Below, in pieces: positions 1 through 64,000 of a DNA stretch of 64,000 nt. The stretch comes from Microbacterium sp. (GTDB lineage: Bacteria > Actinomycetota > Actinomycetes > Actinomycetales > Microbacteriaceae), in contig JAFKIL010000006.1 in NCBI GenBank assembly GCA_017306415.1, positions 124,001-188,000 on the forward strand, written 5' to 3'. The translations under genes and the position numbers were made by a program. A model generated the notes under the pieces. That model was not told the origin of the DNA and did no database searches. It worked only from the letters and a program-made list of their open reading frames with translations. Numbering within the stretch: position 1 is the first letter of the stretch; the number at the start of each line of letters is the position of its first letter.

Positions 1-2533
1 CGGTCGATTGTGGCTGCATGCAGAACTGGGCGTGGCCGTTCGCCGCCTCCACCAGCAGGAATCCTGAGCGAGTGGTGCCTGATTGCGCCAGGATCGCAGC
101 GACCGTCGACGGTGTGAGCGTTGCCGGAGTCACCCACGCGGAGACGCTGAACGACTGAGTCGTATCCAGGGTGTTGGGCGCTGTGGCTACTCCCGTCGTA
201 GGCGCACCCGTGGAAGGAAATGCCAGCATCGGCCCGACTCCGGGTGACACGATCGAGCCGGTCTGTGTCCGCGAGAGCGTCCCGCCGATTGTGAGGTTTT
301 CCGGCGACACGGAACCTCCGGGGATGCTCGGGATCGTTGTATCGAGGGGCGACGCGGCGTGGTACAGATCCCACGACTGGTTGAAGTAGCCGGCCTGACT
401 CTGGGCGCCGCTTCCGCCCGATGGGAACAGTTGCAATGCGGCGGAGGTCGACACATTGCCGGCCTTGTCGTACGCCGACACCCAGAGCACTGAGGTTGCA
501 TCGGTGGGGGCGACATCCAGCGACGCAGCCCCTCCGGTCGCGCAGGTAAGCCATGCTTCGCCTTGACCTGCGCCGCACGTGCGTGCTGGCGCCGGGTTGG
601 GCGCAACCGCAGCCCAGGTCACCGGCGCGGCCGCGGCCGGGCTGGTAGCCGTCCCCGTTGCGATCCACGATTCGAAGCCATAGACGTCAGGCGATGTATC
701 AGTGATGTCGACAGTCAGCGGCTGACCCACCGTGAAAGTGCTGTCGTTCGCCGTGATGGTGAGCTGGGGAAGGAGCGGTTTCGTGTTGTCAACATCGAAG
801 TAGCAGTAGCCGGAGTATGCGGACAGCAGGGTCCAGTCACCCGCAAGCACTCGCCACGCGTAACGTTGACCGTCGATGAGAACAGGCGTGGCGGGTGGCG
901 TGAACGTCTCTTTCAGCACCCCCGGCGGCTGGCCGCCGGTATTCTCCTCAAGAAGGTAAGTGGAACTGGGGACGCCGCCCGGCGCGTTGTAGATGTAGAA
1001 ATTGGCGTTCACCTGAGCGCCCGCGTCGGGGTCGGAAACGGTCGCCTGCAGCGTGAGTGGTTGAGCCGCGTTGATGACGGCGGGGTTGGCGGCCGTCCCG
1101 CATGCGCTGTCGGGCGACTGGATCTTGAGTGCAGACGGGGTGGACGGCGGGCGGTCATAATCGATGACGATGCTGGCCGACGTGCTGTAGTGGCGGCGTG
1201 AGACGTTGCTGCTGGGGTCGTGATAGGTCCACGCGAACTGTGCGTAGGTGGCTCCCGCCGTCACCTTCGACTGGACGCCGCTGGTCACGGTCCATCCGAC
1301 CGTGTTGCCTGCAACGCCCGAGCACCCGTAGTTGGGATTCAAGCTCTGCAGGATGCCGCCCCAGGGGCTCGAACCATACGACTGCTCGGTCGTCCAGCTG
1401 AAGCCGGCGGTCTTTGGCCCGTACATGTGCACGTCGATCGCGGTCGGGGAGCAGGTACCCGACCACACCTGCTGGGTATTGATCACCGCCTTGGAGACGG
1501 TCGCCCCAGCGATCGCCGGCAGTGAGAACTGGAAGAACATGTCGGACTTGTATGGCGCGCTGATGCCTACGCGCAGGTCTGTGCCGACATTCGCGTCGTA
1601 GTACGTCTGCGACGGGAAGGCTGCATCCGTGTACCAGACGTGCGTGTCGTTGGAGCCCCACTCGGGGTCAACGAACACAGGGTAGGTGGGCGTCGTGGCT
1701 TCGACTGTCTTGCCGACGTCCAGAGTCATCCCGGACGTATCGGTGGTGTGTGCCACGGGGCGAGCAGGATCATCACCGGCAGGGCCCGCAGCGGTGGCAC
1801 CGTGTGACGAGTCCCACCACAACGGGGAACCGGCAACGACGATGGAGCCGTCTGGCGCCCTGGCGGCGAGCGTGTCTGATGCTGCCGGAGCGACAGTCGC
1901 ACCCGAGATCGAGAGACGTAGCGACTGCAGACGAGGGTCCGCCGCTGCATCGTCCGTCTTGACCACGAGGACGTTCGACATCCCGGTCTCGGTCGCCGTG
2001 AGCTTGATATCGACGTCCGGTAGCACGTCGGCGTAGGTTGCGACGGCGCCCGATACCGTGGGCACGGGCAAGTTGCCATAAGGCCAGGTCTCAGTGACCC
2101 AGTCGCCGGATCTCGTCTGAACCTGATCGAGGACATCGGAATTGCCTCCGGAGAACCGCACAGGGGATGCAGAAACCCTGGGGCGGAGCATCCCGCCCGG
2201 CTGCGCCTCAAGGTTCTCATTCACATCCACCCACGTCGCGCCCTGCCGCACGCGAACGGGAAGGGTGTCCGACTCGTAGCGATACTCCCCATTAGCCAAC
2301 GCCGAGACAATCGTCTGCGGCGTGGTCTCGGAATCGATCGCCACGGGGTGGTCATAGGTCGTCGCGATTTGCGTCGCACTGGCCGCGTCCGGTGCAGTTA
2401 GAGCGTCGGGCACAGAGGGACTCGAAGGGGCCTCTATCGCTTCGGCAGGCGTCAGTGCCGCTCCCTGAACTCCGATGATGCCCGCCGCGACCACCGCGAT
2501 CACCGCAACCGATGCTGGTAGGGATCGTCTCAC
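1..2533 (-). CDS. Large secreted LamG-type surface protein, 3' end outside window (partial)
   Basis: The reading frame is open from a GTG start at 2533, 6 bases after a clear AGGAG, to the left edge, giving 844 residues without a stop. Residues 1-30 are a signal peptide (RR, then an Ala/Val/Ile-rich core ending near GVQGA). A beta-rich DNRLRE-like domain lies at about 290-450 (TDTHVWYTDAAFPSQTYYD region). Ig-like segments with DPDAG follow near 500, and a LamG/concanavalin-like domain begins near 795 (FSVSAWVTPATLTPS). Such modular proteins of actinobacteria are exported and bind or display carbohydrate or wall material; no catalytic domain is visible in this part. The C-terminus (Rhs repeats, anchor or more LamG) is not visible. 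Export is well supported; function is not known. Confidence 0.8.
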   Translation of the reverse strand, partial: MRRSLPASVAVIAVVAAGIIGVQGAALTPAEAIEAPSSPSVPDALTAPDAASATQIATTYDHPVAIDSETTPQTIVSALANGEYRYESDTLPVRVRQGATWVDVNENLEAQPGGMLRPRVSASPVRFSGGNSDVLDQVQTRSGDWVTETWPYGNLPVPTVSGAVATYADVLPDVDIKLTATETGMSNVLVVKTDDAAADPRLQSLRLSISGATVAPAASDTLAARAPDGSIVVAGSPLWWDSSHGATAAGPAGDDPARPVAHTTDTSGMTLDVGKTVEATTPTYPVFVDPEWGSNDTHVWYTDAAFPSQTYYDANVGTDLRVGISAPYKSDMFFQFSLPAIAGATVSKAVINTQQVWSGTCSPTAIDVHMYGPKTAGFSWTTEQSYGSSPWGGILQSLNPNYGCSGVAGNTVGWTVTSGVQSKVTAGATYAQFAWTYHDPSSNVSRRHYSTSASIVIDYDRPPSTPSALKIQSPDSACGTAANPAVINAAQPLTLQATVSDPDAGAQVNANFYIYNAPGGVPSSTYLLEENTGGQPPGVLKETFTPPATPVLIDGQRYAWRVLAGDWTLLSAYSGYCYFDVDNTKPLLPQLTITANDSTFTVGQPLTVDITDTSPDVYGFESWIATGTATSPAAAAPVTWAAVAPNPAPARTCGAGQGEAWLTCATGGAASLDVAPTDATSVLWVSAYDKAGNVSTSAALQLFPSGGSGAQSQAGYFNQSWDLYHAASPLDTTIPSIPGGSVSPENLTIGGTLSRTQTGSIVSPGVGPMLAFPSTGAPTTGVATAPNTLDTTQSFSVSAWVTPATLTPSTVAAILAQSGTTRSGFLLVEAANGHAQFCMQPQST

Positions 2534-2651
2534 TGCAACTCCTGACTCTGTCAAACGCGTAGCCAGAGGATAGGAATCGTTCAGGTTGCGGATCTATAGG
2601 ACCTCGGTCCTATCTTTCACGGGGGCCCTCGAGAAGACCCAGCACGCCTGG

Positions 2652-3458
2652 TCAGAGAAGGGTGCCGAGACTTGCCACGGTGTCCGTGAGCGCAGCCCCG
2701 GCAATGGCGATCGGCGCTGCGACGAGTGCGCCGATTTCGCGCGCCTGCCGCATCACGGCGACTCGACCGGTCGCGCGGAACTTTCGACTGATGTTCGTCA
2801 TATGGTTCTTGGCGGTATGAGAGGAGATCCTGAGTCGACTCGAGATCTCCTTGATAGGAACGTCCTCGAGAAGCAGTTCGAAGACTTCAACTTCGCGGCT
2901 TGTGAGGATCGCGCCGAGAACATGACGATCGATCACCTCCGCCGATGGTTTCGTCGCCAACGCGAGTTCGAGCGCGATCGCGGCCTCGCCGAGCATCTGG
3001 CCCATGAGAGCGGATGCAACGTGCACCGGATCATTCGGAAGAACGCGTAGTAGATCCCTCAGCGCGATCGGGAAGAGCAGCTCCGCCGCGGCGAACACGG
3101 CTCGCGATCCGGCGAGGCCCCTGTCGATCCTCATGTCGCTATGCAGAGCGAGATCGCCCGATGCCGAGACCGGGAAGTGATAACCGAGCGAGAGGACCGC
3201 CGCACCGACAATCGAGGCTGCCCTGCGCCGCCGCTCGGCGCATAACTCGTCCGACTGGGCAAGCTCGTTTCCGGCCGCCGATAGTGCCGCAACGTACGCG
3301 TCTGCGACGTTGGCGATGCATTGAACGAGAACAGTCGGGTCGACACCCGTCCGGTCGGACCCTGCCAGGTTCGCTTGCATCTCATCTCTCAGTGCTGAGG
3401 CCACCCGAAGCATCCAGAGCGCCGCCCTTCTCGGAAGCTGATCACCACGCGGCGACAT
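2652..3458 (-). CDS. LuxR-type transcriptional regulator
   Basis: The protein has 268 residues. The C-terminal part (about 184-243) is a typical LuxR/GerE helix-turn-helix: LTSREVEVFELLLED, then ISSRLRISSHTAKNHMTNI. The N-terminal 180 residues are mostly helical with no recognised sensor motif (no receiver aspartate pattern, no autoinducer pocket motif). It lies 118 bp upstream of, and in the same direction as, the secreted LamG protein, and is divergent from the sigma-factor operon. It could control either. The short tail after the HTH (VAAPIAIAGAAL) is hydrophobic. ATG start with AAGGCAGG upstream. Family call is firm; target is inferred. Confidence 0.85.
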   Translation of the reverse strand: MSPRGDQLPRRAALWMLRVASALRDEMQANLAGSDRTGVDPTVLVQCIANVADAYVAALSAAGNELAQSDELCAERRRRAASIVGAAVLSLGYHFPVSASGDLALHSDMRIDRGLAGSRAVFAAAELLFPIALRDLLRVLPNDPVHVASALMGQMLGEAAIALELALATKPSAEVIDRHVLGAILTSREVEVFELLLEDVPIKEISSRLRISSHTAKNHMTNISRKFRATGRVAVMRQAREIGALVAAPIAIAGAALTDTVASLGTLL

Positions 3459-3503
3459 CGCGCCTGCCTTAACCTGAGGATTGCCTCCACGCCGGATTCC
3501 TTA

Positions 3504-3526
3504 CTGAACAATCTCGAGAGATTCAG
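3504..3526. promoter_or_regulatory. Dyad in the LuxR / sigma-operon divergent promoter region
   Basis: Between the divergent starts at 3458 and 3549 there is a palindromic block: AATCTC-GA-GAGATT at 3510-3523, flanked by CTGAA (3504) and TTCAG (to 3526). It is well placed to be an operator for the LuxR regulator or part of an ECF-type promoter. No experimental consensus is matched. Confidence 0.4.
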
Positions 3527-3548
3527 GCCAGCACCGTCAGGTTTTCTG

Positions 3549-4109
3549 GTGTTCGTCAATTCTCTGTGTGGCGGGTGGTACGACGAGGAGACGACTCTGG
3601 AACGCGACGAGTTCAACGCGGTGTTCGCCGCGCACTACACCCGCGTGCTCCGTTACGTGCAGCGTCGCGTCGACGACCGTGGGGCCGCCGAAGAAATCGC
3701 CGCAGAGACGTTCCTCGTCGCCTGGTCGAAACGGGGACACGTCGAGATCACGGTCCCGTGGCTGTACGGGACCGCAGCAAACAAGATCGGCGACCATTAT
3801 CGCCGCTCGCAGCGCAAACGCGCAGCCGAGGCGGCGCTCGCGCGCCGCGCCGAAGAGGCACCGGAGGAAGTCTCACCGCTTGATCGGCTTGCTCTCACAT
3901 CCGCGATCAACGTGCTCACCGCGAAGGAACGGGAGGTCGTCATGCTCACCTACTGGGAACGGCTCCCGGCGAAACAGGTTGCGGAAGTCGTCGGCGGCAG
4001 CGAAGCATCCATCTGGGTCACCCTGACCCGCGCCCGAACCAAGATGCGCGAACACCTGCACGACTTTCCACACCCCGCGACCGAAGGCGGTGACCATGCC
4101 CTTCGATGA
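3549..4109 (+). CDS. ECF-type RNA polymerase sigma factor
   Basis: The protein has 186 residues. Region 2 lies at about 20-90 (FNAVFAAHYTRVLRYVQRRV, then EEIAAETFLVAW) and region 4 at about 112-165 (LTAKEREVVMLTYWERLPAKQVAEV, then TRARTKMREHL). It directs RNA polymerase to a dedicated promoter set. The annotated start is GTG at 3549 with no good ribosome site; a CTG at 3597 follows GAGGAG with ideal spacing and would give the usual short N-terminus before DEFNAVF, so the true start is uncertain. Its 3' end overlaps the next gene by 14 bp, which argues for translational coupling to a membrane partner that may act as its anti-sigma factor. Divergent from the LuxR gene. Confidence 0.88.
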   Translation: MFVNSLCGGWYDEETTLERDEFNAVFAAHYTRVLRYVQRRVDDRGAAEEIAAETFLVAWSKRGHVEITVPWLYGTAANKIGDHYRRSQRKRAAEAALARRAEEAPEEVSPLDRLALTSAINVLTAKEREVVMLTYWERLPAKQVAEVVGGSEASIWVTLTRARTKMREHLHDFPHPATEGGDHALR

Positions 4110-5100
4110 TGACGACCTCGACGCTCTCCTTCAACGCGGGGACCCCGCCCACACCCGGCTGGACGCTCCACTGACGATGGCGCAGCTGGCAGCCCGTGAC
4201 CGAATCACTGCGACCGACACGACCGCGGTCCGACGTCACCCCCGACGGCCTCTCTTGTGGGGGATCCTCGTGCCGGTGACGGCGATCGCCGTCGTCGCCC
4301 TGTTCGTCATCACCAACATGACCGCCGCGCCACGCGCATCAGCGCTCACCCCTCCACCGTTGACTTTCACCGCTACCGGACAGACCCCCAAGGACGTGCT
4401 CACGATGGCAGAACACACCCTGACCCGATCCCCCTCGCCGACCTCCGCCGTCCGATACTCACAGTCAACCGGCTGGTACGCGCAGCTCGCCGCGAACGAG
4501 AACAACGAGATCACCTCGGCCACCATCGCCCCGCAGATCACCACGCTGGAGTGGGCGGCCGACCTCTCCGGTCACCTACGTGTCATCGCAGGCACCCCGT
4601 ACTGGGCGGATGGCGCCACCAACGCGATCCCCGCCCGCACGGCCCCCACACCGGGCACTGTGATCCTCGACACCACCTTCACCGCCGGCGGCGTCACCGC
4701 CCCCACCACCAACCCTCCCGGCGAAAGCGTCGAAGAGATGAGGACGTGGCTGACCGAGTTCGGCCTGCCTTCCGGTGCGGACGCGGCGGATCTGATCGGC
4801 ACCATCAACCAGGTCCTCAGCTACTGGACACTCACCAACGAACAGCACGCCCTGCTGCTGCAGATCCTCTTGGACCGCGACGACATCACCGTCCTCGGCA
4901 TGGGCAAGGACCGGGCCGGCAGACCCGTGACCGGGATCGCCGCGGACTCGCACCGCTCCCCCGGATCCCGGGAACTGTTGCTGATCAGCGCCAGCACCGG
5001 CCGGATCATCGCGAACGAGACTATGCGCACCACGAAAGCCGGCGCCCTCCCCGCAGGCTCTGTCACCTCCTACACCCTCTGGGGACTCCCGAAACAATGA
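4096..5100 (+). CDS. Single-pass membrane partner of the sigma factor (CU044_5270-like)
   Basis: The protein has 334 residues from ATG 4096, preferred over GTG 4090 because GAAGG lies 8 bases before it. An acidic N-terminus (DDDDLDALLQRGDPAH) of about 50 cytoplasmic residues is followed by one membrane segment at about 53-73 (LLWGILVPVTAIAVVALFVI) and a roughly 260-residue exported domain. This resembles the actinobacterial CU044_5270 family, regularly encoded next to ECF sigma factors, where an anti-sigma or signal-sensing role is suspected. The gene overlaps the sigma gene upstream by 14 bp and the next gene by ATGA, so the three are one operon. No zinc-binding HxxxCxxC anti-sigma motif is seen, so an anti-sigma role is inference from context. 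Confidence 0.75.
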   Translation: MPFDDDDLDALLQRGDPAHTRLDAPLTMAQLAARDRITATDTTAVRRHPRRPLLWGILVPVTAIAVVALFVITNMTAAPRASALTPPPLTFTATGQTPKDVLTMAEHTLTRSPSPTSAVRYSQSTGWYAQLAANENNEITSATIAPQITTLEWAADLSGHLRVIAGTPYWADGATNAIPARTAPTPGTVILDTTFTAGGVTAPTTNPPGESVEEMRTWLTEFGLPSGADAADLIGTINQVLSYWTLTNEQHALLLQILLDRDDITVLGMGKDRAGRPVTGIAADSHRSPGSRELLLISASTGRIIANETMRTTKAGALPAGSVTSYTLWGLPKQ

Positions 5101-5552
5101 GAATCCGCTCCGCAATCGCTGTCATCGCCGCGACAATCGCGCTCACCCTCGCTCCCGTCGCCGCCCACGCCGACACCGTCGACCCGCAGATCACCGCCGC
5201 TCTCAAAGCGCTCCCCGGTGGCGAGATCATCGACGACCACACGGCGTACTGGCCCGACCTGACCATGACCCTCACCGTCGTCAACCCACTCCTTCGCGAC
5301 GCGATCGGCGGGTGCCCGAACGGAAGCGTCTGCGCATTCGTGAACGCCACCCCGTCCGGCACCAAACTGTCCTGGACCAGCTGCAGCACCTTCTCCACCA
5401 CCGTCATCCCCGGCGGCGTCGTGCGATCCATCGCCGACGCCAGATCCACAGGATCACTGCAAGCCCGCAACGGCACCACGGTCGTCGCGACGGCCACCGC
5501 CCAAAGCTGGAACACCGTCACCGCGGCCACCGACAATGTGAAGTGCAGCTGA
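5097..5552 (+). CDS. Small secreted protein, peptidase-inhibitor I36-like
   Basis: The protein has 151 residues and starts by ATGA overlap with the membrane-protein gene. Residues 1-25 are a signal peptide ending AHA. The mature protein has four cysteines (73, 79, 96, 150), enough for two disulfides, in the pattern CPNGSVCAF, SWTSC, IADARSTGS, TDNVKC. The order cysteine pair / aromatic / SIADA / terminal cysteine resembles the I36 (SMI-type) metalloprotease-inhibitor family or a related beta-gamma-crystallin-like fold; the match is by eye and moderate. Coupling to the sigma operon suggests an envelope-stress-linked secreted protein. A broken second copy lies about 380 bp downstream. Confidence 0.6.
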   Translation: MRIRSAIAVIAATIALTLAPVAAHADTVDPQITAALKALPGGEIIDDHTAYWPDLTMTLTVVNPLLRDAIGGCPNGSVCAFVNATPSGTKLSWTSCSTFSTTVIPGGVVRSIADARSTGSLQARNGTTVVATATAQSWNTVTAATDNVKCS

Positions 5553-5560
5553 CCGGCAGC

Positions 5561-5576
5561 AGCCGCCCCGGCGGCT
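5561..5576 (+). terminator. Short GC hairpin after the sigma operon
   Basis: AGCCGCC-CC-GGCGGCT lies 8 bp after the stop of the secreted protein. The stem is perfect but no T-run follows, so it is only a possible terminator. Confidence 0.35.
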
Positions 5577-5703
5577 AACAGGACAGAGCCGGACATCGAG
5601 CTGTAAGGAACGTCGCGGAGCGGCAACTAGTGAGATAGAGGCGCACCGGTACTGCAACCCGCGGCGCGCCATCGCAACCCGATGCGACCGAAGGAATCAG
5701 CTC

Positions 5704-5871
5704 ATGAAGGTTTCCGCGTATCACTCGTCCAACCCGTCCGACCCGGACGTGTACCACGACCACGACAACTGCCCGACGGGCAAGCAGATCCCGGCACACA
5801 ACCGCGTGCCGGGCACCGGCGACTACCGCCGCTGCAAGCAGTGCACCGACCTCGGATCGTCGACCCGATAG
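5704..5871 (+). CDS. Small Cys/His-containing protein, 55 aa
   Basis: ATG 5704 follows GAAGGA at good distance and a TAG stop ends the frame at 5871. The product is hydrophilic (SSNPSDPDVYHDHDNCP at the start, then GTGDYRRCKQC), with one Cys near 24 and a CxxC pair near the C-terminus plus several His. This resembles short proteins common in Microbacteriaceae that look like minimal zinc-binding folds. No enzymatic motif. Function unknown. The high Asp/His/Cys content and typical codon use make a real gene likely. Confidence 0.6.
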   Translation: MKVSAYHSSNPSDPDVYHDHDNCPTGKQIPAHNRVPGTGDYRRCKQCTDLGSSTR

Positions 5872-5929
5872 GAATTGCTCTTCTCATCAACCGAATTGGC
5901 GAGGGGCGCGCCAGGATGACTCCCGTCCC

Positions 5930-6190
5930 CAACCCGTGTCGCGCGACGGCGTCGACTCATGCTCGAACGCCAGCGTCTGCGCATACTCATCCACGACGAC
6001 AATGGGATCAAAACCGTCCTGGCCCTCTCTACAGCACGTTCTCGACAACCATCGTTCCCGGCGGAGTGCGCTCGATCGCCGATGCCCGTTCGACCGGGAG
6101 CCTCTCAGCCTGCAATGGAACCACCGTCGTCGCGACCGAGTCCGCTCAGAGCCGGAACACGGTGACCGGAACCACAGACAACGTGAGCGG
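5930..6190 (+). pseudogene. Frameshifted, truncated copy of the I36-like secreted protein
   Basis: One frame (about 5936-6030) reads CSNASVCAYSSTTTMGSKPSW, matching CPNGSVCAFVNATPSGTKLSW of the intact gene. Another frame (about 6030-6190) reads YSTFSTTIVPGGVRSIADA and then NGTTVVATESAQSRNTVTG, matching STFSTTVIPGGVVRSIADA and NGTTVVATATAQSWNTVTA. The two halves lie in different frames with the shift near 6030. The signal peptide and first half are missing and the terminal Cys motif is replaced. This is a decayed tandem duplicate of the gene at 5097-5552. Confidence 0.8.
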
Positions 6191-6247
6191 AGCTCACGCG
6201 CATGTCGGCGATTTGAAAGGAATCGCTCACCACGGCAACTCAATGTG

Positions 6248-6283
6248 TAGGGAGCGCACTTCCGGGGGGCGGTGCGCTCCCTA
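6248..6283. terminator. Rho-independent-like hairpin, 12-bp stem
   Basis: TAGGGAGCGCAC (6248-6259) and GTGCGCTCCCTA (6272-6283) form a perfect 12-bp stem with a 12-base loop, between the decayed I36 copy and the Ltp gene. A second small hairpin, CGTGAGC-GGA-GCTCACG, lies at 6182-6198. Confidence 0.6.
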
Positions 6284-6318
6284 GAACCCGAACGCCCCCT
6301 GCATCTCAGGAGACGCCC

Positions 6319-7176
6319 ATGAGCGACGACACCGCTTACCCGGCGGGGTGGTATCCGGACGTTAACGTGCCCGGCACCGACCGCTACTACGACGGCAGCG
6401 CCTGGACCGCTCGCACGCGCCCCACACTCCCGGCCGCGCCACTCCCAGCTGCCACGAGCCAGACGTTCGCCGCGAGGACGACCGCGACCAAGCGCCGCTG
6501 GTATGTGCGAAAGGCCATCGTCATCCCGGTCGCCGTTGTCGTGGGAATCTTTGCGATATCGGGGATCGCCGCAGCCATTAACGGCCCAGGAAGCGGGTCG
6601 GCTCCGAACAGCGACGAGCCGGCAGCTGCTGCGCAGTCCGACGAACCGACACGAACACCCGTGATGGCAACCGTGCCCAACGTGGTAGGGAAGAGCGGCG
6701 CCGACGCGATCGCCGCGTTGGAGCTCGCGCACCTGAAGGCCGACACCGGCTCAGGCGACCTCACAATGCCGGTCACCGCGCAGGATGTGGCTGCCGCCTC
6801 GCAAGTGGAAGAGGGCTCTGTCGTGAGGCTGACCCTTCAGGCTAAGCCCGTGTACACGGTCGCTCAAGAGTCCGCTATACGGTCGGCAACCTCCTACCTC
6901 TCACTCAAAGGTTTCTCGCGCGCCGGACTTCTCGAGCAACTGACGAGCGCCTACGGCGAGGGATTTGCTCCGGCCGACGCTGAATTCGCCGTCGCTGAGA
7001 TCGAGAAGGCACACCAGGTTGACTGGAACGAGGAGGCCGTCGAGTCGGCGAAGTCGTATCTGGAGCTGAAGGGCTTCTCGCGCCAAGGCCTGTTCGAGCA
7101 GCTGACCAGCGCATATGGAGAGCAGTTCACAGCGGCGCAGGCCAATTACGCCCTCGACAAGGTCGGCCTCCGCTGA
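6319..7176 (+). CDS. DUF2510 / Ltp-repeat membrane protein
   Basis: The protein has 285 residues. A DUF2510 motif lies at 7-35 (PAGWYPDV, then DRYYDGSAWT). A membrane segment lies at about 62-84 (VIPVAVVVGIFAISGIAAA), and a PASTA-like stretch at about 115-165 (ATVPNVVGKSGADAIAALE). Two Ltp repeats follow at about 188-231 and 240-283 (SYLSLKGFSRAGLLEQLTSAYG and SYLELKGFSRQGLFEQLTSAYG). Ltp repeats are known from host surface proteins and from a streptococcal phage protein that blocks DNA injection by other phages. There is no lipobox Cys, so anchoring is by the helix. ATG start after AGGAGA. Probable surface or wall-associated protein; phage exclusion is only a possibility. Confidence 0.8.
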   Translation: MSDDTAYPAGWYPDVNVPGTDRYYDGSAWTARTRPTLPAAPLPAATSQTFAARTTATKRRWYVRKAIVIPVAVVVGIFAISGIAAAINGPGSGSAPNSDEPAAAAQSDEPTRTPVMATVPNVVGKSGADAIAALELAHLKADTGSGDLTMPVTAQDVAAASQVEEGSVVRLTLQAKPVYTVAQESAIRSATSYLSLKGFSRAGLLEQLTSAYGEGFAPADAEFAVAEIEKAHQVDWNEEAVESAKSYLELKGFSRQGLFEQLTSAYGEQFTAAQANYALDKVGLR

Positions 7177-7289
7177 GCGGCAATCCGCGATCCAGGCTCC
7201 GGTAGCGCTCCGGCGACAGGTCTGACGCTCATTCGTGGGCGACGCGCTCGCGAAGCTCGAAACCATACTCAATGAAGAGAGGCTCTCTA

Positions 7290-7574
7290 GTGGCCACCTA
7301 CACCGTGACTAAGGTCCGCAAGGAGCGATCAGCTGACGGATCACATCGCCATATCGAGGGAGTGATCACGGACTCAGGCGTGCACTACACACGGGCCGAA
7401 GTCGTGAACAGCATCAACGCAGGACATGTGTGGCGAACCAGCAACCTGGGGCGCACGGCCACTATCGTCCCCATGTCGTACTGCCCGAGTTCGACCTGTC
7501 TCGCCAAGCCTTACATCCGGACGAATGCTGACGGCACGACCTCCGACAACTTGGAAAACCTCCCCGAAGGCTAG
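7290..7574 (+). CDS. DUF3892 domain protein
   Basis: From the GTG at 7290 the product is a 94-residue protein beginning MATYTVTKVRKER, with GSHRHIEGVITDSGVHYTR in the middle, CPSSTCL further on, and ending NLENLPEG. This is the DUF3892 pattern, a small protein of unknown function in bacteria. An upstream ATG at 7272 would add six residues, but AAGAGAGG sits 7 bases before the GTG and homologues start at MATYTVTK, so the GTG is preferred. Two Cys near the C-terminal third may bind metal. No membrane or signal segment. Stands alone, with no obvious operon partner. Confidence 0.75.
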   Translation: MATYTVTKVRKERSADGSHRHIEGVITDSGVHYTRAEVVNSINAGHVWRTSNLGRTATIVPMSYCPSSTCLAKPYIRTNADGTTSDNLENLPEG

Positions 7575-7867
7575 GAACTCGTTGCGGTGCCACGCTGAGG
7601 CGCCCGCGCAAGTCTCGACACCTTCGACACACTGCCCCGACGCGTGTCGCCACCAACGGTGAAGAGGTTCGTTGCAAAAAAATGCCCGACGAAGACGAGA
7701 CTTCGGTGCGAGCCGACTCGGGCCGCGGATGACGGGACTCCACCGTTGTGAGCGCGCATAAGAGTGAAGTGCCCCGATCGGCACTCGAGCGCACAAGACG
7801 CGCCCCGAATACGCGAACGAACCGGATACCCGCGGTCGAATAAGCCGCCGACCAGGGACTTTCTTTG
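7575..7867. other. Non-coding stretch between DUF3892 gene and tRNA fragment
   Basis: No frame with a ribosome site and family resemblance, no strong hairpin and no repeat was seen. If the tRNA fragment is an attachment site, this is the original chromosomal flank. Confidence 0.5.
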
Positions 7868-7927
7868 CGGAGACGGAGGGATTTGAACCCTCGGACCCCG
7901 TGAGGGGTCTCCACCTTAGCAGGGTAA
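7868..7927 (-). tRNA. 3' half of tRNA-Ser(GCU), 5' half absent (probable att site)
   Basis: Read on the minus strand: anticodon loop CTGCTAA (7922-7916, anticodon GCT), 3' anticodon-stem strand GGTGG (7915-7911), class II variable arm GACCCC-TCAC-GGGGTC (7909-7894), T arm GAGGGTTCAAATCCCTC (7892-7876), acceptor strand CGTCTCC (7875-7869) and discriminator G. The 5' acceptor strand GGAGACG and a D arm are not found upstream. TTACC before the loop pairs only partly (two G-U wobbles) with GGTGG. The fragment therefore begins near the anticodon stem, as left by integrases that use the 3' half of a tRNA gene as core site. Confidence 0.8.
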
Positions 7928-8174
7928 AACGCGCACAATGATGGCGCCCACCAATTGCGGCAACAATCGACAAGCCTTCAACAAAAAAATCAACTGAACT
8001 GGGATATATCTGGAATTCCCCCTACGCACTCTAGGCACTCGGTGCGCCCCAGAAATCGGGGAGATCGGTTCGCTCCACATCCTCGGGGACACTTGGGGGA
8101 CACCTGGAAGCTCAACCATGCAGGCGTCGCCGCTCACTGGGTGAGTATCAGAATCGTCCGATCGAGACTCCTCC
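7928..8174. other. Presumed element end next to the att core
   Basis: No supported gene. The stretch contains an AT-richer patch at 7969-8045, unusual for this window, and a tandem overlapping pair GGGGACACTTGG (8085-8096) and GGGGACACCTGG (8096-8107), 11 bp apart. Short repeats beside an att core can be integrase arm sites; this is inference. Confidence 0.4.
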
Positions 8175-8420
8175 TCACAGATCCAACGAGAGGTGGGCAC
8201 TCGTGCCCGACCACTCGTCCTCGAACAGTCCTCGGCGTAGTCTGTCGCGCAAGGGGAGACGGCTGATGGTGAGGCGTGCCCATGGAAAGCGCTCCGGACT
8301 CCGCGACCACCGCAGGATCTTCTCGTAGTAGCGCAGAGTGTGTTCGCTGAGTCCCGCGCGCTTCACCATCTCGCGCACTGTGATGAACTCGCGGGTTCGG
8401 GCAGGGGCTTCGGCGGGCAC
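8175..8420 (-). pseudogene. Truncated MerR-family regulator
   Basis: The 81-residue frame starts GTG 8420 and carries the MerR N-terminal helix-turn-helix (ITVREMVKRAGLSEHTLRYYEKI). After YYEKI the wing, second helix pair and coiled coil of MerR proteins are absent. The sequence continues as an Arg/Trp-rich tail (LRWSRSPERFPW) that matches nothing familiar and stops. MerR proteins need the C-terminal coiled coil to dimerise, so this is probably a remnant cut off at the edge of the presumed integrated element. A short real protein cannot be excluded. Confidence 0.6.
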
Positions 8421-8435
8421 GCCTCCATCCCCCGA

Positions 8436-8453
8436 ACCTAGAGTGCTCTAGGT
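8436..8453. promoter_or_regulatory. MerR-type operator palindrome
   Basis: ACCTAGAG-TG-CTCTAGGT is a perfect dyad with 8-bp arms, 15 bp upstream of the truncated MerR start. Its form resembles the operators of MerR/SoxR-type regulators, so it is probably the autoregulatory site of the broken gene. Confidence 0.6.
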
Positions 8454-8470
8454 CAAGCCGGTGGGATGTG

Positions 8471-8510
8471 CCCCGTGGTGGGCGGACCACTAAGTCCGCC
8501 CACCACGGGG
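8471..8510. terminator. Strong hairpin ending the 11-gene catabolic operon
   Basis: CCCCGTGGTGGGCGGAC (8471-8487) and GTCCGCCCACCACGGGG (8494-8510) form a perfect 17-bp stem with loop CACTAA. It begins 8 bp after the stop of the MFS gene (minus strand) and should end transcription of the operon. Confidence 0.85.
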
Positions 8511-8517
8511 GTCTCGA

Positions 8518-9732
8518 CTACCGCGGGCTGCGGGCGCGGAGCGCCACGCCCGTCGCGATGGCCACGACCGCCGCAAGGACTCCCACCACGCCGATCGCAG
8601 CCGGAAGGGTTCTCGCGATCTGGGTGAGGGCTGCCGCGAGGATGGGGGTGAGGAACTGGCCGAAGAAGAATGCCGACGTGAACCAGCCGGTCACGCGGCC
8701 GCGCTCTTCAAAGCCGGTGCGCGAGACGAGCCACGTCAGCAGAGACGGCAGCAGCAGACCGCCGCCGAGGCCGGCGATCACCGCACCCACCACGATCCCC
8801 GCCGTCCCCGGGACGAACCAGATGATCACCATGCCGATGGCCTGCAGACCGAATGCGATCGGCAGCTGGATGCCGGTGGGCAGCTTGCCGATTCTCATGA
8901 ACGAGATCCCGCCGATCGCGGCGGCGAGGGAGGCGGCCGCGGCAACCGCCCCGATCACGCCGGAGTTGGTGGCCGCGACACCCGTCCCGACGACCAGGTA
9001 GCCGACCTCGAGTGCGATGATGTAGAAGCTGAACCCGCCGAAGATCGAGACGATGACCGGCACCCAGATTCGCCGCCACGGCGTGCGCACCTTCCCCGAT
9101 GCCTGCACGTGACTGTCGGTGGCATCCTGCTTGCTCGGCTCCCACAGGGAGAAGATCATCGGGACCGCGATCACGATGCTCAGGGCGTAGATCCAGAACG
9201 GCGTGTGCCATCCCGAGACACCCAGTGCGCCGCCGAGCGCGATGAAGACGGTGGCGGCGAGCGTGGTTGCGACCACCTGCAGGCCCAGGTAGCGGTTGCG
9301 TCGGCGCTCGTCGTGGAAGTAGTCGACGATGAGCGTCGTGCAGACGGTCATGATTGCTGCCTCGCATACGCCGACGAGCACGCGGCTGAAGAGGATCAGC
9401 GGGAGGCTCTCGAGCCACGCCGGCGCGGTGCCGACCAGCGCGTAGGCGAACATCGTGATGATGAGGAGAGTCTTGCGGCCGAGGCGATCGACGATCTGTC
9501 CCGCGAACGGAGCGAAGATCGCGATCATCAGCGCGGGGATCGCCACGATCATCGGGACGAGGATCTCGCCGCCCGGTTGGTCACCGAATTTCTGCGACAG
9601 CTGAGGGAGGATCGGCGTGATGAGGACGGAGCCCATCACCGGCATGCAGCTGCCGGCGAGGAGGAGCGCCGCCTGCCACCCGCCGGCGCGGCGGGTGGCC
9701 CTCATGGGTGCGGGCACGGTGTCATTCGTCAT
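8518..9732 (-). CDS. MFS transporter
   Basis: The protein has 404 residues with twelve predicted hydrophobic helices. The MFS loop 2-3 signature DRLGRKTLLI lies near residue 85. The charged loop between helices 6 and 7 (WEPSKQDATDSHVQASGKVRTPWRR) is as expected. It is the last gene of the catabolic operon, separated from the FAH gene by 88 bp that contains a 12-bp hairpin (9783-9794 / 9806-9817), which may reduce its expression relative to upstream genes. Probable role: proton-coupled uptake of the aromatic-type substrate or export of an intermediate; specificity cannot be read from sequence. ATG start with a weak ribosome site. Confidence 0.88.
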   Translation of the reverse strand: MTNDTVPAPMRATRRAGGWQAALLLAGSCMPVMGSVLITPILPQLSQKFGDQPGGEILVPMIVAIPALMIAIFAPFAGQIVDRLGRKTLLIITMFAYALVGTAPAWLESLPLILFSRVLVGVCEAAIMTVCTTLIVDYFHDERRRNRYLGLQVVATTLAATVFIALGGALGVSGWHTPFWIYALSIVIAVPMIFSLWEPSKQDATDSHVQASGKVRTPWRRIWVPVIVSIFGGFSFYIIALEVGYLVVGTGVAATNSGVIGAVAAAASLAAAIGGISFMRIGKLPTGIQLPIAFGLQAIGMVIIWFVPGTAGIVVGAVIAGLGGGLLLPSLLTWLVSRTGFEERGRVTGWFTSAFFFGQFLTPILAAALTQIARTLPAAIGVVGVLAAVVAIATGVALRARSPR

Positions 9733-9779
9733 TGAATCTCACTTTCGGGTAGCCGCCGGCGTCGTCGCCTGCGGTCGGT

Positions 9780-9820
9780 GATCCTGCCGTCGCGCTCGGG
9801 GGCCGCGCGACGGCAGGGTC
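9780..9820. terminator. Intra-operon hairpin between FAH gene and MFS gene
   Basis: CCTGCCGTCGCG (9783-9794) and CGCGACGGCAGG (9806-9817) form a 12-bp stem, extendable to about 15 bp with a wobble pair, immediately after the FAH stop codon. It probably attenuates or processes the message before the transporter gene. Confidence 0.5.
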
Positions 9821-10789
9821 TTACCGTCGGTTTCGCGGGCGGACCCGCGCGACGGCAGGGTCTGGTACGGATGCGGGCGCGCCGACGGTGCCGACGAGAT
9901 CGCCGATTCCTTCGACGATCATGCGGACCTGATCGCCTTCGATGAGCGGCGGCGGCGTGACCGTGCCACTTCGGCCCCACAGCTCGCCGAGGCATCCGCC
10001 GTTGCCGACCGTGCCGGAGCCGAGTACATCACCGGGTACGACGCGCGAGCTGCGGGACGCATAGGCCACGAACTCCGGGAACGGCCACCCCGCGTTGGAG
10101 ATCATGTCTTCGCCGATCCGGCTGCCGTTGACGTACACCTCGGCGTGGATGGCGAGAAAGCCCTCGTCGTCGAGGCGGGGGGCGAGCTCGTCGGCCGTGA
10201 CGATCCACGGACCGAGCGCGGTGCCGAAGTCCTTGCCCTTGGCCGGACCCAGGCGAACGGCCATCTCCCGCATCTGCAGGTCCCGAGCTGACCAGTCGTT
10301 CATGATCGTGTAGCCGAAGATAACGGATGCCGAATCCGCCGCTGAGAGATTCGATTCGCCGACTCCTGGCGCCGCGCCGACCACGATCGCCAGCTCGAGC
10401 TCGAAGTCGAGCCGCTGGGTCACCGGGGGCTGCAGGACGTCATCGGGACCGAGGACGGTGTGCGGGTTGGTGAAGTAGAACGTCGGTGCCTCGTACCACT
10501 CGGGTGGCACGTGCCCCACGCCCTCGGCGTCCGCCGTCATCCCCTCGACATGTTCCTCGAACGCGACGAAATCCCTGATCGACGTCGGCACGACCGGGGC
10601 GAGCAAGCGCACATCCTCGATTCGTGTCGCGCTGGCCGGGTCGACCTGCTCGAACAGGTTTCGCGTGTGGTCGAGCCCGCGCGCGAGTACGTCGGCGACA
10701 GTCAACCCGCCGGGGAATGGCACGACCGTGTCGTCGACCACGAACCCTTCCCAGGTCTCCCCCGCCGTCTCCCACCGCGCGATCCTCAT
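9821..10789 (-). CDS. Fumarylacetoacetate hydrolase family protein (FAH 1)
   Basis: The protein has 322 residues. The FAH fold is shown by RDFVAFEEH (about 72-80), the metal ligands Glu130 and Glu132 in DFELELAIVVG, Asp165 in GYTIMNDWSARD, KGKDFGTALGPWIV and the late glycine block (LGSGTVGNGGCLGE). Members hydrolyse, hydrate or decarboxylate 2,4-dioxo or 2-oxo-enoic acids using Mg2+. The size and ARDLQ motif fit acylpyruvate/fumarylpyruvate-type hydrolases. ATGA overlap with the amidohydrolase upstream. The C-terminus DPAVARVRPRNRR is odd: a 19-bp exact repeat places a second DPAVAR-coding copy just after the stop. Probably processes the ring-cleavage product. Confidence 0.88.
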   Translation of the reverse strand: MRIARWETAGETWEGFVVDDTVVPFPGGLTVADVLARGLDHTRNLFEQVDPASATRIEDVRLLAPVVPTSIRDFVAFEEHVEGMTADAEGVGHVPPEWYEAPTFYFTNPHTVLGPDDVLQPPVTQRLDFELELAIVVGAAPGVGESNLSAADSASVIFGYTIMNDWSARDLQMREMAVRLGPAKGKDFGTALGPWIVTADELAPRLDDEGFLAIHAEVYVNGSRIGEDMISNAGWPFPEFVAYASRSSRVVPGDVLGSGTVGNGGCLGELWGRSGTVTPPPLIEGDQVRMIVEGIGDLVGTVGAPASVPDPAVARVRPRNRR

Positions 10790-11802
10790 GAGCCGTTCCT
10801 CCGTCGTAGCAGTTCGTCTGCGTTTGCGCCGAGGATGGCCGTCTCGATGTCGTCGGGCAGCTCGGCTCCGTGCACGAATCCGACGGGATCGTCGAGCCCC
10901 ATGTCAAAGGGGAAGTCGCTGCCGAGCACGACCTGAGATGACCCCGCGGCCTCAAGCAGATGCCGCAATCCGACGTGGTCGTGCACGACGGTATCGAACC
11001 AGATCTTGCGCAGGTAGCTCGAGGGCTCGTGAGCGCAGCCGTGCGCGTCGGGCCGCACCCGCCACGCGTGGTCCGATCGCCCGATCGCCGTGGGGAGGTA
11101 GCCGCCGCCGTGGGCTGCGACTATCACCAGGCGCGGGTGCCGATCGAGCACTCCGGCGAAGATGAGGTGCGAGAGTGCGACGGCGTTCTCCGCAGGTTGA
11201 CCCACGGTGTTCGCGAGGTAGTAGCGATCGAGACGCTCGTCCAGCGAGCATCCGAACGGGTGCAGGAAGATGATCGCGTTCAGTTCCTCGGCACGTGCCC
11301 AGAAGGGCTCGAGTCGCTCGTCGGAGAGGTCGACGTCACCGGCGAACGAGGAGATCTCGACTCCGGCCAGCCGCTTTCCGATCATCGCGTCGTCGAGGCA
11401 TTCGACGATGCGCGAGGGGTGTTGCAGGGGAACGAGGCCGAGGCCGGTCAGTCTCCCCGGTGCGTTCGCCACGTGCTCAGCGACGAGGCGATTCGCCTCG
11501 GTCACCGCCCACACCGACAGCTTTTTGTCGGCCCACGGGTAGAAGTGGTTCGGTGATGCGCTCACCCACTGCCGGTCGACGCCCTGTGCGTCCATCGCGT
11601 TCAGCCGGACCTCGACAGAGGTCAGCTTCGGGATGCGAGCGCCCACCATCGGGCCGGAGACGACTTGACTGGCGGCGCCGTTGCGTTTGAGGTCGAGGAG
11701 GGCCGCCTCGGCGACCTCGCCCGGCGCACGTCGCTCGACCTCCGCGTGCAGGGTCGGCAACAGCACGTGGGCGTGGACGTCGGTGACCGGGGAGACGCTC
11801 AT
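10786..11802 (-). CDS. Amidohydrolase (ACMSD / resorcylate-decarboxylase type)
   Basis: The protein has 338 residues from ATG 11802, which overlaps the upstream stop as ATGA; a longer frame upstream is not supported. Metal ligands typical of amidohydrolase_2 enzymes are visible: His10 and His12 in DVHAHVL, His181 in FLHPFG, His231 in AHGGG and Asp296 in GSDFPF. This family includes 2-amino-3-carboxymuconate semialdehyde decarboxylase, gamma-resorcylate and 5-carboxyvanillate decarboxylases and some lactone or ring-opening hydrolases; the (D)xHxH...H...H...D pattern with the HGGG turn fits a Zn- or Mn-dependent decarboxylase. It probably removes a carboxyl group from an aromatic or muconate-type intermediate. 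Exact substrate unknown. Confidence 0.87.
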   Translation of the reverse strand: MSVSPVTDVHAHVLLPTLHAEVERRAPGEVAEAALLDLKRNGAASQVVSGPMVGARIPKLTSVEVRLNAMDAQGVDRQWVSASPNHFYPWADKKLSVWAVTEANRLVAEHVANAPGRLTGLGLVPLQHPSRIVECLDDAMIGKRLAGVEISSFAGDVDLSDERLEPFWARAEELNAIIFLHPFGCSLDERLDRYYLANTVGQPAENAVALSHLIFAGVLDRHPRLVIVAAHGGGYLPTAIGRSDHAWRVRPDAHGCAHEPSSYLRKIWFDTVVHDHVGLRHLLEAAGSSQVVLGSDFPFDMGLDDPVGFVHGAELPDDIETAILGANADELLRRRNGS

Positions 11803-12932
11803 GCGGGCTCCGCCATCCGGTGCGCCAGACCGAAGATGAGCCCACCTGCATCGGCATCCTGGTCGCCGTCGATCTGCCATTGGCCGAGTTGGACGGATGC
11901 CGCGACCACAGCCTGTGCGCGCGGGAGGCGGCGGGCGTGGAAGTCATCCCACAGCGCCTGGTCGAGGTGTTCGCTTTGGATCAGGAGTTCGGTGAGCACG
12001 AAGGCGTCCTCCAGGCCCTGCGCCGCGCCCTGGGCGATGGTGGGCGGGCAGGAATGGGCGGCGTCGCCGATGACGACCGTTCGACCGCGGTTCCACGGCG
12101 CGGGAACGAGGTGCTTGGTGAACCACGTGTAGTTCGTCGGGGATCCGGATTGGAGGTCTGCGCGGACGGCGTTCCACGGGCCCTCATATGCACGCGATTC
12201 GTTGATCATGATCTGCGCACCCTCTTCGTCGGTGAGTCCGAACCGGTCCGCGGCGGCCCCGACGAGTAGCGCGTACATGGTGTTCTCTCCGGTGGGCGTG
12301 TAGCCGGCGATGTACACGGAGCCCCCGTAGTAGAGCTCGGTGTGCACCACCTCGTCAGGGCGGGAGACGAACGCGCGCCAGGCCCCCATTCCGGTGGGCT
12401 CGGGGCGGGTCTCGATGCCGATGAGGGCTCGCACGGTCGAGTTGAGCCCGTCCGCTCCGATCACGAGATCGTATGTGCCCAGGACGTCGCCGCCGACCTC
12501 GAGAGTCACGGAGTCGTCGACGTGCCGGAGAGCAGTGACTTCGGCGCCGAAGTGTGCCCGTGCTCCCGCGCGTGTTGCGTGCTCGAACAGGATGCGGGTG
12601 AGGTCCGCGCGCGCCATCCCCATGCCTGCGGGATAGTCGGGTCCGCCGGTCTTGACCTCCGGCAGTTCGGCGACCCTCACCGCTCCCGGCCCCGGGGCGC
12701 GGAGGGTGAGCCCCTCGTAGGGATAGCCTGCAGCGCGGAGGTCTTCCCAGGCGCCGAGCGCGTCGAAGACGCGCAGCGCGTTCCCCTGCAGCGAGATGCC
12801 GGACCCCCGCGCGCTGAGCTCCGCTTTCCTCTCATAGATGTCGACCTCGACGCCAGCCTTGGCGAGCTGGATCGCGGCTGCAAGTCCAACTACTCCGGCG
12901 CCGACGACGGCGACCTTCGCTACTGCGGTCAC
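11799..12932 (-). CDS. FAD-dependent monooxygenase B
   Basis: The protein has 377 residues. The N-terminal Rossmann motif is VAVVGAGVVGLAAAIQLAKAG (about 7-27). A DG-type motif follows near 160 (YDLVIGADGLNSTVR), and the FAD ribityl motif is TVVIGDAAHSCPPTIAQGAA near 290. This is the class A flavoprotein hydroxylase pattern of phenol, salicylate and hydroxybenzoate hydroxylases, NAD(P)H-dependent and cytosolic. Second flavin monooxygenase of the operon; the two share little sequence, so they probably act at different steps. ATGA overlap with the amidohydrolase downstream; 33-bp gap to the MBL gene upstream. Hydroxylation followed by decarboxylation or ring cleavage is a reasonable reading. 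Confidence 0.88.
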   Translation of the reverse strand: MTAVAKVAVVGAGVVGLAAAIQLAKAGVEVDIYERKAELSARGSGISLQGNALRVFDALGAWEDLRAAGYPYEGLTLRAPGPGAVRVAELPEVKTGGPDYPAGMGMARADLTRILFEHATRAGARAHFGAEVTALRHVDDSVTLEVGGDVLGTYDLVIGADGLNSTVRALIGIETRPEPTGMGAWRAFVSRPDEVVHTELYYGGSVYIAGYTPTGENTMYALLVGAAADRFGLTDEEGAQIMINESRAYEGPWNAVRADLQSGSPTNYTWFTKHLVPAPWNRGRTVVIGDAAHSCPPTIAQGAAQGLEDAFVLTELLIQSEHLDQALWDDFHARRLPRAQAVVAASVQLGQWQIDGDQDADAGGLIFGLAHRMAEPA

Positions 12933-12965
12933 GAGGAACCTCCCTGTTCCGATTCGGGTGTGGAT

Positions 12966-13856
12966 TCAGGCATGGCAGTCGAGGGGCCGGCTGCCGTTGT
13001 AGTCGTACATGTCCTGCCACGCCGCGGCGAAGTCGGGCTGCCGGTCATCCAGTTCGGCGATCGCGCGATGCACGTTGCCGACGATCCGCTCGGAATCGAG
13101 CCACCCAGCGAACTCGCCCAGATCGAGACCGCGTGCTGCGTCCAGCGGGATCAGGTCCCGGTTGTGCGCGTCGTGCGCCGCCGCGATCACGAAGCGCAGG
13201 TAGCGTGCGACGGGCTCGAGGATCTCGACGCCCCCGACCGGTCCGTGCCCGGGGACGATGGTCGTCGGCTGGAGTGCGGCGAGCTCGTCGAGGGTCTCGA
13301 GCCATCCGCTCGGCGATCCCGACAACGCGAAGGGTGTGCCGCCGTTGAACACGAGGTCGCCGGTGAACAGAATGCGCTCGTCGGGTAGCCACACGTAGGC
13401 ATCGCCGCGGGTGTGCGACGGGCGCGCGGGGTGGCGCACGTCGATTCGTCGATCGCCGATGGTGAGCTCCACCGCGTCCGCGAACTCCCGCGTGGGGAGG
13501 CGTGCGCTGACTTCTCCCTGCACGAAGGGGGTGAAGATGTGCGACGCAGGCGGCGGCGTGTGCTGCAGCTCCTTGGTCACACTCGCGTGGGCGAGGATCT
13601 CCGCATCGGGCAGCAGGGACGCCCCGTTGGAGTGGTCGGGGTGCGCGTGCGTGTAGATCACCCTTGTGATCGGGGCGGCAACCTTCGCCGCCGCATCGAG
13701 GTAGTTCTTCATGCGGCGTTCGGTAGAGGTGACGTCGACGCTGGTCGCGCCCTCCGGGCCGCCGATCAGGCCCACGTTGTTGATCATCCAGCTGCCGTCG
13801 GGCTGAATGTAGGCCCAGACGCCGTCGGCGAGCTCTTGGAGGTAGGGGCTCGTCAT
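12966..13856 (-). CDS. Metallo-beta-lactamase-fold hydrolase
   Basis: The protein has 296 residues from ATG 13856 (ATGA overlap with the upstream monooxygenase gene). The metal-binding motif is YTHAHPDHSNGA with His70, His72, Asp74 and His75. Further ligands lie in RPSHTRGDAYVW, LFTGDLVFNGG and VPGHGPVGG. No signal peptide, so cytosolic. The family includes lactonases, thioesterases and other hydrolases; with two flavin monooxygenases beside it, opening of a lactone or ester formed by oxygenation is plausible. The specificity loop cannot be assigned by eye. The reading frame continues open far upstream through the monooxygenase gene, but the coupled ATG is clearly the start. Confidence 0.87.
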   Translation of the reverse strand: MTSPYLQELADGVWAYIQPDGSWMINNVGLIGGPEGATSVDVTSTERRMKNYLDAAAKVAAPITRVIYTHAHPDHSNGASLLPDAEILAHASVTKELQHTPPPASHIFTPFVQGEVSARLPTREFADAVELTIGDRRIDVRHPARPSHTRGDAYVWLPDERILFTGDLVFNGGTPFALSGSPSGWLETLDELAALQPTTIVPGHGPVGGVEILEPVARYLRFVIAAAHDAHNRDLIPLDAARGLDLGEFAGWLDSERIVGNVHRAIAELDDRQPDFAAAWQDMYDYNGSRPLDCHA

Positions 13857-15091
13857 GCCGCGCCGGCACCTTCGGGTGCGGGCGTGAACAGGTCGTCCCC
13901 CATCGCCCGCAGCTGGGATGAGATCTCCTTGGGGTTGCTGTCGCCGACCATCTTCTGCAGGAACTTCGTGTTGTTGAAAACGAAATCGCGGAGCGGACGC
14001 ATCGGCGCGGGCACGTAGTGGAAGTTGCGTCCTAGCATGTAGGCCAGCTTCACCTGGCCGGCGGTGTGCTCGGCCCGGGCATTCTCGTACTTCGACAGCG
14101 CCGCCTTCACTGCGGCGGTGTCGGTGAGGTCGATCCCGTGGAGGATCTGCCCGAGGAAGTAGCCGTCGACGATCGACATGCCCGCGCCGTACGCCGCGTA
14201 GGGACTCGTGGCGTGCATCGAGTCGCCCGCGAAGGTCACACGTCCCTTCGCCCACACCTGCGGGACCTCGCCGCGATCGCGGATCGCCCAGGAGAACACG
14301 TGATCCTCGGTCGTGTTTCCGATGAGTTCGGTCAGCTCCGCCGGGAACTCGCGGACGGACTCGAGGGCGAACTCCTTGAGGTCGCTCGGGAAGGGCTTCT
14401 TCGGGTCGGACGCCTGGAGCACCCACCACTCGACGCCGCTGCGTCCCTTGCTGCGGATCCCCGTGTGGCTGGCCTGGATCGTGCGCGAATGCCGCAGGAT
14501 CGCCTGGTCGGTGCGCACGCCGGCCGGGACATCGAATGTGTATCCGCCGATGACCGTGAGGCCGTGCTCGCGGACCGGCGGGAGACCCCAGACCTTCTCG
14601 CGCACGACGGAGTTGATGCCGTCCGCGCCGATGACGAGCGGTGTCGTGATGCTGGTTCCGTCCTGGAATCGGACGACGACGTGGTCTCCCTCGTCCTCGA
14701 GATCGGTCACGAGCTTGTTGCCCACGATGATGCCGTCGGGGAGGGCATCGAGCATGCGCTCGTAGAGGTCGGGCCGCGTGAGACCGAGGAATCCGCCGTA
14801 CTGTTCCACCACGCCCTCGGGGAAGTGGACCTCGACGCGCAGCTTGTTCTTGTGGCTGCGGAACTCTGTCTCGCACGACGCACCGAGGTCGTCGATGTCG
14901 ACACCGATCTCCTCCAGCGCCTTCACCGCCGGCGGCCAGAGGTTGAGGATGTTGCCGGCCGGACGAGGCTCCGAATAGCGCTCGTAGATATGCACCGGCG
15001 TGCCGACCTTGATGAGGGCGAGAGCGGTGGCGATGCCCGCCGGCCCTGCTCCGATGACGGCGACCGGGTCGGTGGCGACGTTGTCGTTCAT
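13853..15091 (-). CDS. FAD-dependent monooxygenase A
   Basis: The protein has 412 residues. Rossmann motif VAVIGAGPAGIATALALIKVG (about 11-31), VIGADGINSVVREKVWG near 155-175, and FAGDSMHATSPYAAYGAGMS near 285. This is a class A aromatic hydroxylase (p-hydroxybenzoate hydroxylase fold). The C-terminal part FHYVPAPMRPLRDFVFNNTKF is not the thioredoxin-like domain of phenol hydroxylases. Operon position: ATGA overlaps on both sides (dehydrogenase upstream at 15088-15091, MBL gene downstream). Probable role: NAD(P)H- and O2-dependent hydroxylation of the ring substrate or an early intermediate; exact substrate unknown. Confidence 0.88.
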   Translation of the reverse strand: MNDNVATDPVAVIGAGPAGIATALALIKVGTPVHIYERYSEPRPAGNILNLWPPAVKALEEIGVDIDDLGASCETEFRSHKNKLRVEVHFPEGVVEQYGGFLGLTRPDLYERMLDALPDGIIVGNKLVTDLEDEGDHVVVRFQDGTSITTPLVIGADGINSVVREKVWGLPPVREHGLTVIGGYTFDVPAGVRTDQAILRHSRTIQASHTGIRSKGRSGVEWWVLQASDPKKPFPSDLKEFALESVREFPAELTELIGNTTEDHVFSWAIRDRGEVPQVWAKGRVTFAGDSMHATSPYAAYGAGMSIVDGYFLGQILHGIDLTDTAAVKAALSKYENARAEHTAGQVKLAYMLGRNFHYVPAPMRPLRDFVFNNTKFLQKMVGDSNPKEISSQLRAMGDDLFTPAPEGAGAA

Positions 15092-16110
15092 GAGTTCTCC
15101 TCGTCGAGTGCTCGGGTCTGTTTCAGGGTCGGGGTGCGGAGTTCGGGTCTGTCGAGGACGGAGCGGTCGACGACCGATGCAGGCAGTCGGCCGGCGAGGA
15201 CCGTCAGGGCGTTGGTCGTCGCCTTCGTCGCGAGCTCGATGAGCGAGCCGTCGGAGGCGAATGCGACGTGCGGTGTGACGATCGCGTCGTCGCTCGATCG
15301 GAGCCAGTGCTCCGCGGGGAGGGGCTCGGGGTCGGTCACGTCGAGTGCCGCGCGAAGGCGTCCGCTCTCAACCTCGGCGCGGAGGGAGTCGGTGTTGACC
15401 AGGCCGCCGCGGCTCACGTTCACGAGGAGTGCGCCGTCTTTCATGCGGGCCAGCTCCGCCGCGCCGACGGAATGGCGCGTGTCCGCGGCCAGGGGGACGT
15501 GGATCGAGACGACGTCGGATTCGGCGAGGAGGGTGTCGCGATCGACCACGCGGCTCACGTGGGCCGGTACGGACGCCGGGTCAACGGCGAGCCGGCGGGA
15601 ATCAACGACGACTTCGAACCCGAAGGCGGTCGCACGCTCGGCGACGGCGGCGCCGATGGCGCCATAGCCGATGATGCCCAGGACGAGGCCGCGGATCCGT
15701 CGCGCGGAGGCGCCCGCATCCGTCCGCCATCCGCCACCCCTGACGGTGTCCGTGGCGGGGAGGAGGTTGCGCAGCGTCGCGAGGATCAGCAGGAGGGTGT
15801 GATCGGCGACCTCCTCGGTGCAGAACTCGGGAACGTTGCTCACCAGGATGCCGAGCTCCGTGGCGCGGGCGACGTCGATATTGTCGACGCCCACGCCGTA
15901 GCGGGCGACGGTCCGGCAGCGGATCGCTGCATCGAGCACCGTCGCCGACACGCGCCGGAAGCAGGTGAGGATCGCGTCCGCCTCGGGGGCGAGAGCGAGC
16001 AGGTGCTCATCGGATTCGGCGAGCACGACGGAGTGGCCGGCGACGGCTGCGAGCTCCCGCTCGATGTCGATGGTCGGCCATGCGATGTCGGTGATCACGA
16101 TCGTGCCCAT
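15088..16110 (-). CDS. D-2-hydroxyacid dehydrogenase (NAD-binding)
   Basis: The protein has 340 residues from ATG 16110, which shares one base with the enolase stop codon. NAD-binding motif GIIGYGAIGAAVAERATAFG near 147-166. The catalytic triad of the D-isomer-specific family is visible: Arg in VNVSRGGLVN, Glu in DVTDPEPLP and His in VTPHVAFAS. The N-terminal part (GVGVDNIDVARATELGI) is typical of phosphoglycerate / hydroxypyruvate-reductase relatives. It interconverts a 2-oxo acid and a D-2-hydroxy acid. Lying directly downstream of the kinase and enolase genes, it may make the hydroxy acid that the kinase phosphorylates, or act on the enolase product after loss of phosphate. Confidence 0.88.
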   Translation of the reverse strand: MGTIVITDIAWPTIDIERELAAVAGHSVVLAESDEHLLALAPEADAILTCFRRVSATVLDAAIRCRTVARYGVGVDNIDVARATELGILVSNVPEFCTEEVADHTLLLILATLRNLLPATDTVRGGGWRTDAGASARRIRGLVLGIIGYGAIGAAVAERATAFGFEVVVDSRRLAVDPASVPAHVSRVVDRDTLLAESDVVSIHVPLAADTRHSVGAAELARMKDGALLVNVSRGGLVNTDSLRAEVESGRLRAALDVTDPEPLPAEHWLRSSDDAIVTPHVAFASDGSLIELATKATTNALTVLAGRLPASVVDRSVLDRPELRTPTLKQTRALDEENS

Positions 16111-17396
16111 CACACCGTCCGCCCGAAGCTCGGCTGTGCGACCGCGATGTCCGGCCCGAGCTCCCTTTCGATCTCGAGCAGGCGGTTCCATTTCGCGGTG
16201 CGCTCGGACCGCATCGTGGATCCCACCTTGATCTGCCCCGTGTTCCAGCCGACGGCGAGGTCGGCGAGCCAATCGTCCTCCGTCTCGCCCGAGCGGGCTG
16301 ACAGCACGGTGGCGTAGCCGGCGGCGTGCGCGAGCTCGACCACTTCGCGCGCCTGACTGAGCGTGCCGATCTGGTTCGGCTTGACGAGCACCGCGTTCGC
16401 CACCGACTCGTCGATCCCGCGCTGGACACGGTCGGGCGACGTGACGAACAGGTCGTCGCCGAGCAGCTGGATGTCGCCGAGACTCGCGGTCGCTTCGCGC
16501 CATCCGGTCCAGTCGTCTTCGGCCAAGGCATCCTCGATCGACACGATCGGGAAATCCCGGACCCACGAGGCCAGCTCCGCGGTGAGCTCGCGCGCTGTCA
16601 TCGTGCGGCCCTCCGTCTCCCACCGGTAGGTGTCGTTGCCGGAGGTGTGGAACTGGGTCGCGGCGACGTCGATCGCGATCGCGATGTCGTCCCCGGGTGT
16701 CAGTCCCGTCCTCTCGAACGCCCGCATGAGCACCTCGAGCGCGTCGCGGTTGCCGTCGAGACGAGGGCCGTAGCCGCCCTCGTCGGCGACGAGCGCCCAG
16801 GTGGCGCCGCGCTCCCGGAGCACCTCGCCGGTCGCCGCCCGCACACGGGAAACCCGTTCGATGGCCTCGGAGAACGTCGTCGCACCGACGGGGATCACGA
16901 GGAAGTCCTGCACGTCGAGCGCACGAGCCGCATGCGCGCCGCCCGAGATGATGTTGACCATCGGCATCGGGGTGCTGCGGACGCTCTCCCCGCACGACGC
17001 GAACAGCGGCATCCCGCGCGACGCGGCGGCCGCGCGGGCCGTCGCCACCGAGATCGCCAAGATGGCATTTGCGCCGAGGCGACCTCCGTCCGGCGTGCCG
17101 TCGGCGGCCCTCAGCGCGATGTCCACGCCGGCCTGGTCGACGACATCGAGACCGAGCACGGCGTCGCGCAGCCCGCCCTCCGCGTTCGCCACGGCGCGCT
17201 GCACGCCGAAGCCGCCGTAGCGCTCCCCGCCGTCGCGCAGCTCGCGCGCCTCGTGCGACCCGGTGGACGCCCCGGAGGGGACGATCGCCCGGCCGCGGTG
17301 GCCGCCGGCGGTGACGACCGTGCATCCCACGGTAGGGCGGCCGCGGGAATCCAGCGCCTCGAAGGCCATCACGGAGGCGACGGGATCAACGCTCAT
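16110..17396 (-). CDS. Enolase paralogue with altered catalytic residues
   Basis: The protein has 428 residues, full enolase length. Conserved: PSGASTG (40-46), NIISGGAHA with His155, ADEGG with Glu206, metal ligands Asp243 (AIDVAAT), Glu288 (SIEDALAEDDW) and Asp315 (GDDLFVT), base Lys339 (LVKPNQIGTL), Arg368-Ser369 for phosphate, and Lys402. Changed: the Glu of the usual QEF motif is Asp164 (VQDF), and the His of SHRSGETED is Ala367 (SARSGETED). The protein should bind Mg2+ and a phosphorylated 2-hydroxy acid-type ligand, but its chemistry may differ from glycolytic enolase. Overlaps the kinase gene by 11 bp and the dehydrogenase gene by 1 bp. A dedicated catabolic role is inferred; the housekeeping eno should be elsewhere. 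Confidence 0.9.
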   Translation of the reverse strand: MSVDPVASVMAFEALDSRGRPTVGCTVVTAGGHRGRAIVPSGASTGSHEARELRDGGERYGGFGVQRAVANAEGGLRDAVLGLDVVDQAGVDIALRAADGTPDGGRLGANAILAISVATARAAAASRGMPLFASCGESVRSTPMPMVNIISGGAHAARALDVQDFLVIPVGATTFSEAIERVSRVRAATGEVLRERGATWALVADEGGYGPRLDGNRDALEVLMRAFERTGLTPGDDIAIAIDVAATQFHTSGNDTYRWETEGRTMTARELTAELASWVRDFPIVSIEDALAEDDWTGWREATASLGDIQLLGDDLFVTSPDRVQRGIDESVANAVLVKPNQIGTLSQAREVVELAHAAGYATVLSARSGETEDDWLADLAVGWNTGQIKVGSTMRSERTAKWNRLLEIERELGPDIAVAQPSFGRTV

Positions 17397-18402
17397 CGGG
17401 GAGACTCCAGATGTCGGCGAGGCGCCCGTGGTCGGACGCGAGGAGAGTGAGCCCGTGAGCGCGCGCGCGATCGCGTTGCTCAGCGGTGAGGTAGTCGACG
17501 GGTGACTTGCCGTCCACCCGGGCGAGGATCAGCGCCCCCACATGCTGAACGAGGTATGCCTCGTCCAGGGACTGGTCGATCCCCGCCTGATAGCTGGCGA
17601 CGAAAGCCTGTGCGGTCTCGACCAGTCCGGGTGCGTGGACGGGGGATGCGATGAGCTTGCAGACGAGATGGTGGAGCAGGAAGGCCACGTCGAAGACGGG
17701 GTCGCCCGTGTGCGCCACCTCCCAGTCGATGACCCAGAGCTCGGTGCTCGGCGCCGCGTCGACGAGGATGTTCTTGGGCGAGAAGTCGCCGTGGACCAGG
17801 GCAGAGCGCGTGCGCGACATGCGATCGACGAGTTCAGCGATGGTGGGTGCCGCCGCCAGGTTCCGCTCGGCCGCCACCTCGTAGAACGGCCTCACCCGGA
17901 GCTGCTGGAAGGCGTCCTGATCCGTGAACTCCGCCAAAACGCCCGCATCATCGTTCGCCGACGCGGCATGCCACGACGCCAGGAGGTCGCCGAGGTGCGC
18001 TCCCAATTCCGGACGAATCACTCCTGCGAGCAGCTGAGACTTCCAGTTGTCGTAGGACGTCGGCGCGAGCTCGACGACGATTACATTGCGGGAACGGTCC
18101 ACAGCCACCACCGAGGGCACCGCGTCCGGCCGGATGCCGCGCGCCCATCGCAGGGCGGCCGCCTCTGTGAAGGATCGCTCGGGCGACGCCTCCCAGATCT
18201 CGGATACGCGAAGGCGCGGGAGCGCACGCTTGACCACGAAGTCGCGGCCGCCGCCGTGCACGACGGCGACATCGTTGGAGACGCCGCCCGCCAGCGGCTC
18301 GACCGTCGCCTCTTCGTCGGCGCCGAGCATGCCGACGCTCCTCAGCGCCGCCGCCGCAGAGTCCCGCAGGTCATCGTCGACAGCATCCACACTCGCCTTC
18401 AC
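17386..18402 (-). CDS. APH-fold small-molecule kinase
   Basis: The protein has 338 residues. The nucleotide lysine is probably Lys58 (FVVKRALPRLRV). The catalytic loop is VHGDFSPKNILV with Asp206 and Asn211, and the metal motif is VIDWEVAHTGDP with Asp226. This is the choline / aminoglycoside / methylthioribose kinase fold (phosphotransferase family, PF01636 type). The VKRALPRLR segment recalls methylthioribose kinases. Placed ahead of and overlapping an enolase paralogue, it is unlikely to be a resistance enzyme; it probably phosphorylates a hydroxyl on a pathway intermediate that the enolase then dehydrates. ATG start; 43 bp after the dioxygenase stop. Kinase fold is firm, substrate unknown. 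Confidence 0.85.
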   Translation of the reverse strand: MKASVDAVDDDLRDSAAAALRSVGMLGADEEATVEPLAGGVSNDVAVVHGGGRDFVVKRALPRLRVSEIWEASPERSFTEAAALRWARGIRPDAVPSVVAVDRSRNVIVVELAPTSYDNWKSQLLAGVIRPELGAHLGDLLASWHAASANDDAGVLAEFTDQDAFQQLRVRPFYEVAAERNLAAAPTIAELVDRMSRTRSALVHGDFSPKNILVDAAPSTELWVIDWEVAHTGDPVFDVAFLLHHLVCKLIASPVHAPGLVETAQAFVASYQAGIDQSLDEAYLVQHVGALILARVDGKSPVDYLTAEQRDRARAHGLTLLASDHGRLADIWSLPDER

Positions 18403-18445
18403 GCACTCATCCCTTCCCGTCGTCGCCGCCGCCGCGCGTTCGCCA

Positions 18446-19489
18446 TCAACGCAGTGCGGCGGGCTTCTGGTGGAAGAACTCCGCCGCAGCCTCCTCGTTC
18501 ATGGCGGCCTGTTCGAGCTCGGCCGCCTCCTTCGGCGGTGCGGGGAACGAGTCGTGGATGAACGACTCCGGAATCTCGACGTTGCGATAGATCGACTGCC
18601 CGGGGTTGCCGCCGGCCGCGTGGTATGTCTTCGTCTCCCAGTCGGGCATGGTGTTCACCCATCCGCCGGAGTTCACCTCCATGCGGAACCCGCCCGGCTC
18701 CCGGAAGTAGAGATAGGTGATCTCGTCGATCCCGTGCACGCCCGGGCCGAGCTCGATCGGAGTGCCGTGCGACACCGCGGCCTCGGCCATCCGTTCGACA
18801 TCGACGCGCTGGTCGACCCGGAAGGCGATGTGGTGCCCGCGGCCCGTCATGCCGCTGAAGTCGGGAACGAGCGCGACGTCGTGGGTCGAACGGATGGCGT
18901 TGCAGGTGAGGGTGGAGAAGACGGAGAAGCCGGGTTCGACCTCCGTCTGCGCGGTGTGGCGCGCTCCCAGCTTCTTGTAGAACTCGATGTCGCCCCGCAT
19001 GTTGCCGGTCGGCATCGTGACGTGGTCGAGGTAGCGTGCGGCGCCGCCCCCGTTCAGGGGCATCTTCTGAGGACGATTCGGGACCGCGTGATCCTTGAGC
19101 TCCTCCGGCGCCTCGTAGAGATCGACATCCCAGAACACTTCGTTGAGGTGACGGCCGAACGCCGAACGGTACTGGTAGGTGCGACCGTGCCCCGTCCACG
19201 AGTCGATCCAACCCACGTGCTCCTCCGTGTCGATCAGGCGCTTGGCAACGGTGTCCGGGTCGCCCGGGCCGTAGGTTCGCCATCCGATCCGCCCGAGGCC
19301 CGGCTCGTTCGCCTCTGTGACGATGAAGCTCGAATGCAGCCACTCGGCCCACCCGCGCATATACACCGACTGCCCCTCACGGGTCGTCTCCTGAAGACCC
19401 AGGACATCCTTCATCCAGGCGACGGTCTCTTCGGGCTTGGGGCTCAGCAGCTCGACGTGCGCGAGCTGGGACAGCAGGATCTCTGACAT
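18446..19489 (-). CDS. VOC-fold extradiol-type dioxygenase
   Basis: The protein has 347 residues from ATG 19489, preceded by AAGGAG. It has two VOC modules: N-terminal LAHVELLSPKPEETVAWMKDVLGL (about 7-30) and catalytic C-terminal YLDHVTMPTGNMRGDIEFYKKLG. The three type I extradiol iron ligands are visible: His in LDHV, His in GRGHHIAFRVD and Glu in GFRMEVNSGG; the nearby Tyr (TYLYFREPGG) also fits. It should cleave a catecholic ring next to the two hydroxyls using Fe(II) and O2. The tail of about 70 residues rich in Ala/Glu is longer than in small catechol 2,3-dioxygenases. Second gene of the operon, 26 bp after FAH 2. Confidence 0.88.
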   Translation of the reverse strand: MSEILLSQLAHVELLSPKPEETVAWMKDVLGLQETTREGQSVYMRGWAEWLHSSFIVTEANEPGLGRIGWRTYGPGDPDTVAKRLIDTEEHVGWIDSWTGHGRTYQYRSAFGRHLNEVFWDVDLYEAPEELKDHAVPNRPQKMPLNGGGAARYLDHVTMPTGNMRGDIEFYKKLGARHTAQTEVEPGFSVFSTLTCNAIRSTHDVALVPDFSGMTGRGHHIAFRVDQRVDVERMAEAAVSHGTPIELGPGVHGIDEITYLYFREPGGFRMEVNSGGWVNTMPDWETKTYHAAGGNPGQSIYRNVEIPESFIHDSFPAPPKEAAELEQAAMNEEAAAEFFHQKPAALR

Positions 19490-19515
19490 GTCGCTCCTTG
19501 TCTCTTGACTGTTGT

Positions 19516-20490
19516 TCAGGCGGGCGGTTCGACGCACAACGTCCGCTGCATGCCGAGACCCGTGATGGTGGATTCGATGACATCGCCGGGTCGAAGCCAG
19601 CGGTTGTCGTGATGGCCGGCGTTTCCCGCGGGAGAACCGGTAAGGATCATGTCGCCGGGCGACAGGCGGGTCATCTGCGAGGCGTAGCTGACGCAGTCCT
19701 CAACGCCGTGGATGATGTCGTCGATCAGCTGGTCCTGCATGACCTCGCCGTTGACCGACAAGGTGATGCGCAGGCGGCGGTAGTCAGGGATGAACCGCCG
19801 GGGCACGATCACCGGTCCGGTCGGGAAGAAGGTCGGGCGGTTCTTGGAGGTCACGAAGTCTGTGAGCGGGAAGCCTGGCCGGCTCATCACGTCGCGCACC
19901 GTGATGTCGTTGCTGATCGTGTACCCGGCGACATGACTCAGCGCGTCCCCGGGAGCGACATGATGGGTCGGTTTGGCGATCAGGACTCCCAGTTCGAGTT
20001 CCCAGTCGTGCTTCTCGCCAGGAGTCCACAGCACGACGTCGTCGTTCGCTCCCGACACCGCTGAGGGAATGCCGGGGAACATGAAGGGCTCGGATGCCCG
20101 CGAGCGGGCCTGCTGTGACGCGAATGCGCGCAGCTCGTCATCGGATCGCTCGTCGCCGTCGTTGCGGAACCAGGCGAAGACGATCTGCTCTACATGGCGG
20201 AAGTAGTTCGCGCCCGCGCACAGCAGCTGCCCGGGAGGCTGAACGGGCGGGAGCGGCCGCACTTCGTCCAACGGAATGCCGACGGCACTGGCGGACAGCA
20301 GCTCTTCGAGAGCATCGATCGCCGAGTCCCAGTCCTGCAGAAGGCCGATGACGGACACCTCTCGCCCGAGGAGGGCCGAAACATCGTGGACCCGGTCGTC
20401 GATCACGGCCCCGGTGAAAACGCGTCCCTCGATGTCGAAGGTCCCCAGGCCGAATGCGCCCGGGAGCACCGCTGAATCTTCGTTCGACAC
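19516..20490 (-). CDS. Fumarylacetoacetate hydrolase family protein (FAH 2)
   Basis: The protein has 324 residues from GTG 20490, preceded by AAGGAG about 10 bases away; a frame extending upstream would cross the operator and is rejected. FAH motifs: ICAGANYF-like LLCAGANYFRHVEQ, metal ligands in HDWELELGVLIAKP, GYTISNDITVRDV, FFPTGPVIVP and DMILTGSPAGNAG. It resembles the 2-hydroxyhepta-2,4-diene-1,7-dioate isomerase / acylpyruvase type. First gene of the 11-gene operon, next to the extradiol dioxygenase, so it probably acts on the ring-fission product; a second FAH lies at the far end of the operon and may act later. Confidence 0.88.
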   Translation of the reverse strand: MSNEDSAVLPGAFGLGTFDIEGRVFTGAVIDDRVHDVSALLGREVSVIGLLQDWDSAIDALEELLSASAVGIPLDEVRPLPPVQPPGQLLCAGANYFRHVEQIVFAWFRNDGDERSDDELRAFASQQARSRASEPFMFPGIPSAVSGANDDVVLWTPGEKHDWELELGVLIAKPTHHVAPGDALSHVAGYTISNDITVRDVMSRPGFPLTDFVTSKNRPTFFPTGPVIVPRRFIPDYRRLRITLSVNGEVMQDQLIDDIIHGVEDCVSYASQMTRLSPGDMILTGSPAGNAGHHDNRWLRPGDVIESTITGLGMQRTLCVEPPA

Positions 20491-20517
20491 CGTTGTCGCT
20501 CTCCTTGTTCTTCGCTG

Positions 20518-20545
20518 AACTAGAACACGACTGCGCGTTCTAGTT
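20518..20545. promoter_or_regulatory. Operator for the divergent TetR regulator
   Basis: AACTAGAAC (20518-20526) and GTTCTAGTT (20537-20545) form a perfect 9-bp inverted repeat with a 10-bp spacer, between the operon start (20490) and the TetR start (20604). Position and form are those of a TetR-family operator acting on both promoters. Confidence 0.8.
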
Positions 20546-20603
20546 TTAGTGTGCGGCACGACACGGCGCGATGTCAAGTGTGATTTCTCGGACATAGCAT
20601 GGG

Positions 20604-21236
20604 GTGGTGTCAGAAGCAGGGAAGATCCGCCAGCCCCTCCAGCGGAGGAGCCAGGAGGCGTTCGAGCGCGTCCTGAAGGCGGGCCGCGAGATCCTCGAGA
20701 ACGTCGGTGTCGAAGGCTTCACGGTTGCCGCCGTCTCGAAGCGCGCGGGAGTGTCCGTCGGGTCGATCTACTTGCGCGTCCCCAGCCGCGAGGCTCTCAT
20801 CCTGGCCATCCACGACGAAGAGATGGAGCGCCTAGAGCGCGAAGAGAATTCGTTCAACCAGGCCGACGCATCAGACCTCGATACCCGCTCCTACGTCATC
20901 GATGTCGTGCTCAAGACCGCCGGGCACACCCTCGCCAACGCCGGAATCCTCCGCGCCTTCATGCGCCGAGGACCCGATGATCCGGACATCTGGGCACGCG
21001 CACGAGCCACGAGCCAGCGGATCGCTGCCGACTTCGAGTTCGCGATGCTCAAGCGCCGAGACGAGTTCGCGCATGCCGATCCCGAGAAGGCCGTGGACTT
21101 CGCCTTCCGGGTCGTCTACAACATGACCGCTCGACGAGTGACGCACGGCGCGGAATTCGAATCAGCGCGCCCCCTGAGCGATGAAGAATTCCTGCAGGAG
21201 CTCGGCGAGATGGTCGCCGACTATCTGGTCGGCTGA
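20604..21236 (+). CDS. TetR/AcrR-family regulator of the catabolic operon
   Basis: The protein has 210 residues. The N-terminal TetR helix-turn-helix is ILENVGVEGFTVAAVSKRAGVSVGSIYLRVPSREAL (about 30-65). The C-terminal ligand domain is all helical and unlike well-known members. It is divergent from the 11-gene operon, with a perfect palindrome between them, so it should repress that operon and itself until a pathway compound binds. Two adjacent GTG codons (20604, 20607) can start; the first is used here. It ends 219 bp before the convergent FGE gene. Confidence 0.88.
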   Translation: MVSEAGKIRQPLQRRSQEAFERVLKAGREILENVGVEGFTVAAVSKRAGVSVGSIYLRVPSREALILAIHDEEMERLEREENSFNQADASDLDTRSYVIDVVLKTAGHTLANAGILRAFMRRGPDDPDIWARARATSQRIAADFEFAMLKRRDEFAHADPEKAVDFAFRVVYNMTARRVTHGAEFESARPLSDEEFLQELGEMVADYLVG

Positions 21237-21237
21237 G

Positions 21238-21271
21238 GTCGCCGGGGCCGGTGACGTCCACGGCCGGCGAC
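21238..21271. terminator. Possible hairpin after the TetR gene
   Basis: GTCGCC at 21238-21243 pairs with GGCGAC at 21266-21271, and GGCCG with CGGCC inside it, giving 11 pairs with a 2-base bulge just after the TetR stop. The 218-bp stretch between the convergent TetR and FGE genes holds no other feature. Confidence 0.35.
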
Positions 21272-21454
21272 TCACGCCCGCCGTGCGGGCCACCTCTCGT
21301 CCCACCGTCGACACCATTGTGGCCAGTCAGAGCACCGCATTCGCCCCGGGCGGCGATCGCCTCTTCGTCGTCAGTCACGCCGCGTGGCGAGGTCGGTGAT
21401 GTCGGCGATCAGCCGATCGCGCTGCTCCGCGCGGGACCGACGGCCGCGACACAG

Positions 21455-22519
21455 TCACGCCGAGGCTGCCCGGTCCCACACCGGGAGCTCGATGCGCGAC
21501 GCTGCGTCTCCAGCGTGCGAGATCTCCTGGTGCGCGACCACGGTCGCCGCGGTGCGGAAGCCGGCGTTGCCCATCGAGGAGTCCGGCGTGTTCGAGGTGC
21601 GGGCGGAGTTGCGGTACCGGTTGCAGTACGAGATGTGGCACAGGTAGCTGCCGCCCCGCATCACTCGTCCGGAACCGGATGCCGGACCGCGGGGGTCGCT
21701 CGCGGGCGACGCGCGGTAGTACCCGGGCGAGAACCAGTCCGCGCACCACTCCCACACGTTCCCGACGGTCTGCCACAGGCCGTACCCGTTCGGGGTGAAC
21801 GAACGGACCGGCGCGGTGCCGAGGTATCCGTCGTCGACGGTGTTCGTGACCGGGAACTCGCCCTGCCAGATGTTCGCCCGCCAGCCTCCTGCATCCACCT
21901 CCTCGTCGCCCCACGGGTACTTCGCCGCGACGAGACCGCCGCGCGATGCGTACTCCCACTCGGCCTCGGTCGGCAGCCGCCGCCCCGCCCACTCGGCGTA
22001 GGCGACGGCGTCGTTCCAGCTCACATGGGTGACCGGATGGTCGCCGAGTCCGTCGAGGTCGGAGTCGCGCCCGCCGGGATGGCGCCAATCGGCCCCGCGC
22101 ACGCCGAGCCACCAGGGTGCGGCGGCGACGGAGCCCATCACATCCGCGTCCGGCGCCCGCAGCAGGAGGTGGAAGACCGCGGAGAAGCCGAAGCTCTCCG
22201 CCTCGGTGACGTACCCGGTCGCCGCGACGAAGCGGGCGAACGCGTCGTTCGTGACGGACGTGGCGTCGATCTGAAAGGCGTCGAGCGACACCTCGTGGCG
22301 GGGCGACTCCCCGTCCCCGCGGTTCTCATCACCCGACGCGTCGCCCATCACGAAGGTGCCCGCGGGGATCGCCACCTGCTCCAGATCGTGGACACCGCCC
22401 GCCAGCACGGCCGGCGGCGGCACCCGTGTACCGAGCTCGACGAAGACGCCCCGGCTCGGCGCACCGCACGTGCAGCCCGCGCCGCACGATCCGCCCGTCG
22501 CATCGGTCGACGTGTCCAT
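21455..22519 (-). CDS. Formylglycine-generating enzyme (sulfatase activator)
   Basis: The protein has 354 residues from ATG 22519, which follows GGAGGGAG; an ATG at 22549 lacks a well-spaced site. FGE-sulfatase domain: IPAGTFVMGD, VTNDAFARFV, THVSWNDAVAYAEWAGRRLPTE, and NVWEWCADWF. The C-terminal active site RGGSYLCHISYC contains Cys294 and Cys299, the copper-binding pair of true FGEs, so this is not a generic SUMF1-like protein. The N-terminal CGAGCTC cluster (Cys12, 16, 18) is a usual actinobacterial feature. It converts the sulfatase active-site Cys to formylglycine. It lies about 55 bp after the sulfatase gene, its obvious client. Confidence 0.92.
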   Translation of the reverse strand: MDTSTDATGGSCGAGCTCGAPSRGVFVELGTRVPPPAVLAGGVHDLEQVAIPAGTFVMGDASGDENRGDGESPRHEVSLDAFQIDATSVTNDAFARFVAATGYVTEAESFGFSAVFHLLLRAPDADVMGSVAAAPWWLGVRGADWRHPGGRDSDLDGLGDHPVTHVSWNDAVAYAEWAGRRLPTEAEWEYASRGGLVAAKYPWGDEEVDAGGWRANIWQGEFPVTNTVDDGYLGTAPVRSFTPNGYGLWQTVGNVWEWCADWFSPGYYRASPASDPRGPASGSGRVMRGGSYLCHISYCNRYRNSARTSNTPDSSMGNAGFRTAATVVAHQEISHAGDAASRIELPVWDRAASA

Positions 22520-22575
22520 CCCACTCCCTCCGGAGGTGCTCGCATCCATCCTGCCGCCACCCGCGCTGCGACGGG

Positions 22576-24354
22576 TCAGCCGATGAAGGACAGCTCCTGC
22601 AGACGCCGCTCCAGACCCACGACGTCTTCAGTCGTGATCCCCGGTACGGCAGCCGCGGCCTGCAGAACCGTGGAGACCCGCGAACGGGCGACGAAGTTCG
22701 CGTTGCCGAGCTGGGGGATAAGCGCGATCAGCTGGTCGCGTGCGTCAGGGATCTCGAGGAGATTCCGCAACGAGGTCGTGGCGACGATGGCGTCCGGTGC
22801 AAGGTCGTCCTTCGTGACGATGCCCGCTCGTCCCGCCTCGATAAGATCCCACTGCGCACCGATCAGGAGGTGCGCACGTGTGACCGGTCCGACCGCCGGC
22901 AGTCCGAGCCGGGCGAATTGCTCCTCGGGAGCGTCCGTCTCACGCATGAGGTCGACGAGGAGCTGGGCCATCTCCAGCTCACGTTCGTCGTCGCGAAGCG
23001 GTGCCTTCTGCTGGGGATCGCGCTTCAGGTCGAACAGCAGCGACCCGTACGGGTACGGGCTGCGTACTGCCCAACCGGGGACCTTGAGAGTGGGGACGCC
23101 CTTGGTGAAAGCGAAGGGCGGCGCCAGCTCGGCCTCCGCCAACTCGCGGGGCGTGAATCGGGAGTCCATATGCGTGGGCATGAGCGTGAACTCGAACAGC
23201 GGGGTGTTGTCCGGCGACGCGCAGTCACGCATGTACACGTATCTCCCATCGGTGACATTGACGTGGCCGCCGAAGGACCCGAAGAGGGCGCCCTCACGGA
23301 TCGAGCCGGATCCGCTCATCGCCTGACGCAGAGGTCGCCCCTGCATGTCCGCGGTGCGATCCACCCCGAAGACGTCGAGGAGAGTGGGGCCGATGTCGAT
23401 GGTCTGAACGAGCTCGGTACTTCTCGTGCCGGCAAGACCCATCCTCGGATCCCACACGAACAGCGGGGTGTGGATGTTCTCGTCATACCAAGGCTGCACC
23501 AGCTTGCCCCACCAGCCCTGCTCGCCGAGGAGGAAGCCGTGGTCCGTGCACACGATCAGCATCGTGTCGTCCCACATCCCGTACTCGTCGAATGCGTCCA
23601 GCACCCGTCCGAGCGACCGGTCGCACATGGACAGCAGAGCGGTGTAGTTCTGCCGGGCGGCGTCGGCCTCGCTTCTCGACTCGATCACGCGCCGGTAGGA
23701 GGGCCAATCGAAGATCGGCCCGCTCTGCGCGGGCTCGCCGTTGAGGGCTCGGTAGTCGTCGTACGTGAAGAACGGCTCGTGCGGATCGAAGCACTCGATC
23801 TGGAGCATCCACCGGTCGGCGTCATGGTTGACGTGGAGGAACTGGAGACCGGCGTCGAACGTGCGGGTCTGCGAGTGATCCGCCTCGTCGGACATGTACG
23901 AGCGGTTGATCCAGTCCTGCCGCGTGTGCGACCCGCCACCGTTCAGGTTGTCGGGCACCTCGATGTCACCCACGTGCCCCTTCCACGGGTCCCCGGCCTG
24001 CCCTCGGACGAGTTCGTAGCTGGCGAAGCGGTTGACGTAGGACGCGCCTCCGTCCTCCCAGTAGTGATGGTGGTCGGTCGCGAGGTGGCAGTAGACATCG
24101 TTCCTGCCCAGCATCTCGGGAACGGAATCGTCGAACGGCTCCAGCGGACCCCAGGAACGGTGCAGGAAGTTGTAACGACCGGTGTGCAGCTCGCGGCGGG
24201 CCGGCATGCAGGGCATGCTGCCCGCGTAGCAGTTATCGAACACGACGCTGCGCCGTGCGAGCCGTTCGAAGTGGGGCGCATGGACCCCGTCCGCACCATA
24301 CGGAGGCAGATACTTGCGGTTCAGACTGTCGAACAGGACGATGACGGCCTTCAT
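22576..24354 (-). CDS. Type I sulfatase (Cys-type)
   Basis: The protein has 592 residues, no signal peptide, so cytosolic. The modification motif CxPxR is present as Cys49-Met-Pro51-Ala-Arg53 within SMPCMPARRELHTGR; metal ligand Asp9 (LFDSLN), with further ligands in CTDHGFLLGE. The C-terminal third is the expected alpha/beta subdomain (GSLLFDLKRDPQQKAPL). It hydrolyses a sulfate ester after activation by the FGE encoded next. Starting directly after the TetR stop, it belongs to the operon with a GH3 glycosidase and ABC importer; together they suggest uptake and breakdown of a sulfated glycoside or oligosaccharide. Substrate subfamily cannot be fixed by eye. Confidence 0.92.
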   Translation of the reverse strand: MKAVIVLFDSLNRKYLPPYGADGVHAPHFERLARRSVVFDNCYAGSMPCMPARRELHTGRYNFLHRSWGPLEPFDDSVPEMLGRNDVYCHLATDHHHYWEDGGASYVNRFASYELVRGQAGDPWKGHVGDIEVPDNLNGGGSHTRQDWINRSYMSDEADHSQTRTFDAGLQFLHVNHDADRWMLQIECFDPHEPFFTYDDYRALNGEPAQSGPIFDWPSYRRVIESRSEADAARQNYTALLSMCDRSLGRVLDAFDEYGMWDDTMLIVCTDHGFLLGEQGWWGKLVQPWYDENIHTPLFVWDPRMGLAGTRSTELVQTIDIGPTLLDVFGVDRTADMQGRPLRQAMSGSGSIREGALFGSFGGHVNVTDGRYVYMRDCASPDNTPLFEFTLMPTHMDSRFTPRELAEAELAPPFAFTKGVPTLKVPGWAVRSPYPYGSLLFDLKRDPQQKAPLRDDERELEMAQLLVDLMRETDAPEEQFARLGLPAVGPVTRAHLLIGAQWDLIEAGRAGIVTKDDLAPDAIVATTSLRNLLEIPDARDQLIALIPQLGNANFVARSRVSTVLQAAAAVPGITTEDVVGLERRLQELSFIG

Positions 24355-25020
24355 TCACCTCACCTCGTTCGCGGCGGCGGACGTCGTCGTGGCGCCCTGT
24401 GATTCCGCGCCGTCTGTCCCGGCCGACTCTGCGGGACTCGCGAACATGTCCCACAGGGCCTCGAGTGTTCCGGGCAGATCGATGCGGGGATCGATGGCGA
24501 TTTCCGCCTGCAGACCATCGAACAAGGCGATGAGGATGCGGGCGAAGACCTGAGGATCGATGCGCGGGTCGAACCGCCCCTCCCCCTGTCGCGCCTCGAT
24601 GTCACGTGCGACGTTGGCATGCACGGCGGCGTCCCGCTCCAAGAAGTAGCGGTGACTGGGATGCTTCGGGTCGCTCGCTGCCGCCTCCAGGTTCACGTAC
24701 AGGTGAAGGAGCCCGGGCACCTTCATGCTCTCGTGGGCGATGTATACGGCGCGCGGGTAGTGGGCCTCGTGCGGTGCATCCATCTGCTGATTGACGACAT
24801 CGCGGCGACGGAGCACCTCGGTGAGGAGGTTCTCCTTCGTCTGGAAGTGGTGCAGAAGTCCCGCCTGGGTCATCCCGACCTCTTCGGCGATGTCCTTGAG
24901 CGACGTCGCTCCGAAGCCCTGCCGGCCGATCACGGCGAGCGCGGTGTCGAGCACAAGCTCTCGACTCTGCCTGCCCTGGGCATAGGGCCCGCGCTTGCGG
25001 GCCGAGGAGCGCTCAGTCAT
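24355..25020 (-). CDS. TetR/AcrR-family regulator of the sulfatase operon
   Basis: The protein has 221 residues. The helix-turn-helix lies at about 30-65 (GRQGFGATSLKDIAEEVGMTQAGLLHHFQTKENLL). The C-terminal domain resembles TetR_C_6-like sensors. It is encoded inside the operon, with a one-base overlap (TGATG) with the GH3 gene and directly abutting the sulfatase gene, so it is made with the enzymes and probably feeds back on the operon promoter. The likely operator is the 16-bp palindrome at 32102-32117. Inducer unknown. Confidence 0.88.
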   Translation of the reverse strand: MTERSSARKRGPYAQGRQSRELVLDTALAVIGRQGFGATSLKDIAEEVGMTQAGLLHHFQTKENLLTEVLRRRDVVNQQMDAPHEAHYPRAVYIAHESMKVPGLLHLYVNLEAAASDPKHPSHRYFLERDAAVHANVARDIEARQGEGRFDPRIDPQVFARILIALFDGLQAEIAIDPRIDLPGTLEALWDMFASPAESAGTDGAESQGATTTSAAANEVR

Positions 25021-26873
25021 CAGGTGTCCTTTCCGCCTGCGCCGGCGTCGAAGAGGGGATCGAGGACGTCGCCCGGCACGTCCGGGTGAGACCGGATCAC
25101 CTGCCCGGCGTCTCGCGGCAACTGGAAAGGGAGCTTACCTTCGGGGAGGATCTTTCCGGTCAGCGCGTCGAGCAGCGCATCATCCGACGCCCCGTAGACC
25201 GCGACCAGTGAGGCGACGCTGGCCATCAGCGGCGTGAGGATCGCCGGCCGGTCGAGCTGGACGGCGAGGATGACGGGCGCATCGACCGCGATGCGTTCCA
25301 CGCGCTCGACGACATCGCTCGCGAACTCCAGGCTTCCGGCGTGGAAGCTGGACTCCAACATGTAGTCGTCTCGGGGCTCGAAGGGGGCGTCCAGCCGGAC
25401 GATCGCCACGTCGGCGTCGCCGACGTCGGCGACCGGCGACAGACCGGCTCGGACGATCGCGCGTGCGTCGACGTCTTCGGAGTAGACCCGGAGCCCCTCC
25501 TGCAGCGGAATTCGCGCCGCACCGGGCGGCGCGGCATTCACGAGTAGGGTGGTCGCGCGCGCCTGCGCGGAATGACCGAGGGCCCGGAGCGGCGGCGTCC
25601 CCACGCTATCGACCCCCTCCGATGTGACGTACGGATCGTCGAACAGCCCGAGCTCGAACTTGACCCGCAGGACCCGCGCGACCGACTCATCGATACGCGA
25701 CTCGTCGACCGCTCCGCTCTCGACCAGTCGGATCACCAAGGAGGGGTCGTCCTCACCGCCGAACTGATCACAGCCGGCGTCGAGGATGCGCCGCGCCCTG
25801 TCGAGCGCGGACAGGTGCTCAACCCCCCATGCCCGTGCCGGGAGGGATCTGTCGCCGATCTGCGACCCGGTGACCAGCCCCCAGTCGGTGCTGACGACGC
25901 CGGTGAATCCGAGGCGCTCGCGCAGCAGACCGGTCACGATCTGCCGGCTGAAGGCGAAACCGACGGGTTCCACGGGCTCTCCGTCGAGGACGAGGCCAAC
26001 GGGCATGCCGTAGTAGAGCATCATCGCCGAGACGCCGCGATCTATGACCGCGCGGAACGGCTCCAGGTGGTAGTCGAACATCCCGCCGGGGTAGACCTGC
26101 TCGCGCCCGTAGGGGAAGTGCGGATCCTCGCCATCGAGCTGGGGACCGCCACCGGGGAAGTGCTTCGCCATGCATGCGACGCTCCCGGGTCCGAGTCGAG
26201 GTCCCTCGAATCCATCGATGTAGGCAGCCGCGAGCCGGCGGACCAGCCCGGCGTCCTGCCCGAAGGTGCTGTACTGCCGGGGCCATCGCGGCTCGGTCGC
26301 GAGATCGAGGGTCGGATGCAGGGCGGCGCGAATTCCGACCGCGGCGTATTCCGCCCTCGCCGTGCGCGCGAACTCCCGGACGACGTCGGGGTCGCCGATC
26401 GCACCGAGACCGATCGGCTCCGGCCAGGCGGAGAAGAATCCCGCGTGGAAGGAGGCACCCCAGTTCTCCAGGAAGGAGTGACGCGGGTCGGTCGAGATGG
26501 TTACGGGAATACCGTGCGGCGCCTGTTCGGCCAGTTCCTGGACCTCGTTCACCCAGCGGACCGTGGCCTGGGCGGAGGGCAGCTGATGGACATTGATATG
26601 GGTGACGTGTCGCCCGCCGACGAGCTCGCGGATCCCGGTCCGGTAGTCGCGATCGAGCGGGCCGTCGAGGTCGCCGCTCTCCGGCACGCTGATGATCGAA
26701 TGGAAGAGCAGCCCCGCCTTCTCTCGGAGGGACAGCCGCGGAACGAGGTCGGCAACCCGCTCGTCCGCACTCAGCCGCGGGTCCTCGAACGGGTCCATCC
26801 GGCCGTTCCGATTCAGGTCGCGATATCGCGTCCCGTCGTGGTGCGTCTGGAAGAGGCTCGTGGGCGCGCTCAC
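25020..26873 (-). CDS. Glycoside hydrolase family 3 enzyme
   Basis: The protein has 617 residues from a GTG that overlaps the upstream ATPase stop (GTGA). GH3 features: DLNRNGRMDPFEDP near 19-32, MAKHFPGGGPQLDGED near 235-250, and nucleophile Asp330 in GVVSTDWGLVTG. The C-terminal (alpha/beta)6 domain follows, ending LPEGKLPFQLP. No signal peptide, so it acts inside the cell on imported oligosaccharide. Glycosidases of this family remove terminal beta-glucosyl, xylosyl or related residues. In an operon with a sulfatase and importer it probably handles desulfated sugar. The domain order (no fibronectin-type domain) is shorter than plant-biomass GH3s. Confidence 0.9.
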   Translation of the reverse strand: MSAPTSLFQTHHDGTRYRDLNRNGRMDPFEDPRLSADERVADLVPRLSLREKAGLLFHSIISVPESGDLDGPLDRDYRTGIRELVGGRHVTHINVHQLPSAQATVRWVNEVQELAEQAPHGIPVTISTDPRHSFLENWGASFHAGFFSAWPEPIGLGAIGDPDVVREFARTARAEYAAVGIRAALHPTLDLATEPRWPRQYSTFGQDAGLVRRLAAAYIDGFEGPRLGPGSVACMAKHFPGGGPQLDGEDPHFPYGREQVYPGGMFDYHLEPFRAVIDRGVSAMMLYYGMPVGLVLDGEPVEPVGFAFSRQIVTGLLRERLGFTGVVSTDWGLVTGSQIGDRSLPARAWGVEHLSALDRARRILDAGCDQFGGEDDPSLVIRLVESGAVDESRIDESVARVLRVKFELGLFDDPYVTSEGVDSVGTPPLRALGHSAQARATTLLVNAAPPGAARIPLQEGLRVYSEDVDARAIVRAGLSPVADVGDADVAIVRLDAPFEPRDDYMLESSFHAGSLEFASDVVERVERIAVDAPVILAVQLDRPAILTPLMASVASLVAVYGASDDALLDALTGKILPEGKLPFQLPRDAGQVIRSHPDVPGDVLDPLFDAGAGGKDT

Positions 26874-27718
26874 CTTTCGGGCTCGCTCGCCTCGAGTGCG
26901 AGCTCTCGCCGTGCCGCGCGGCGCGCACGCTGCAGCTCCACGTTCGGCACCGGAGCCGACATGAGCAGTTGTCGCGTGTACTCCTGGCGCGGCGCGGTGG
27001 TCACGGTCGAGGATGATCCTTCTTCGACGATCTCGCCGCGGTAGAGCACGATCACGCGGTGGCTGATGTGACGGACGACGCTGAGATCGTGGGAGATGAA
27101 CAGATATGAGACCCCGGTGCTGTCCTGGATGTCGATGAGCAGCTGCAGGATCCGGGCCTGAGTGGTCAGGTCGAGCGCGGAGACGGGTTCATCGCAGACG
27201 ATGAGGCGCGGATCCAGTGAGAGCGCGCGGGCGATCGCCACGCGCTGGCGCTGGCCTCCGGAGAACTCGCGGGGCCGACGCGAACGCGCATCGGCCGGTA
27301 GGCCGACTTGGTCGAGCAGCGCGCGGACCCGCTGTCGCGCATCCCCCGACGTCCATCCCTGGATCCGCAGCGGCTCGGACAGGATGTCCTCCACCGTCAT
27401 GGCAGGGTTGAGGGAGCTGTACGGGTCCTGGAAGACGACCTGGACGTCCTTGGCTGTGCGTCGCCGCTCCCGTCGCCGCAGCTGCGTGATGTCTCGTCCG
27501 TCAAATGTCACCGTGCCGTGCGAGACCGGCACGAGACCGAGGAGCGCCCGACCGATGGTCGTCTTTCCCGACCCCGACTCGCCGACCAGCCCGACGGTCT
27601 CGCCGGGACGGATGTCGAAGCAGATGTCCTTGAGCGCGTGGAACGTCGTCCTCCCGCGGCCCTTGTAGATCACGTTCAGGTCACGGACGCTCAGCAGCGG
27701 AGCCGCGGGACCGGTCAT
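26870..27718 (-). CDS. Oligopeptide-type ABC importer ATPase (OppF/DppF-like)
   Basis: The protein has 282 residues from ATG 27718, ATGA overlap with the fused permease-ATPase. Walker A GESGSGKTT, Q-loop FQDPYSSLNP, signature EFSGGQRQRVAIARAL, Walker B LIVCDEPVSALD and switch His in SHDLSVV. It belongs to the peptide/nickel importer class, which also carries oligosaccharides. The upstream frame extends further, but the coupled ATG fits the family start (PLLSVRDLNV). Works as the second ATPase of the complex with the fused subunit, in the cytosol at the membrane. Confidence 0.9.
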   Translation of the reverse strand: MTGPAAPLLSVRDLNVIYKGRGRTTFHALKDICFDIRPGETVGLVGESGSGKTTIGRALLGLVPVSHGTVTFDGRDITQLRRRERRRTAKDVQVVFQDPYSSLNPAMTVEDILSEPLRIQGWTSGDARQRVRALLDQVGLPADARSRRPREFSGGQRQRVAIARALSLDPRLIVCDEPVSALDLTTQARILQLLIDIQDSTGVSYLFISHDLSVVRHISHRVIVLYRGEIVEEGSSSTVTTAPRQEYTRQLLMSAPVPNVELQRARRAARRELALEASEPER

Positions 27719-29493
27719 GATGCACCCTCCGTGTGCGCGGCAGGCGCGTCGAGATCCGGTCTGACGTACGCCTCTTCGAGCATCGAGCCGAGCAGCTCTC
27801 TGGTGTACTCGTGTTGCGGGTTCGTCAGGATGTCCTCGACGCGACCGGTCTCGACGATGCGGCCGCGGCTCATTACCGCGACCCGGTCGCAGATGTCCGC
27901 GACGACGCCGAAGTTGTGAGTGATCAGAAGCATCCCCATGCGGAATTCGCTCTGCAGATCGCGCAGCAGATCGAGGACCTCGGCCTGGACGGTCACGTCC
28001 AACGCCGTGGTGGGTTCGTCGGCGATGATCAGGCGCGGGTCGCACGAGACGGCTCCGGCGATGAGGACCCGTTGCGCCATCCCCCCGGAGATCTCGTGCG
28101 GATAGGAGCGGAAGGTCGCCGCCGGGTCCGGCAGCCCGACGCGGGCGAGCAGGGCGAGGGCGCGGTGCTTCGCCTCCCGTCTGCTGACGCCGAGGCACGC
28201 TCGAATCGGAACCGTGAGCTGCTGACCGATCGTGAAGGAGGGGTCTAGATTGCTCATGGGCTCCTGCGGGACGTACGCGATGCCGGTGCCGCGCAGCGCG
28301 CTGCGCTCGGCGCGGGTGGCGGTGGTCAGTTCCACGCCGGAGAAGCGGATGCTGCCGCCTGTGACCGCCCCGCCCGCTGCGAGCAGGCCGAGCACCGCGA
28401 ACGCGGTCTGACTCTTGCCCGATCCCGACTCCCCCACGAGGCCGAGAACTTCCCCCTCGGCGACCTCGAGGGAGACGTCCTCGACGACGATCTTCGTCGA
28501 CTCGCCCAGGCCGTATCCGACGCGGAGGTCGCGCACCGTCAGCAGGGCCCGCGCATCGTCCGCGACGCCCTGAACCGGCGCGGCATGCGCCGACCGCTCC
28601 ACTCGGGTGTTAGCCCGACGGCGAACGACGACGTCTCGGTCTTCCAGGGCGTCGCGGATGGCACCGCCGAGGAGCATGAGGGCGACGATCACGAGACCGA
28701 CCACGAGGCTCGGCCAGAAGATCAGGAGCGGCGCGCTGTAGATCCGTCGGAACGCGTCATTGAGCATGCCGCCCCACGAGGGGACATTGCTGCTGATGAT
28801 CCCGAGGAACTCGAGCCCGGCCTGCACGGCGATGGCGATACTCGCGAGACGTGCGCAGGCGATCACGACGGGAGCGCGGACCACCCACATCACGTGGCGG
28901 CCGATGATGCGCGCATCCCCCAACCCAGACACCCGCGCGGCGTCGACGTACAACTCGTTGCGGACCGATTGCACGGCTGCGCGCACGATCCGGAAGACGC
29001 CGGGCGCGAGCAGGACGCCGAAGATCGCCATCGATATCCACACCGATGGGCCGACCACGGCGCGCACCGCGATGAGGAGAACGATGCCCGGCAGTGCCAT
29101 GTTGAGGTTGGTCACCCAACTGGCGACGGCGTCGAACCAGCCGCCGTAGTAGCCGGCCACCAGGCCGCTCGGGAGACCGACCACCACGGCGACGCCGGTG
29201 GCGAGCGCGGCACCGAGCAGTGCGATCTGCGATCCCCAGACCAGCCGACTGAGCACGTCCCGGCCGGAGGCGTCCGTCCCGAGCAGGTGGCCGTGGCCCG
29301 GCGGAAGCAGGGAGTCGCGCAGGCTGACGAGGTTGGGGTCGTGCAGGGGGAGGACGGGCGCAAGGACGGCCGCGAGGATCGCGATGAGCAGGATGGCGAT
29401 GCTCACGACCCCGAGCGGATTGCGCAGCAGCCGCTGAACCACGCCGCGGCGTGCAGCGGGGACCTCCACGGCGGACAGGTCGGCGACGGTCAT
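27715..29493 (-). CDS. Fused ABC importer permease (DppC-like) and ATPase (DppD-like)
   Basis: The protein has 592 residues. The N-terminal half (about 1-290) is a DppC-type permease with helices VVSIAILLIAILAAVLAPV and others, a GTDASGRDVLSRLVWGSQ motif, and the EAA loop near SGLGDARIIGRHVMW. The C-terminal half (from about 315) is a full ATPase: GESGSGKSQTAF, PQEPMSNLDP, SGGMAQRVLIAGA and LIIADEPTTALD. No stop or frameshift between the halves; the fusion occurs in other actinobacteria. ATGA overlaps at both ends. Forms the transmembrane pore with the DppB-like subunit and the ATPase pair with the OppF-like subunit. Confidence 0.9.
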   Translation of the reverse strand: MTVADLSAVEVPAARRGVVQRLLRNPLGVVSIAILLIAILAAVLAPVLPLHDPNLVSLRDSLLPPGHGHLLGTDASGRDVLSRLVWGSQIALLGAALATGVAVVVGLPSGLVAGYYGGWFDAVASWVTNLNMALPGIVLLIAVRAVVGPSVWISMAIFGVLLAPGVFRIVRAAVQSVRNELYVDAARVSGLGDARIIGRHVMWVVRAPVVIACARLASIAIAVQAGLEFLGIISSNVPSWGGMLNDAFRRIYSAPLLIFWPSLVVGLVIVALMLLGGAIRDALEDRDVVVRRRANTRVERSAHAAPVQGVADDARALLTVRDLRVGYGLGESTKIVVEDVSLEVAEGEVLGLVGESGSGKSQTAFAVLGLLAAGGAVTGGSIRFSGVELTTATRAERSALRGTGIAYVPQEPMSNLDPSFTIGQQLTVPIRACLGVSRREAKHRALALLARVGLPDPAATFRSYPHEISGGMAQRVLIAGAVSCDPRLIIADEPTTALDVTVQAEVLDLLRDLQSEFRMGMLLITHNFGVVADICDRVAVMSRGRIVETGRVEDILTNPQHEYTRELLGSMLEEAYVRPDLDAPAAHTEGAS

Positions 29494-30434
29494 GACAGAC
29501 GCACCTTTGGGTTGAGCCACGCGACAGCGAGGTCGACGAGGAGGTTGACGATGACGACGATGAGGACGTATGCCAGGACCGTCCCGAGGATGATGGGCAG
29601 GTCCGCGCGGGCGGTCGCCTCGATCGCGAGGCTCCCGAGCCCCGGGAGCGCGAAGATCTGCTCGACGACGACCGCGCCGCCCAGGATCCCGACCACCTGG
29701 ATCGCGAGGGCGGTGAGCCCGGTGGTGGAGGCGTTGCGCAGCACGTTGACGAGGATGATCCGCTTCTCGGACAGTCCACGGCTGCGCAGCGTGCGGACGA
29801 AGTCGCGGTCGAGGGTGGCGATCGTCGCACTGCGCACCTGCTGCGCCACACCGGCGATGCCGACGATCGTCAGCGCCACGACGGGAAGGATCAGGCTGCG
29901 GGCCCAGTCCACCGGGGAATCGGCCAACGGCGTATAGCCGGTCGGCGGAAGGAGCTTCCATTGGACGGCGACGACGGTGACGAGGAAGAGCGCGATGATG
30001 AAGGCCGGCAGGGCATCTCCCACGGTGGTCGCGATCTGAAGGATCCGGTCGAGCCATCCGCGACGCACGGCGGCGAGGACGCCCACCGCGAATCCGATGA
30101 GACCGCTGAACACGGTGACGAGCAGCACGAGACTCACAGTCACCGGGATTCTCGCCGCGATCACATCCCACACCGGCTGGCTGGTGAAATACGACGTACC
30201 GAGGTCACCGGTGAACACATGCCCCAGCCAGTGGGCGTACTGAACCAGGACGGGCTGATTCAATCCCAGCTGCTCGGTCAGCTTGACGATCTGCTGCTCG
30301 GAAGCGTTCTCGCCGAGGATGTTGCGAGCCACGTCGCCGAACGCCGGCGACAGCAGCACATAGACCAGGAGCGACGCCGCGAACAGCAGTATCACCGCGG
30401 AACCGACGCGCCTCAGAACGAATCTCATCTTCAC
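29490..30434 (-). CDS. ABC importer permease (DppB-like)
   Basis: The protein has 314 residues. Hydrophobic first helix VILLFAASLLVYVLLSPAFGDVA, then the long periplasmic loop typical of DppB/OppB (NILGENASEQQIVKLTEQLGLNQP), and about five further helices. The cytoplasmic EAA-type loop is RTLRSRGLSEKRIILVNVLRN. Pairs with the fused DppC-DppD protein encoded next (ATGA overlap). Encoded 54 bp after the substrate-binding protein gene. Confidence 0.9.
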   Translation of the reverse strand: MKMRFVLRRVGSAVILLFAASLLVYVLLSPAFGDVARNILGENASEQQIVKLTEQLGLNQPVLVQYAHWLGHVFTGDLGTSYFTSQPVWDVIAARIPVTVSLVLLVTVFSGLIGFAVGVLAAVRRGWLDRILQIATTVGDALPAFIIALFLVTVVAVQWKLLPPTGYTPLADSPVDWARSLILPVVALTIVGIAGVAQQVRSATIATLDRDFVRTLRSRGLSEKRIILVNVLRNASTTGLTALAIQVVGILGGAVVVEQIFALPGLGSLAIEATARADLPIILGTVLAYVLIVVIVNLLVDLAVAWLNPKVRLS

Positions 30435-30488
30435 CTCCCGTCATGCGTGGAGCCCCGACGCAGGGGCGCCGGGGCTCCACGGATCGAA

Positions 30489-32030
30489 CTAGCCCTTGGC
30501 CGGCGTGTAGTTGTAGATCGACGGAACGACCTGTTGCGCCTGCGGCTTGACATCGACCTTCTTGTCCCAGAAGAGCCCCTGAACGGGCCGCATGACTGGT
30601 GCGAACCAGTACTGGTCGACGATGAACTTGTTGATCTCCTGTGCGAGCTCCACCTGCTTCTTCGCGCTTGCCGTCGGATACTGCGCGATCAGCGCATCCA
30701 GCTTGGGGCTCTCCGAGTGGAAGGGGTTCCACGGCGCGGTGGGAGAGAGCATGAACTGGATATGCGACCAGTCGTTTCCCTGGGCAAGTGACATGTACGC
30801 GAGGGGGACATCCCCGCGCTGCATCGAGGGCACCGCCTCCCCGGGGCCCCACTGCGTGCGCTTCACTGTGACGCCGATGTTCGCCCAGTCCTGGAAGATC
30901 GCGTCGTACACGAGCGGGTCGAACACGCCGCTGGTGTGGAACTCGAAGGTGAGGTGGGAGGCGCCCGCCTCGGCCAGCAGCTGCTTCGCCTTCTTTGGAT
31001 CGTAGCCATAGGCGTCTTCCAGGCTCGGAATGAACCCCCCCGTGTCCGGACCGAACGTCTGCGACGTCCGCTCGCCGCGGCCGAGCGCGACCTTCTTGAT
31101 GAGCGCGTCACGGTCGATGGCCAGGGACAGCGCCTCGCGCACGCGGACATCCTTGAGCTGCGGGACCATTTTGCCGTCGCGGTCGAAGAAGAGGATTCCC
31201 TCGAACCCGGTGGTGTAAGGCGTGGTCAGGAAGCCCGCGGACTTCGCCTCGACCGAGTTCGCGGGGCGGTTGAAGTACGCGACATCCACCTGGCCCGCCA
31301 GTAGCGCATTCAGGCGTGCGGACTCGTCCGTCATGATCCGGAACTCGATCCGGTCATACGGCAGCCGGTCTCCCCAGTACTTCTTGTTCCTGTCGTAGAC
31401 GATCGTGGAACCGGGCACCGAGTCGGCCTTGTCCAGGACATACGGACCCGTGCCGTCGGGCTGCGTGGTGATCTCCTTGGTGCCGAGCGCCTTCGGGCTG
31501 CCCATGTAGCCGGCGGCGCTCGACAGGGAGGTCTCGAGTGCAGGATCGGGCTGGCTCAGGTGCAGGACCACGGTGTGCGTGTCAGGCGTGTCGACCGAGG
31601 TGACGCTGCGCAGCGTATTCACCAGCGGACCGTTCGCCGACTTGAAGTGCTCGATGTTCGCCTTCACCGCGGCCGCGTCGAATGTTGCGCCGTCGGTGAA
31701 CGTCACGCCGGAGCGGAGCTTCAGGGTGAGGGCGCGACGATCGGTGTCCCATTTCCAGCTCGTGGCGAGCATGGGCGAGAGGCTGCCGTCCGGGTCGCGC
31801 TTGATCAGCGTGTCGTACACCGCCTGGTACAGCGGGGCGTAGTGGCCCTCGTTGGCCTGGGCGGGGTCGTAACTGGTCGGCTCGATGATCGAGGTGAGTG
31901 TGAGCAGAGGCGCCGTGGCAGGTCCGCCGCCGGTCGGCGTGGTGGAACCACCGCCCGAACAGGCGCTGAGCGCGAGGGTGGCGGCGACCAACCCGGCCGC
32001 AGCGATGGTGAGTGAACGTCGTGATCGCAA
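30489..32030 (-). CDS. Substrate-binding lipoprotein of the peptide/sugar ABC importer (SBP_bac_5)
   Basis: The protein has 513 residues if started at TTG 32030, which follows GGGAG and places a normal lipoprotein signal (RSRRSLTIAAAGLV, lipobox LSAC) at the N-terminus; a TTG at 32096 would add an unlikely 22-residue leader. Family 5 solute-binding motifs: EPTSYDPAQANEGHYAPLYQAVYDTL, LKLRSGVTFTDGATFDAAAVKANIEHF, and VREALSLAIDRDALI. Anchored outside the membrane, it captures the substrate for the importer. First gene of the eight-gene operon ending with the FGE. The family carries peptides, but sugar and glycoside carriers are known, which fits the context better. Confidence 0.88.
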   Translation of the reverse strand: MRSRRSLTIAAAGLVAATLALSACSGGGSTTPTGGGPATAPLLTLTSIIEPTSYDPAQANEGHYAPLYQAVYDTLIKRDPDGSLSPMLATSWKWDTDRRALTLKLRSGVTFTDGATFDAAAVKANIEHFKSANGPLVNTLRSVTSVDTPDTHTVVLHLSQPDPALETSLSSAAGYMGSPKALGTKEITTQPDGTGPYVLDKADSVPGSTIVYDRNKKYWGDRLPYDRIEFRIMTDESARLNALLAGQVDVAYFNRPANSVEAKSAGFLTTPYTTGFEGILFFDRDGKMVPQLKDVRVREALSLAIDRDALIKKVALGRGERTSQTFGPDTGGFIPSLEDAYGYDPKKAKQLLAEAGASHLTFEFHTSGVFDPLVYDAIFQDWANIGVTVKRTQWGPGEAVPSMQRGDVPLAYMSLAQGNDWSHIQFMLSPTAPWNPFHSESPKLDALIAQYPTASAKKQVELAQEINKFIVDQYWFAPVMRPVQGLFWDKKVDVKPQAQQVVPSIYNYTPAKG

Positions 32031-32101
32031 GGTGGGCTCCCATACATCGTCGTGAAGGTATCGCTTCGTCTTCGAATCGACATGACCGCCCCCCAAGACT
32101 A

Positions 32102-32117
32102 AACACTGTTCAGTGTT
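32102..32117. promoter_or_regulatory. Operator palindrome at the sulfatase-operon promoter
   Basis: AACACTG-TT-CAGTGTT is a perfect dyad with 7-bp arms, 71 bp upstream of the substrate-binding protein start. The form is typical of TetR-family operators; the TetR encoded at 24355-25020 is the natural candidate. Confidence 0.7.
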
Positions 32118-32174
32118 CGCGCAACCCTGGTCACTCGTGACGCGCCGAACGGCCCCGACTCGAGGCCAGGCAGA

Positions 32175-32203
32175 GGTGGACCCCGCCGCAGGCGGAGCCC
32201 ACC
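32175..32203. terminator. GC hairpin after the PaaX-like gene
   Basis: GGTGG, CCGCC, loop GCA, GGCGG and CCACC give a nested stem between the PaaX-like stop (32254) and the next operon promoter. No T-run, so moderate support. Confidence 0.4.
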
Positions 32204-32253
32204 CGCGGACACTCCCGCGAATCGCGTCGGTCAGTCGGTCCGGCGGTTCTCCG

Positions 32254-33105
32254 TCAGCGGCGGATCGCCGCGAAGAAGCGATCGTGCGCCGACCGCATGA
32301 ACTCGTCGCGCCGTGACCGGTAGATCTGTGTGGAGAGCTCCGCCGGCCAGTCGTCGCCGAGATAGTCCGACGGCAACCGCGGGTCAGTCCGGACGAGCGC
32401 GTACCAGTCCGCCCCGAGGAGCATCAGACGGGCGAGGTCGGTCAGGTCGTCCATGTCGGTCGCATCCGGTCCCCACAGACCGGCGAAGGTCTCATGGGCC
32501 GACCGAGCGTTCTCGATATCCCACGTGCGCGCCGCTGTCCCGGCGAGCGAGTAGCGCGCCAGATCCTGCGCTCGGAAGGCGATGACGCTCGAACCGACGA
32601 GCTCCTCCGCCATCGGGTCCAGCGCCGCGTCGAGGTCGGCTTCACCCGGGGCCACCCACAGACCGTCACGGACGGGGACGAAACCCTCCCAGGTGAGTGC
32701 TGCGCGAAGTCGCTGTCGGGCCGCGCGATGGTTCTCCGGTACCGAGAAGGTCACGAGCGTCCAACCGGAGCCGTTCGGAGCGAACGGTCTGGGGGCATCC
32801 ATCCGGTTCTGGATGGCGCGCAGTGTGTCGTCCCCCGGGCCGGTGAGCGAGTATTCCACGCCCCGCGACCCGCGCATCCGCGAGAGATACCCTTCGACGA
32901 CGAGTCGATCGAGCTTCGCCCTCGTTGTCGCAGGATGCACCCCCGCCTCGCCCAGCACAGCGATGTACGTGGACGCCCGAAGCGGAGTACGCACGCCCAT
33001 CAGTCGCTGCTCTGCGAGGGCCGCGAACAGGAGTTGCTTGGGGCTGCGCGAGCCGAGCGGGTCCGCCACGTCCGTCCTCACCGGTTGGTTGATCACACCT
33101 ATCAT
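32254..33105 (-). CDS. PaaX-like transcriptional repressor
   Basis: The protein has 283 residues. The N-terminal winged helix (SPKQLLFAALAEQ, then GEAGVHPATTRAKLDRLVVEGYLSRMRGSRGVEYSLT) and the long C-terminal region (GSGWTLVTFSVPENHRAARQRLRAAL, GLWVAP) follow the PaaX pattern. PaaX members repress aromatic catabolism genes and respond to CoA thioesters. Here it is the last gene of the ribose-type ABC / DUF3237 / esterase cluster, 51 bp after the esterase stop, and may control it. It is not linked to phenylacetate genes in this window, so the ligand is open. Confidence 0.85.
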   Translation of the reverse strand: MIGVINQPVRTDVADPLGSRSPKQLLFAALAEQRLMGVRTPLRASTYIAVLGEAGVHPATTRAKLDRLVVEGYLSRMRGSRGVEYSLTGPGDDTLRAIQNRMDAPRPFAPNGSGWTLVTFSVPENHRAARQRLRAALTWEGFVPVRDGLWVAPGEADLDAALDPMAEELVGSSVIAFRAQDLARYSLAGTAARTWDIENARSAHETFAGLWGPDATDMDDLTDLARLMLLGADWYALVRTDPRLPSDYLGDDWPAELSTQIYRSRRDEFMRSAHDRFFAAIRR

Positions 33106-33156
33106 CGCGGGAAGCGACTCATTCCTGCAGAGCCGACGCGCCGCACCCGCCGATCA

Positions 33157-34116
33157 TCACCGATGCGCCCAACGGCGCGCTCCGCGAACGAGATCCTCGA
33201 CGAATCGGCGGGCAGAGACACTCAGGTCGGTGAGCGTGAGGAAGTTGTGGGTCATCCCGGAGTAGACCTCTAGGCTGACGGGCACGCCGGCGGCGGCGAG
33301 CGCTACGGCGTATGCGATGCCCTCGTCCCGCAGCGCATCGCACTGACCGACGGCGACGAACGTGGTCGGCAGGAGCGAATAGTCCGCGATCGATCGGAGC
33401 GGGCTCGCTTCGATCTTTGCCGTGCGGTTCGGGAAGTACGACGCCATGAAGCCCCGCATCGTCTCCGTGCTGAGCATCGGACTTTGTCCGTAGAGGCGGT
33501 GCGAGCCGACGAGAGCGCCGTCGAGCGCGAGGAAGTCGAGCACGGGATTGATCAACGCCTGCCAGGTGAGTTCGGGACCATCCGTCGTCGCCGCCCAATG
33601 CGAGAGCAGAGCCGTCAGATTGCCCCCGGCGGAGTCCCCGGCGATTCCGAGCGGCTTTCGCGGCCCGTCCAGGTGCTCCCGATGGGCATTAGCCCATACA
33701 AGCGCGTCCTGGCATTGCTCGTAGGCGACCGGATACATGTGCTCCGGCGCGAGAGCGTACGACAGCGAGAGCACCGACACGCCCGCCTCGCGACTTACTG
33801 CATGGAGAACGGGATCGGGGCTGTCGAGATCGCCGACGGCGAATCCTCCGCCATGCATGTAGACGAGAAGCGCTGCCGAGTCCTCGGGGCTGTAGAGGCG
33901 CGCGGGGATCGCCCCGTGCCGGGTCGGGATCGACAGATCGCGGGTGGCGACAGCCGCCCCGAGCGCCGAACGCTCAGCAAGGAGACTCGCGTACCGTTCG
34001 CGCGCGTCATCGATCTCGAGTCCCGGTTCCGCCATGAGCGCGTCGAAGCGGGCGATATGCCGCTCGATCGCGGGATCTACGGCTCGCGGTGCGATCTCGC
34101 TCTTGAAGTCGAACAT
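33157..34116 (-). CDS. Alpha/beta-hydrolase, hormone-sensitive-lipase type esterase
   Basis: The protein has 319 residues. Oxyanion motif HGGGF at 88-92. Nucleophile elbow GDSAGGN with Ser162. Acid in GQCDALRDEG (about 258) and His in GMTHNF (about 288). No signal peptide, so a cytosolic esterase for small acyl or aromatic esters. It is encoded 15 bp after a DUF3237 gene and in the same operon as a ribose-type ABC importer, suggesting it cleaves the imported compound. Confidence 0.9.
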   Translation of the reverse strand: MFDFKSEIAPRAVDPAIERHIARFDALMAEPGLEIDDARERYASLLAERSALGAAVATRDLSIPTRHGAIPARLYSPEDSAALLVYMHGGGFAVGDLDSPDPVLHAVSREAGVSVLSLSYALAPEHMYPVAYEQCQDALVWANAHREHLDGPRKPLGIAGDSAGGNLTALLSHWAATTDGPELTWQALINPVLDFLALDGALVGSHRLYGQSPMLSTETMRGFMASYFPNRTAKIEASPLRSIADYSLLPTTFVAVGQCDALRDEGIAYAVALAAAGVPVSLEVYSGMTHNFLTLTDLSVSARRFVEDLVRGARRWAHR

Positions 34117-34131
34117 GTGGTGACCACCTTC

Positions 34132-34581
34132 TCAGTCTTCGTCGTCGGGGGGCTGGATCTCGTAGATGTCGATCGTGGTGGCGGCAGGCGTCGAGGTGGC
34201 CCAGCCGACGAAGACGCTGCGATTCATCCACTCGAGGCGATCACCCGAGACCCGGAAGACGGGTCGGGTGGCGAAGTAGCCGATGGGACTGTCGAAGCCG
34301 TCGACATGCCTGGCGATCCCGGTGTTCACGACGTCGATGACGATGCCGTCATCGGTCTGCATCAGGTATCGCGCCTCCACCGCGACGTGGTCGGAGCTGA
34401 TAATCCGCGCCCAGTCCCCACCGCCGGGCAGCACCTTCCCGCTGATGCTCCCGGAGACGGCACCGCCCGTGATGGGCACGAAGACCAGTCGCTCTGCGTC
34501 GACGGGGCCGACCTCGACCCAGGGCGCGAGCTCGGCGGTGATGCGGCACACGTGGCGTAGCTGCGGGGCAGGAGTGGTCAT
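34132..34581 (-). CDS. DUF3237 (UPF0311) protein
   Basis: The protein has 149 residues from ATG 34581 (ATGA overlap with the permease). Motifs: RITAELAPWVEVGP, ITGGAVSGSISGKVLPGGGDWARII, EARYLMQTDDGIVIDVVNTGI, and GYFATRPVFRV near the end. This is the DUF3237 beta-barrel family, found with catabolic genes; its biochemical role is not established and it may bind or convert a small aromatic or terpenoid ligand. Sits between importer and esterase genes, so it is probably part of the same pathway. Confidence 0.85.
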   Translation of the reverse strand: MTTPAPQLRHVCRITAELAPWVEVGPVDAERLVFVPITGGAVSGSISGKVLPGGGDWARIISSDHVAVEARYLMQTDDGIVIDVVNTGIARHVDGFDSPIGYFATRPVFRVSGDRLEWMNRSVFVGWATSTPAATTIDIYEIQPPDDED

Positions 34582-35654
34582 GACGTTCCTTGCGGAGAAC
34601 GGACGGCGCCGGCGCGACGCCAGAGGACGCTCAGCCGGGCGAAGCCCACGGCGATGAGGAGCGCCGCCCCGTTGAAGACCTGACTGACCCAAGCCGGAGT
34701 TCCCAGCAACGTGAGCCCGCTCACGCTGACGGCGACGAAGAGGATCCCGATGACCGTGCCCAGCACGGACGGGCGGCCGACGTCAATGACGATCGTGCTG
34801 AGCAGGACGGCCGTGAGGGCGGGAAACAGCATGGACATCCCGTTGTCCGAGGTGGCAGCCCCCTGTCGCGCGAGCAGGAGCACCCCCGCGATGCCGGCGA
34901 TCGTCCCGGAAGCAGCGAATGCGAGCATCCTCTGTCGTGCGACGCGCGTTCCCGTGAGCTCCGCGGCCACCGGGTTCGCGCCGATGGCGAACAGCCGGCG
35001 TCCGAACGGGGTCTGGGACATCACGTACCAGACGACGAGGGCGACGACCGCAGCCGCGAGGGCGATGACGGGCACACCGACGATGGACTTCGAGCCGAAG
35101 TCGGTGAGCTCGGCGGGGATGCCGCTGGTGATCTGCAGACCTCCGGTGTAGGCGAAGATCGCACCGCCCAGGAGGGTCGCGACGCCCAGCGTCGCGATGA
35201 ACGCGTTCATCTTCAGGTAGGACACGAGCGCCCCGATGACGGTGCCGATCAGCAGGCCGAAGATGATCGCCATGACGACGGCGACGACCAGCGGCAGCCG
35301 GAACTGCGACAGGGCAGCCGCAGCGACCACCGAGGATGCGGCCGTCAGCGCGCCGACCGAGAAGTCGAAGAACCCGGCGGCCATCGGCAGCAGCAGCGCG
35401 AGGGCGACGACGAGTCCTACCCCTTGGTTGGCGATGGCGGCTTGGAAGTTCGCGACACTCCAGAACGCGCGACCGGAGGCGGGGAGAAGCGCGAACAGCG
35501 CGATGAGAGCGACGAGCAGAACCAGGAGGCCGTAGCGCTCTGCCCAGGACTCTGCCCGGACCCTGGCGGGAACCTCGCCGCCGCGGTAGTCGCTCCTCGC
35601 CCCGGTGGGGCGGATTCCGGAGGCCGCGGTGCGCGCGTTGCCGGAGTCGCTCAT
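34578..35654 (-). CDS. Ribose-type ABC importer permease
   Basis: The protein has 358 residues from ATG 35654 (ATGA overlap with the ATPase). About nine hydrophobic helices, and the family motifs GFFDFSVGALTAASSV, LKMNAFIATLGVATLLGGAIFAYTGG and IGANPVAAELTGTRVARQRM mark the BPD_transp_2 (RbsC-like) class. Forms the membrane pore of the importer, probably as a homodimer. The N-terminal 30 residues are hydrophilic. Substrates of such importers include sugars, but also autoinducers, purines and aromatic metabolites. Confidence 0.9.
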   Translation of the reverse strand: MSDSGNARTAASGIRPTGARSDYRGGEVPARVRAESWAERYGLLVLLVALIALFALLPASGRAFWSVANFQAAIANQGVGLVVALALLLPMAAGFFDFSVGALTAASSVVAAAALSQFRLPLVVAVVMAIIFGLLIGTVIGALVSYLKMNAFIATLGVATLLGGAIFAYTGGLQITSGIPAELTDFGSKSIVGVPVIALAAAVVALVVWYVMSQTPFGRRLFAIGANPVAAELTGTRVARQRMLAFAASGTIAGIAGVLLLARQGAATSDNGMSMLFPALTAVLLSTIVIDVGRPSVLGTVIGILFVAVSVSGLTLLGTPAWVSQVFNGAALLIAVGFARLSVLWRRAGAVRSPQGTS

Positions 35655-37219
35655 GATGCTGTCGCCTCGCTTTTGTACTGAGTCAGGTAGGACAGGCGGT
35701 CCGCGTCGAGATCGGACGCGTCGCGCTCCTCGGCGACGCGGCCGCCGCGGAGCACGAGGATGCGGTCGCACAGGTGGAGCAATTCGTCGAAGTCGGAGGA
35801 GGCGACCAGGGCAGCGCACCCGGAGCGCACGTGCGCGCGGACGAGGGAGTGAATCTCGGCGCGGGCCACGACGTCGACGCCCTGCGTCGGCTCATCGAGC
35901 AGCACCACACGCGGCCCGGTGCGCAACCACCTCGCCAGGACGGCCTTCTGCTGGTTACCGCCGGAGAGAGCGCGGATGGGGGCATCCGGACCGGGGGATG
36001 CGATTCGGAAGCGCTCCATCAGGCCGGCCGAGTCCGCACGCTCGGCGCGGCGCCGGAAGAACCCGCCACGCCAGTAGCGCGCGAGCACGACCGTCGAGAT
36101 GTTCTCCCACACCGGCCGATCGAGAAAGAGCCCCTCGCGCTTGCGGTCCTCCGGCACCAACGCGAAGCCTCGCTCGATGGCGTCGGCGGGACCGGGGAGC
36201 TCCGCCCGCGACCCATCGATGAGGATCGCGCCTCCGGTCGGCTTCTGGACGCCGAAGAGCGTCCGCAGCAGGGAGCTGCGTCCTGACCCGCTCAGGCCGG
36301 CGAGACCGACGATCTCCCCCGCGCGGACGGCGAGGTCGACCTCTCGCAGGGGACCCGTACTCAGCCCCTCGACCCGCAGAAGAGGGTCCGCGAGATCGAC
36401 GGACGACCGTCCCCGTGGGGTGACCGAGTCGACAGGGGCGTTGCCGGTCATGAACGAGATCACTTCGCGCTCGTTTAGGGCGGCTGTCGGCTCCGTGGCG
36501 ACCAGGCGACCGTCTCGGAGGACGGAGATGGTGTCGGCGATGTCGAAGACCTCGGGCAGCCGATGGCTGACGTAGAGGATCGTCTGCCCCCCACGCCGGC
36601 AGGCACGGATCGTCTCCAGAAGCAGGTCGACCTCGGAGGCGGGAAGGCTGGCGGTCGGCTCGTCCAGCACGATGGTCAGGTTCGCTCCGTCACGGGACGT
36701 GCCCAGTGCTCGGGCGATCGCGACCATCGTCTTCTCGCTCGGAGAGAGGACCCCGACCTTTCGTCGGGGATCGACGCGGATGCCGAGCGAGCCGAGCGCA
36801 GAGACGGCGTCTCGTCGCAGCGCGGACCACCGGATGCCGCCGAGCCGGGATCTCGGAAACCCGTTGGCGAGCCCGAAGTTCTCCATCACGGTCAGGTCCT
36901 CGACGAGACCGAGGTCTTGATGGACGAACCGCAAGCCGGAGTCGTAGGCGATCTGGGGAGCCCAGGCGGACGCATCACGTGCCGTCCCTGCGACCTCGAT
37001 CCGGCCGCCTGGGTCGGCGGCGTACACCCCCGCCAGGAGCTTGAGGGTCGTGGACTTGCCCGAGCCGTTCCCGCCGAGGATGGCGTGCACCGTCCCGGCG
37101 GCGACCCGCAGACTCAGGTCGGACAGGACGGTGACACCGTCGAAGGTCTTGCTGACGCCGTCGAGGACGACGGCGGAAGGGCGAGACGCGAACTCGGCCT
37201 TCGACGATGTCACCGTCAC
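35651..37219 (-). CDS. Ribose-type ABC importer ATPase (two-domain)
   Basis: The protein has 522 residues from GTG 37219, 8 bases after GGAGG; an ATG at 37243 would overlap the upstream gene and lacks a site. Two ATPase domains: the first with GGNGSGKSTTLKLLAGV, LSPSEKTMVAIARAL and LDEPTASLPASE; the second with a degenerate Walker A (LSGSGRSSLLRTL), LSGGNQQKAVLARWL and LDEPTQGVDV. This is the RbsA/MglA arrangement, in which the second site is weaker. Drives the permease encoded next. Confidence 0.9.
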   Translation of the reverse strand: MTVTSSKAEFASRPSAVVLDGVSKTFDGVTVLSDLSLRVAAGTVHAILGGNGSGKSTTLKLLAGVYAADPGGRIEVAGTARDASAWAPQIAYDSGLRFVHQDLGLVEDLTVMENFGLANGFPRSRLGGIRWSALRRDAVSALGSLGIRVDPRRKVGVLSPSEKTMVAIARALGTSRDGANLTIVLDEPTASLPASEVDLLLETIRACRRGGQTILYVSHRLPEVFDIADTISVLRDGRLVATEPTAALNEREVISFMTGNAPVDSVTPRGRSSVDLADPLLRVEGLSTGPLREVDLAVRAGEIVGLAGLSGSGRSSLLRTLFGVQKPTGGAILIDGSRAELPGPADAIERGFALVPEDRKREGLFLDRPVWENISTVVLARYWRGGFFRRRAERADSAGLMERFRIASPGPDAPIRALSGGNQQKAVLARWLRTGPRVVLLDEPTQGVDVVARAEIHSLVRAHVRSGCAALVASSDFDELLHLCDRILVLRGGRVAEERDASDLDADRLSYLTQYKSEATAS

Positions 37220-37223
37220 AGGA

Positions 37224-38399
37224 TCACCTCCAGATCGCCGCATAGGCGCTGCGGTAGTCGATCGACCCGTCGTAGTCCTTGCCCTTCGGGGGCAGGTTGT
37301 GCGTCGCGTCGACGAGCTGCCATCCGAGCCCCTCGGTCCCCGGCTTCTCGCCCGCCCAGAATCGGTTCAGCTCGTCCATCGCCGCGTAGGACATGTGCCC
37401 GAGCGACTGGCCTATGCACATCTGCTGCCCGCCGCCAGAGCGGATGTAGCCCAGGTTGTCCAGCCCGCACTCGCCACCGGCGACGACGAGACCCTTGCGG
37501 TCCGAGGTGACAAGCGTCTGCTGGATGCCCGCAGAGAACATGAAGTCGACATCGACGGAGACGGCATTGGCATCGCTCGCCTGGATCAGCGCCGTCTCGA
37601 ACTTCTGGCGGATATTGCCGATATCGGTCGGAGCGATCGCGAGCGACGACACGATCGAGCATCCCTTGCAGGTCTTGAGCTCCTCCTCGAACCCCTTCGC
37701 GAGATAGGAACCGAAGGACACGCCGTCGAAGAACACCTGCAGAACCTTCGCATGGCCCCCGGTCTGATTGATGATCCATTGCGCGCGCAGACGCCCCATC
37801 GCCTCGAAGAATTCGGCCGGTGTGGTCACGTCGGGGAGGAACGAGATCCCGACGTCGAAGAGCGGCGTCGAGCCGCCCTGCGTCGGGTCGTCGCAGTCGA
37901 ACGACGTCAGCGAGACGATCGCGATGCCTGCGGCGCGCGCCTCCTCGAGCGGCGCCTTGACGGGCGCGCAGTCGATCGACAGCAGGACGATCGCGTCCGC
38001 TCCGGCCGAGGTCGCCTGCCGCACGCAGTTCGCCCAGCCCCCACCGGCGTTGTTCAGGCCGTCGCAGACCTTGCTCTTCCAGCCGAGCGCCGACGCCGCC
38101 GCGCCGACCTCTTCGGTCAGCTTGACCAGCCCGTACACCTGCTGAGTCGCGGAGAGAATCCAGACCGTCTTATCCTTCGCGGGCGTCGGACCGGTCGAAG
38201 GCGGATCCTGAGATGTGCCGGCGTAGCCGGCATCCAGTGCCGCGCGGATCGCCGTCGAGCCCGGATACGCGGTCGACGAATCCGGGCTCGACGAAGCGGT
38301 TGCATCCGACCCGGAGCACCCGGTCAAGATGAGCGCGCACGCGCAGAGCACGGCGCCGATAATCAGAGCGCCGCTGCGGCGCCCCACCGATTGGACCAT
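37224..38399 (-). CDS. Periplasmic-binding lipoprotein of the ribose-type ABC importer
   Basis: The protein has 391 residues from ATG 38399, preceded by AGGAG. Lipoprotein signal: GRRSGALIIGAVLCACALIL then lipobox LTGC. The mature part is a type I periplasmic-binding fold (VWILSATQQVYGLVKLTEEV, AGADAIVLLSIDC, ARAAGIAIVSL). It contains several extra cysteine pairs (CDGLNNAGGGWANC, CKGC), unusual for the sugar binders of this family, suggesting disulfides or a non-sugar ligand. First gene of the operon importer-DUF3237-esterase-PaaX. Confidence 0.88.
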   Translation of the reverse strand: MVQSVGRRSGALIIGAVLCACALILTGCSGSDATASSSPDSSTAYPGSTAIRAALDAGYAGTSQDPPSTGPTPAKDKTVWILSATQQVYGLVKLTEEVGAAASALGWKSKVCDGLNNAGGGWANCVRQATSAGADAIVLLSIDCAPVKAPLEEARAAGIAIVSLTSFDCDDPTQGGSTPLFDVGISFLPDVTTPAEFFEAMGRLRAQWIINQTGGHAKVLQVFFDGVSFGSYLAKGFEEELKTCKGCSIVSSLAIAPTDIGNIRQKFETALIQASDANAVSVDVDFMFSAGIQQTLVTSDRKGLVVAGGECGLDNLGYIRSGGGQQMCIGQSLGHMSYAAMDELNRFWAGEKPGTEGLGWQLVDATHNLPPKGKDYDGSIDYRSAYAAIWR

Positions 38400-38673
38400 C
38401 TCACACTCCTGTCGGAAACTGCGAGCGACGATGCCCGCAGAGCGGCTGTGGCTTCGATGCCACGAGGGCACGCTATGTCAAGCCGACACGGGTGTCAACA
38501 ATTTTAGTCGTTCGTCGCCTATTCGTGATATCGAGGCGCGGACTCATCCTTTCCTAGGCAGCTACTCGTATGACGCGTCCGCATCTGCTGGATTTGTATT
38601 TGATAGACGCGCGTCACTAATTCTTGATATCAGGTTCGCCGCGACAAGAGGTGCATCCGCCTCTCCCGCACAC
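38400..38673. promoter_or_regulatory. Promoter region of the ribose-type importer operon
   Basis: No gene. The stretch 38480-38640 is clearly AT-richer than its surroundings. It contains TGACGCG (38571-38577) with CGCGTCA (38610-38616) as a spaced inverted repeat, and two GATATC-centred motifs (GTGATATCGAGG near 38526 and TTGATATCAGG near 38624). These are candidates for a PaaX-like or other regulator; no consensus can be assigned by eye. Confidence 0.4.
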
Positions 38674-38711
38674 GGCGGTGGCCGGGAGCGCAGACGCTCC
38701 CGGCCACCGCC
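38674..38711. terminator. Strong hairpin ending the mandelate/ABC operon
   Basis: GGCGGTGGCCGGGAGC (38674-38689) and GCTCCCGGCCACCGCC (38696-38711) form a perfect 16-bp stem with loop GCAGAC, 18 bp after the stop of the FAD oxidoreductase (minus strand). Confidence 0.85.
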
Positions 38712-38729
38712 CGACCATTCTGCGCGCTC

Positions 38730-39983
38730 CTAGATCGTCTTCCTCTGGAGCGCGAAGAAGTCGATGCTCTCGATCGCGGAGTCTCGAAGCTCGCCGGGCT
38801 CGCGGCCCTGGAAGCGGCGTGCGTCGACGGCCGATGCATCGAACGTCGAGCTCTCACCGTCGACGATCCACTCTGCCAGCGCTGCGGCCGCACCGGCCGA
38901 ATGCGTGACCCAGATCGACTGCCCGAACCACAGGCCGTCGGTCACCGACGACGGGCCGATGATCGGGAGGTAATCCGGCGTCGTCGACATGAGCCCATGT
39001 TGACCGCGCTCGTAGTCGAGTCCGCGCGTGTCCGGGACCAGCCGTTGCATGCGCGGCCAGCCGTCGTCCACATAACGAGGTGAGAAGTCGCGCATGCTCG
39101 GCATGATCGGCGCCTCCTCGTTCGAGAGGAGATCGTATGGATCCACCGGGGTCGCCTCGTGTCGCGAGTAGCCGAACTCCACCGTCTCTCCGCGTTCGCG
39201 CCAGGTGAGCGCGGAGTCCGCGAACCGGACGATCGGTCCGCGTGCGTCGGCGGTGGAGCCGGCCAGAGTGGCGAGCGGTGGGGTGTGGGCGCCGGGAGCG
39301 ATGAAGGGCACGACCGGCAGGTACTCTCCCGCCAGCGCGGCCAACGGCCCCCCCCACAGCCCTCCGCATATGACCACGACGTCCGCCTCGAAGTCGCCTC
39401 GATTCGTCTGGACGGCGCGCACCCGACTCCCTTCGCGCACGACTCCGATGACCTCGGTGTCGGCGAGCAGGTGTGCACCGCGGCTCTCCGCCGCGGCCAG
39501 CCGTCTCTTCACGACCTCGACCGAACGGGTCACCCCGTCGGTGGGGTTGTAGATCCCCATTCGGAACGCCCCCGGATCGAGCAGCGGCTGGAGCTGCGCG
39601 CACTGGTCAGGAGTGAGGACCTGCATGGCGAGTCCCGCCTCGACACCGTGGTCGTATCGCCTGCGCAGGGTCTCGCACCATTCGTCGTCGTCTGCGAGCT
39701 CGAGGCTCCCCGTCTCCGTCCACAGCGACGCGCCGTCCGCGTCGACGAGACCGCCGAGGAGCGACACCGTGTACTGGGCCATCTGAGACATCACGGGGAC
39801 CTGGTGCAGCTGGAACACCATGCCGGGCGCGTGCGTCGTCGAGCCTCCGAACCGCGGGAACGGACCCTTGTCGACGACGAGGACGTCAGCCACCCCGCGA
39901 AGGGTGAGCTCATCCGCGAGCGAAGCGCCGACGATCCCCGCGCCGATGATGACGACGCGGAGATTCCGTGCGACGTCCGTCAC
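38730..39983 (-). CDS. Dimethylglycine-oxidase-like FAD subunit without folate domain
   Basis: The protein has 417 residues. DAO-type Rossmann motif VVIIGAGIVGASLADELTLRG at 9-29, then DKGPFPRFGGSTTHAPGMVFQ, GVTRSVEVVKRRLAAAESRGAHLLADTEVIGV, and IWVTHSAGAAAALAEW near 360. The pattern follows the N-terminal half of Arthrobacter-type dimethylglycine oxidase (GGSTSHAPG, WVTHSAG). The C-terminal tetrahydrofolate/aminomethyltransferase half of that enzyme (about 400 residues) is absent. It should oxidise an N-methyl or secondary amine, releasing formaldehyde or another aldehyde rather than passing C1 to folate. ATGA overlap with the upstream binding-protein gene. Substrate is inferred. Confidence 0.85.
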   Translation of the reverse strand: MTDVARNLRVVIIGAGIVGASLADELTLRGVADVLVVDKGPFPRFGGSTTHAPGMVFQLHQVPVMSQMAQYTVSLLGGLVDADGASLWTETGSLELADDDEWCETLRRRYDHGVEAGLAMQVLTPDQCAQLQPLLDPGAFRMGIYNPTDGVTRSVEVVKRRLAAAESRGAHLLADTEVIGVVREGSRVRAVQTNRGDFEADVVVICGGLWGGPLAALAGEYLPVVPFIAPGAHTPPLATLAGSTADARGPIVRFADSALTWRERGETVEFGYSRHEATPVDPYDLLSNEEAPIMPSMRDFSPRYVDDGWPRMQRLVPDTRGLDYERGQHGLMSTTPDYLPIIGPSSVTDGLWFGQSIWVTHSAGAAAALAEWIVDGESSTFDASAVDARRFQGREPGELRDSAIESIDFFALQRKTI

Positions 39984-40819
39984 TTCGCGACCGGTCCGGC
40001 GAGCGCGGGATCGATGTTGTAGCTCTTCAGGATTCCGGCGATCGTCCCGTCGTTGAGGAGGCTCTGCACATCGGCGTTCACGGCCGACTCGATGGCGCTC
40101 GCCCCCTTCTTGGTCGGAATGGCGACCTCGCCGAAGCCCTGCGATCCTGCCACCGAGTCCGTCGGCTCGAGCAGTTCGATCTTCAGCCCGCTCTTCGGGA
40201 ACTGCGTCTTGCGGTATCCGGCCTCCGCCGTGCTCGACACCGCGACATTGATGCGACCGGCGTCGAGATCGGCGAACATCGCGTCAGAACCCTGGTACTG
40301 CTTGACGCGGTCGTTGCCGAGGACCTTGATCAGATCGTCGTTCCAGAAGTAGCCCTGGACCACACCGATCGTGAGGGTCTTCAGCTGATCGATGGTCTTG
40401 TACCCCTCTTTGGACATCAGCGCCATGCCGTCACGGTACGTCGTCGTGCTGAGCCCCATGACTTTCGCCCGCTCCTCGGTCTTGCCCACGCCGCCCGCCG
40501 CGGTGTCGACGCGTCCCGATTGAACGCTCTGCAGGCCCGCGGCGAAGCTCATCTCCTGGGTGGAGAGGGAGAGGCACTCCATCTTGGCGATCTTCTGCAG
40601 GATCTCGATGTCGAGGCCCTTGTACGAGCTGCCGTCCTTGATCGAGTAGGGGGGCGACACAGGGGTCGCGACCGTGAGCTTCCCCGACTCGACGGTGTCG
40701 AACTTATGGGCCGGCGTACAGCCGGCGGGCACGCTGGCCGACCCGCCCCCGCTGGATGCGCAGCCTGCGAGTGCGAGCGATGCTGCTGCGATGAATACCG
40801 CGATTGATGCCTTGCGCAT
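39980..40819 (-). CDS. Amino-acid-type ABC importer binding lipoprotein
   Basis: The protein has 279 residues from ATG 40819; longer frames upstream are not supported. Lipoprotein signal KASIAVFIAAASLALAGC. Family 3 solute-binding motifs: GKLTVATPVSPPYSIKDGSSYKGLDIEI, EERAKVMGLSTTTYRDGMALM, GVVQGYFWNDDL and SAIESAVNADVQSLL. The canonical amino-acid carboxylate Arg region (VDTAAGGVGKTEERAK) is partly altered (GGVGKTEER rather than GMTITEER), so the ligand may not be a standard amino acid. Works with the two permeases and ATPase encoded upstream. Confidence 0.88.
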   Translation of the reverse strand: MRKASIAVFIAAASLALAGCASSGGGSASVPAGCTPAHKFDTVESGKLTVATPVSPPYSIKDGSSYKGLDIEILQKIAKMECLSLSTQEMSFAAGLQSVQSGRVDTAAGGVGKTEERAKVMGLSTTTYRDGMALMSKEGYKTIDQLKTLTIGVVQGYFWNDDLIKVLGNDRVKQYQGSDAMFADLDAGRINVAVSSTAEAGYRKTQFPKSGLKIELLEPTDSVAGSQGFGEVAIPTKKGASAIESAVNADVQSLLNDGTIAGILKSYNIDPALAGPVAK

Positions 40820-40859
40820 GATTCCTCCTGATGTGTTGTGGTGCGGACAGATCGGTCGC

Positions 40860-41504
40860 TCAGTGGGTTGCGACACGACGACGAAGCCGCAGGCTCTGAT
40901 GAACGAGCCCGACGGCAAGCAGTGAGACTCCGAGGTAGACGGCGCCCGCGACGATGAAGGCGAGTCCGTACTCGTAGGTCGACGTCGCGAAGTCGTACGC
41001 CCGGCTGATGAGTTCGGGGACGCTGATGGCGAAGGCCAAGGACGTGGCCTGGAAGAGGAGGACCGACCAGCCGATGAGCGGGGGGATGACGACCGAGACG
41101 GCCTGGGGGATGATGACCAGCCGCGCCGTGGAGAAGTAGCTCATCCCGAGCGATTCACACGCCTCCCACTGCCCCTTCCCGACCGCTCTGAAGCCGGCGA
41201 CGAAGATTTCGCTCGTGTAGGCGGCCGTCATGATGCTCAGGGCGACGACCGCCGACGGAACGGCGTCGATCGTGAAGCCGATCTGCGGCAGGGAGAAGTA
41301 GACCAGATAGAGCAGGACGAGCCCCGGCGCTCCCCGTCCGAGCTCCACCAGTGCGATGGCCGGCCAGCTCACCCACCGGGACGTCGCCAGGGACGCCATG
41401 GCGGCCAGCAGGCCGCCGGCGAGTCCGAACAGAAGACTGAACACCGTGAGGACCAGCGAGATGCCGAGTCCGGATGCGTAGGACAGCAGGGTGTCGAGGG
41501 TCAC
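40860..41504 (-). CDS. Amino-acid-type ABC importer permease 2
   Basis: The protein has 214 residues from GTG 41504 (GTGA overlap with permease 1). About five helices and the polar-amino-acid permease EAA motif EACESLGMSYFSTARLVIIPQAVSVVIPP; LGRGAPGLVLLYLVYF early in the protein is typical (usually RGTPLLVQ). Partner of permease 1. Confidence 0.9.
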   Translation of the reverse strand: MTLDTLLSYASGLGISLVLTVFSLLFGLAGGLLAAMASLATSRWVSWPAIALVELGRGAPGLVLLYLVYFSLPQIGFTIDAVPSAVVALSIMTAAYTSEIFVAGFRAVGKGQWEACESLGMSYFSTARLVIIPQAVSVVIPPLIGWSVLLFQATSLAFAISVPELISRAYDFATSTYEYGLAFIVAGAVYLGVSLLAVGLVHQSLRLRRRVATH

Positions 41505-42145
41505 AGTCCGCTCCTCATCTGCGACGCGAGGCGGGCGCCCGTGTAGCGGGCGAGGATGGCGATCGGGATGCTGAGCGCGATGTACAGTGCGGCGGCGACC
41601 AGGAACGCGGCCAATCCGTTCAGGTTCGACTGCGCCTCCTGATAGGCACGGAAGGTGACGTCCTGAGCACCGATGATGGAGGCCACCGCGCTGTCTTTGA
41701 GCAGCCCGATCGCGTACGACGCGAGCTGCGGGATCACGACGACGACGGCCTGCGGGAGGATCACGTGACCATAGAGCGGTACCGCCCTCATCCCGAGCGC
41801 CTCGGACGCCTCCCACTGGCCGGAGGGCACCGCGTCCAGCCCTGAGCGGTATATCTCCGCGACGATCGCGGCGCTCACGATCCCGAGACCTATGATGGCG
41901 GCCTGGAGCGTGGTGAGCTTGATCACGGAGGTCCCGAGGGCGAAGTAGATCAGCAGCAGCCATACGATGACCGGCACTCCTCGCACGATCTGGATGAAGG
42001 TGATCGCGATCGCCCGGACGAACGCGGACGCGGATCGGCGCATGAGCACGATCGGGACGGCGAGGATCATGCCGAAGAGGAGGGCGCCGCCGGTGATGGC
42101 GAGGGTCTGACCCACCCCGCTGAGAAGCGTGAGGAACAGCTCCAT
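41501..42145 (-). CDS. Amino-acid-type ABC importer permease 1
   Basis: The protein has 214 residues with ATG start. Motif FIQIVRGVPVIVWLLLIYF and EAA loop EASEALGMRAVPLYGHVILPQA mark the HisM/GlnP-like class. Five predicted helices. Begins one base after the ATPase stop; GTGA overlap with permease 2. Confidence 0.9.
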   Translation of the reverse strand: MELFLTLLSGVGQTLAITGGALLFGMILAVPIVLMRRSASAFVRAIAITFIQIVRGVPVIVWLLLIYFALGTSVIKLTTLQAAIIGLGIVSAAIVAEIYRSGLDAVPSGQWEASEALGMRAVPLYGHVILPQAVVVVIPQLASYAIGLLKDSAVASIIGAQDVTFRAYQEAQSNLNGLAAFLVAAALYIALSIPIAILARYTGARLASQMRSGL

Positions 42146-42146
42146 G

Positions 42147-42911
42147 TCATCGACCCCGGACGGCGGAGAAGAAGCGCTTGGCCCGATCGGAGCTCGGGTT
42201 GTCCATCACCGTCGATGCGGGCCCGCGCTCCAGAATCCTTCCGTCTGCCATGAAGACGACCTCATCGGACACCTCTTCCGCGAAGTGCATCTCGTGTGTG
42301 ACGACGATCATGGTCATGCCCTCGTCCGCGAGCCTCTTCATCGTGTTGAGCACCTCGACGCCGAGTTCCGGATCGAGGGCGCTGGTGGGCTCATCGAAGA
42401 GCATGAGCTTGGGATCCATCGCGAGCGATCGGGCGATCGCGATGCGCTGCTGCTGACCCCCGGAGCACTGCGCCGGCTTCTTGTCGGCCTGGGCCTCGAG
42501 ACCCACGTGCCGCAGTTCCTGCAGCGCCCTCTCCCGGGCGGCGCTGCGCGAACGCTTGAGCGTCTGCATCTGAGCGAGCATGACGTTCTCGAGGGCCGAG
42601 AGGTGCGGGAACAGATTGAACTGCTGGAACACCATGCCGACGTCGCGCCGATGTCCGGACAGCACACGGTTGCGGCGGGCCGGCGAGTACTTCCGGGGCA
42701 CCCCGACGGGGCGTCCCTCGAACAGGATCTGCCCGGAACTCGGGACCTCCAGGAAGTTGATGCTGCGCAGCAGCGACGACTTCCCCGCCCCGGACGGCCC
42801 GACGATGGCGATGACCTGGCCGAGCGCAACATCCAGGTCGACGTCGCGGACCACCTGGTGTCCGTTGTAGCTGATGCAGATGTCCTTCAGTTGGAGCAGC
42901 TTCTCTGTCAA
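42147..42911 (-). CDS. Amino-acid-type ABC importer ATPase
   Basis: The protein has 254 residues from TTG 42911; no in-frame ATG or GTG offers a better start and the ribosome site is weak. Walker A GPSGAGKSSLLR, Q-loop FQQFNLFPHLSALEN, signature CSGGQQQRIAIARSL, Walker B LMLFDEPTSALDPELG and His in VTHEMHFA. GlnQ/HisP type. It lies 71 bp after the benzoylformate decarboxylase stop, with only a 6-bp-stem hairpin (42934-42951) between, so transcription may read through. Confidence 0.9.
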   Translation of the reverse strand: MTEKLLQLKDICISYNGHQVVRDVDLDVALGQVIAIVGPSGAGKSSLLRSINFLEVPSSGQILFEGRPVGVPRKYSPARRNRVLSGHRRDVGMVFQQFNLFPHLSALENVMLAQMQTLKRSRSAARERALQELRHVGLEAQADKKPAQCSGGQQQRIAIARSLAMDPKLMLFDEPTSALDPELGVEVLNTMKRLADEGMTMIVVTHEMHFAEEVSDEVVFMADGRILERGPASTVMDNPSSDRAKRFFSAVRGR

Positions 42912-42982
42912 GACGCACCATCCCGGGGTCGATGACCGGGCTCTGCCGGTCCATGTGAGTATGAGCGGCGACCGTCCATCGC

Positions 42983-44581
42983 TCAGCGCGCCGATCGCTG
43001 TGGGACGACTGCCAGTCGAGGGCCCTCGGCCGAGGTGCCTGCGCGGACGAACGACTCGAGTTCATCAAGGGACTCGATCGACCGCGAATCCACGCCGTAC
43101 CCGCGCGCGATCGATGCGATGTCCAGGCCCGAGATGTCGAGGTAGTCCGCGTCGGGAACCTCCATGACTCGCGCGAATCTCTGCAGCGCGCCGTACTCCT
43201 CGTTCTGACAGACGACGAATGTCACCGGGATCGAGTACCGAGCAGCCGTCCACAGTGCGGCGGGTGTGTACTGCATGGCTCCGTCGCCGATGAGTGCGAG
43301 CACCGGCCGGTCCGGGGACCCCAGCGCCATGCCGAGCGCCGCCGGCATCCCCCAACCGAGTCCGCCCGAGGCGGGAAAGTGGTACGAGCCCGGCTGGGTG
43401 AACGTCAATCGCGGCCACAGGGCATCGGCCGAGGTCCACTCGAGGACGACGATCGCACTCTCGGACTTCCCCCTGTCGACGGCATCCAGGATCGCCTCGG
43501 CCGCGAACGGGGCGCCCGAGACCGGAGCAGCCTCGACGAGACGCGCCGGTACGGGCCCGGCCGAACGGGACTGCCGGCTGGCCAACCGCTCAAGCGCATC
43601 CACGGGGTCCCCGACCAGGAGCGTCCCGGCTGCGGCGCGTGCAGCCTCGTCCGGGTCGGATGTCACTCCGATCAGCCGCGTTCGCTCCGGGAGCAGCGAG
43701 CCGTCCACGAACTGGTGGTAGCGGAACACCGCAGCCCCGAAGGTCAGGACGAGATCGTGCGCGGACAGAGCGTCCGCAACCGCGCCGAGGCCGGTGGGCA
43801 GCACGCCTTCGAACAGGCCGTGGCGGGTCGGGAACGGGGCTCGCGAGGGACTCGGCGCGACCCACACCGGGATGCCGCGCGACTCGGCGAGCCGGACTCC
43901 GGCCTCCCACCCCCCGACGGAGTCGACGCCAGGACCCACGACGAGGACCGGATCGGCAGCAGAGGCGAGCGCCTCGACGAGCGATTCCACGTCGCGATCG
44001 GCAAGAACGGGGTGCGCCGTCGTGCCACGGCGCACCAGATGCTCCTGCGTCATCGCATCGGCAGGACGAGCCCAGTCGTCGAGGGGGACGGAAAGGAAGA
44101 CCGGGCCGGTCGGGGCTGCTCCCGCGAACATCAGCGCCCGCGAGGTGAGGACGGCGACGTCCTCCGGGCGCAGCGGTTCGCCCGTCCACTTGACGAGAGG
44201 GTCGTAGAGCTTGGTCGCACCGACGTTGGTCAGCATCGCGTTGTACGGCACATACCGTCGACTCTGCTGACCGGCGACGATGAGCAGCGGCGCATGGCCC
44301 GCTGCGCTGTTCGTCAGGTTCCCCATGGCGTTGCCCGCACCGGAGCTGGAGTGCAGGTTCACGACGCCGACCGTGCCCGTCGCCTGCGCGTACCCGTCCG
44401 CCATCGCGATCGCCACCCCCTCCTGAAGTGCGAGGACGTATTCGATGTCATCGGGAAGGTGCTTGAGCATCGTCAGCTCATTCGAACCGGGATTGCCGAA
44501 GATCCGCGTCACGCCGTGCGCCCGGAGGACCTCGTAGAAGGCAGCCGCGACGGTCATCTGGTCGTTGTGGACTTCGGCCAT
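42983..44581 (-). CDS. mdlC: Benzoylformate decarboxylase-type ThDP enzyme
   Basis: The protein has 532 residues. ThDP-activating Glu in LALQEGVAIAMADGYA. The benzoylformate decarboxylase hallmark VNLHSSSGAGNAMGNLTNS contains the active-site His. ThDP/Mg motif GDGAMQYTPAALWTAARYSI followed by CQNEEYGAL. It decarboxylates phenylglyoxylate-type 2-oxo acids to aromatic aldehydes. Encoded 48 bp after a benzaldehyde-type dehydrogenase gene, which would oxidise the product, and two genes after an oxidoreductase that could supply the 2-oxo acid. The exact ring substituents cannot be told. Confidence 0.85.
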   Translation of the reverse strand: MAEVHNDQMTVAAAFYEVLRAHGVTRIFGNPGSNELTMLKHLPDDIEYVLALQEGVAIAMADGYAQATGTVGVVNLHSSSGAGNAMGNLTNSAAGHAPLLIVAGQQSRRYVPYNAMLTNVGATKLYDPLVKWTGEPLRPEDVAVLTSRALMFAGAAPTGPVFLSVPLDDWARPADAMTQEHLVRRGTTAHPVLADRDVESLVEALASAADPVLVVGPGVDSVGGWEAGVRLAESRGIPVWVAPSPSRAPFPTRHGLFEGVLPTGLGAVADALSAHDLVLTFGAAVFRYHQFVDGSLLPERTRLIGVTSDPDEAARAAAGTLLVGDPVDALERLASRQSRSAGPVPARLVEAAPVSGAPFAAEAILDAVDRGKSESAIVVLEWTSADALWPRLTFTQPGSYHFPASGGLGWGMPAALGMALGSPDRPVLALIGDGAMQYTPAALWTAARYSIPVTFVVCQNEEYGALQRFARVMEVPDADYLDISGLDIASIARGYGVDSRSIESLDELESFVRAGTSAEGPRLAVVPQRSAR

Positions 44582-44629
44582 GCGATGCTCTCTCTCGTCG
44601 GGTGGGCGTGATCGCGTGGAGACGCGGGA

Positions 44630-46090
44630 TCAGAACGGGTATCTCGCGATGTCGGACTGCATGGTGACCCACTGCGTCTCGGTGAAGGCCTCGATGTTCG
44701 CCTCATGACCGCCGAATCGCGCGCCCGTGCCCGAGAACCCGACCCCCCCAAAGGGCGCCTGCGACTCGTCGTCGACCGTCTGATCGTTGATGTGCACGAT
44801 TCCGGAGGGAAGCCGGTCGGCCAGCTCGAACGCCCGCAGCGCATCGGGTGCCAGCACGCCGAGCGAAAGGCCGTATTCGCTCGCATTCACGAGCTCGACG
44901 AGCTCATCGACCGTCGAGAACGTGCTCACCGGGGCAACAGGGCCGAAGATCTCGCGCTGGAAAGCCGCGTGCTCGGGCTGCACATCCGCCAGAACCGTCG
45001 CCGCGTAGAACAGCCGGTCGTAGTCGCCGCCGGCCACCAGCCGGGCGCCGCTGCGTACCGAATCGGTCACGATCTCGTGCACCTTGTCGCGCTGCCGCTC
45101 GTCGATGAGCGGTCCGAGCGGCGTGCCGCTCGACGGGTCTCCCGCCGGGAGCGCGCGGGCCCTGCGTGCCAGCGCCTCTACATACTCGTCGTAGATCGCG
45201 GCGTGGACGATGTGGCGACCGGTCGTCATGCAGATCTGACCCTGGTGGAGGAAGGAGCCCCATGCGCCTGCGGATGCGGCGGCCTCCACATCGACGCCGT
45301 CCAGCACGACGAGCGCGTTGTTGCCGCCCAGCTCGAGATGGACGCGCTTGAGCAGTTCGCCGCCGCGTGCGCCGATGGCGCGACCGGCCTCCGTCGAGCC
45401 GGTGAAGGAGATGACCGGGATGCGCGGATGATCGACGAGAGCGGATCCGACCTCGACGGCTCCGGGCAGGACGTTGAAGAGCCCCTCGGGGAGACCGGCC
45501 GAGCGGAGGGCAGCGGCGAAGAACAAGCCGCCGGAGACGGCGGTTCGCGGATCTGGCTTGAGGATGACGGCGTTTCCGAGGGCGAGCGCGGGAGCGATGG
45601 ATCGCGCCGAGAGGATGGCCGGGAAGTTGAACGGGGAGATGATCCCCACCACGCCGACGGGACGTCGTCGACTCATGCTCAGCCGGGGCCGGGACGTCTG
45701 CAGTAGCTGGCCGTACGGCATCATGGCGGTCGCCGCAGCCAGATGGAACTCGTCGGCGACGAGCCCGGCCTCGAACGCCGCCTTGCCACCGCTCGACCCG
45801 GCCTCGTCCATCAGCCACCGGGCGAGTTCGTCGGCGTTCTCGGAGATGAGCTCTCCGGCCCGCCTGAGGATCGCCGAGCGCTCGCCCGCGGGACGCGCCG
45901 CCCAGGCCCGCTGCGCCTCGACCGCACCGTCCACGGCGGCGTCCAGGTCGGCGGCGCTCGCGACGCCGTATTCGGCGAGACGCTCACCCGTCGAGGGCGA
46001 GATCACCTCGCCGACGGAGGAGCCGGCGCGCCACCCGGATGCGTAGAGCTTTCCGGTCCACGTTGCGATATCGAAGAACGTCATCGTCAT
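44630..46090 (-). CDS. Benzaldehyde dehydrogenase (NAD-type ALDH)
   Basis: About 486 residues from ATG 46090 (GTG 46096 and ATG 46084 are alternatives). ALDH motifs: SPFNFPAILSARSIAPALALGNAVILKPD, SFTGSTEAGRAIG, LELGGNNALVVLD with the general base Glu, and FLHQGQICMTTGRH with the nucleophile Cys. The C-terminus EAFTETQWVTMQSDIARYPF is the tail typical of bacterial benzaldehyde/vanillin dehydrogenases. Converts an aromatic aldehyde to the acid, following the decarboxylase of the same operon. Confidence 0.88.
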   Translation of the reverse strand: MTMTFFDIATWTGKLYASGWRAGSSVGEVISPSTGERLAEYGVASAADLDAAVDGAVEAQRAWAARPAGERSAILRRAGELISENADELARWLMDEAGSSGGKAAFEAGLVADEFHLAAATAMMPYGQLLQTSRPRLSMSRRRPVGVVGIISPFNFPAILSARSIAPALALGNAVILKPDPRTAVSGGLFFAAALRSAGLPEGLFNVLPGAVEVGSALVDHPRIPVISFTGSTEAGRAIGARGGELLKRVHLELGGNNALVVLDGVDVEAAASAGAWGSFLHQGQICMTTGRHIVHAAIYDEYVEALARRARALPAGDPSSGTPLGPLIDERQRDKVHEIVTDSVRSGARLVAGGDYDRLFYAATVLADVQPEHAAFQREIFGPVAPVSTFSTVDELVELVNASEYGLSLGVLAPDALRAFELADRLPSGIVHINDQTVDDESQAPFGGVGFSGTGARFGGHEANIEAFTETQWVTMQSDIARYPF

Positions 46091-46130
46091 CTTCACTCTC
46101 TCATCGGGTTGCTGGCAGGGATCGGGCGGA

Positions 46131-47087
46131 TCAGAGCAGGACGGCGGGCGCGCGTGACGCGAGCGATTCGGCGGCGGCGCGAACCAGGTCGCGCTCGTCC
46201 CAGCTCGGGTTGGAGGGGTCGGGTACGACGCGTTCGGCGTCGACGATGGCCGGCAGCGTCACGTGCGCGTCTGGAAGGTCCTCGATCGAACCGGTCCACA
46301 CCGCGACGGGAACCGAACGGCCGCTCGAGAGGAGTTCGATGGTCTTCACCGCGCCGAGCGGTGTCGTCCATCCCGAGCTGCGACCGGGACGCAGCTGAGA
46401 CCACCGCCGGAACCAGCCTCTGACATCGTCGTCGATTCGTGCGCGCTGCGTCGCGGTGAGCGAGACGAGCTCGCCCGACACGCGCAGGGCGCTGTAGACG
46501 GGCACCTGTCCGTCGCCGTGCTCGCCGAGCACCAGTGCATCGACCAAGGAAGGATCGACGCGGAGCTCGCGGGACACTGCCGCGGCGAATCGGACGCTGT
46601 CGTTGAGGCAGTACCCGAAGATCCGGCCCGGGTCGATCGCGCTCATCCGGCTCATTGCCGTCGCCAGCAGATCCGCAGGGTTGGTGAGCAGCATCACGAG
46701 TCCGCCCTGACCGGCGAGGGACTCGATCGCCGGCGTGAGGGAGCGCAGCACGCCGAGGTTGCCGTCGAGAAACGCCCCGCGATCACCATCAGGCGTCTCG
46801 GGCAGCGATGCCGCCACGACGACGAGATCGACCTCTCCGCATTCGTGCACACGGTCGAGCGAGCCCCGGACGAGCCTGGTCGCGGTCCGTCCCGTGACGA
46901 TCTGGGCCTCCTTCATGTCGACGATGTGCGCCTGCAGGACGTTCTCCTTGAGGTCGAACAGGATGACCTCGTCGACGGCGTCGTTCTGCGCCAGGTTGTG
47001 GGCGAGACCGGATCCGGTGAGCCCCGAGGCTCCGAGGATCGCGACGCGGCGCGCGCGCCAGCCGGAGGATCTGTTCGCGTCCACCAT
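46131..47087 (-). CDS. Lactate/malate-dehydrogenase-family oxidoreductase, unusual specificity loop
   Basis: The protein has 318 residues from ATG 47087, preceded by AGGGAG. NAD motif VAILGASGLTGSGLAHNLA. Catalytic set retained: Arg103, Asp163, Arg166 (NDSVRF) and His190 in LGEHGDG. The residue that separates lactate (Gln) from malate (Arg) dehydrogenases aligns with Glu97 in SLPETPDGDR, so the substrate is likely neither. In an operon with benzoylformate decarboxylase and benzaldehyde dehydrogenase, an NAD-dependent oxidation of a mandelate-like 2-hydroxy acid is the natural reading, although known mandelate dehydrogenases belong to other families. First gene of the operon, divergent from the LysR gene. 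Confidence 0.82.
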   Translation of the reverse strand: MVDANRSSGWRARRVAILGASGLTGSGLAHNLAQNDAVDEVILFDLKENVLQAHIVDMKEAQIVTGRTATRLVRGSLDRVHECGEVDLVVVAASLPETPDGDRGAFLDGNLGVLRSLTPAIESLAGQGGLVMLLTNPADLLATAMSRMSAIDPGRIFGYCLNDSVRFAAAVSRELRVDPSLVDALVLGEHGDGQVPVYSALRVSGELVSLTATQRARIDDDVRGWFRRWSQLRPGRSSGWTTPLGAVKTIELLSSGRSVPVAVWTGSIEDLPDAHVTLPAIVDAERVVPDPSNPSWDERDLVRAAAESLASRAPAVLL

Positions 47088-47182
47088 CGGGTTCTCCCTC
47101 ATGCTGCAATGCTCCATCGGTGTGTTCGACCAGTGAATGCGAGGTGAACGCCCCGGTCCAGACGAGAGATCCGATCGTCTCG

Positions 47183-47197
47183 ATAGAGAGCGTCTAT
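47183..47197. promoter_or_regulatory. Candidate LysR binding site
   Basis: ATAGA-GAGCG-TCTAT is a perfect dyad 11 bp upstream of the LysR start, and TCTCGATAGAGA (47178-47189) overlaps it. It lies in the 120-bp divergent region between the dehydrogenase operon and the LysR gene, where such regulators bind. Confidence 0.55.
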
Positions 47198-47207
47198 AGT
47201 TTCAGCT

Positions 47208-48116
47208 GTGTCGCTGGACCTGAATCTGCTCCGGACATTCCTGTCGATCTACGAGAGACGGAGTCTGACTCGCGCCGCCGCAGATCTGCATGTGACACAG
47301 CCGTCCGTCACATACGCGCTCAATCTCCTGCGGTCGGCCCTCAGCGACCCGTTGTTCATCCGGTCGGGGCGGCGCATGGAGCCGACCCCGCGCGCCGATG
47401 CGCTCTACGGAGTCGCGCGTGAGACGATCGACAACGTCGATGCGATCGTCGACCAGTCCGAGTTCGCCCCCGCGACCTCGACGGCGAGGTTCCGGCTGTC
47501 GCTCACGGACATGGGCGAGTATCTCTACCTCCCACCCCTGATGGAGCGCCTGGCCCGCGAGGCGCCCGCCGTCTCGATCGACGTCATCCCGCTCGATTCC
47601 GACGCCCTCGACGAATGGATGCTGCGCGATGAGATCGACGTGGCCATTTCGAGCGCCCCCGCGACGGGACGGGTCCCCTGGCGAGTGCTCTTCGAGGAGA
47701 CCTATGTCTGTGTCGCCGTGAACCCCCCGGCAGGGCACGGTGCGCGCCTCACCGACGAAGACCTTCGTGATATGCGGTTCGTGGTGATCGATCCCACTGC
47801 CGGGCACTCTCGCGCCTACGGCTCGCTCGCCGCTGCTACGGGACGCGAGAACGCGATCCTCAAGGTGCACCACTTGGCGACGCTGCCGGAGACGCTCGTG
47901 CGGGGCGATCTCGCTGCGATCGTGCCGTCGCGAATCGGACGGTCCTTCGCTCGGCGCTGGCCTCTTCAGGTGCGTGCTCTGCCTCCTGCCTTCACACCCT
48001 TCGAGGTCAACCTCTTCTCCGGAGCAGGGACGGGGCGATCCGAGGCGCGCAGATGGTTCGTGGAACTCATCACGGACACGCTCCGCCGCGTCGCAGGCGA
48101 GCCCGACCACGCCTGA
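47208..48116 (+). CDS. LysR-family regulator of the mandelate-type operon
   Basis: The protein has 302 residues with GTG start. N-terminal helix-turn-helix LNLLRTFLSIYERRSLTRAAADLHVTQPSVTYALNLLRSAL (about 4-45), followed by the usual effector-binding domain (TARFRLSLTDMGEYLYLPPLMERL). NodD/LinR-like subgroup by its DPLFIRSGRRMEPTPRA segment. Divergent from the dehydrogenase / ALDH / decarboxylase operon and thus its probable activator, with a 2-hydroxy or 2-oxo aromatic acid as likely inducer. Confidence 0.9.
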   Translation: MSLDLNLLRTFLSIYERRSLTRAAADLHVTQPSVTYALNLLRSALSDPLFIRSGRRMEPTPRADALYGVARETIDNVDAIVDQSEFAPATSTARFRLSLTDMGEYLYLPPLMERLAREAPAVSIDVIPLDSDALDEWMLRDEIDVAISSAPATGRVPWRVLFEETYVCVAVNPPAGHGARLTDEDLRDMRFVVIDPTAGHSRAYGSLAAATGRENAILKVHHLATLPETLVRGDLAAIVPSRIGRSFARRWPLQVRALPPAFTPFEVNLFSGAGTGRSEARRWFVELITDTLRRVAGEPDHA

Positions 48117-48262
48117 CTCGGTGCCCGGGCGCACAAGCAGAGTGCACGCATACGCAAGGCCACTGGGACGTCGTGCGTAGCGTGGACGGAGAACGATCGA
48201 GTGCGTGCACGCCGGGCCGGGCCCGGCGCCGCTCGGGCCAGAGCACCGACAGGAGCAGTGAA

Positions 48263-49702
48263 TTGTCGAACAGCCTTTACATCGACGGAGAGTGGCGGAC
48301 CGCGGGCGGGGCACCCTTCGTCACATCGGATCCGGCATCCGGCCGTCCGATCGCCGAACTCGCCGCCGCTTCCCAGGCCGACGTGGACGCGGCGGTCGCC
48401 GCCGCTCGCGCGGCCTTCCGCGCCTCCGCCTGGAGCGACATGCTGCCCGTCGATCGGGCGCGGCTGCTGTTCGAGCTCGCCGCGGTGATCGAGGCGCACT
48501 CGGAGGAGCTCGCGGAGCTCGAGACGACGGATCAGGGACAGCTGCTGAGCATCTCGAGGTCGGTCAGCGTCGCCGGCGCCGCCGAGCACTTCCGCTACTA
48601 CGGCGGCTGGGTGACCAAGATCCAGGGAGCCGTGAACCCGATCTCGTTCCCCGATACGCTGCAGTACACGCGGCGCGAGCCGATCGGGGTGAACGCGCTG
48701 GTGACGCCCTGGAACTTCCCCCTGATGATCCTCGCGTGGAAGCTCGCCCCGGCGCTCGCAACAGGCAACACGGTGGTGATCAAGCCGAGCGAAGTGACGC
48801 CTCTCAGCAGCATCCGCCTCGTCGAGCTGGCCCACCAGGTCGGGTTCCCGCGGGGCGTGATCAATCTCGTGAACGGGGCCGGCGACGTCGGCGCGATGCT
48901 GTCCGAGCATCACGACGTCGACCACCTCTCGTACACCGGCTCGACGGAGGTCGGCCGGATCATCACCCGCGCGAGCGCGAACTCGAACCTGAAGCGGCTG
49001 ACGCTCGAGCTCGGCGGAAAGGCGCCGAGCATCATCGCCGCCGACGCGGACATCGAGGCTGCGGTGGCGGGGAACGTCATGGGTTCGACCCTGAACAGCG
49101 GGCAGGTCTGCGCGGCGTACACACGCTTCTACGTGGACCGCAGCAGGGAGGACGAGTTCGTCGACAAGCTCGCCCGCGGCCTCCAGGCCCTTCGGGTCGG
49201 CCCGGGCCGGGACGAGTCCACGCAGATCGGTCCGCTCGTGTCCGCGAAGCATCTCGGACACGTCGAGGGCCTGGTCGAAAGCGGCCGACGTGACGGCGCG
49301 GAGCTGATCACCGGAGGCCGCCGTCTCGACCGCGACGGATACTTCTTCGAACCGACCCTCTTCGCAGGCGTGCGCGACGATATGGCGATCATGCAGGAGG
49401 AGATCTTCGGTCCCGTCCTCGCCGTGACCGCCTACGACGGGCCCGACCACCTCGAATCGCTCATCGACCGCGCGAACGACACCCCGTACGGGCTCGCCGC
49501 AACGATCTGGACGCGCGACATCGCGACCTCGCAGAGGCTGGCGAACGGGATCAAAGCCGGCGCGGTGTTCGTCAACATGCCTCCGATCCCCGACATGGCC
49601 GCGCCATGGGGGGGCTACAAGGCGTCAGGCTGGGGCCGCGAGATGGGGCCATGGGCGATCGACGCGTACACCGAGCTGAAGTCGGTCTGGCTGCACTACT
49701 GA
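48263..49702 (+). CDS. Aldehyde dehydrogenase
   Basis: The protein has 479 residues from TTG 48263, 7 bases after AGGAG; the frame is open further upstream but has no ribosome site. ALDH motifs: TPWNFPLMILAWKLAPALATGNTVVIKPSE, SYTGSTEVGRII, LELGGKAPSIIAADAD and STLNSGQVCAAYTRFYV with the catalytic Cys; C-terminal PPIPDMAAPWGGYKASGWGREMG. Betaine-aldehyde / gamma-aminobutyraldehyde dehydrogenase-like. It follows the LysR gene by 147 bp and is convergent with an AraC-type regulator. Substrate not assignable; an aldehyde from amine or alcohol oxidation is likely. Confidence 0.88.
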   Translation: MSNSLYIDGEWRTAGGAPFVTSDPASGRPIAELAAASQADVDAAVAAARAAFRASAWSDMLPVDRARLLFELAAVIEAHSEELAELETTDQGQLLSISRSVSVAGAAEHFRYYGGWVTKIQGAVNPISFPDTLQYTRREPIGVNALVTPWNFPLMILAWKLAPALATGNTVVIKPSEVTPLSSIRLVELAHQVGFPRGVINLVNGAGDVGAMLSEHHDVDHLSYTGSTEVGRIITRASANSNLKRLTLELGGKAPSIIAADADIEAAVAGNVMGSTLNSGQVCAAYTRFYVDRSREDEFVDKLARGLQALRVGPGRDESTQIGPLVSAKHLGHVEGLVESGRRDGAELITGGRRLDRDGYFFEPTLFAGVRDDMAIMQEEIFGPVLAVTAYDGPDHLESLIDRANDTPYGLAATIWTRDIATSQRLANGIKAGAVFVNMPPIPDMAAPWGGYKASGWGREMGPWAIDAYTELKSVWLHY

Positions 49703-49707
49703 GTGGA

Positions 49708-49748
49708 GCCGCCCTCGCGCGTTCATGACGCGAGCGCATGAGGGCGGC
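49708..49748. terminator. Bidirectional hairpin between convergent ALDH and AraC genes
   Basis: GCCGCCCTC (49708-49716) pairs with GAGGGCGGC (49740-49748). An alternative inner stem CTCGCG/CGCGAG is also possible. The hairpin overlaps the last codons of the AraC gene, so it can serve both directions. Confidence 0.55.
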
Positions 49749-50613
49749 CTCCGGCGGCGGCGCGCAGAGAGGACGGAGTGACCCCGAAGTGGCGCCGGAA
49801 GAGCCGACTGAACTGCGCGGCGTCGATAAGACCGTGATCCGAGGCGATCGAGGCGATCGATCGCGGATCCGACGACGGATCGACGAGGCTCGCGTAGCAT
49901 CTCTCCAGCCGGCGTCTTCTGATGACCCCGGCGACCGTGATCCCTTCGTTGCGGAACAGCGCGTGGAGGTACCGCAGGGAGATGAAGTGGGCGCGGGCGA
50001 TCCGGCCCGGCCCGAGGTCCGGGTCCGACAGATGAGCCTCGATGTACTGCATGATCTGCGAGCGCAGCACGTCGGCGCGCGTTGCCCTTCCCCGCATCTC
50101 GCCGAACGCGCGGTTCGCCATCTCGAAGGCGAGTCGGATGTACGCCGCCTCTGTGTCGGATTCCAGCTCCCCCACCTTGATCGCGACGGCGCGCAGGTAT
50201 TCCGCGAGCACTTCGGCTGCCGCCGAATCCATCTCGAGGACCCGCTCCGCGCGGCCCTCGGCTCTCAGGGTCGCCGCGTCGATCAGCTCGGCGGGAATGC
50301 TGAGCGCGCAGAAGCTGGACCCGGTCGGCATCTCCACGTCCAGAGCAGATCGGGGCCACACGATGCACACGCTGGTGAGCCCGAGCGCGATGCGACGGTC
50401 CTCGACGAGGAGGGCCGCCTCGCCCTGGACCGACGTCATCAGCATGATCGCGTCCGCGTCCGGGAGCCGAGCTGAGGCGGGGGCGCTCGGCGCGCGCTCG
50501 CCGGAGGCGTGGACGACGGCGAAGCGCAGGGCCCCGGACTCGACGGTGTGTATGCTCATCGTCCGCGCGAGTGCCGCGCCGCTGCGTGGACGTGATTCGC
50601 TGTGCTCAGCCAT
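49723..50613 (-). CDS. AraC-family transcriptional regulator
   Basis: About 296 residues from ATG 50613 (GGAG 9 bases upstream; ATG 50631 is less likely). The C-terminal third has the two AraC helix-turn-helices: DLGPGRIARAHFISLRYLHALFRNEG, then IASIASDHGLIDAAQFSRLFRRHFGVTPSSLR. The N-terminal region resembles the AraC_binding_2 / FeaR-like sensor type. It starts 18 bp after the sdaA stop, so it may be the last gene of the sarcosine operon, and it is convergent with the aldehyde dehydrogenase gene, which it may also control. Confidence 0.87.
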   Translation of the reverse strand: MAEHSESRPRSGAALARTMSIHTVESGALRFAVVHASGERAPSAPASARLPDADAIMLMTSVQGEAALLVEDRRIALGLTSVCIVWPRSALDVEMPTGSSFCALSIPAELIDAATLRAEGRAERVLEMDSAAAEVLAEYLRAVAIKVGELESDTEAAYIRLAFEMANRAFGEMRGRATRADVLRSQIMQYIEAHLSDPDLGPGRIARAHFISLRYLHALFRNEGITVAGVIRRRRLERCYASLVDPSSDPRSIASIASDHGLIDAAQFSRLFRRHFGVTPSSLRAAAGGRPHALAS

Positions 50614-50631
50614 GCATCCCGCTCCACGCAT

Positions 50632-52011
50632 CTAGCAGTCGACCATGGCGACGTTCAGAGCGAGCCCGCCCTCGGCGGTCTCCTTGTACTTCGCACTCAT
50701 ATCCGCACCCGTGTCTCGCATCGTTCTGATGGCTGCGTCGAGCGAGACATGGTGCTCGCCGTCACTGCGGACCGCCATCCGTGCGGCCGTGATCGCCTTG
50801 ACGCTGGCGATCGCGTTCCGTTCGATGCACGGGATCTGAACGAGCCCACCCACAGGATCACAGGTGAGGCCGAGATTGTGCTCGATGCCGATCTCGGCGG
50901 CATTCTCGATCTGCTGAGGCGTCCCGCCGAGCACCTCGGCCAGACCTGCGGCGGCCATCGAGCACGCCGAGCCGACCTCTCCCTGACAGCCGACCTCCGC
51001 GCCCGAGATGGACGCGTTCTTCTTGAACAGCATCCCGATCGCCGAGGCCGTGAGGAGGAAGCGCACCACGCCGTCATCATCGGCCCCGCGGACGAACCGT
51101 CGGTAATAGTCGAGCACGGCCGGGATGATGCCGGCCGCACCGTTGGTGGGAGCAGTGACGACGCGTCCGCCCGCGGCGTTCTCCTCGTTCACGGCGAGCG
51201 CGGCGAGCGTAACCCACTCCATCGCGTGCAGGGGATCGTCCGTCCGGCCCGCAGCCTCGAGCTGCTCGCGCTGGATCGCTGCCCGGCGACGCACGTTCAG
51301 GCCCCCGGGGAGGACGCCCGTGCGGCGGGTGCCGTTCTCGATGCACTCCGCCATGACGGACCAGATGCGCAGGATGCCCCCGCGTACGGCGACTTCGGAT
51401 CGCTGCGCGAGTTCGTTCGCGAGAACGATGTCGCTGATCCGCTTCCCCGTGCGGACGGCGGTGGCGACGAGCTCGTCTGCGGAGTCGAAGGGGAAGGGGA
51501 CCGGGGCCTGGTCCTGGGGCGATTCCGCGGCGGCGATCTCCTCCTGATCGGCGATGAAGCCACCACCGACCGAGTAGTACTCGCGACTGTCGAGCAGTCC
51601 GCCCTCCTCGTCGAAGGCGTCGAACCGCATCCCGTTCGAATGGAAGTGCAGACGCTCCCGCAGGTGGAGGATCACATCGCGTCGAACGTCGAACGCGACG
51701 GTCCCGGTCCCTCCGAGTTCGAGCAGGCCCCGCTTCTGCGACTCCTCGAAGCGCCTCTCGGCCTCGATCGGCTCCACGAGGTGCGGGTGCTCCCCCTGCA
51801 GACCGAGGACGACCGCCTTGATCGTTCCATGCCCCTGTCCCGTGAGCGCGAGGGAGCCGAAGAGGTGGGTCTGCACCCGCGCGACCCGATCGAGCAGACC
51901 TGCTGCCCGCAGCCTGTCGACGTAGGTAACCCCGGCCCGCATGGGACCGACGGTGTGCGAGCTCGACGGCCCGATCCCGATCTTGAAGAGATCGAAGACG
52001 CTGATCGACAC
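50632..52011 (-). CDS. sdaA: L-serine ammonia-lyase (single-chain, iron-sulfur)
   Basis: The protein has 459 residues with ATG start. N-terminal domain [26 protein letters not shown]; catalytic domain with [27 protein letters not shown] and the 4Fe-4S cysteines in [15 protein letters not shown] and [19 protein letters not shown]. Ends with the Cys-containing tail MVDC, which in this family occupies the active site. Converts L-serine to pyruvate and ammonia. Last enzyme of the glyA-sox-sdaA operon, 2 bp after soxG. Confidence 0.95.
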
Positions 52012-52013
52012 GT

Positions 52014-52622
52014 CTAGCCCTCCGCCTGTGCGGGGTAGGCGAGCGGATCGGAAGCGGCGTCCCTCAACCAGTCCGCGACGTACCGGGCGAACGAGGTCCG
52101 CACGAGCAGTTCCACCGTCCGGGCGTTCTCGGATCGCGCGAGGAAGACGACGACGGCCTGCGCGAGGAGTCCCTGCAGCGCGACTCCTGGGCCGAAGCCG
52201 TCACCACGGAGGTCGAGTCCCGTCCCCTTGGCCAACAGCCCGGCCGCATCCCCGGAGACGACGAGCGAGAGACGCTGACCCGACTGCTCCACGACCGCGC
52301 CGTGGCTGCCGACCGCGTCGCGAAGGGACTGCTCGAGGGACGGCGACATCGCGGGATCGATGACGAGCCACTCGTCGGGGCCGAGCCAGACCACGGTCCT
52401 CCCGTCGCCGCTCGCGAAACGGGAGGCCGCGGGCAGGGGCAGTCCCAGCACGTCCTCGACGGCGAGCAGCGCCGACGTCGTCGGGTCGACGCGTAGATCG
52501 AACGTCCGCGCCGGCGCTCCTACCTCGACGGTGATGCCGTGTCCCAGGCTCGAGAGTCGTTCGGCATAGCCGTAGAGTGCGCCCCTCGGCGCGATCTGAC
52601 CACCGTCGGCGCTCTCAGCCAT
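52014..52622 (-). CDS. soxG: Sarcosine oxidase gamma subunit
   Basis: The protein has 202 residues from ATG 52622, overlapping the soxA stop by 8 bp. SoxG features: LGLPLPAASRFASGDGRTVVWLGPDEWLVI and SLEQSLRDAVGSHGAVVEQSGQRLSLVVSGDAAGLLAKG. Small folate-domain-related subunit of the heterotetrameric enzyme; structural rather than catalytic. Confidence 0.9.
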   Translation of the reverse strand: MAESADGGQIAPRGALYGYAERLSSLGHGITVEVGAPARTFDLRVDPTTSALLAVEDVLGLPLPAASRFASGDGRTVVWLGPDEWLVIDPAMSPSLEQSLRDAVGSHGAVVEQSGQRLSLVVSGDAAGLLAKGTGLDLRGDGFGPGVALQGLLAQAVVVFLARSENARTVELLVRTSFARYVADWLRDAASDPLAYPAQAEG

Positions 52623-55476
52623 CGCGACGGGCTCCTTCCGGGTCGAACAGCACATGACTGGTGATGGTGGCAGGGACGATCCGGCCGTCCACGACGGCGT
52701 TGATCCGCTCCCCTATCCGCGCGTGCCCCCCGGAGACGAGCGCGAGGGCGAACGTGCTGCTCAGCGCCCGGCTGTCATAGCTGGACGTGACGAAGCCCTC
52801 CATCGGGACGGGCCCCGCTGCGGTGTCAATCGCCTCGACCGAGACCAGCTGCGAACCCTCCGGGATGAGCTGCGCGCCGTCGCAGGGAAGAAGTCCCACG
52901 AGTTGGCGCCGCGTGGTGTCCCGGTTGGCGACGCGGTCGAACGATCGCTTTCCGATGAAGTCGGTCTTCTTCCTGGACACGACCCATGACATCCCGAGAT
53001 CGTGCGGAGTGATCGTGCCGTCGGTGTCCTGTCCCACGATCGGGTATCCCTTCTCGGCACGCAGCACGTGCATGGTCTCGGTCCCGTACGGCGTGATCCG
53101 GTGCTTCTCGCCCGCTGCCATCAGCCGTTCCCACAGATCGAGACCGAACCAGCTCACGGCGGACACCTCGTACGCGAGCTCGCCCGAGAAGCTGACTCGG
53201 GCGAGGCGGACCGCGACGCCGTCGAGCACGGTGTCGCGCCAGGTCATGAAGGGGAACGCCTCGTTCGAGACATCGACCTTCGGGAACAGCGACGCGATCA
53301 CGTCGCGGGATCGAGGCCCCACCACGGGGAAGGTGACCCAGTGCTCCGTGACCGACGTGAGATAGACGTTCAGATCCGGCCACTCCGTCTGGAGCCATTC
53401 CTCCATCCAGTCGAGGATCTTCGCCGCACCGCCGGTCGTCGTGTAGACGAGGAACCGGTCGTCTTCGAGGCGGAGGACCGTCCCGTCGTCGATGACCATG
53501 CCGTCCACACCGCACATGACGCCGTACCTGATGGAGCCGACCTTCAGCGTGCTCATGAGATTGGTGTAGATCCTGTCGAGGAACTCCGCCGCATCCGGTC
53601 CCTGCACATCGATCTTGCCGAGGGTCGACCCGTCCATGATCGCGACGCCGTTGCGTGCGGCGACGGTCTCGCGTGCCACGGCGGCGTGGATGTCCTCACC
53701 TTGTTGCGGGTAGTACCACGGCCGCTTCCATTGACCGACATCCTCGAACCGCGCGCCATGAGACACATGCCAGTCGTGGACCGCGGTCACGCGCACCGGG
53801 TCGAAGAGTTCTCCCCGGGCCCGCCCCGCGAGCGCCGCGAAGGCGACGGGAGTGTAGGGCGGGCGGAACCGCGTCGTACCGACACCCGCGATGGGCTCCC
53901 CCGAGATCGTCGCTGCGATGCCGGAGGCGACGATCCCGGAGGTCTTGCCCTGATCGTGGGCGGTCCCGATGGTGGTGTAACGCTTGATGTGCTCAACCGA
54001 TCGCAGCCCCGCCCCCAGGGCACGGCCGATGTCTGCAACGGTGGCGTCGCGCTGCAGATCGACGTAGTGGTCGGTAAGGGTCGACGGATCCCCGTTCGGG
54101 ACGAACCAGAGCACCGCGCCCGGGTGGTGATCGAGGTCCGGCGCGACGACCGGGATCCGGGACTCCGCGGGTGCGAGGCCCAGTTCGGCGACGACGCGCG
54201 ACGCGGTCGCCGCAGCACCTTCCAGCACCGCGCCCAGTCCGAAGTCGCCGGCCGCGGATCCGGTCACCGCGAGGGTGGGGAGCGTCGCGGCCGGCACGAA
54301 TGCGCCGCTCCGCCGGTCGTACCGGAGGGCCCCGCCCGCCTGGCTGTGAAGGTGGACGGCAGGGTTCCATCCACCACTCATGAGGAGGGCGTCCGTCGCG
54401 ATGGTCGTGGCGGCGCCGAAGTCGGTCCCGTCGAACGCCCGCACGGTCACGGACTCGATCCGCTCGCGACCGGCGGTGTCCACGACCACGCTGCCGTGGT
54501 GCAGTGCGATGCGCCGATCTCGGGCGCCACCGATCCAGTGGTCGGCGATGATGCTGCGCGAGTCGATGATCGCGGCGATCTTCGTGCCGGCGTCGTGCAG
54601 TTCGAAGGCGACGCTGTATGCGCTGTCGTTCGTCGTGAAGACCGTGACATCATCGCCGACCCGGACGCCGAAGCGGTGGAGGAAGGTCCGCGCGGCGCCG
54701 GCGAGCATGATGCCGGGCCTGTCGTTGTTGGCGAACACGACCGGCCGCTCGTGCGCTCCCGTTGCGACGACCGTCCGCTTCGCCCGGATCCGCCAGATCC
54801 GCTGACGAAGCGCGTGTGCCGGCGCAGTGTCGCCGAGATGGTCCGTACGTCGCTCGACCGCGAGCGCGAGACCGTCGTCGTAGACGCCGAACACCGTGGT
54901 GCGGGGAAGGTGGATCCCCCCGAGTCCTCGGAGGCGGTCCACCTCGCCGACAGCCCATTCGGGCCCTTCCCGCCCGTCGACTGCCCGATGCATGCCCAGG
55001 AGAGCGCCGCCGGGTATCGGCTGCTCGTCGACGAGGACGACCCGCGCACCGGAGCGCGCGGCGTGAATCGCTGCCGTCAGGCCGGCCGGACCGGCGCCGA
55101 CGACGAGCACGTCGACATGCAGATGCACCGAGTCGTAGCGGGCGGGATCGGGCTCGGTCGGCAGGGCCCCCTGGCCCGGGACGCCGTGGGCGGAGATGCC
55201 GGGCGCGAGTTCGACCAGTGTCGCGAGCTGCATGGGATCCGGGAACGGCGTCGTGATCTGGATGAGACCGCTCGGATCCTCGGCTCCGGCTGCGCCGATA
55301 CCGCGCGATCGGCCGAATTTTATGCTGGTCGTCACTTCGTGGCGGCCGTTCGCGAGGAGAGCGGACGCCAATGTGTCTCCGGCGTAACCCTCGAGGGGGG
55401 AGCCGTCGAAGACGAAGGACACCGGACGGGCCCGGTCGACGAGACCGCCGGAGGGGTTGCGGTGGGTCTGGGTCAT
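52615..55476 (-). CDS. soxA: Sarcosine oxidase alpha subunit
   Basis: The protein has 953 residues from ATG 55476 (ATGA overlap with soxD). Domain order: N-terminal 2Fe-2S-like fold (FVFDGSPLEGYAGDTLASALLANG), NAD/FAD-binding domain (VLVVGAGPAGLTAAIHAARSG near 123-143; NNDRPGIMLAGAARTFL), and C-terminal GcvT-like folate domain from about 580 (GTHEARYED-like NGVAIMDGSTLGKIDVQGPDAAEFLDRIY). Together with beta, gamma and delta subunits it oxidises sarcosine to glycine, passing the methyl carbon to tetrahydrofolate. Full length and intact. Confidence 0.94.
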   Translation of the reverse strand: MTQTHRNPSGGLVDRARPVSFVFDGSPLEGYAGDTLASALLANGRHEVTTSIKFGRSRGIGAAGAEDPSGLIQITTPFPDPMQLATLVELAPGISAHGVPGQGALPTEPDPARYDSVHLHVDVLVVGAGPAGLTAAIHAARSGARVVLVDEQPIPGGALLGMHRAVDGREGPEWAVGEVDRLRGLGGIHLPRTTVFGVYDDGLALAVERRTDHLGDTAPAHALRQRIWRIRAKRTVVATGAHERPVVFANNDRPGIMLAGAARTFLHRFGVRVGDDVTVFTTNDSAYSVAFELHDAGTKIAAIIDSRSIIADHWIGGARDRRIALHHGSVVVDTAGRERIESVTVRAFDGTDFGAATTIATDALLMSGGWNPAVHLHSQAGGALRYDRRSGAFVPAATLPTLAVTGSAAGDFGLGAVLEGAAATASRVVAELGLAPAESRIPVVAPDLDHHPGAVLWFVPNGDPSTLTDHYVDLQRDATVADIGRALGAGLRSVEHIKRYTTIGTAHDQGKTSGIVASGIAATISGEPIAGVGTTRFRPPYTPVAFAALAGRARGELFDPVRVTAVHDWHVSHGARFEDVGQWKRPWYYPQQGEDIHAAVARETVAARNGVAIMDGSTLGKIDVQGPDAAEFLDRIYTNLMSTLKVGSIRYGVMCGVDGMVIDDGTVLRLEDDRFLVYTTTGGAAKILDWMEEWLQTEWPDLNVYLTSVTEHWVTFPVVGPRSRDVIASLFPKVDVSNEAFPFMTWRDTVLDGVAVRLARVSFSGELAYEVSAVSWFGLDLWERLMAAGEKHRITPYGTETMHVLRAEKGYPIVGQDTDGTITPHDLGMSWVVSRKKTDFIGKRSFDRVANRDTTRRQLVGLLPCDGAQLIPEGSQLVSVEAIDTAAGPVPMEGFVTSSYDSRALSSTFALALVSGGHARIGERINAVVDGRIVPATITSHVLFDPEGARRDG

Positions 55477-55811
55477 CGTGCATCTTCGCCTTCTGCATCG
55501 AGCGACGCGTCTTCCGCGGGGTCCACGCGCGCGCCGCGATGCAGCGTCGGGCGGGACCCGATGGGATAGACCTCGAGGAATCGGTACGTGATGGTGTCGC
55601 GCAGCGCGTTGAACCAGCGTCGGCACCCCGCCGCGTGGACCCATCGCTCGGCGAACACCCCCTTCACGTTGGCGCGGAAGAAAACATAGTGCGCCCACTC
55701 GAGGTCATCGAGCTCCGCGGGATCTTCCGGGTACGGGACGTGCGCTTCGCCCCCGTAGGTGAATTCGATCTCCTCGCGGGCTCCGCACCACGGGCAGTCG
55801 ATGAGTTGCAT
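55473..55811 (-). CDS. soxD: Sarcosine oxidase delta subunit
   Basis: The protein has 112 residues with ATG start. Zinc ligands of SoxD are visible: Cys6 and Cys9 in CPWCGAREEIEF, and His59 and Cys63 in WVHAAGCRRWFNALRDT. ATGA overlap with soxA and 20 bp after soxB. The acidic C-terminal tail (DPAEDASLDAEGEDAR) is normal. Confidence 0.93.
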   Translation of the reverse strand: MQLIDCPWCGAREEIEFTYGGEAHVPYPEDPAELDDLEWAHYVFFRANVKGVFAERWVHAAGCRRWFNALRDTITYRFLEVYPIGSRPTLHRGARVDPAEDASLDAEGEDAR

Positions 55812-55831
55812 CGTCGTTCTCCGATCTCGCG

Positions 55832-57085
55832 TCAGTGCGCGACGGCGGCGGCGCCGTGCTCATCGACAAGCCGGCCCGAGACGAACCGGTCCAGGGTGAA
55901 CGGCGCGATGAGGGGGTGCGGCTCGCCGGTCGCGATCGTGTGGGCAAAGGTGTCGCCCACGCCGGGGGTCGCCTTGAATCCGCCGGTGCCCCATCCGCAG
56001 TTCAGGAATAGGTTCTCGTACGGCGTCAGCCCTACGATCGGCGACGCATCCGGCGAGACGTCCACGATGCCCGCCCACGTCCGGAGAAGGTGCGCCCGCG
56101 CGAACACGGGAAACAGTTCCACAGCCGCCGCCATCTGTCGCTCGATGATGTGGAACGCTCCGCGCTGGCCGTAACCGTTGTAGGAATCGATGCCGGCACC
56201 CATCACCAGCTCGCCCTTGTGGGCCTGGGACACGTAGACATGCACCGCGTTCGACATCACCACCGTCGGATGTACGGGCTCCAGCAGTTCCGACACCAGG
56301 GCCTGGAGGGGGTGGCTCTGGATCGGGACGCGGATCCCGAGCGTATCGGTGAGCGTGGAGGTGTGACCTGCCGCGGCCAGGGCGACACGGCCGGCGGCGA
56401 TGTCGCCGCGACTGGTCCGCACACCGATCACACGGTTCCCCTCGGTGAGGAACCCGGTCACCTCGGTGTCCTGGATCAGGTGAACTCCTGCGGAGGCCGC
56501 CTTCCGCGCGAAGCCCCAGCCGACGTAGTCATGCTTCGCGATCCCCGCCCGCGGTTGGTACGTCGCCCCGAGCACCGGGTACCGGATATCGCTCGAGATG
56601 TTCACCAGCGGACACAATTCCTTGACGCCCTCGGCGTCGACCCATTCGGCGTCGATTCCGTTGAGCTTGTTCGCTTCGACCCGGCGGCGAGAATCACGCA
56701 CGTCCTGGAGCGTGTGCGCCAGGTTGAGTACTCCGCGCTGGCTGAAGAGGATGGGGTATTCGATATCCTCCTCGAGACCCTCCCACAGCGTGAGCGCATG
56801 CTCGTAGATGGCTGCGCTCTCATCCCAGAGGTAGTTGGAGCGGATGATCGTGGTGTTCCGCGCCATGTTGCCCCCGGCGAGCCAGCCGCGTTCTATCACG
56901 GCGATGTCGGTGATCCCGTGGTTCTTCACGAGATAGTGGGCGGTGGCGAGACCGTGTCCGCCGCCTCCGACGATCACGACGTCGTAGCGCTTGCGTGGTT
57001 CGGGACTCTCCCACAGGAACGTCGGATGTTCGGGCAGGTCCGCACCGGGGGTGCGCGGTTCGGTCTTCGGCACGAGCCTGCTCAC
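55832..57085 (-). CDS. soxB: Sarcosine oxidase beta subunit
   Basis: The protein has 417 residues from GTG 57085 (GTGA overlap with glyA). FAD motif [22 protein letters not shown] near 36-57, [18 protein letters not shown] (the segment carrying the covalent FMN in this family), [22 protein letters not shown], and the C-terminal [14 protein letters not shown]. Carries the amine-oxidising FAD site of the tetramer. Confidence 0.94.
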
Positions 57086-58383
57086 TGTCCGTCTCCGGGG
57101 TACAGCGGGAACCGCGCGGCCAGGTCGTGGACCTCTTCCCTCGCCCTCGATACGATTCGCGCGTGCGGCTCGGGCTGGAGCACCGCGAGAATCAGATCTG
57201 CGACGCGTGCGAATTCCGTATCGCCGAACCCGCGCGCCGCAAGTGCGGGGGTTCCGATGCGTACACCTGAGCTGATCATGGGCGGACGGGGATCGAAAGG
57301 AACCGCGTTGCGGTTGACCGTGATGCCGATCTCGTGAAGACGGTCTTCCGCCTGCCTGCCGTCGAGCGGCGATTCGCGGAGGTCAACGAGCACGAGATGC
57401 ACGTCCGTGCCCCCGCTCACGACGCCGAGACCGGCGGCCCGCGCGTCGGGCTGCTGCAGCCGGTCCGCGATGATCTTCGCGCCGCGGAGGGTGCGTTCCT
57501 GGCGTTCCTTGAATGCCGGCTCGGCGGCGAGCTTGAAGGCGACCGCCTTCGCAGCGATCACGTGCTCGAGCGGTCCGCCTTGCTGCCCCGGGAAGACCGC
57601 GCTGTTGAATCGCTTGCCGAGCTCCGCCGTCGCGAGGATCACGCCGCCGCGGGGTCCGCCCAGCGTCTTGTGTGTCGTAGAGGTGACCACATGCGCATGT
57701 GGGAAGGGGCTCGGGTGCAGTCCGGTGGCCACCAGGCCGGCGAAATGGGCCATGTCGACCATGAGGTAGGCGTCCACGAGGTCGGCGATCCGGCGGAACT
57801 CGGCGAAGTCGAGGTGCCTCGGGTACGCCGACCACCCTGCCACGATGAGCTTCGGTCGGTGCTCGAGGGCGAGCTGCTCGATCTCGCCGTAGTCGATCCT
57901 GTGGTCGTCCTCGCGCACGTGATACGCGACGGCGTTGTAGAGCCTTCCTGAGAAGTTCAGACGCATGCCGTGGGTGAGGTGTCCGCCGTGCGCGAGGTCG
58001 AGCCCCAGGATCGTGTCCCCGGCGCTGATCAGCGCGGACATGGCGGCAGCGTTGGCCTGCGCCCCGGAATGCGGCTGAACGTTCGCGTACTCGGCGCCGA
58101 AGAGCGCCCTGAGCCGGTCGATGGCGAGCTGTTCGATCACGTCCACGTTCTCGCACCCGCCGTAGTATCGGCGCCCGGGATAGCCCTCCGCGTACTTATT
58201 GGTGAGGACCGAGCCCTGCGCCTCCATGACCGCGAGCGGAGCGAAGTTCTCGCTCGCGATCATCTCGAGCGTGGTCCGTTGACGGGAGAGCTCCGCCTCG
58301 ATCGCGGCATGCACCTCCGGGTCCGCCGCGCGCAACGATGCGGTGAGGACATCCGCGCGGGGAACCGACATCGACCTTGTCAT
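57082..58383 (-). CDS. glyA: Serine hydroxymethyltransferase
   Basis: The protein has 433 residues from ATG 58383 (a TTG at 58404 is possible). PLP-enzyme motifs: [61 protein letters not shown] and [13 protein letters not shown] with the PLP lysine. Joins the glycine and methylene-tetrahydrofolate produced by sarcosine oxidase to give serine, which SdaA deaminates. First gene of the operon. This is likely a dedicated paralogue of the housekeeping enzyme. Confidence 0.94.
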
Positions 58384-58410
58384 GGCATCCGATCTAAAAG
58401 CCAATTGATA

Positions 58411-58430
58411 TATCTGTTTCGTGTCAGATA
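58411..58430. promoter_or_regulatory. Operator candidate between glyA and the GntR gene
   Basis: TATCTG (58411-58416) and CAGATA (58425-58430) are perfect inverted arms around an 8-bp spacer, within the AT-richer divergent promoter region. Suits a GntR/FCD-family dimer. Confidence 0.6.
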
Positions 58431-58500
58431 CTATTGAGCACGGCCGGTCTTGTCAACGCGAGCCGCGGCCCCGCAGGGCTTCACCGACGGAAGGGTGGAT

Positions 58501-59199
58501 GTGCGCACCGCCTCGAGTCCTCTCGACTCCGCATCCCCGCCGACTCCCGCCCTGGCGGACCGAGGCGGCCTATCCCTCGCGGACTATGCGACGAAGACGC
58601 TGCGCGATCGGCTGATCGTCCTCGACATCCCGCCCGGCACTCCGCTCAACGACGAGCAGATCGGCCGCGAGCTCGGAATCGGCCGTACGCCCGTGCGCGA
58701 AGCGCTCAAGCGGCTGGAGAGCGAGCACCTCGTCGCGGTCTACCCGCGACGAGGGACGTTCGCGTCATCGGTCGACATCACCGATCTCGCGGAGATCGCC
58801 GAGATCCGGGCGCAGCTCGAGCCACTGGCGGCCTCCCGTGCGGCGATGCACGCGAGCGCCCACGCTCGCGAGGCGATGAGGGCACTGGCGGACACGCTTG
58901 ACGATGGCGACCTCTCCCGCGACACACCCGCAACGCTGATGCGCTACGACCTGGAGGTGCACCGCAGCATCTACGCCGCCAACGGCAACGCGCATCTGGA
59001 GGAGGTGCTGGTCACCTACGACAACCTGGCCACGCGGATCTGGTGCATGGTGATCGACCGCCTGCCGGACGTCAGCTCCCACATCGCCGAACACGTGGCG
59101 CTTCTGCGCTCGATCGCGGCCGGCGACGCCGAGCTGGCCGGCGCGATCGCGCACGAGCACGTCAACTCCTTCGAGGCGCTGGTCCGGTCCGTGCTCTAG
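58501..59199 (+). CDS. GntR-family regulator, FCD type
   Basis: 232 residues from GTG 58501, 6 bases after GGAAGG; a TTG at 58450 would give 249 residues but has no ribosome site. Winged helix: DYATKTLRDRLIVLDIPPGTPLNDEQIGRELGIGRTPVREALKRLESEHLV. FCD domain follows with metal/ligand residues in ALMRYDLEVHRSIYAANGN-like TLMRYDLEVHRSIY and HVALLRSIAAGD. Divergent from the glyA-sox operon and its probable regulator, sensing a small carboxylate or amino acid such as sarcosine or glycine. Confidence 0.88.
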   Translation: MRTASSPLDSASPPTPALADRGGLSLADYATKTLRDRLIVLDIPPGTPLNDEQIGRELGIGRTPVREALKRLESEHLVAVYPRRGTFASSVDITDLAEIAEIRAQLEPLAASRAAMHASAHAREAMRALADTLDDGDLSRDTPATLMRYDLEVHRSIYAANGNAHLEEVLVTYDNLATRIWCMVIDRLPDVSSHIAEHVALLRSIAAGDAELAGAIAHEHVNSFEALVRSVL

Positions 59200-59981
59200 C
59201 CGCGTCCACTGCTGTCGGTGCTGAAGTCCAGCTCTCCGAGGGCTGCTCGCGCGAGGTAACCGAAGTCGGACGCCAACGTCGTGGCATTGATGGGCGCGCT
59301 GACCGGGGATGCGAGGAAGATCGCGTGTCTCGCGATCTGCTCCGGCGCCATCACAGGCAGCCCCGTGCCTGCGAAGCCCGTCGGCCGTCCGAGATCCTTC
59401 CGGGACATCGGCGTGTCGACGATCCCTGGACACAGCGCGTTGGACCGGACGGCTGGATGGTCGACGGATACTGCCTTGGCCAGCATGGCGACGGCACTCT
59501 TGGAGACGCTGTACGGCCCCATGCCCTCGAACGCCACGAACGCGGAGTCCGACGCGATGTAGACGATGGTCGCGACGTCGCTCGCGCTGAGAAAGGGCAG
59601 GGAGTGCTTCGTGACGAGGAAATTCCCCCGCACGTTGACGGACATCACCCGGTCCCAGTCGTCGACGGCGACCGTTCCCAGAGGTTCCCCCACCGGGCCG
59701 GAGATTCCGGCGCATCCGAGAACGCTGTCGAGCCGTCCGAAGGAGGATGCCGCAGCGTCGACCGCAGCGCGGACAGCGTCTTCATCCGTCAACTCCGCTC
59801 GGAAGAATCGAACATCGCGCCCGGCTGCGGCGAGCTCCTGCGCCACCCGTGCGCCGTCCGCGGCGCGGTCGACGATGGCCACGCGGGCTCCCTCGTCGAG
59901 CAACGCATGGACACAGGCGCGCCCGATGCCCGACGCACCACCCGTCACGAGCGCGACCCGATCGCGGAGTCCGAGGTCCAC
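59196..59981 (-). CDS. Short-chain dehydrogenase/reductase 1
   Basis: The protein has 261 residues. NAD(P) motif VALVTGGASGIGRACV (TGxxxGIG) near 9-24, Asp in VAIVDRAADG suggesting NAD preference, NAG variant GCAGISG, and catalytic Tyr/Lys in YSVSKSAVAM. Convergent with the GntR gene, overlapping its end by 4 bp. Partner of SDR 2 directly upstream (2-bp gap). Alcohol or hydroxy-acid oxidation in the amine/aldehyde cassette is inferred. Confidence 0.88.
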   Translation of the reverse strand: MDLGLRDRVALVTGGASGIGRACVHALLDEGARVAIVDRAADGARVAQELAAAGRDVRFFRAELTDEDAVRAAVDAAASSFGRLDSVLGCAGISGPVGEPLGTVAVDDWDRVMSVNVRGNFLVTKHSLPFLSASDVATIVYIASDSAFVAFEGMGPYSVSKSAVAMLAKAVSVDHPAVRSNALCPGIVDTPMSRKDLGRPTGFAGTGLPVMAPEQIARHAIFLASPVSAPINATTLASDFGYLARAALGELDFSTDSSGRG

Positions 59982-59983
59982 GA

Positions 59984-60796
59984 TCAGCTCCGAGCGTTCG
60001 CGAGCGCGAGAGTGGGCACGTCGACGATGTGAGCACCGCCGTCGATGACGAGTGTCGATCCCGTGATGTACGAGGACTCGTCAGAGCCGAGGAACCGGAC
60101 TGCTGCGGCGACCTCCTCTGGGGTGGCGACGCGGCGAAGCGGGATGTCGACGGTGACGGCGGCGTAGGCGTCGAATCGCGACGCGGCGCGACCGCTGTCG
60201 ACGAGCTCGTCCATCTCGGCGTCCGCCATCGGGGTTCGCACCCAGCCGGGGCAGACCGCATTCACCCGGACTCCGCGCGGGCCGTAGTCGCGAGCTAGCG
60301 AGACCGTCAGTCCTATCAGGGCGTGCTTGGCGGCCGTATAGCCGGCCATCGACGGGCCGGCGCGCAGTCCGGAGAGCGAGGAGACCATCACCACCTTCCC
60401 TCGGGGCTTCTCCAGGAGCGGCAGGAACTCCCTCGCCATGACGAAGGCGGTCGTGAGGTTCGCGTGCAGCGACTCTCCCCACTCCGCATCCGTCGTCTCT
60501 CCCGCCGCGCTGAAGCCGCCGCCACCCGCATTGCAGACCAGCGTGTCGACGCGACCGAATCGGTCTCGCACCTCGTCCCTCAGCGCCTGGACGGATGCCG
60601 TATCCCCGGCATCGGCGACTCTCGCCTCTGCTCCGATCTGAGCGGCGACTCCCTGGAGGGGTTCGGCGCGCCGACCCGTGATGATCACGATCGCGCCCTC
60701 GGCGGCGAATCTCGTCGCGATGGCCGCTCCGATCCCCGTGCCTCCCCCGGTCACGATCACAACATCGCCGTCGACCTCGGTTCCTACGGACACCAT
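59984..60796 (-). CDS. Short-chain dehydrogenase/reductase 2
   Basis: The protein has 270 residues. Motifs [20 protein letters not shown], cofactor Arg pair in [10 protein letters not shown] (suggesting NADP), VCNAGGGGF, and catalytic [10 protein letters not shown]-terminal [17 protein letters not shown] is classical. Twelve bases after the ALDH stop, so co-transcribed with it and with SDR 1. Substrate unknown. Confidence 0.88.
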
Positions 60797-60808
60797 ACGA
60801 CCGCCGCG

Positions 60809-62215
60809 TCAGCGGCTGATCACCTTCGGTGCAGCGACAGCCTTCAAACCCGCCGCGCCGAACTCCTGCCCGTAGCCGGACTGCTTGGTGCCGCCGAACG
60901 GCACGGCCGGATTCAGAGCGCCGTGCTGGTTGATCCACACCGTCCCGGCCTGGAGCCGCTTGGCGACCTCCACTGCGGTGTCGACGTCGTCCGACCACAC
61001 CGATGCGCCGAGCCCCTGTTCGGAAGCGTTGGCGCGCGCGACGGCGTCGTCCACATCGGCGTACTTGATCACCGGGATCGCCGGACCGAACTGCTCCTCA
61101 TCGACGAGGCGTGATCCATCGGTGATATCGGCGACGACCGTCGCCCGGTAGAATAGCGGACCCAGCTCCGGGGCGGGTTCGCCGCCGACCACGATGCGAG
61201 CACCCTGGGCGCGCGCATCGTCGACGAGGTCGCGGACGATGTCGAACTGGTTCTGATTCTGCAGGGGTCCGAGCACGTTGCCGGCATCGAGACCGCGTCC
61301 CATCGGCATCGCCGTCGCGAGGTCGGCGAGCGCGTTCACGACCGTCTCGTAGACGGACTCGTGCACGTACAGGCGCTTGAGCGCAGCGCACGTCTGGCCC
61401 GTGTTGATGAAGCATCCCCAGAAGAGGTTCTCCGCGATCGCGGAGACGTCGGTGTCGGGAAGCACGATGCCCGCATCGTTCCCGCCGAGCTCGAGCGTCA
61501 GCCGGGCGAGGTTCCGCGCCGACGACTCGACGATCTTGCGCCCTGTCTCGGTCGAGCCGGTGAACATGATCTTGTCGAGACCCGGGTGGGACGCGATCGC
61601 CGCGCCCACCTCACGATCGCCCGTGATGACGGACAGGACGCCGGAGGGAAGGTGTCGGTTGAAGATCTCGCCGAGCGCCAGCACGGACAGCGGGGTGAAT
61701 CCGCTCGGCTTCACGATCACCGTGTTGCCCATGCGAAGGCTGGGAGCGATCTGCCAGACGGTGATCATCATCGGCCAGTTCCAGGGTCCGATGGCTCCGA
61801 CGACCCCGAGCGCGTCGTAGTGGACCTCGGCCCTGGCCGGTCCGTCCTCGAAGACCGTCTCCGGTTCGAGGACGGTGTCGGCGGCGCTTCGCGTCCACAC
61901 CGCACACGCTCCGACCTCGAACCGCGCATTCGGACCGTCGAGCGGCTTGCCCTGCTCCCGCGAAAGGATGACCGCGAGCTCCTCCGCGTGGGCTTCAATG
62001 TCGTCGGCGATGGCATGGAGGAGGCGAGACCGTTCCGCGTGACCGAGCGCGTTCCACGCGGGCTGTGCGGCGCGGGCTCTGCAGATCGCGTCCTCGAGGT
62101 CGTCCAGCGTATGGACGGGCGCGTGTCCGATGATCTCCCGCGTGGCAGCGTCGGGGACGCTGCGGCCCGTCCCGGCGGGAACGGTGATCGCATCGAGAAG
62201 TGATGGGGATGACAT
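60809..62215 (-). CDS. Aldehyde dehydrogenase
   Basis: The protein has 468 residues from ATG 62215, preceded by AGGAG. Motifs: GPWNWPMMITVWQIAPSLRMGNTVIVKPS, MFTGSTETGRKIV, LELGGNDAGIVLPD and FWGCFINTGQTCAALKRLYV with the catalytic Cys. C-terminal VWINQHGALNPAVPFGGTKQSGYGQEFG. Resembles NAD-dependent phenylacetaldehyde / semialdehyde-type dehydrogenases. Context with a MoaF-like protein and an APC permease suggests it oxidises an aldehyde derived from an amine. Confidence 0.9.
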   Translation of the reverse strand: MSSPSLLDAITVPAGTGRSVPDAATREIIGHAPVHTLDDLEDAICRARAAQPAWNALGHAERSRLLHAIADDIEAHAEELAVILSREQGKPLDGPNARFEVGACAVWTRSAADTVLEPETVFEDGPARAEVHYDALGVVGAIGPWNWPMMITVWQIAPSLRMGNTVIVKPSGFTPLSVLALGEIFNRHLPSGVLSVITGDREVGAAIASHPGLDKIMFTGSTETGRKIVESSARNLARLTLELGGNDAGIVLPDTDVSAIAENLFWGCFINTGQTCAALKRLYVHESVYETVVNALADLATAMPMGRGLDAGNVLGPLQNQNQFDIVRDLVDDARAQGARIVVGGEPAPELGPLFYRATVVADITDGSRLVDEEQFGPAIPVIKYADVDDAVARANASEQGLGASVWSDDVDTAVEVAKRLQAGTVWINQHGALNPAVPFGGTKQSGYGQEFGAAGLKAVAAPKVISR

Positions 62216-62241
62216 GATGGCTCCTGGCGTCGAGTCGGTGA

Positions 62242-63054
62242 TCAGTCGGTCGGGTACGGGACGTCCGAGAGCACGGTGAATCGGCTGTCGAACGGCAGAT
62301 GAACGGTGTCGAGGGTCGGGCCGTCCCAACAGAACATGCGGCCGATGGATCGATGCTCGCGCAGGTCGATGGTGACGATGGATTCGACGGGCATGACCGA
62401 CTCGCTCCAGTGCAGGATGACGATGCCGTCGGCGAGCTCGAAGACCTGGATGGGGTCCGCTGACGCGAGCCCCGCCTCCCCACCGCGAACGCAATGCCAC
62501 ACGAAGGTGCCCGCGTTGAGGTAGATGTGCTCGTAGTGCTCGGTCGGGCTGTAGCGGTAATAGATGCGCTTTCCGACGAGTTCGCTGCTGCGCGCACGCG
62601 GCTCGATCTCACCGGTGCCGACGACGCGTCCGGAGAGGATGTCGGTGTGCATCCGGACGCGCCCGTCCCGGTCGACGAAGCCGGAGTCGGCGACCGTGAC
62701 CCGCCCGTCGGCCGTGTCGAGGATCATGGTGACGTCGTGGGACTTGACCCCGTCGCCCTTGATGAAGTCGATGAAGAAGACCCCGGGACGGATCTCGACG
62801 GCGCGGTACGGGTGAGTTCCGGTCTCTCCTTGTCCGTCGCCGGAGGTGATGGTCCATGTGATCTCGCCGTTAGAGAGGGTGTGCCGGATGGTCCATCCGT
62901 TCTCGAACCGGACGTCGATCGGGTCGCCTTCGAGGGCGGTGCTGTGAGGGAGGCTGGGCTCGCCGAAGCCGTCGAGCATGACCGTCACGTCCGGCCACTC
63001 GTCAGTGGGTACGTACCCCTGTTCGAGCGGTGAGAGCTGCGGAGCGGAGGACAT
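62242..63054 (-). CDS. MoaF-like protein
   Basis: The protein has 270 residues. Two lipocalin-like halves: N-terminal GWTIRHTLSNGEITWTI and C-terminal GKRIYYRYSPTEHYEHIYLNAGTFVWHCV, with IVTIDLREHRSIGRMFCWDG. This follows the MoaF family (named from the enterobacterial monoamine regulon). Some relatives are binding proteins or small-molecule enzymes; function is not settled. It lies between the ALDH gene and an APC permease gene, so it is probably part of an amine or aromatic pathway. ATG start. Confidence 0.8.
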   Translation of the reverse strand: MSSAPQLSPLEQGYVPTDEWPDVTVMLDGFGEPSLPHSTALEGDPIDVRFENGWTIRHTLSNGEITWTITSGDGQGETGTHPYRAVEIRPGVFFIDFIKGDGVKSHDVTMILDTADGRVTVADSGFVDRDGRVRMHTDILSGRVVGTGEIEPRARSSELVGKRIYYRYSPTEHYEHIYLNAGTFVWHCVRGGEAGLASADPIQVFELADGIVILHWSESVMPVESIVTIDLREHRSIGRMFCWDGPTLDTVHLPFDSRFTVLSDVPYPTD

Positions 63055-63079
63055 GGCGTTCCTTTCAGGATGGATGGCG

Positions 63080-64000
63080 TCAGCTGCCGGCGGAGGTGAC
63101 GGTGTCGAAGTCGACGTTCTTCTTGAAGATGGGCAGGATGGCGCCGAGGACGAACGCGATCGGGATCGCCCACAGGAGCAGCTTCGCGATGGCACCGTCG
63201 CCGAACAGCAGCGCGTCGTAGTTGAGCAGCGAGATGACGAGCACAGTCACCATGAGGATCACGGCCGCGATCGGCGCCACGCGCGTGGTCCAGAATCCGC
63301 GTTCGAGCTTCTCGCGGACGAAGAAGACGATGATCGCGACAGACGCGAAGCCCATCATGACGACGAATCCGACGGTACCGAGCGCGACGAACCACGCGAA
63401 GACGACGGTGATCGGGTCTGCGCCGGCCCAGAGGAACACCATGAGGATGATGCCGATGACCAGGCCGTTCACGAGCGCGGCGGCGGAGGGCGCCTGCGAC
63501 CGCTTCGAGACGTGGGAGAGCTGGCGTGGGAGAGCGCGTCCTCGGGACAGGGCGAACACGTACCGGGAGAACATGTTCTGCACACCGATCAGCATCGCGA
63601 TGAAGCTCGACACCACGAGGATCTGCATGGTGATGTCCAACCAGGGCCCGACGTACTGACGGGCAACTGCGAAGATGATCCCGGCGAGGTCTTTGGCGGC
63701 GGCGTTCTGCACCTTGTCCGGCCCGACCGCGTAGCTAACCGCCCAGGTCGCGAGCGTGTAGAAGATGCCGACGAAGATGATCACGGCGAACAGAGCACGT
63801 GGGATCGTCTTGCGCGGCTGACGCGCTTCCTCGCTGAACACGGTCGTCGCCTCGAACGTCGTGAAGCAGGCGAAGACGAACAGGATGGCGACGCCGAGGC
63901 CCGGCTGCACCAGCTGCGACGGAGCGAAGCTGATCAGCGAGGGATCCTTCCCCCCGGACCCGATGACGACACCGACGACGAAGACCGCGACGGCCGCGAT
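63080..64000 (-). CDS. APC-family amino-acid/amine permease, 5' end outside window (partial)
   Basis: The frame is open from the right edge to a stop at 63080, showing the C-terminal 306 residues. Features: FACFTTFEATTVFSEEARQPRKTIPRALFAVI (the conserved APC loop), six to seven hydrophobic helices, and LSRGRALPRQLSHVSKRSQAPSAAAL, typical of APC transporters. The N-terminal third is missing beyond 64000. Probably imports the amine or amino acid processed by the downstream SDR/ALDH/MoaF genes. Confidence 0.88.
   Translation of the reverse strand: MAAVAVFVVGVVIGSGGKDPSLISFAPSQLVQPGLGVAILFVFACFTTFEATTVFSEEARQPRKTIPRALFAVIIFVGIFYTLATWAVSYAVGPDKVQNAAAKDLAGIIFAVARQYVGPWLDITMQILVVSSFIAMLIGVQNMFSRYVFALSRGRALPRQLSHVSKRSQAPSAAALVNGLVIGIILMVFLWAGADPITVVFAWFVALGTVGFVVMMGFASVAIIVFFVREKLERGFWTTRVAPIAAVILMVTVLVISLLNYDALLFGDGAIAKLLLWAIPIAFVLGAILPIFKKNVDFDTVTSAGS

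Follow-up and report, generated by a model that had tools for sequence, protein, structure and literature searches.

Few enzymes of central metabolism are as highly conserved as enolase. One described pathway in which it follows a kinase is the serine cycle, where hydroxypyruvate reductase, glycerate kinase, enolase, and PEP carboxylase form a consecutive segment. In the passages of PMC6336799 and PMC9795676, "enolase" is used for the superfamily as a whole and does not mean enolase proper; those passages mention no kinase–enolase pair. Among the open-licence literature matches listed, we found no paper title on a kinase–enolase–dehydrogenase trio, a kinase-linked enolase, or an aldonate 2-kinase. 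Here we describe such a trio from Microbacterium sp., found in a window of 64,000 nucleotides (the whole stretch of DNA that was analyzed), and suggest that its kinase–enolase pair may carry out a dehydration step so far undescribed.

Gene Content and Order of the Locus

The overlapping arrangement of the trio, recorded in a first-pass annotation of this DNA, is confirmed from the open reading frames and family assignments (Table 1): the kinase and enolase genes share 11 bp (17386–17396) and the enolase and dehydrogenase genes 1 bp (TGATG). The dehydrogenase gene also overlaps the adjacent flavin monooxygenase gene by 4 bp, and the extradiol dioxygenase is the upstream neighbor of the kinase, 43 bp away. 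An ORF at 18399–19352, considered as the upstream gene, lies in another frame than the dioxygenase, matches no family, and was rejected. The genes 3′ of the trio encode, in order, a flavin monooxygenase, a metallo-beta-lactamase (MBL)-fold protein, a flavin monooxygenase, an amidohydrolase, an FAH-fold protein, and an MFS transporter; the trio is thus flanked as previously described, by a dioxygenase and flavin monooxygenases, but the two monooxygenases are separated by the MBL-fold gene. The ORFs of the second monooxygenase and the amidohydrolase overlap by 82 bp, so one of these two starts is probably wrong. Based on the spacing, the whole run likely constitutes a single operon.

Table 1. 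Genes of the run, listed in the direction of transcription
Feature	Coordinates	Strand	Start	Family evidence
FAH-fold gene, likely first of run	19516-20595	minus		Pfam FAA_hydrolase; motif HxxQ
VOC-fold extradiol dioxygenase	18446-19537	minus		TIGR03211; PDB catechol 2,3-dioxygenases
Kinase, APH fold	17386-18402	minus	GTG	Pfam APH
Altered enolase	16110-17396	minus	ATG	TIGR01060
D-isomer-specific 2-hydroxyacid dehydrogenase	15088-16110	minus	ATG	Pfam 2-Hacid_dh_C
Flavin monooxygenase	13853-15091	minus		Pfam FAD_binding_3
Metallo-beta-lactamase-fold hydrolase	12966-13868 (start approximate)	minus		Pfam Lactamase_B
Flavin monooxygenase	11799-12932	minus		Pfam FAD_binding_3
Amidohydrolase family 2	10786-11880	minus		Pfam Amidohydro_2
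Second FAH-fold gene	9821-10789	minus		Pfam FAA_hydrolase
MFS transporter, end of run	8518-9732	minus		Pfam MFS_1

The dioxygenase is catechol 2,3-dioxygenase-like by its PDB matches and scores 191 bits against TIGR03211, under the cut-off of 320. The first FAH-fold gene contains HxxQ where hydrolases have HxxE, and neither of the two FAH genes in the window has HxxE.

Conservation of the Kinase–Enolase Pair

The kinase and enolase are a conserved two-gene unit, found in freshwater actinobacteria, proteobacterial plasmids, and haloarchaea. In 65 of the 75 loci with room for it, an enolase is the next gene after the kinase, and every linked enolase examined has the kinase in the same genome or record. 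In a survey of the class (394 genomes), the altered-enolase motif occurs in 33 of 36 kinase-bearing genomes and in 2 of the 358 genomes without the kinase, both of the latter being chance peptides (SARCGDRED and TASTGDTED, in genomes G579 and G605); a second match in genome G530 is interrupted by stop codons and is likewise due to chance. Kinase distances correlate with linked-enolase distances at 0.88 (21 genomes), and the correlation is 0.87 with ordinary-enolase distances removed, a value as high being reached in 0 of 2000 permutations. Seven metagenome-assembled genomes (MAGs) have the kinase and only one enolase that we could find, ordinary where readable; one of the seven is cut at a contig end, and MAGs may be incomplete.

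Adjacency, co-occurrence, and matching divergence support the earlier view that kinase and enolase work in series. The gene order recurs in relatives, including, in locus L033, a dioxygenase neighbor 82% identical to the window copy, and relatives of the second monooxygenase occur near the module in loci L033 and L061. The earlier view of the trio is also supported by the D-2-hydroxyacid dehydrogenase, which recurs beside the pair in a subset of loci.

Paralogy and Pocket Signature of the Linked Enolase

The window genome contains two enolases, the linked copy (492.7 bits against TIGR01060, curated cut-off 300) and an ordinary one. With this second enolase and the recurring gene order, the case that the first-pass annotation set out as refuting its reading, a sole enolase in an unconserved gene order, does not apply. 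Nor is the linked copy a lone oddity, relatives with the same pairing having been found. At least two enolases occur in 22 of 24 genomes searched, including assemblies of 0.8–1.5 Mb.

The linked copies are distinguished by two residues, D164 and A367 in the window enolase, equivalent to E168D and H373A in yeast numbering. Among linked actinobacterial enolases, the E168 site is D in 68 of 68 and the H373 site is A in 67 and G in one, while all 26 ordinary rows have E at the first site and 25 have H at the second, the remaining row being truncated. The first alignment contained 74 rows labeled as linked, reduced to 68 when Jiangella L137 and five second copies (L138–L142) were dropped; L137 has the ordinary signature, groups with ordinary enolases, and is not a member of the linked family. 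In a tree built without some of the short rows and second copies, in which L137 still carries the linked label, 67 linked rows are set apart from L137 and the ordinary rows by a branch with a length of 1.09 changes per column and 100/100 support. The linked enolases keep the base, metal, and phosphate residues (the Lys pair, metal ligands, phosphate Arg/Ser, and loop Ser and His), and 12 further positions are mostly fixed in the actinobacterial linked subfamily, several of which vary outside that subfamily.

The D/A signature also holds in the examined records of Rhizobium, Cupriavidus, Caballeronia, Methylobacterium, Roseibium, Paracoccus, Sphingobium, Rhodococcus, and haloarchaea, although these rows represent loci, some of them overlapping, and so are not independent. 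Plasmid records matching the window by blastn (best 10 of 85) contain mainly enolase matches, and two plasmid records used as controls show the ordinary enolase signature.

In yeast numbering, E168, E211, H373, and K345 have roles in the ordinary enzyme: E168 and H373 hold the catalytic water or leaving 3-hydroxyl, and both changed residues lie on the pocket face opposite the catalytic lysine. His373 has reportedly been the subject of a mutagenesis study. Judging from these sequence differences, the signature-bearing enolases probably do something other than the glycolytic interconversion of D-2-phosphoglycerate and PEP; in the records examined, the linked copies are annotated as phosphopyruvate hydratase.

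Genomic Neighborhoods of Relatives

The kinase–enolase module is tied to no single setting, aromatics included, and the aromatic-type context that had been proposed for it is not specific: many relatives, not counted over the whole set, sit among sugar or sugar-acid genes. Neighbors elsewhere include sugar ABC transporters, a xylose-dehydrogenase-like SDR, and FAH genes with the acylpyruvate-hydrolase motif HxxE, a motif shared by 14 of the 20 kinase-proximal FAH genes examined, including all nine of the SDR-type clusters. An IlvD/EDD gene adjoins the pair in many freshwater actinobacterial loci (cluster c6, 26 loci, one member identified). Family c5, a conserved upstream neighbor in freshwater loci, folds as a TIM barrel, and its matches are no more than general ones of the aldolase/U32 kind (TM about 0.5).

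In sugar-acid settings the pair might replace an acid-sugar dehydratase. The Roseibium and Paracoccus gene runs around the pair contain no annotated sugar-acid dehydratase, which is weak support for replacement; genes of the MR/MLE, IlvD/EDD, or GarD type occur on these replicons at distances from about 13 kb upward, weakening the idea that sugar-type clusters have no dehydratase. Gene calling at high-GC loci is rough, so the neighbor lists there may miss genes.

Proposed Function and Alternatives

We propose that the kinase is a 2-kinase of a (2R)-2,3-dihydroxy acid and the linked enolase a 2-phospho-2,3-dihydroxy-acid dehydratase, so that the kinase would phosphorylate the 2-hydroxyl and the altered enolase remove the 3-hydroxyl to form a PEP-like enol phosphate; we give this reading a probability of roughly 0.5. 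With ATP as phosphate donor for the first step, the enolase would take the C2 proton, the K345-type base being kept, together with the C3 hydroxyl, and the product would be a 2-phosphoenol-3-deoxy acid, a larger relative of PEP. Loss of phosphate from this compound would then give a 2-oxo-3-deoxy acid. In the window, the dehydrogenase is proposed to set the 2R hydroxyl, first reducing a ring-cleavage-derived 2-oxo-3-hydroxy acid to the 2R alcohol, and the trio as a whole would thereby strip the 3-hydroxyl from a 2-oxo acid. A mobile catabolic module would need no enolase for ordinary 2-phosphoglycerate, which favors the proposal. Counting against the proposal is its cost in ATP: other families achieve such a dehydration without it, and the expense makes little sense if the phosphate is not regained. 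Gene order, conservation, co-occurrence, paralogy, and the pocket signature are observations, and the kinase fold is a prediction; the size of the substrate, the site of phosphorylation, the direction of reaction, and what becomes of the phosphate are inferred.

The two conserved pocket changes could instead reflect action on L-2-phosphoglycerate, formed from L-glycerate, the acid and the base having exchanged faces of the pocket; this is improbable, as the Lys base is conserved and the family name of the partner dehydrogenase implies D-specificity. More improbable still, PEP may be the product with a C3 leaving group other than water, for example from an aryl or alkyl ether of glycerate. The changed residues are those that handle the leaving hydroxyl in ordinary enolase, and a PEP carboxylase neighbor in Rhizobium would agree with this, but one ether-type substrate would have to suit aromatic, sugar, and archaeal settings, and none is evident. 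Last in probability, and by our estimate very low, is an ordinary 2-phosphoglycerate enolase whose pocket changes confer resistance to an inhibitor that the pathway itself generates, tartronate semialdehyde phosphate being one candidate; the linked kinase could form such a phosphate by accident, but resistance does not call for tight pairing over such divergent pathways.

The kinase fold is predicted from an AlphaFold model (pLDDT 93.6), for which the best Foldseek match is the 5-methylthioribose (MTR) kinase 2pyw (TM 0.82 by query length), also the closest PDB sequence (phmmer, E 8.2e-16). The HGD.SPKN and D.E motifs are invariant in 31 of 31 aligned kinases, and the score against TIGR01767 is 65.4 bits (cut-off 275). 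The dehydrogenase has both Pfam domains, PF02826 and PF00389. Of its Arg-Glu-His catalytic set, the Arg and His are kept in all rows covering those positions; at the Glu position the window copy has D, the nearest actinobacterial copies have D, A, V, G, or P, and the Rhizobium rows, R. pseudokoreensis, and PD630 have E.

These partners bear on the main rival, a local glycerate route in which the dehydrogenase reduces hydroxypyruvate to D-glycerate, the kinase is a new-family D-glycerate 2-kinase, and the enolase forms PEP. The first-pass annotation gave this sequence as an example, and we regard it as possible but do not favor it. The closest PDB match of the dehydrogenase is a glycerate dehydrogenase/glyoxylate reductase (2cuk), the D stereochemistry agrees, and a PEP carboxylase gene beside the dehydrogenase and kinase in four Rhizobium records fits PEP itself as the product; together with the MAGs in which only an ordinary enolase was found, the dehydrogenase likeness and the PEP carboxylase count against our proposal. 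Glycerate kinases of the PF02595 type or of PF13660, the MOFRL-type kinase domain, were found in none of the four freshwater actinobacterial genomes tested, as the route would predict. The window genome, however, has an ordinary GlxK-type glycerate kinase (PF02595), so the trio kinase is not the sole candidate, and with the ordinary enolase also present the route would be redundant at both steps. Moreover, the pocket signature of the linked enolases differs from that of ordinary enolases throughout, and no source of D-glycerate is evident in the pentose-like clusters; the known hydrolytic pentose route, in the passages of PMC6336799, yields glycolate.

Extending the dihydroxy-acid dehydration reading, we tentatively suggest, at odds somewhat short of even, a second reaction of the enolase family proper: an ATP-primed, iron-sulfur-free dehydration of a C2-phosphorylated 2,3-dihydroxy acid to a PEP homolog. 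The substrate would be an aldonate in sugar users and a reduced ring-cleavage product here, and the reaction, which would parallel the acid-sugar dehydratase pathways at the phosphoenol level, would be common to freshwater actinobacteria, rhizobia, marine alphaproteobacteria, and haloarchaea. Enolases with the signature come from actinobacteria, proteobacteria, and haloarchaea, and some belong to small freshwater genomes, in which an extra enolase has to be useful to be kept. If our hypothesis is correct, a catabolic branch has been mis-annotated as glycolysis, and two residues distinguish the two enolase functions.

Comparison with Known Systems

In fold, closest PDB sequence, and HGD and D.E motifs, the kinase is most similar to 5-methylthioribose kinase (TIGR01767; PDB 2pyw, 2olc), although it falls far under the TIGR01767 cut-off, and no methionine-salvage genes were seen in the annotation tables examined. 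The trio shares with the serine cycle segment its reaction types in the same order, as well as the PEP carboxylase of four Rhizobium clusters, but it uses a kinase of another fold and a dedicated altered enolase; the annotation tables examined for kinase-bearing records show no serine or C1 genes. The SDR-type clusters, with SDR dehydrogenases and HxxE FAH genes beside the pair, resemble Route III, the non-phosphorylative route for pentoses and deoxysugars, which, as presented in the passages of PMC6336799, differs in using an acid-sugar dehydratase. The linked enolase itself matches glycolytic enolase (TIGR01060, PF00113/PF03952) in family models, length, metal ligands, catalytic Lys, and phosphate and carboxylate residues, and departs from it by E168D and H373A in the leaving-hydroxyl pocket.

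The trio and its gene run

The three genes lie on the minus strand where the first-pass annotation had placed them. The kinase and enolase genes overlap by 11 bp and the enolase and dehydrogenase genes by 1 bp, and the dehydrogenase shares 4 bp with the gene that follows it. They belong to the APH-fold kinase, enolase, and D-isomer-specific 2-hydroxyacid dehydrogenase families. In transcription order, the run comprises an FAH-fold gene, a VOC extradiol dioxygenase, the kinase, the enolase, and the dehydrogenase, followed by a flavin monooxygenase, an MBL-fold hydrolase, another flavin monooxygenase, an amidohydrolase, a second FAH-fold gene, and an MFS transporter. Upstream of this first FAH gene lies a divergent ORF, possibly the regulator of the run, with a homologue (cluster c77) at the corresponding place in the Microbacterium yannicii locus L033. 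Also upstream, genes for a TetR regulator and for a GH3 glycosidase adjoin a sulfatase that bears a CMPAR site and has a formylglycine-generating-enzyme-like gene of its own, an arrangement that hints at sulfated or glycosylated substrates entering the aromatic pathway.

Coordinates of features in the window and in compared loci
Feature	Sequence	Position	Strand
D-2-hydroxyacid dehydrogenase	window	15088-16110	minus
Enolase paralogue	window	16110-17396	minus
Kinase	window	17386-18402	minus
Divergent ORF	window	20604-21236	plus
Sulfatase and formylglycine-generating-enzyme-like pair	window	21455-24354	minus
Homologue of divergent ORF	L033	5826-6494	minus
TIM-barrel protein	L051	8339-9259	

The best PDB match of the kinase by sequence is plant 5-methylthioribose kinase, and this fold also ranks first for the predicted model (mean pLDDT 93.6; TM 0.82 by query length); the protein falls under the cut-off of all ten NCBIfam families listed for it. 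In the Arg-Glu-His set of the dehydrogenase, the window copy has Asp at the Glu position, where the relatives at L034, L037, L042, and L049 apparently carry G, V, P, or A.

The main rival to a substrate larger than glycerate is a route from D-glycerate to PEP, for which the glycerate-dehydrogenase-like third gene speaks. However, the window genome encodes an ordinary glycerate kinase (PF02595) and, on another contig, a second, ordinary enolase (Enolase_C 415.7 bits vs 290.9 for the window copy), so handling D-glycerate or 2-phosphoglycerate as such requires neither enzyme of the pair.

An altered enolase pocket

An alignment of 68 kinase-linked with 26 ordinary enolases from actinobacteria shows, at the site equivalent to yeast E168, D in all linked and E in all ordinary sequences. 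At the H373 site, 67 linked sequences have A and one has G, and 25 ordinary ones have H, the remaining row being cut short there. Twelve further positions are mostly fixed in the linked actinobacterial enolases; the loop Ser, H159, E211, the metal ligands, K345, R374, S375, and K396 are unchanged. Beyond the actinobacteria the two key changes are kept and several of the other 12 are not. Counted by locus, 120 D/A rows and one D/G row have the kinase present, and none of the loci of the 35 E/H rows contains it; for five D/A rows in loci without the kinase (L183, L187, L195, L196, and L198), it lies farther away in the same record or genome. In the tree (midpoint root for drawing only, with a long-branch warning), the 67 linked rows are separated from 24 ordinary ones by a branch 1.09 changes per column long, with 100/100 support. 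L137, a third enolase of the Jiangella anatolica genome with the ordinary signature and a very long branch, falls on the ordinary side.

In ordinary enolase, E168, E211, and H373 are the residues that hold the water or hydroxyl leaving C3. Two of these are replaced by smaller residues, with the base and charge-binding residues retained, as would be expected if the substrate has an extra group at C3 or another leaving group.

Conservation of the kinase-enolase pair

A scan of 84,980 species, each represented by a single genome, yielded 412 kinase-related stretches. Among the 80 best, which were retained, a same-strand enolase directly follows the kinase in 65 of the 75 loci with at least 800 bases downstream. 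The ten exceptions are L035, L036, L038-L041, L047, L092, L100, and L105. By genome search, a linked-type enolase, recognized by its signature, occurs elsewhere in the genomes of L036, L092, and L105; in the other seven, all of them MAGs by title, only one enolase was found per genome, ordinary where readable (one of these, L136, is truncated by a contig end), which favors the D-glycerate route. Five MAG loci titled as Acidimicrobiaceae or unplaced actinobacteria (L035, L036, L040, L041, and L047) combine the kinase with FAH and MBL-fold genes and no adjacent enolase, and here the kinase may have a second partner.

Near the window the kinase is an accessory gene: at E <= 1e-30 it was found in none of the 11 same-genus and none of the 9 same-family genomes listed. 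When 396 genomes drawn evenly from the phylum were searched, E 1e-60 was bettered only in the window genome, G021, and G006, and in both G021 and G006 the altered enolase directly follows the kinase. Within the class, the kinase is present at E <= 1e-30 in 36 of 394 genomes and a DNA pattern for the altered enolase motif is matched in 35; both occur in 33 (Fisher p 3e-42, taking genomes as independent although they are related). The two pattern-only genomes were rejected as carriers, their matches being chance peptides; of the kinase-only genomes (G658, G676, and G752), G752 has an adjacent altered enolase (L161) one residue off the pattern. Kinase and linked-enolase distances correlate at 0.88 across 21 genomes (0.87 after removing the ordinary enolase's distances), a value reached in 0 of 2000 permutations.

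Two gene settings

The pair is found in two broad settings, assigned from chosen members rather than counted over all loci: one with sugar or sugar acid genes and one with ring-cleavage genes and the D-2-hydroxyacid dehydrogenase. In one variant of the former, freshwater acI-type actinobacteria carry an SDR, the kinase, and the enolase, with IlvD/EDD, FAH, and aldehyde dehydrogenase genes nearby; other variants there have L-arabinose isomerase and sugar ABC genes, or a talarate/galactarate-dehydratase-like gene. Relatives in Nocardia, Nocardioides, Microbacterium, and Kribbella with SDR, FAH, or SMP-30 lactonase genes also belong to the sugar or sugar acid setting. Other glycerate kinases were not found in the four freshwater genomes tested, a further point for the D-glycerate route. 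A conserved TIM-barrel protein with a weak U32 peptidase match lies upstream of SDR-kinase-enolase in freshwater actinobacteria (L051 and 26 further loci). The gene order of the freshwater actinobacteria is also seen in MAG records that bear the name Bifidobacterium breve or Streptomyces griseus (L054, L071, L090, L108, and L109) and whose labels are probably wrong.

The ring-cleavage setting comprises the window, L033, Actinomadura (L061), and the Rhodococcus, Rhizobium, and Sphingobium plasmids. L033 is 64% (FAH), 82% (VOC), 64% (monooxygenase), 64% (kinase), 79% (enolase), and 73% (dehydrogenase) identical to the window; the L061 locus has relatives of the FAH and monooxygenase genes, and no VOC match was found in it.

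Of the 39 loci that extend for 5 kb or more on both sides of the kinase, 21 have an FAH homologue and six a D-2-hydroxyacid dehydrogenase homologue no more than 6 kb away from it. In FAH-family enzymes, His and Glu are tied to hydrolysis (PMC6336799). Twenty FAH genes in the neighbourhood of the kinase were examined, and the hydrolase-type HxxE occurs in 14, including all nine in SDR-type clusters and those of the dehydrogenase-type L037 and L042. It is missing from both FAH genes of the window, both of R. pseudokoreensis, and those of L033 and Sphingobium.

Plasmids and other phyla

The kinase matches 31 of 72,556 plasmid records at E <= 1e-20, in Rhizobium, Rhodococcus, Cupriavidus, Paraburkholderia, Caballeronia, Azospirillum, Methylobacterium, Roseibium, Paracoccus, Sphingobium, haloarchaea, and others; the weakest match (Enterobacter, 29% identity) may be merely a distant kinase. 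We examined 16 kinase-bearing regions, three of which lacked annotation there and were analysed by tblastn. Four Rhizobium clusters (CIAT894, indicum, N324, and Pop5) have PEP carboxylase, dehydrogenase, and kinase in a row, with VOC, enolase, cupin, and ABC transporter genes on the opposite strand, and this PEP carboxylase again favors the D-glycerate route. The order is FAH, dehydrogenase, enolase, kinase, FAH in Rhodococcus pseudokoreensis and opacus PD630, and dehydrogenase, kinase, enolase, FAH (Pfam) in Sphingobium, with divergent VOC, cupin, and alcohol dehydrogenase genes. The VOC genes of Sphingobium (291 bits) and Rhizobium (273 bits) are close to homoprotocatechuate 2,3-dioxygenase, below its cut-off of 321. 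Roseibium and Paracoccus combine kinase, enolase, and FAH with SDRs and a sugar ABC transporter, one Roseibium SDR being xylose-1-dehydrogenase-like (278 bits; cut-off 400). Haloarchaeal pairs are surrounded by mandelate-racemase-type enzymes, and in Halomarina a galactonate dehydratase is also present. Acid-sugar dehydratase genes occur elsewhere on the Roseibium and Paracoccus replicons, so it is only suggestive that the pair replaces such a dehydratase.

Proposed reaction

Acting in series, the kinase would phosphorylate C2 of a 2,3-dihydroxy acid and the enolase would remove the 3-hydroxyl. Enolase requires the 2R configuration, and in clusters that include the D-specific dehydrogenase this enzyme would provide the 2R alcohol. 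We favor a substrate larger than glycerate because a catabolic module need not carry a universal enzyme for its usual substrate, both ordinary steps are already in the window genome, and every linked copy examined shows the same kind of pocket alteration.

Full-text searches of open-licence literature turned up no account of the trio or of any enolase linked to a kinase. The families are known; within the literature searched, what appears to be new is their pairing, together with the family-wide signature and the reaction they imply.
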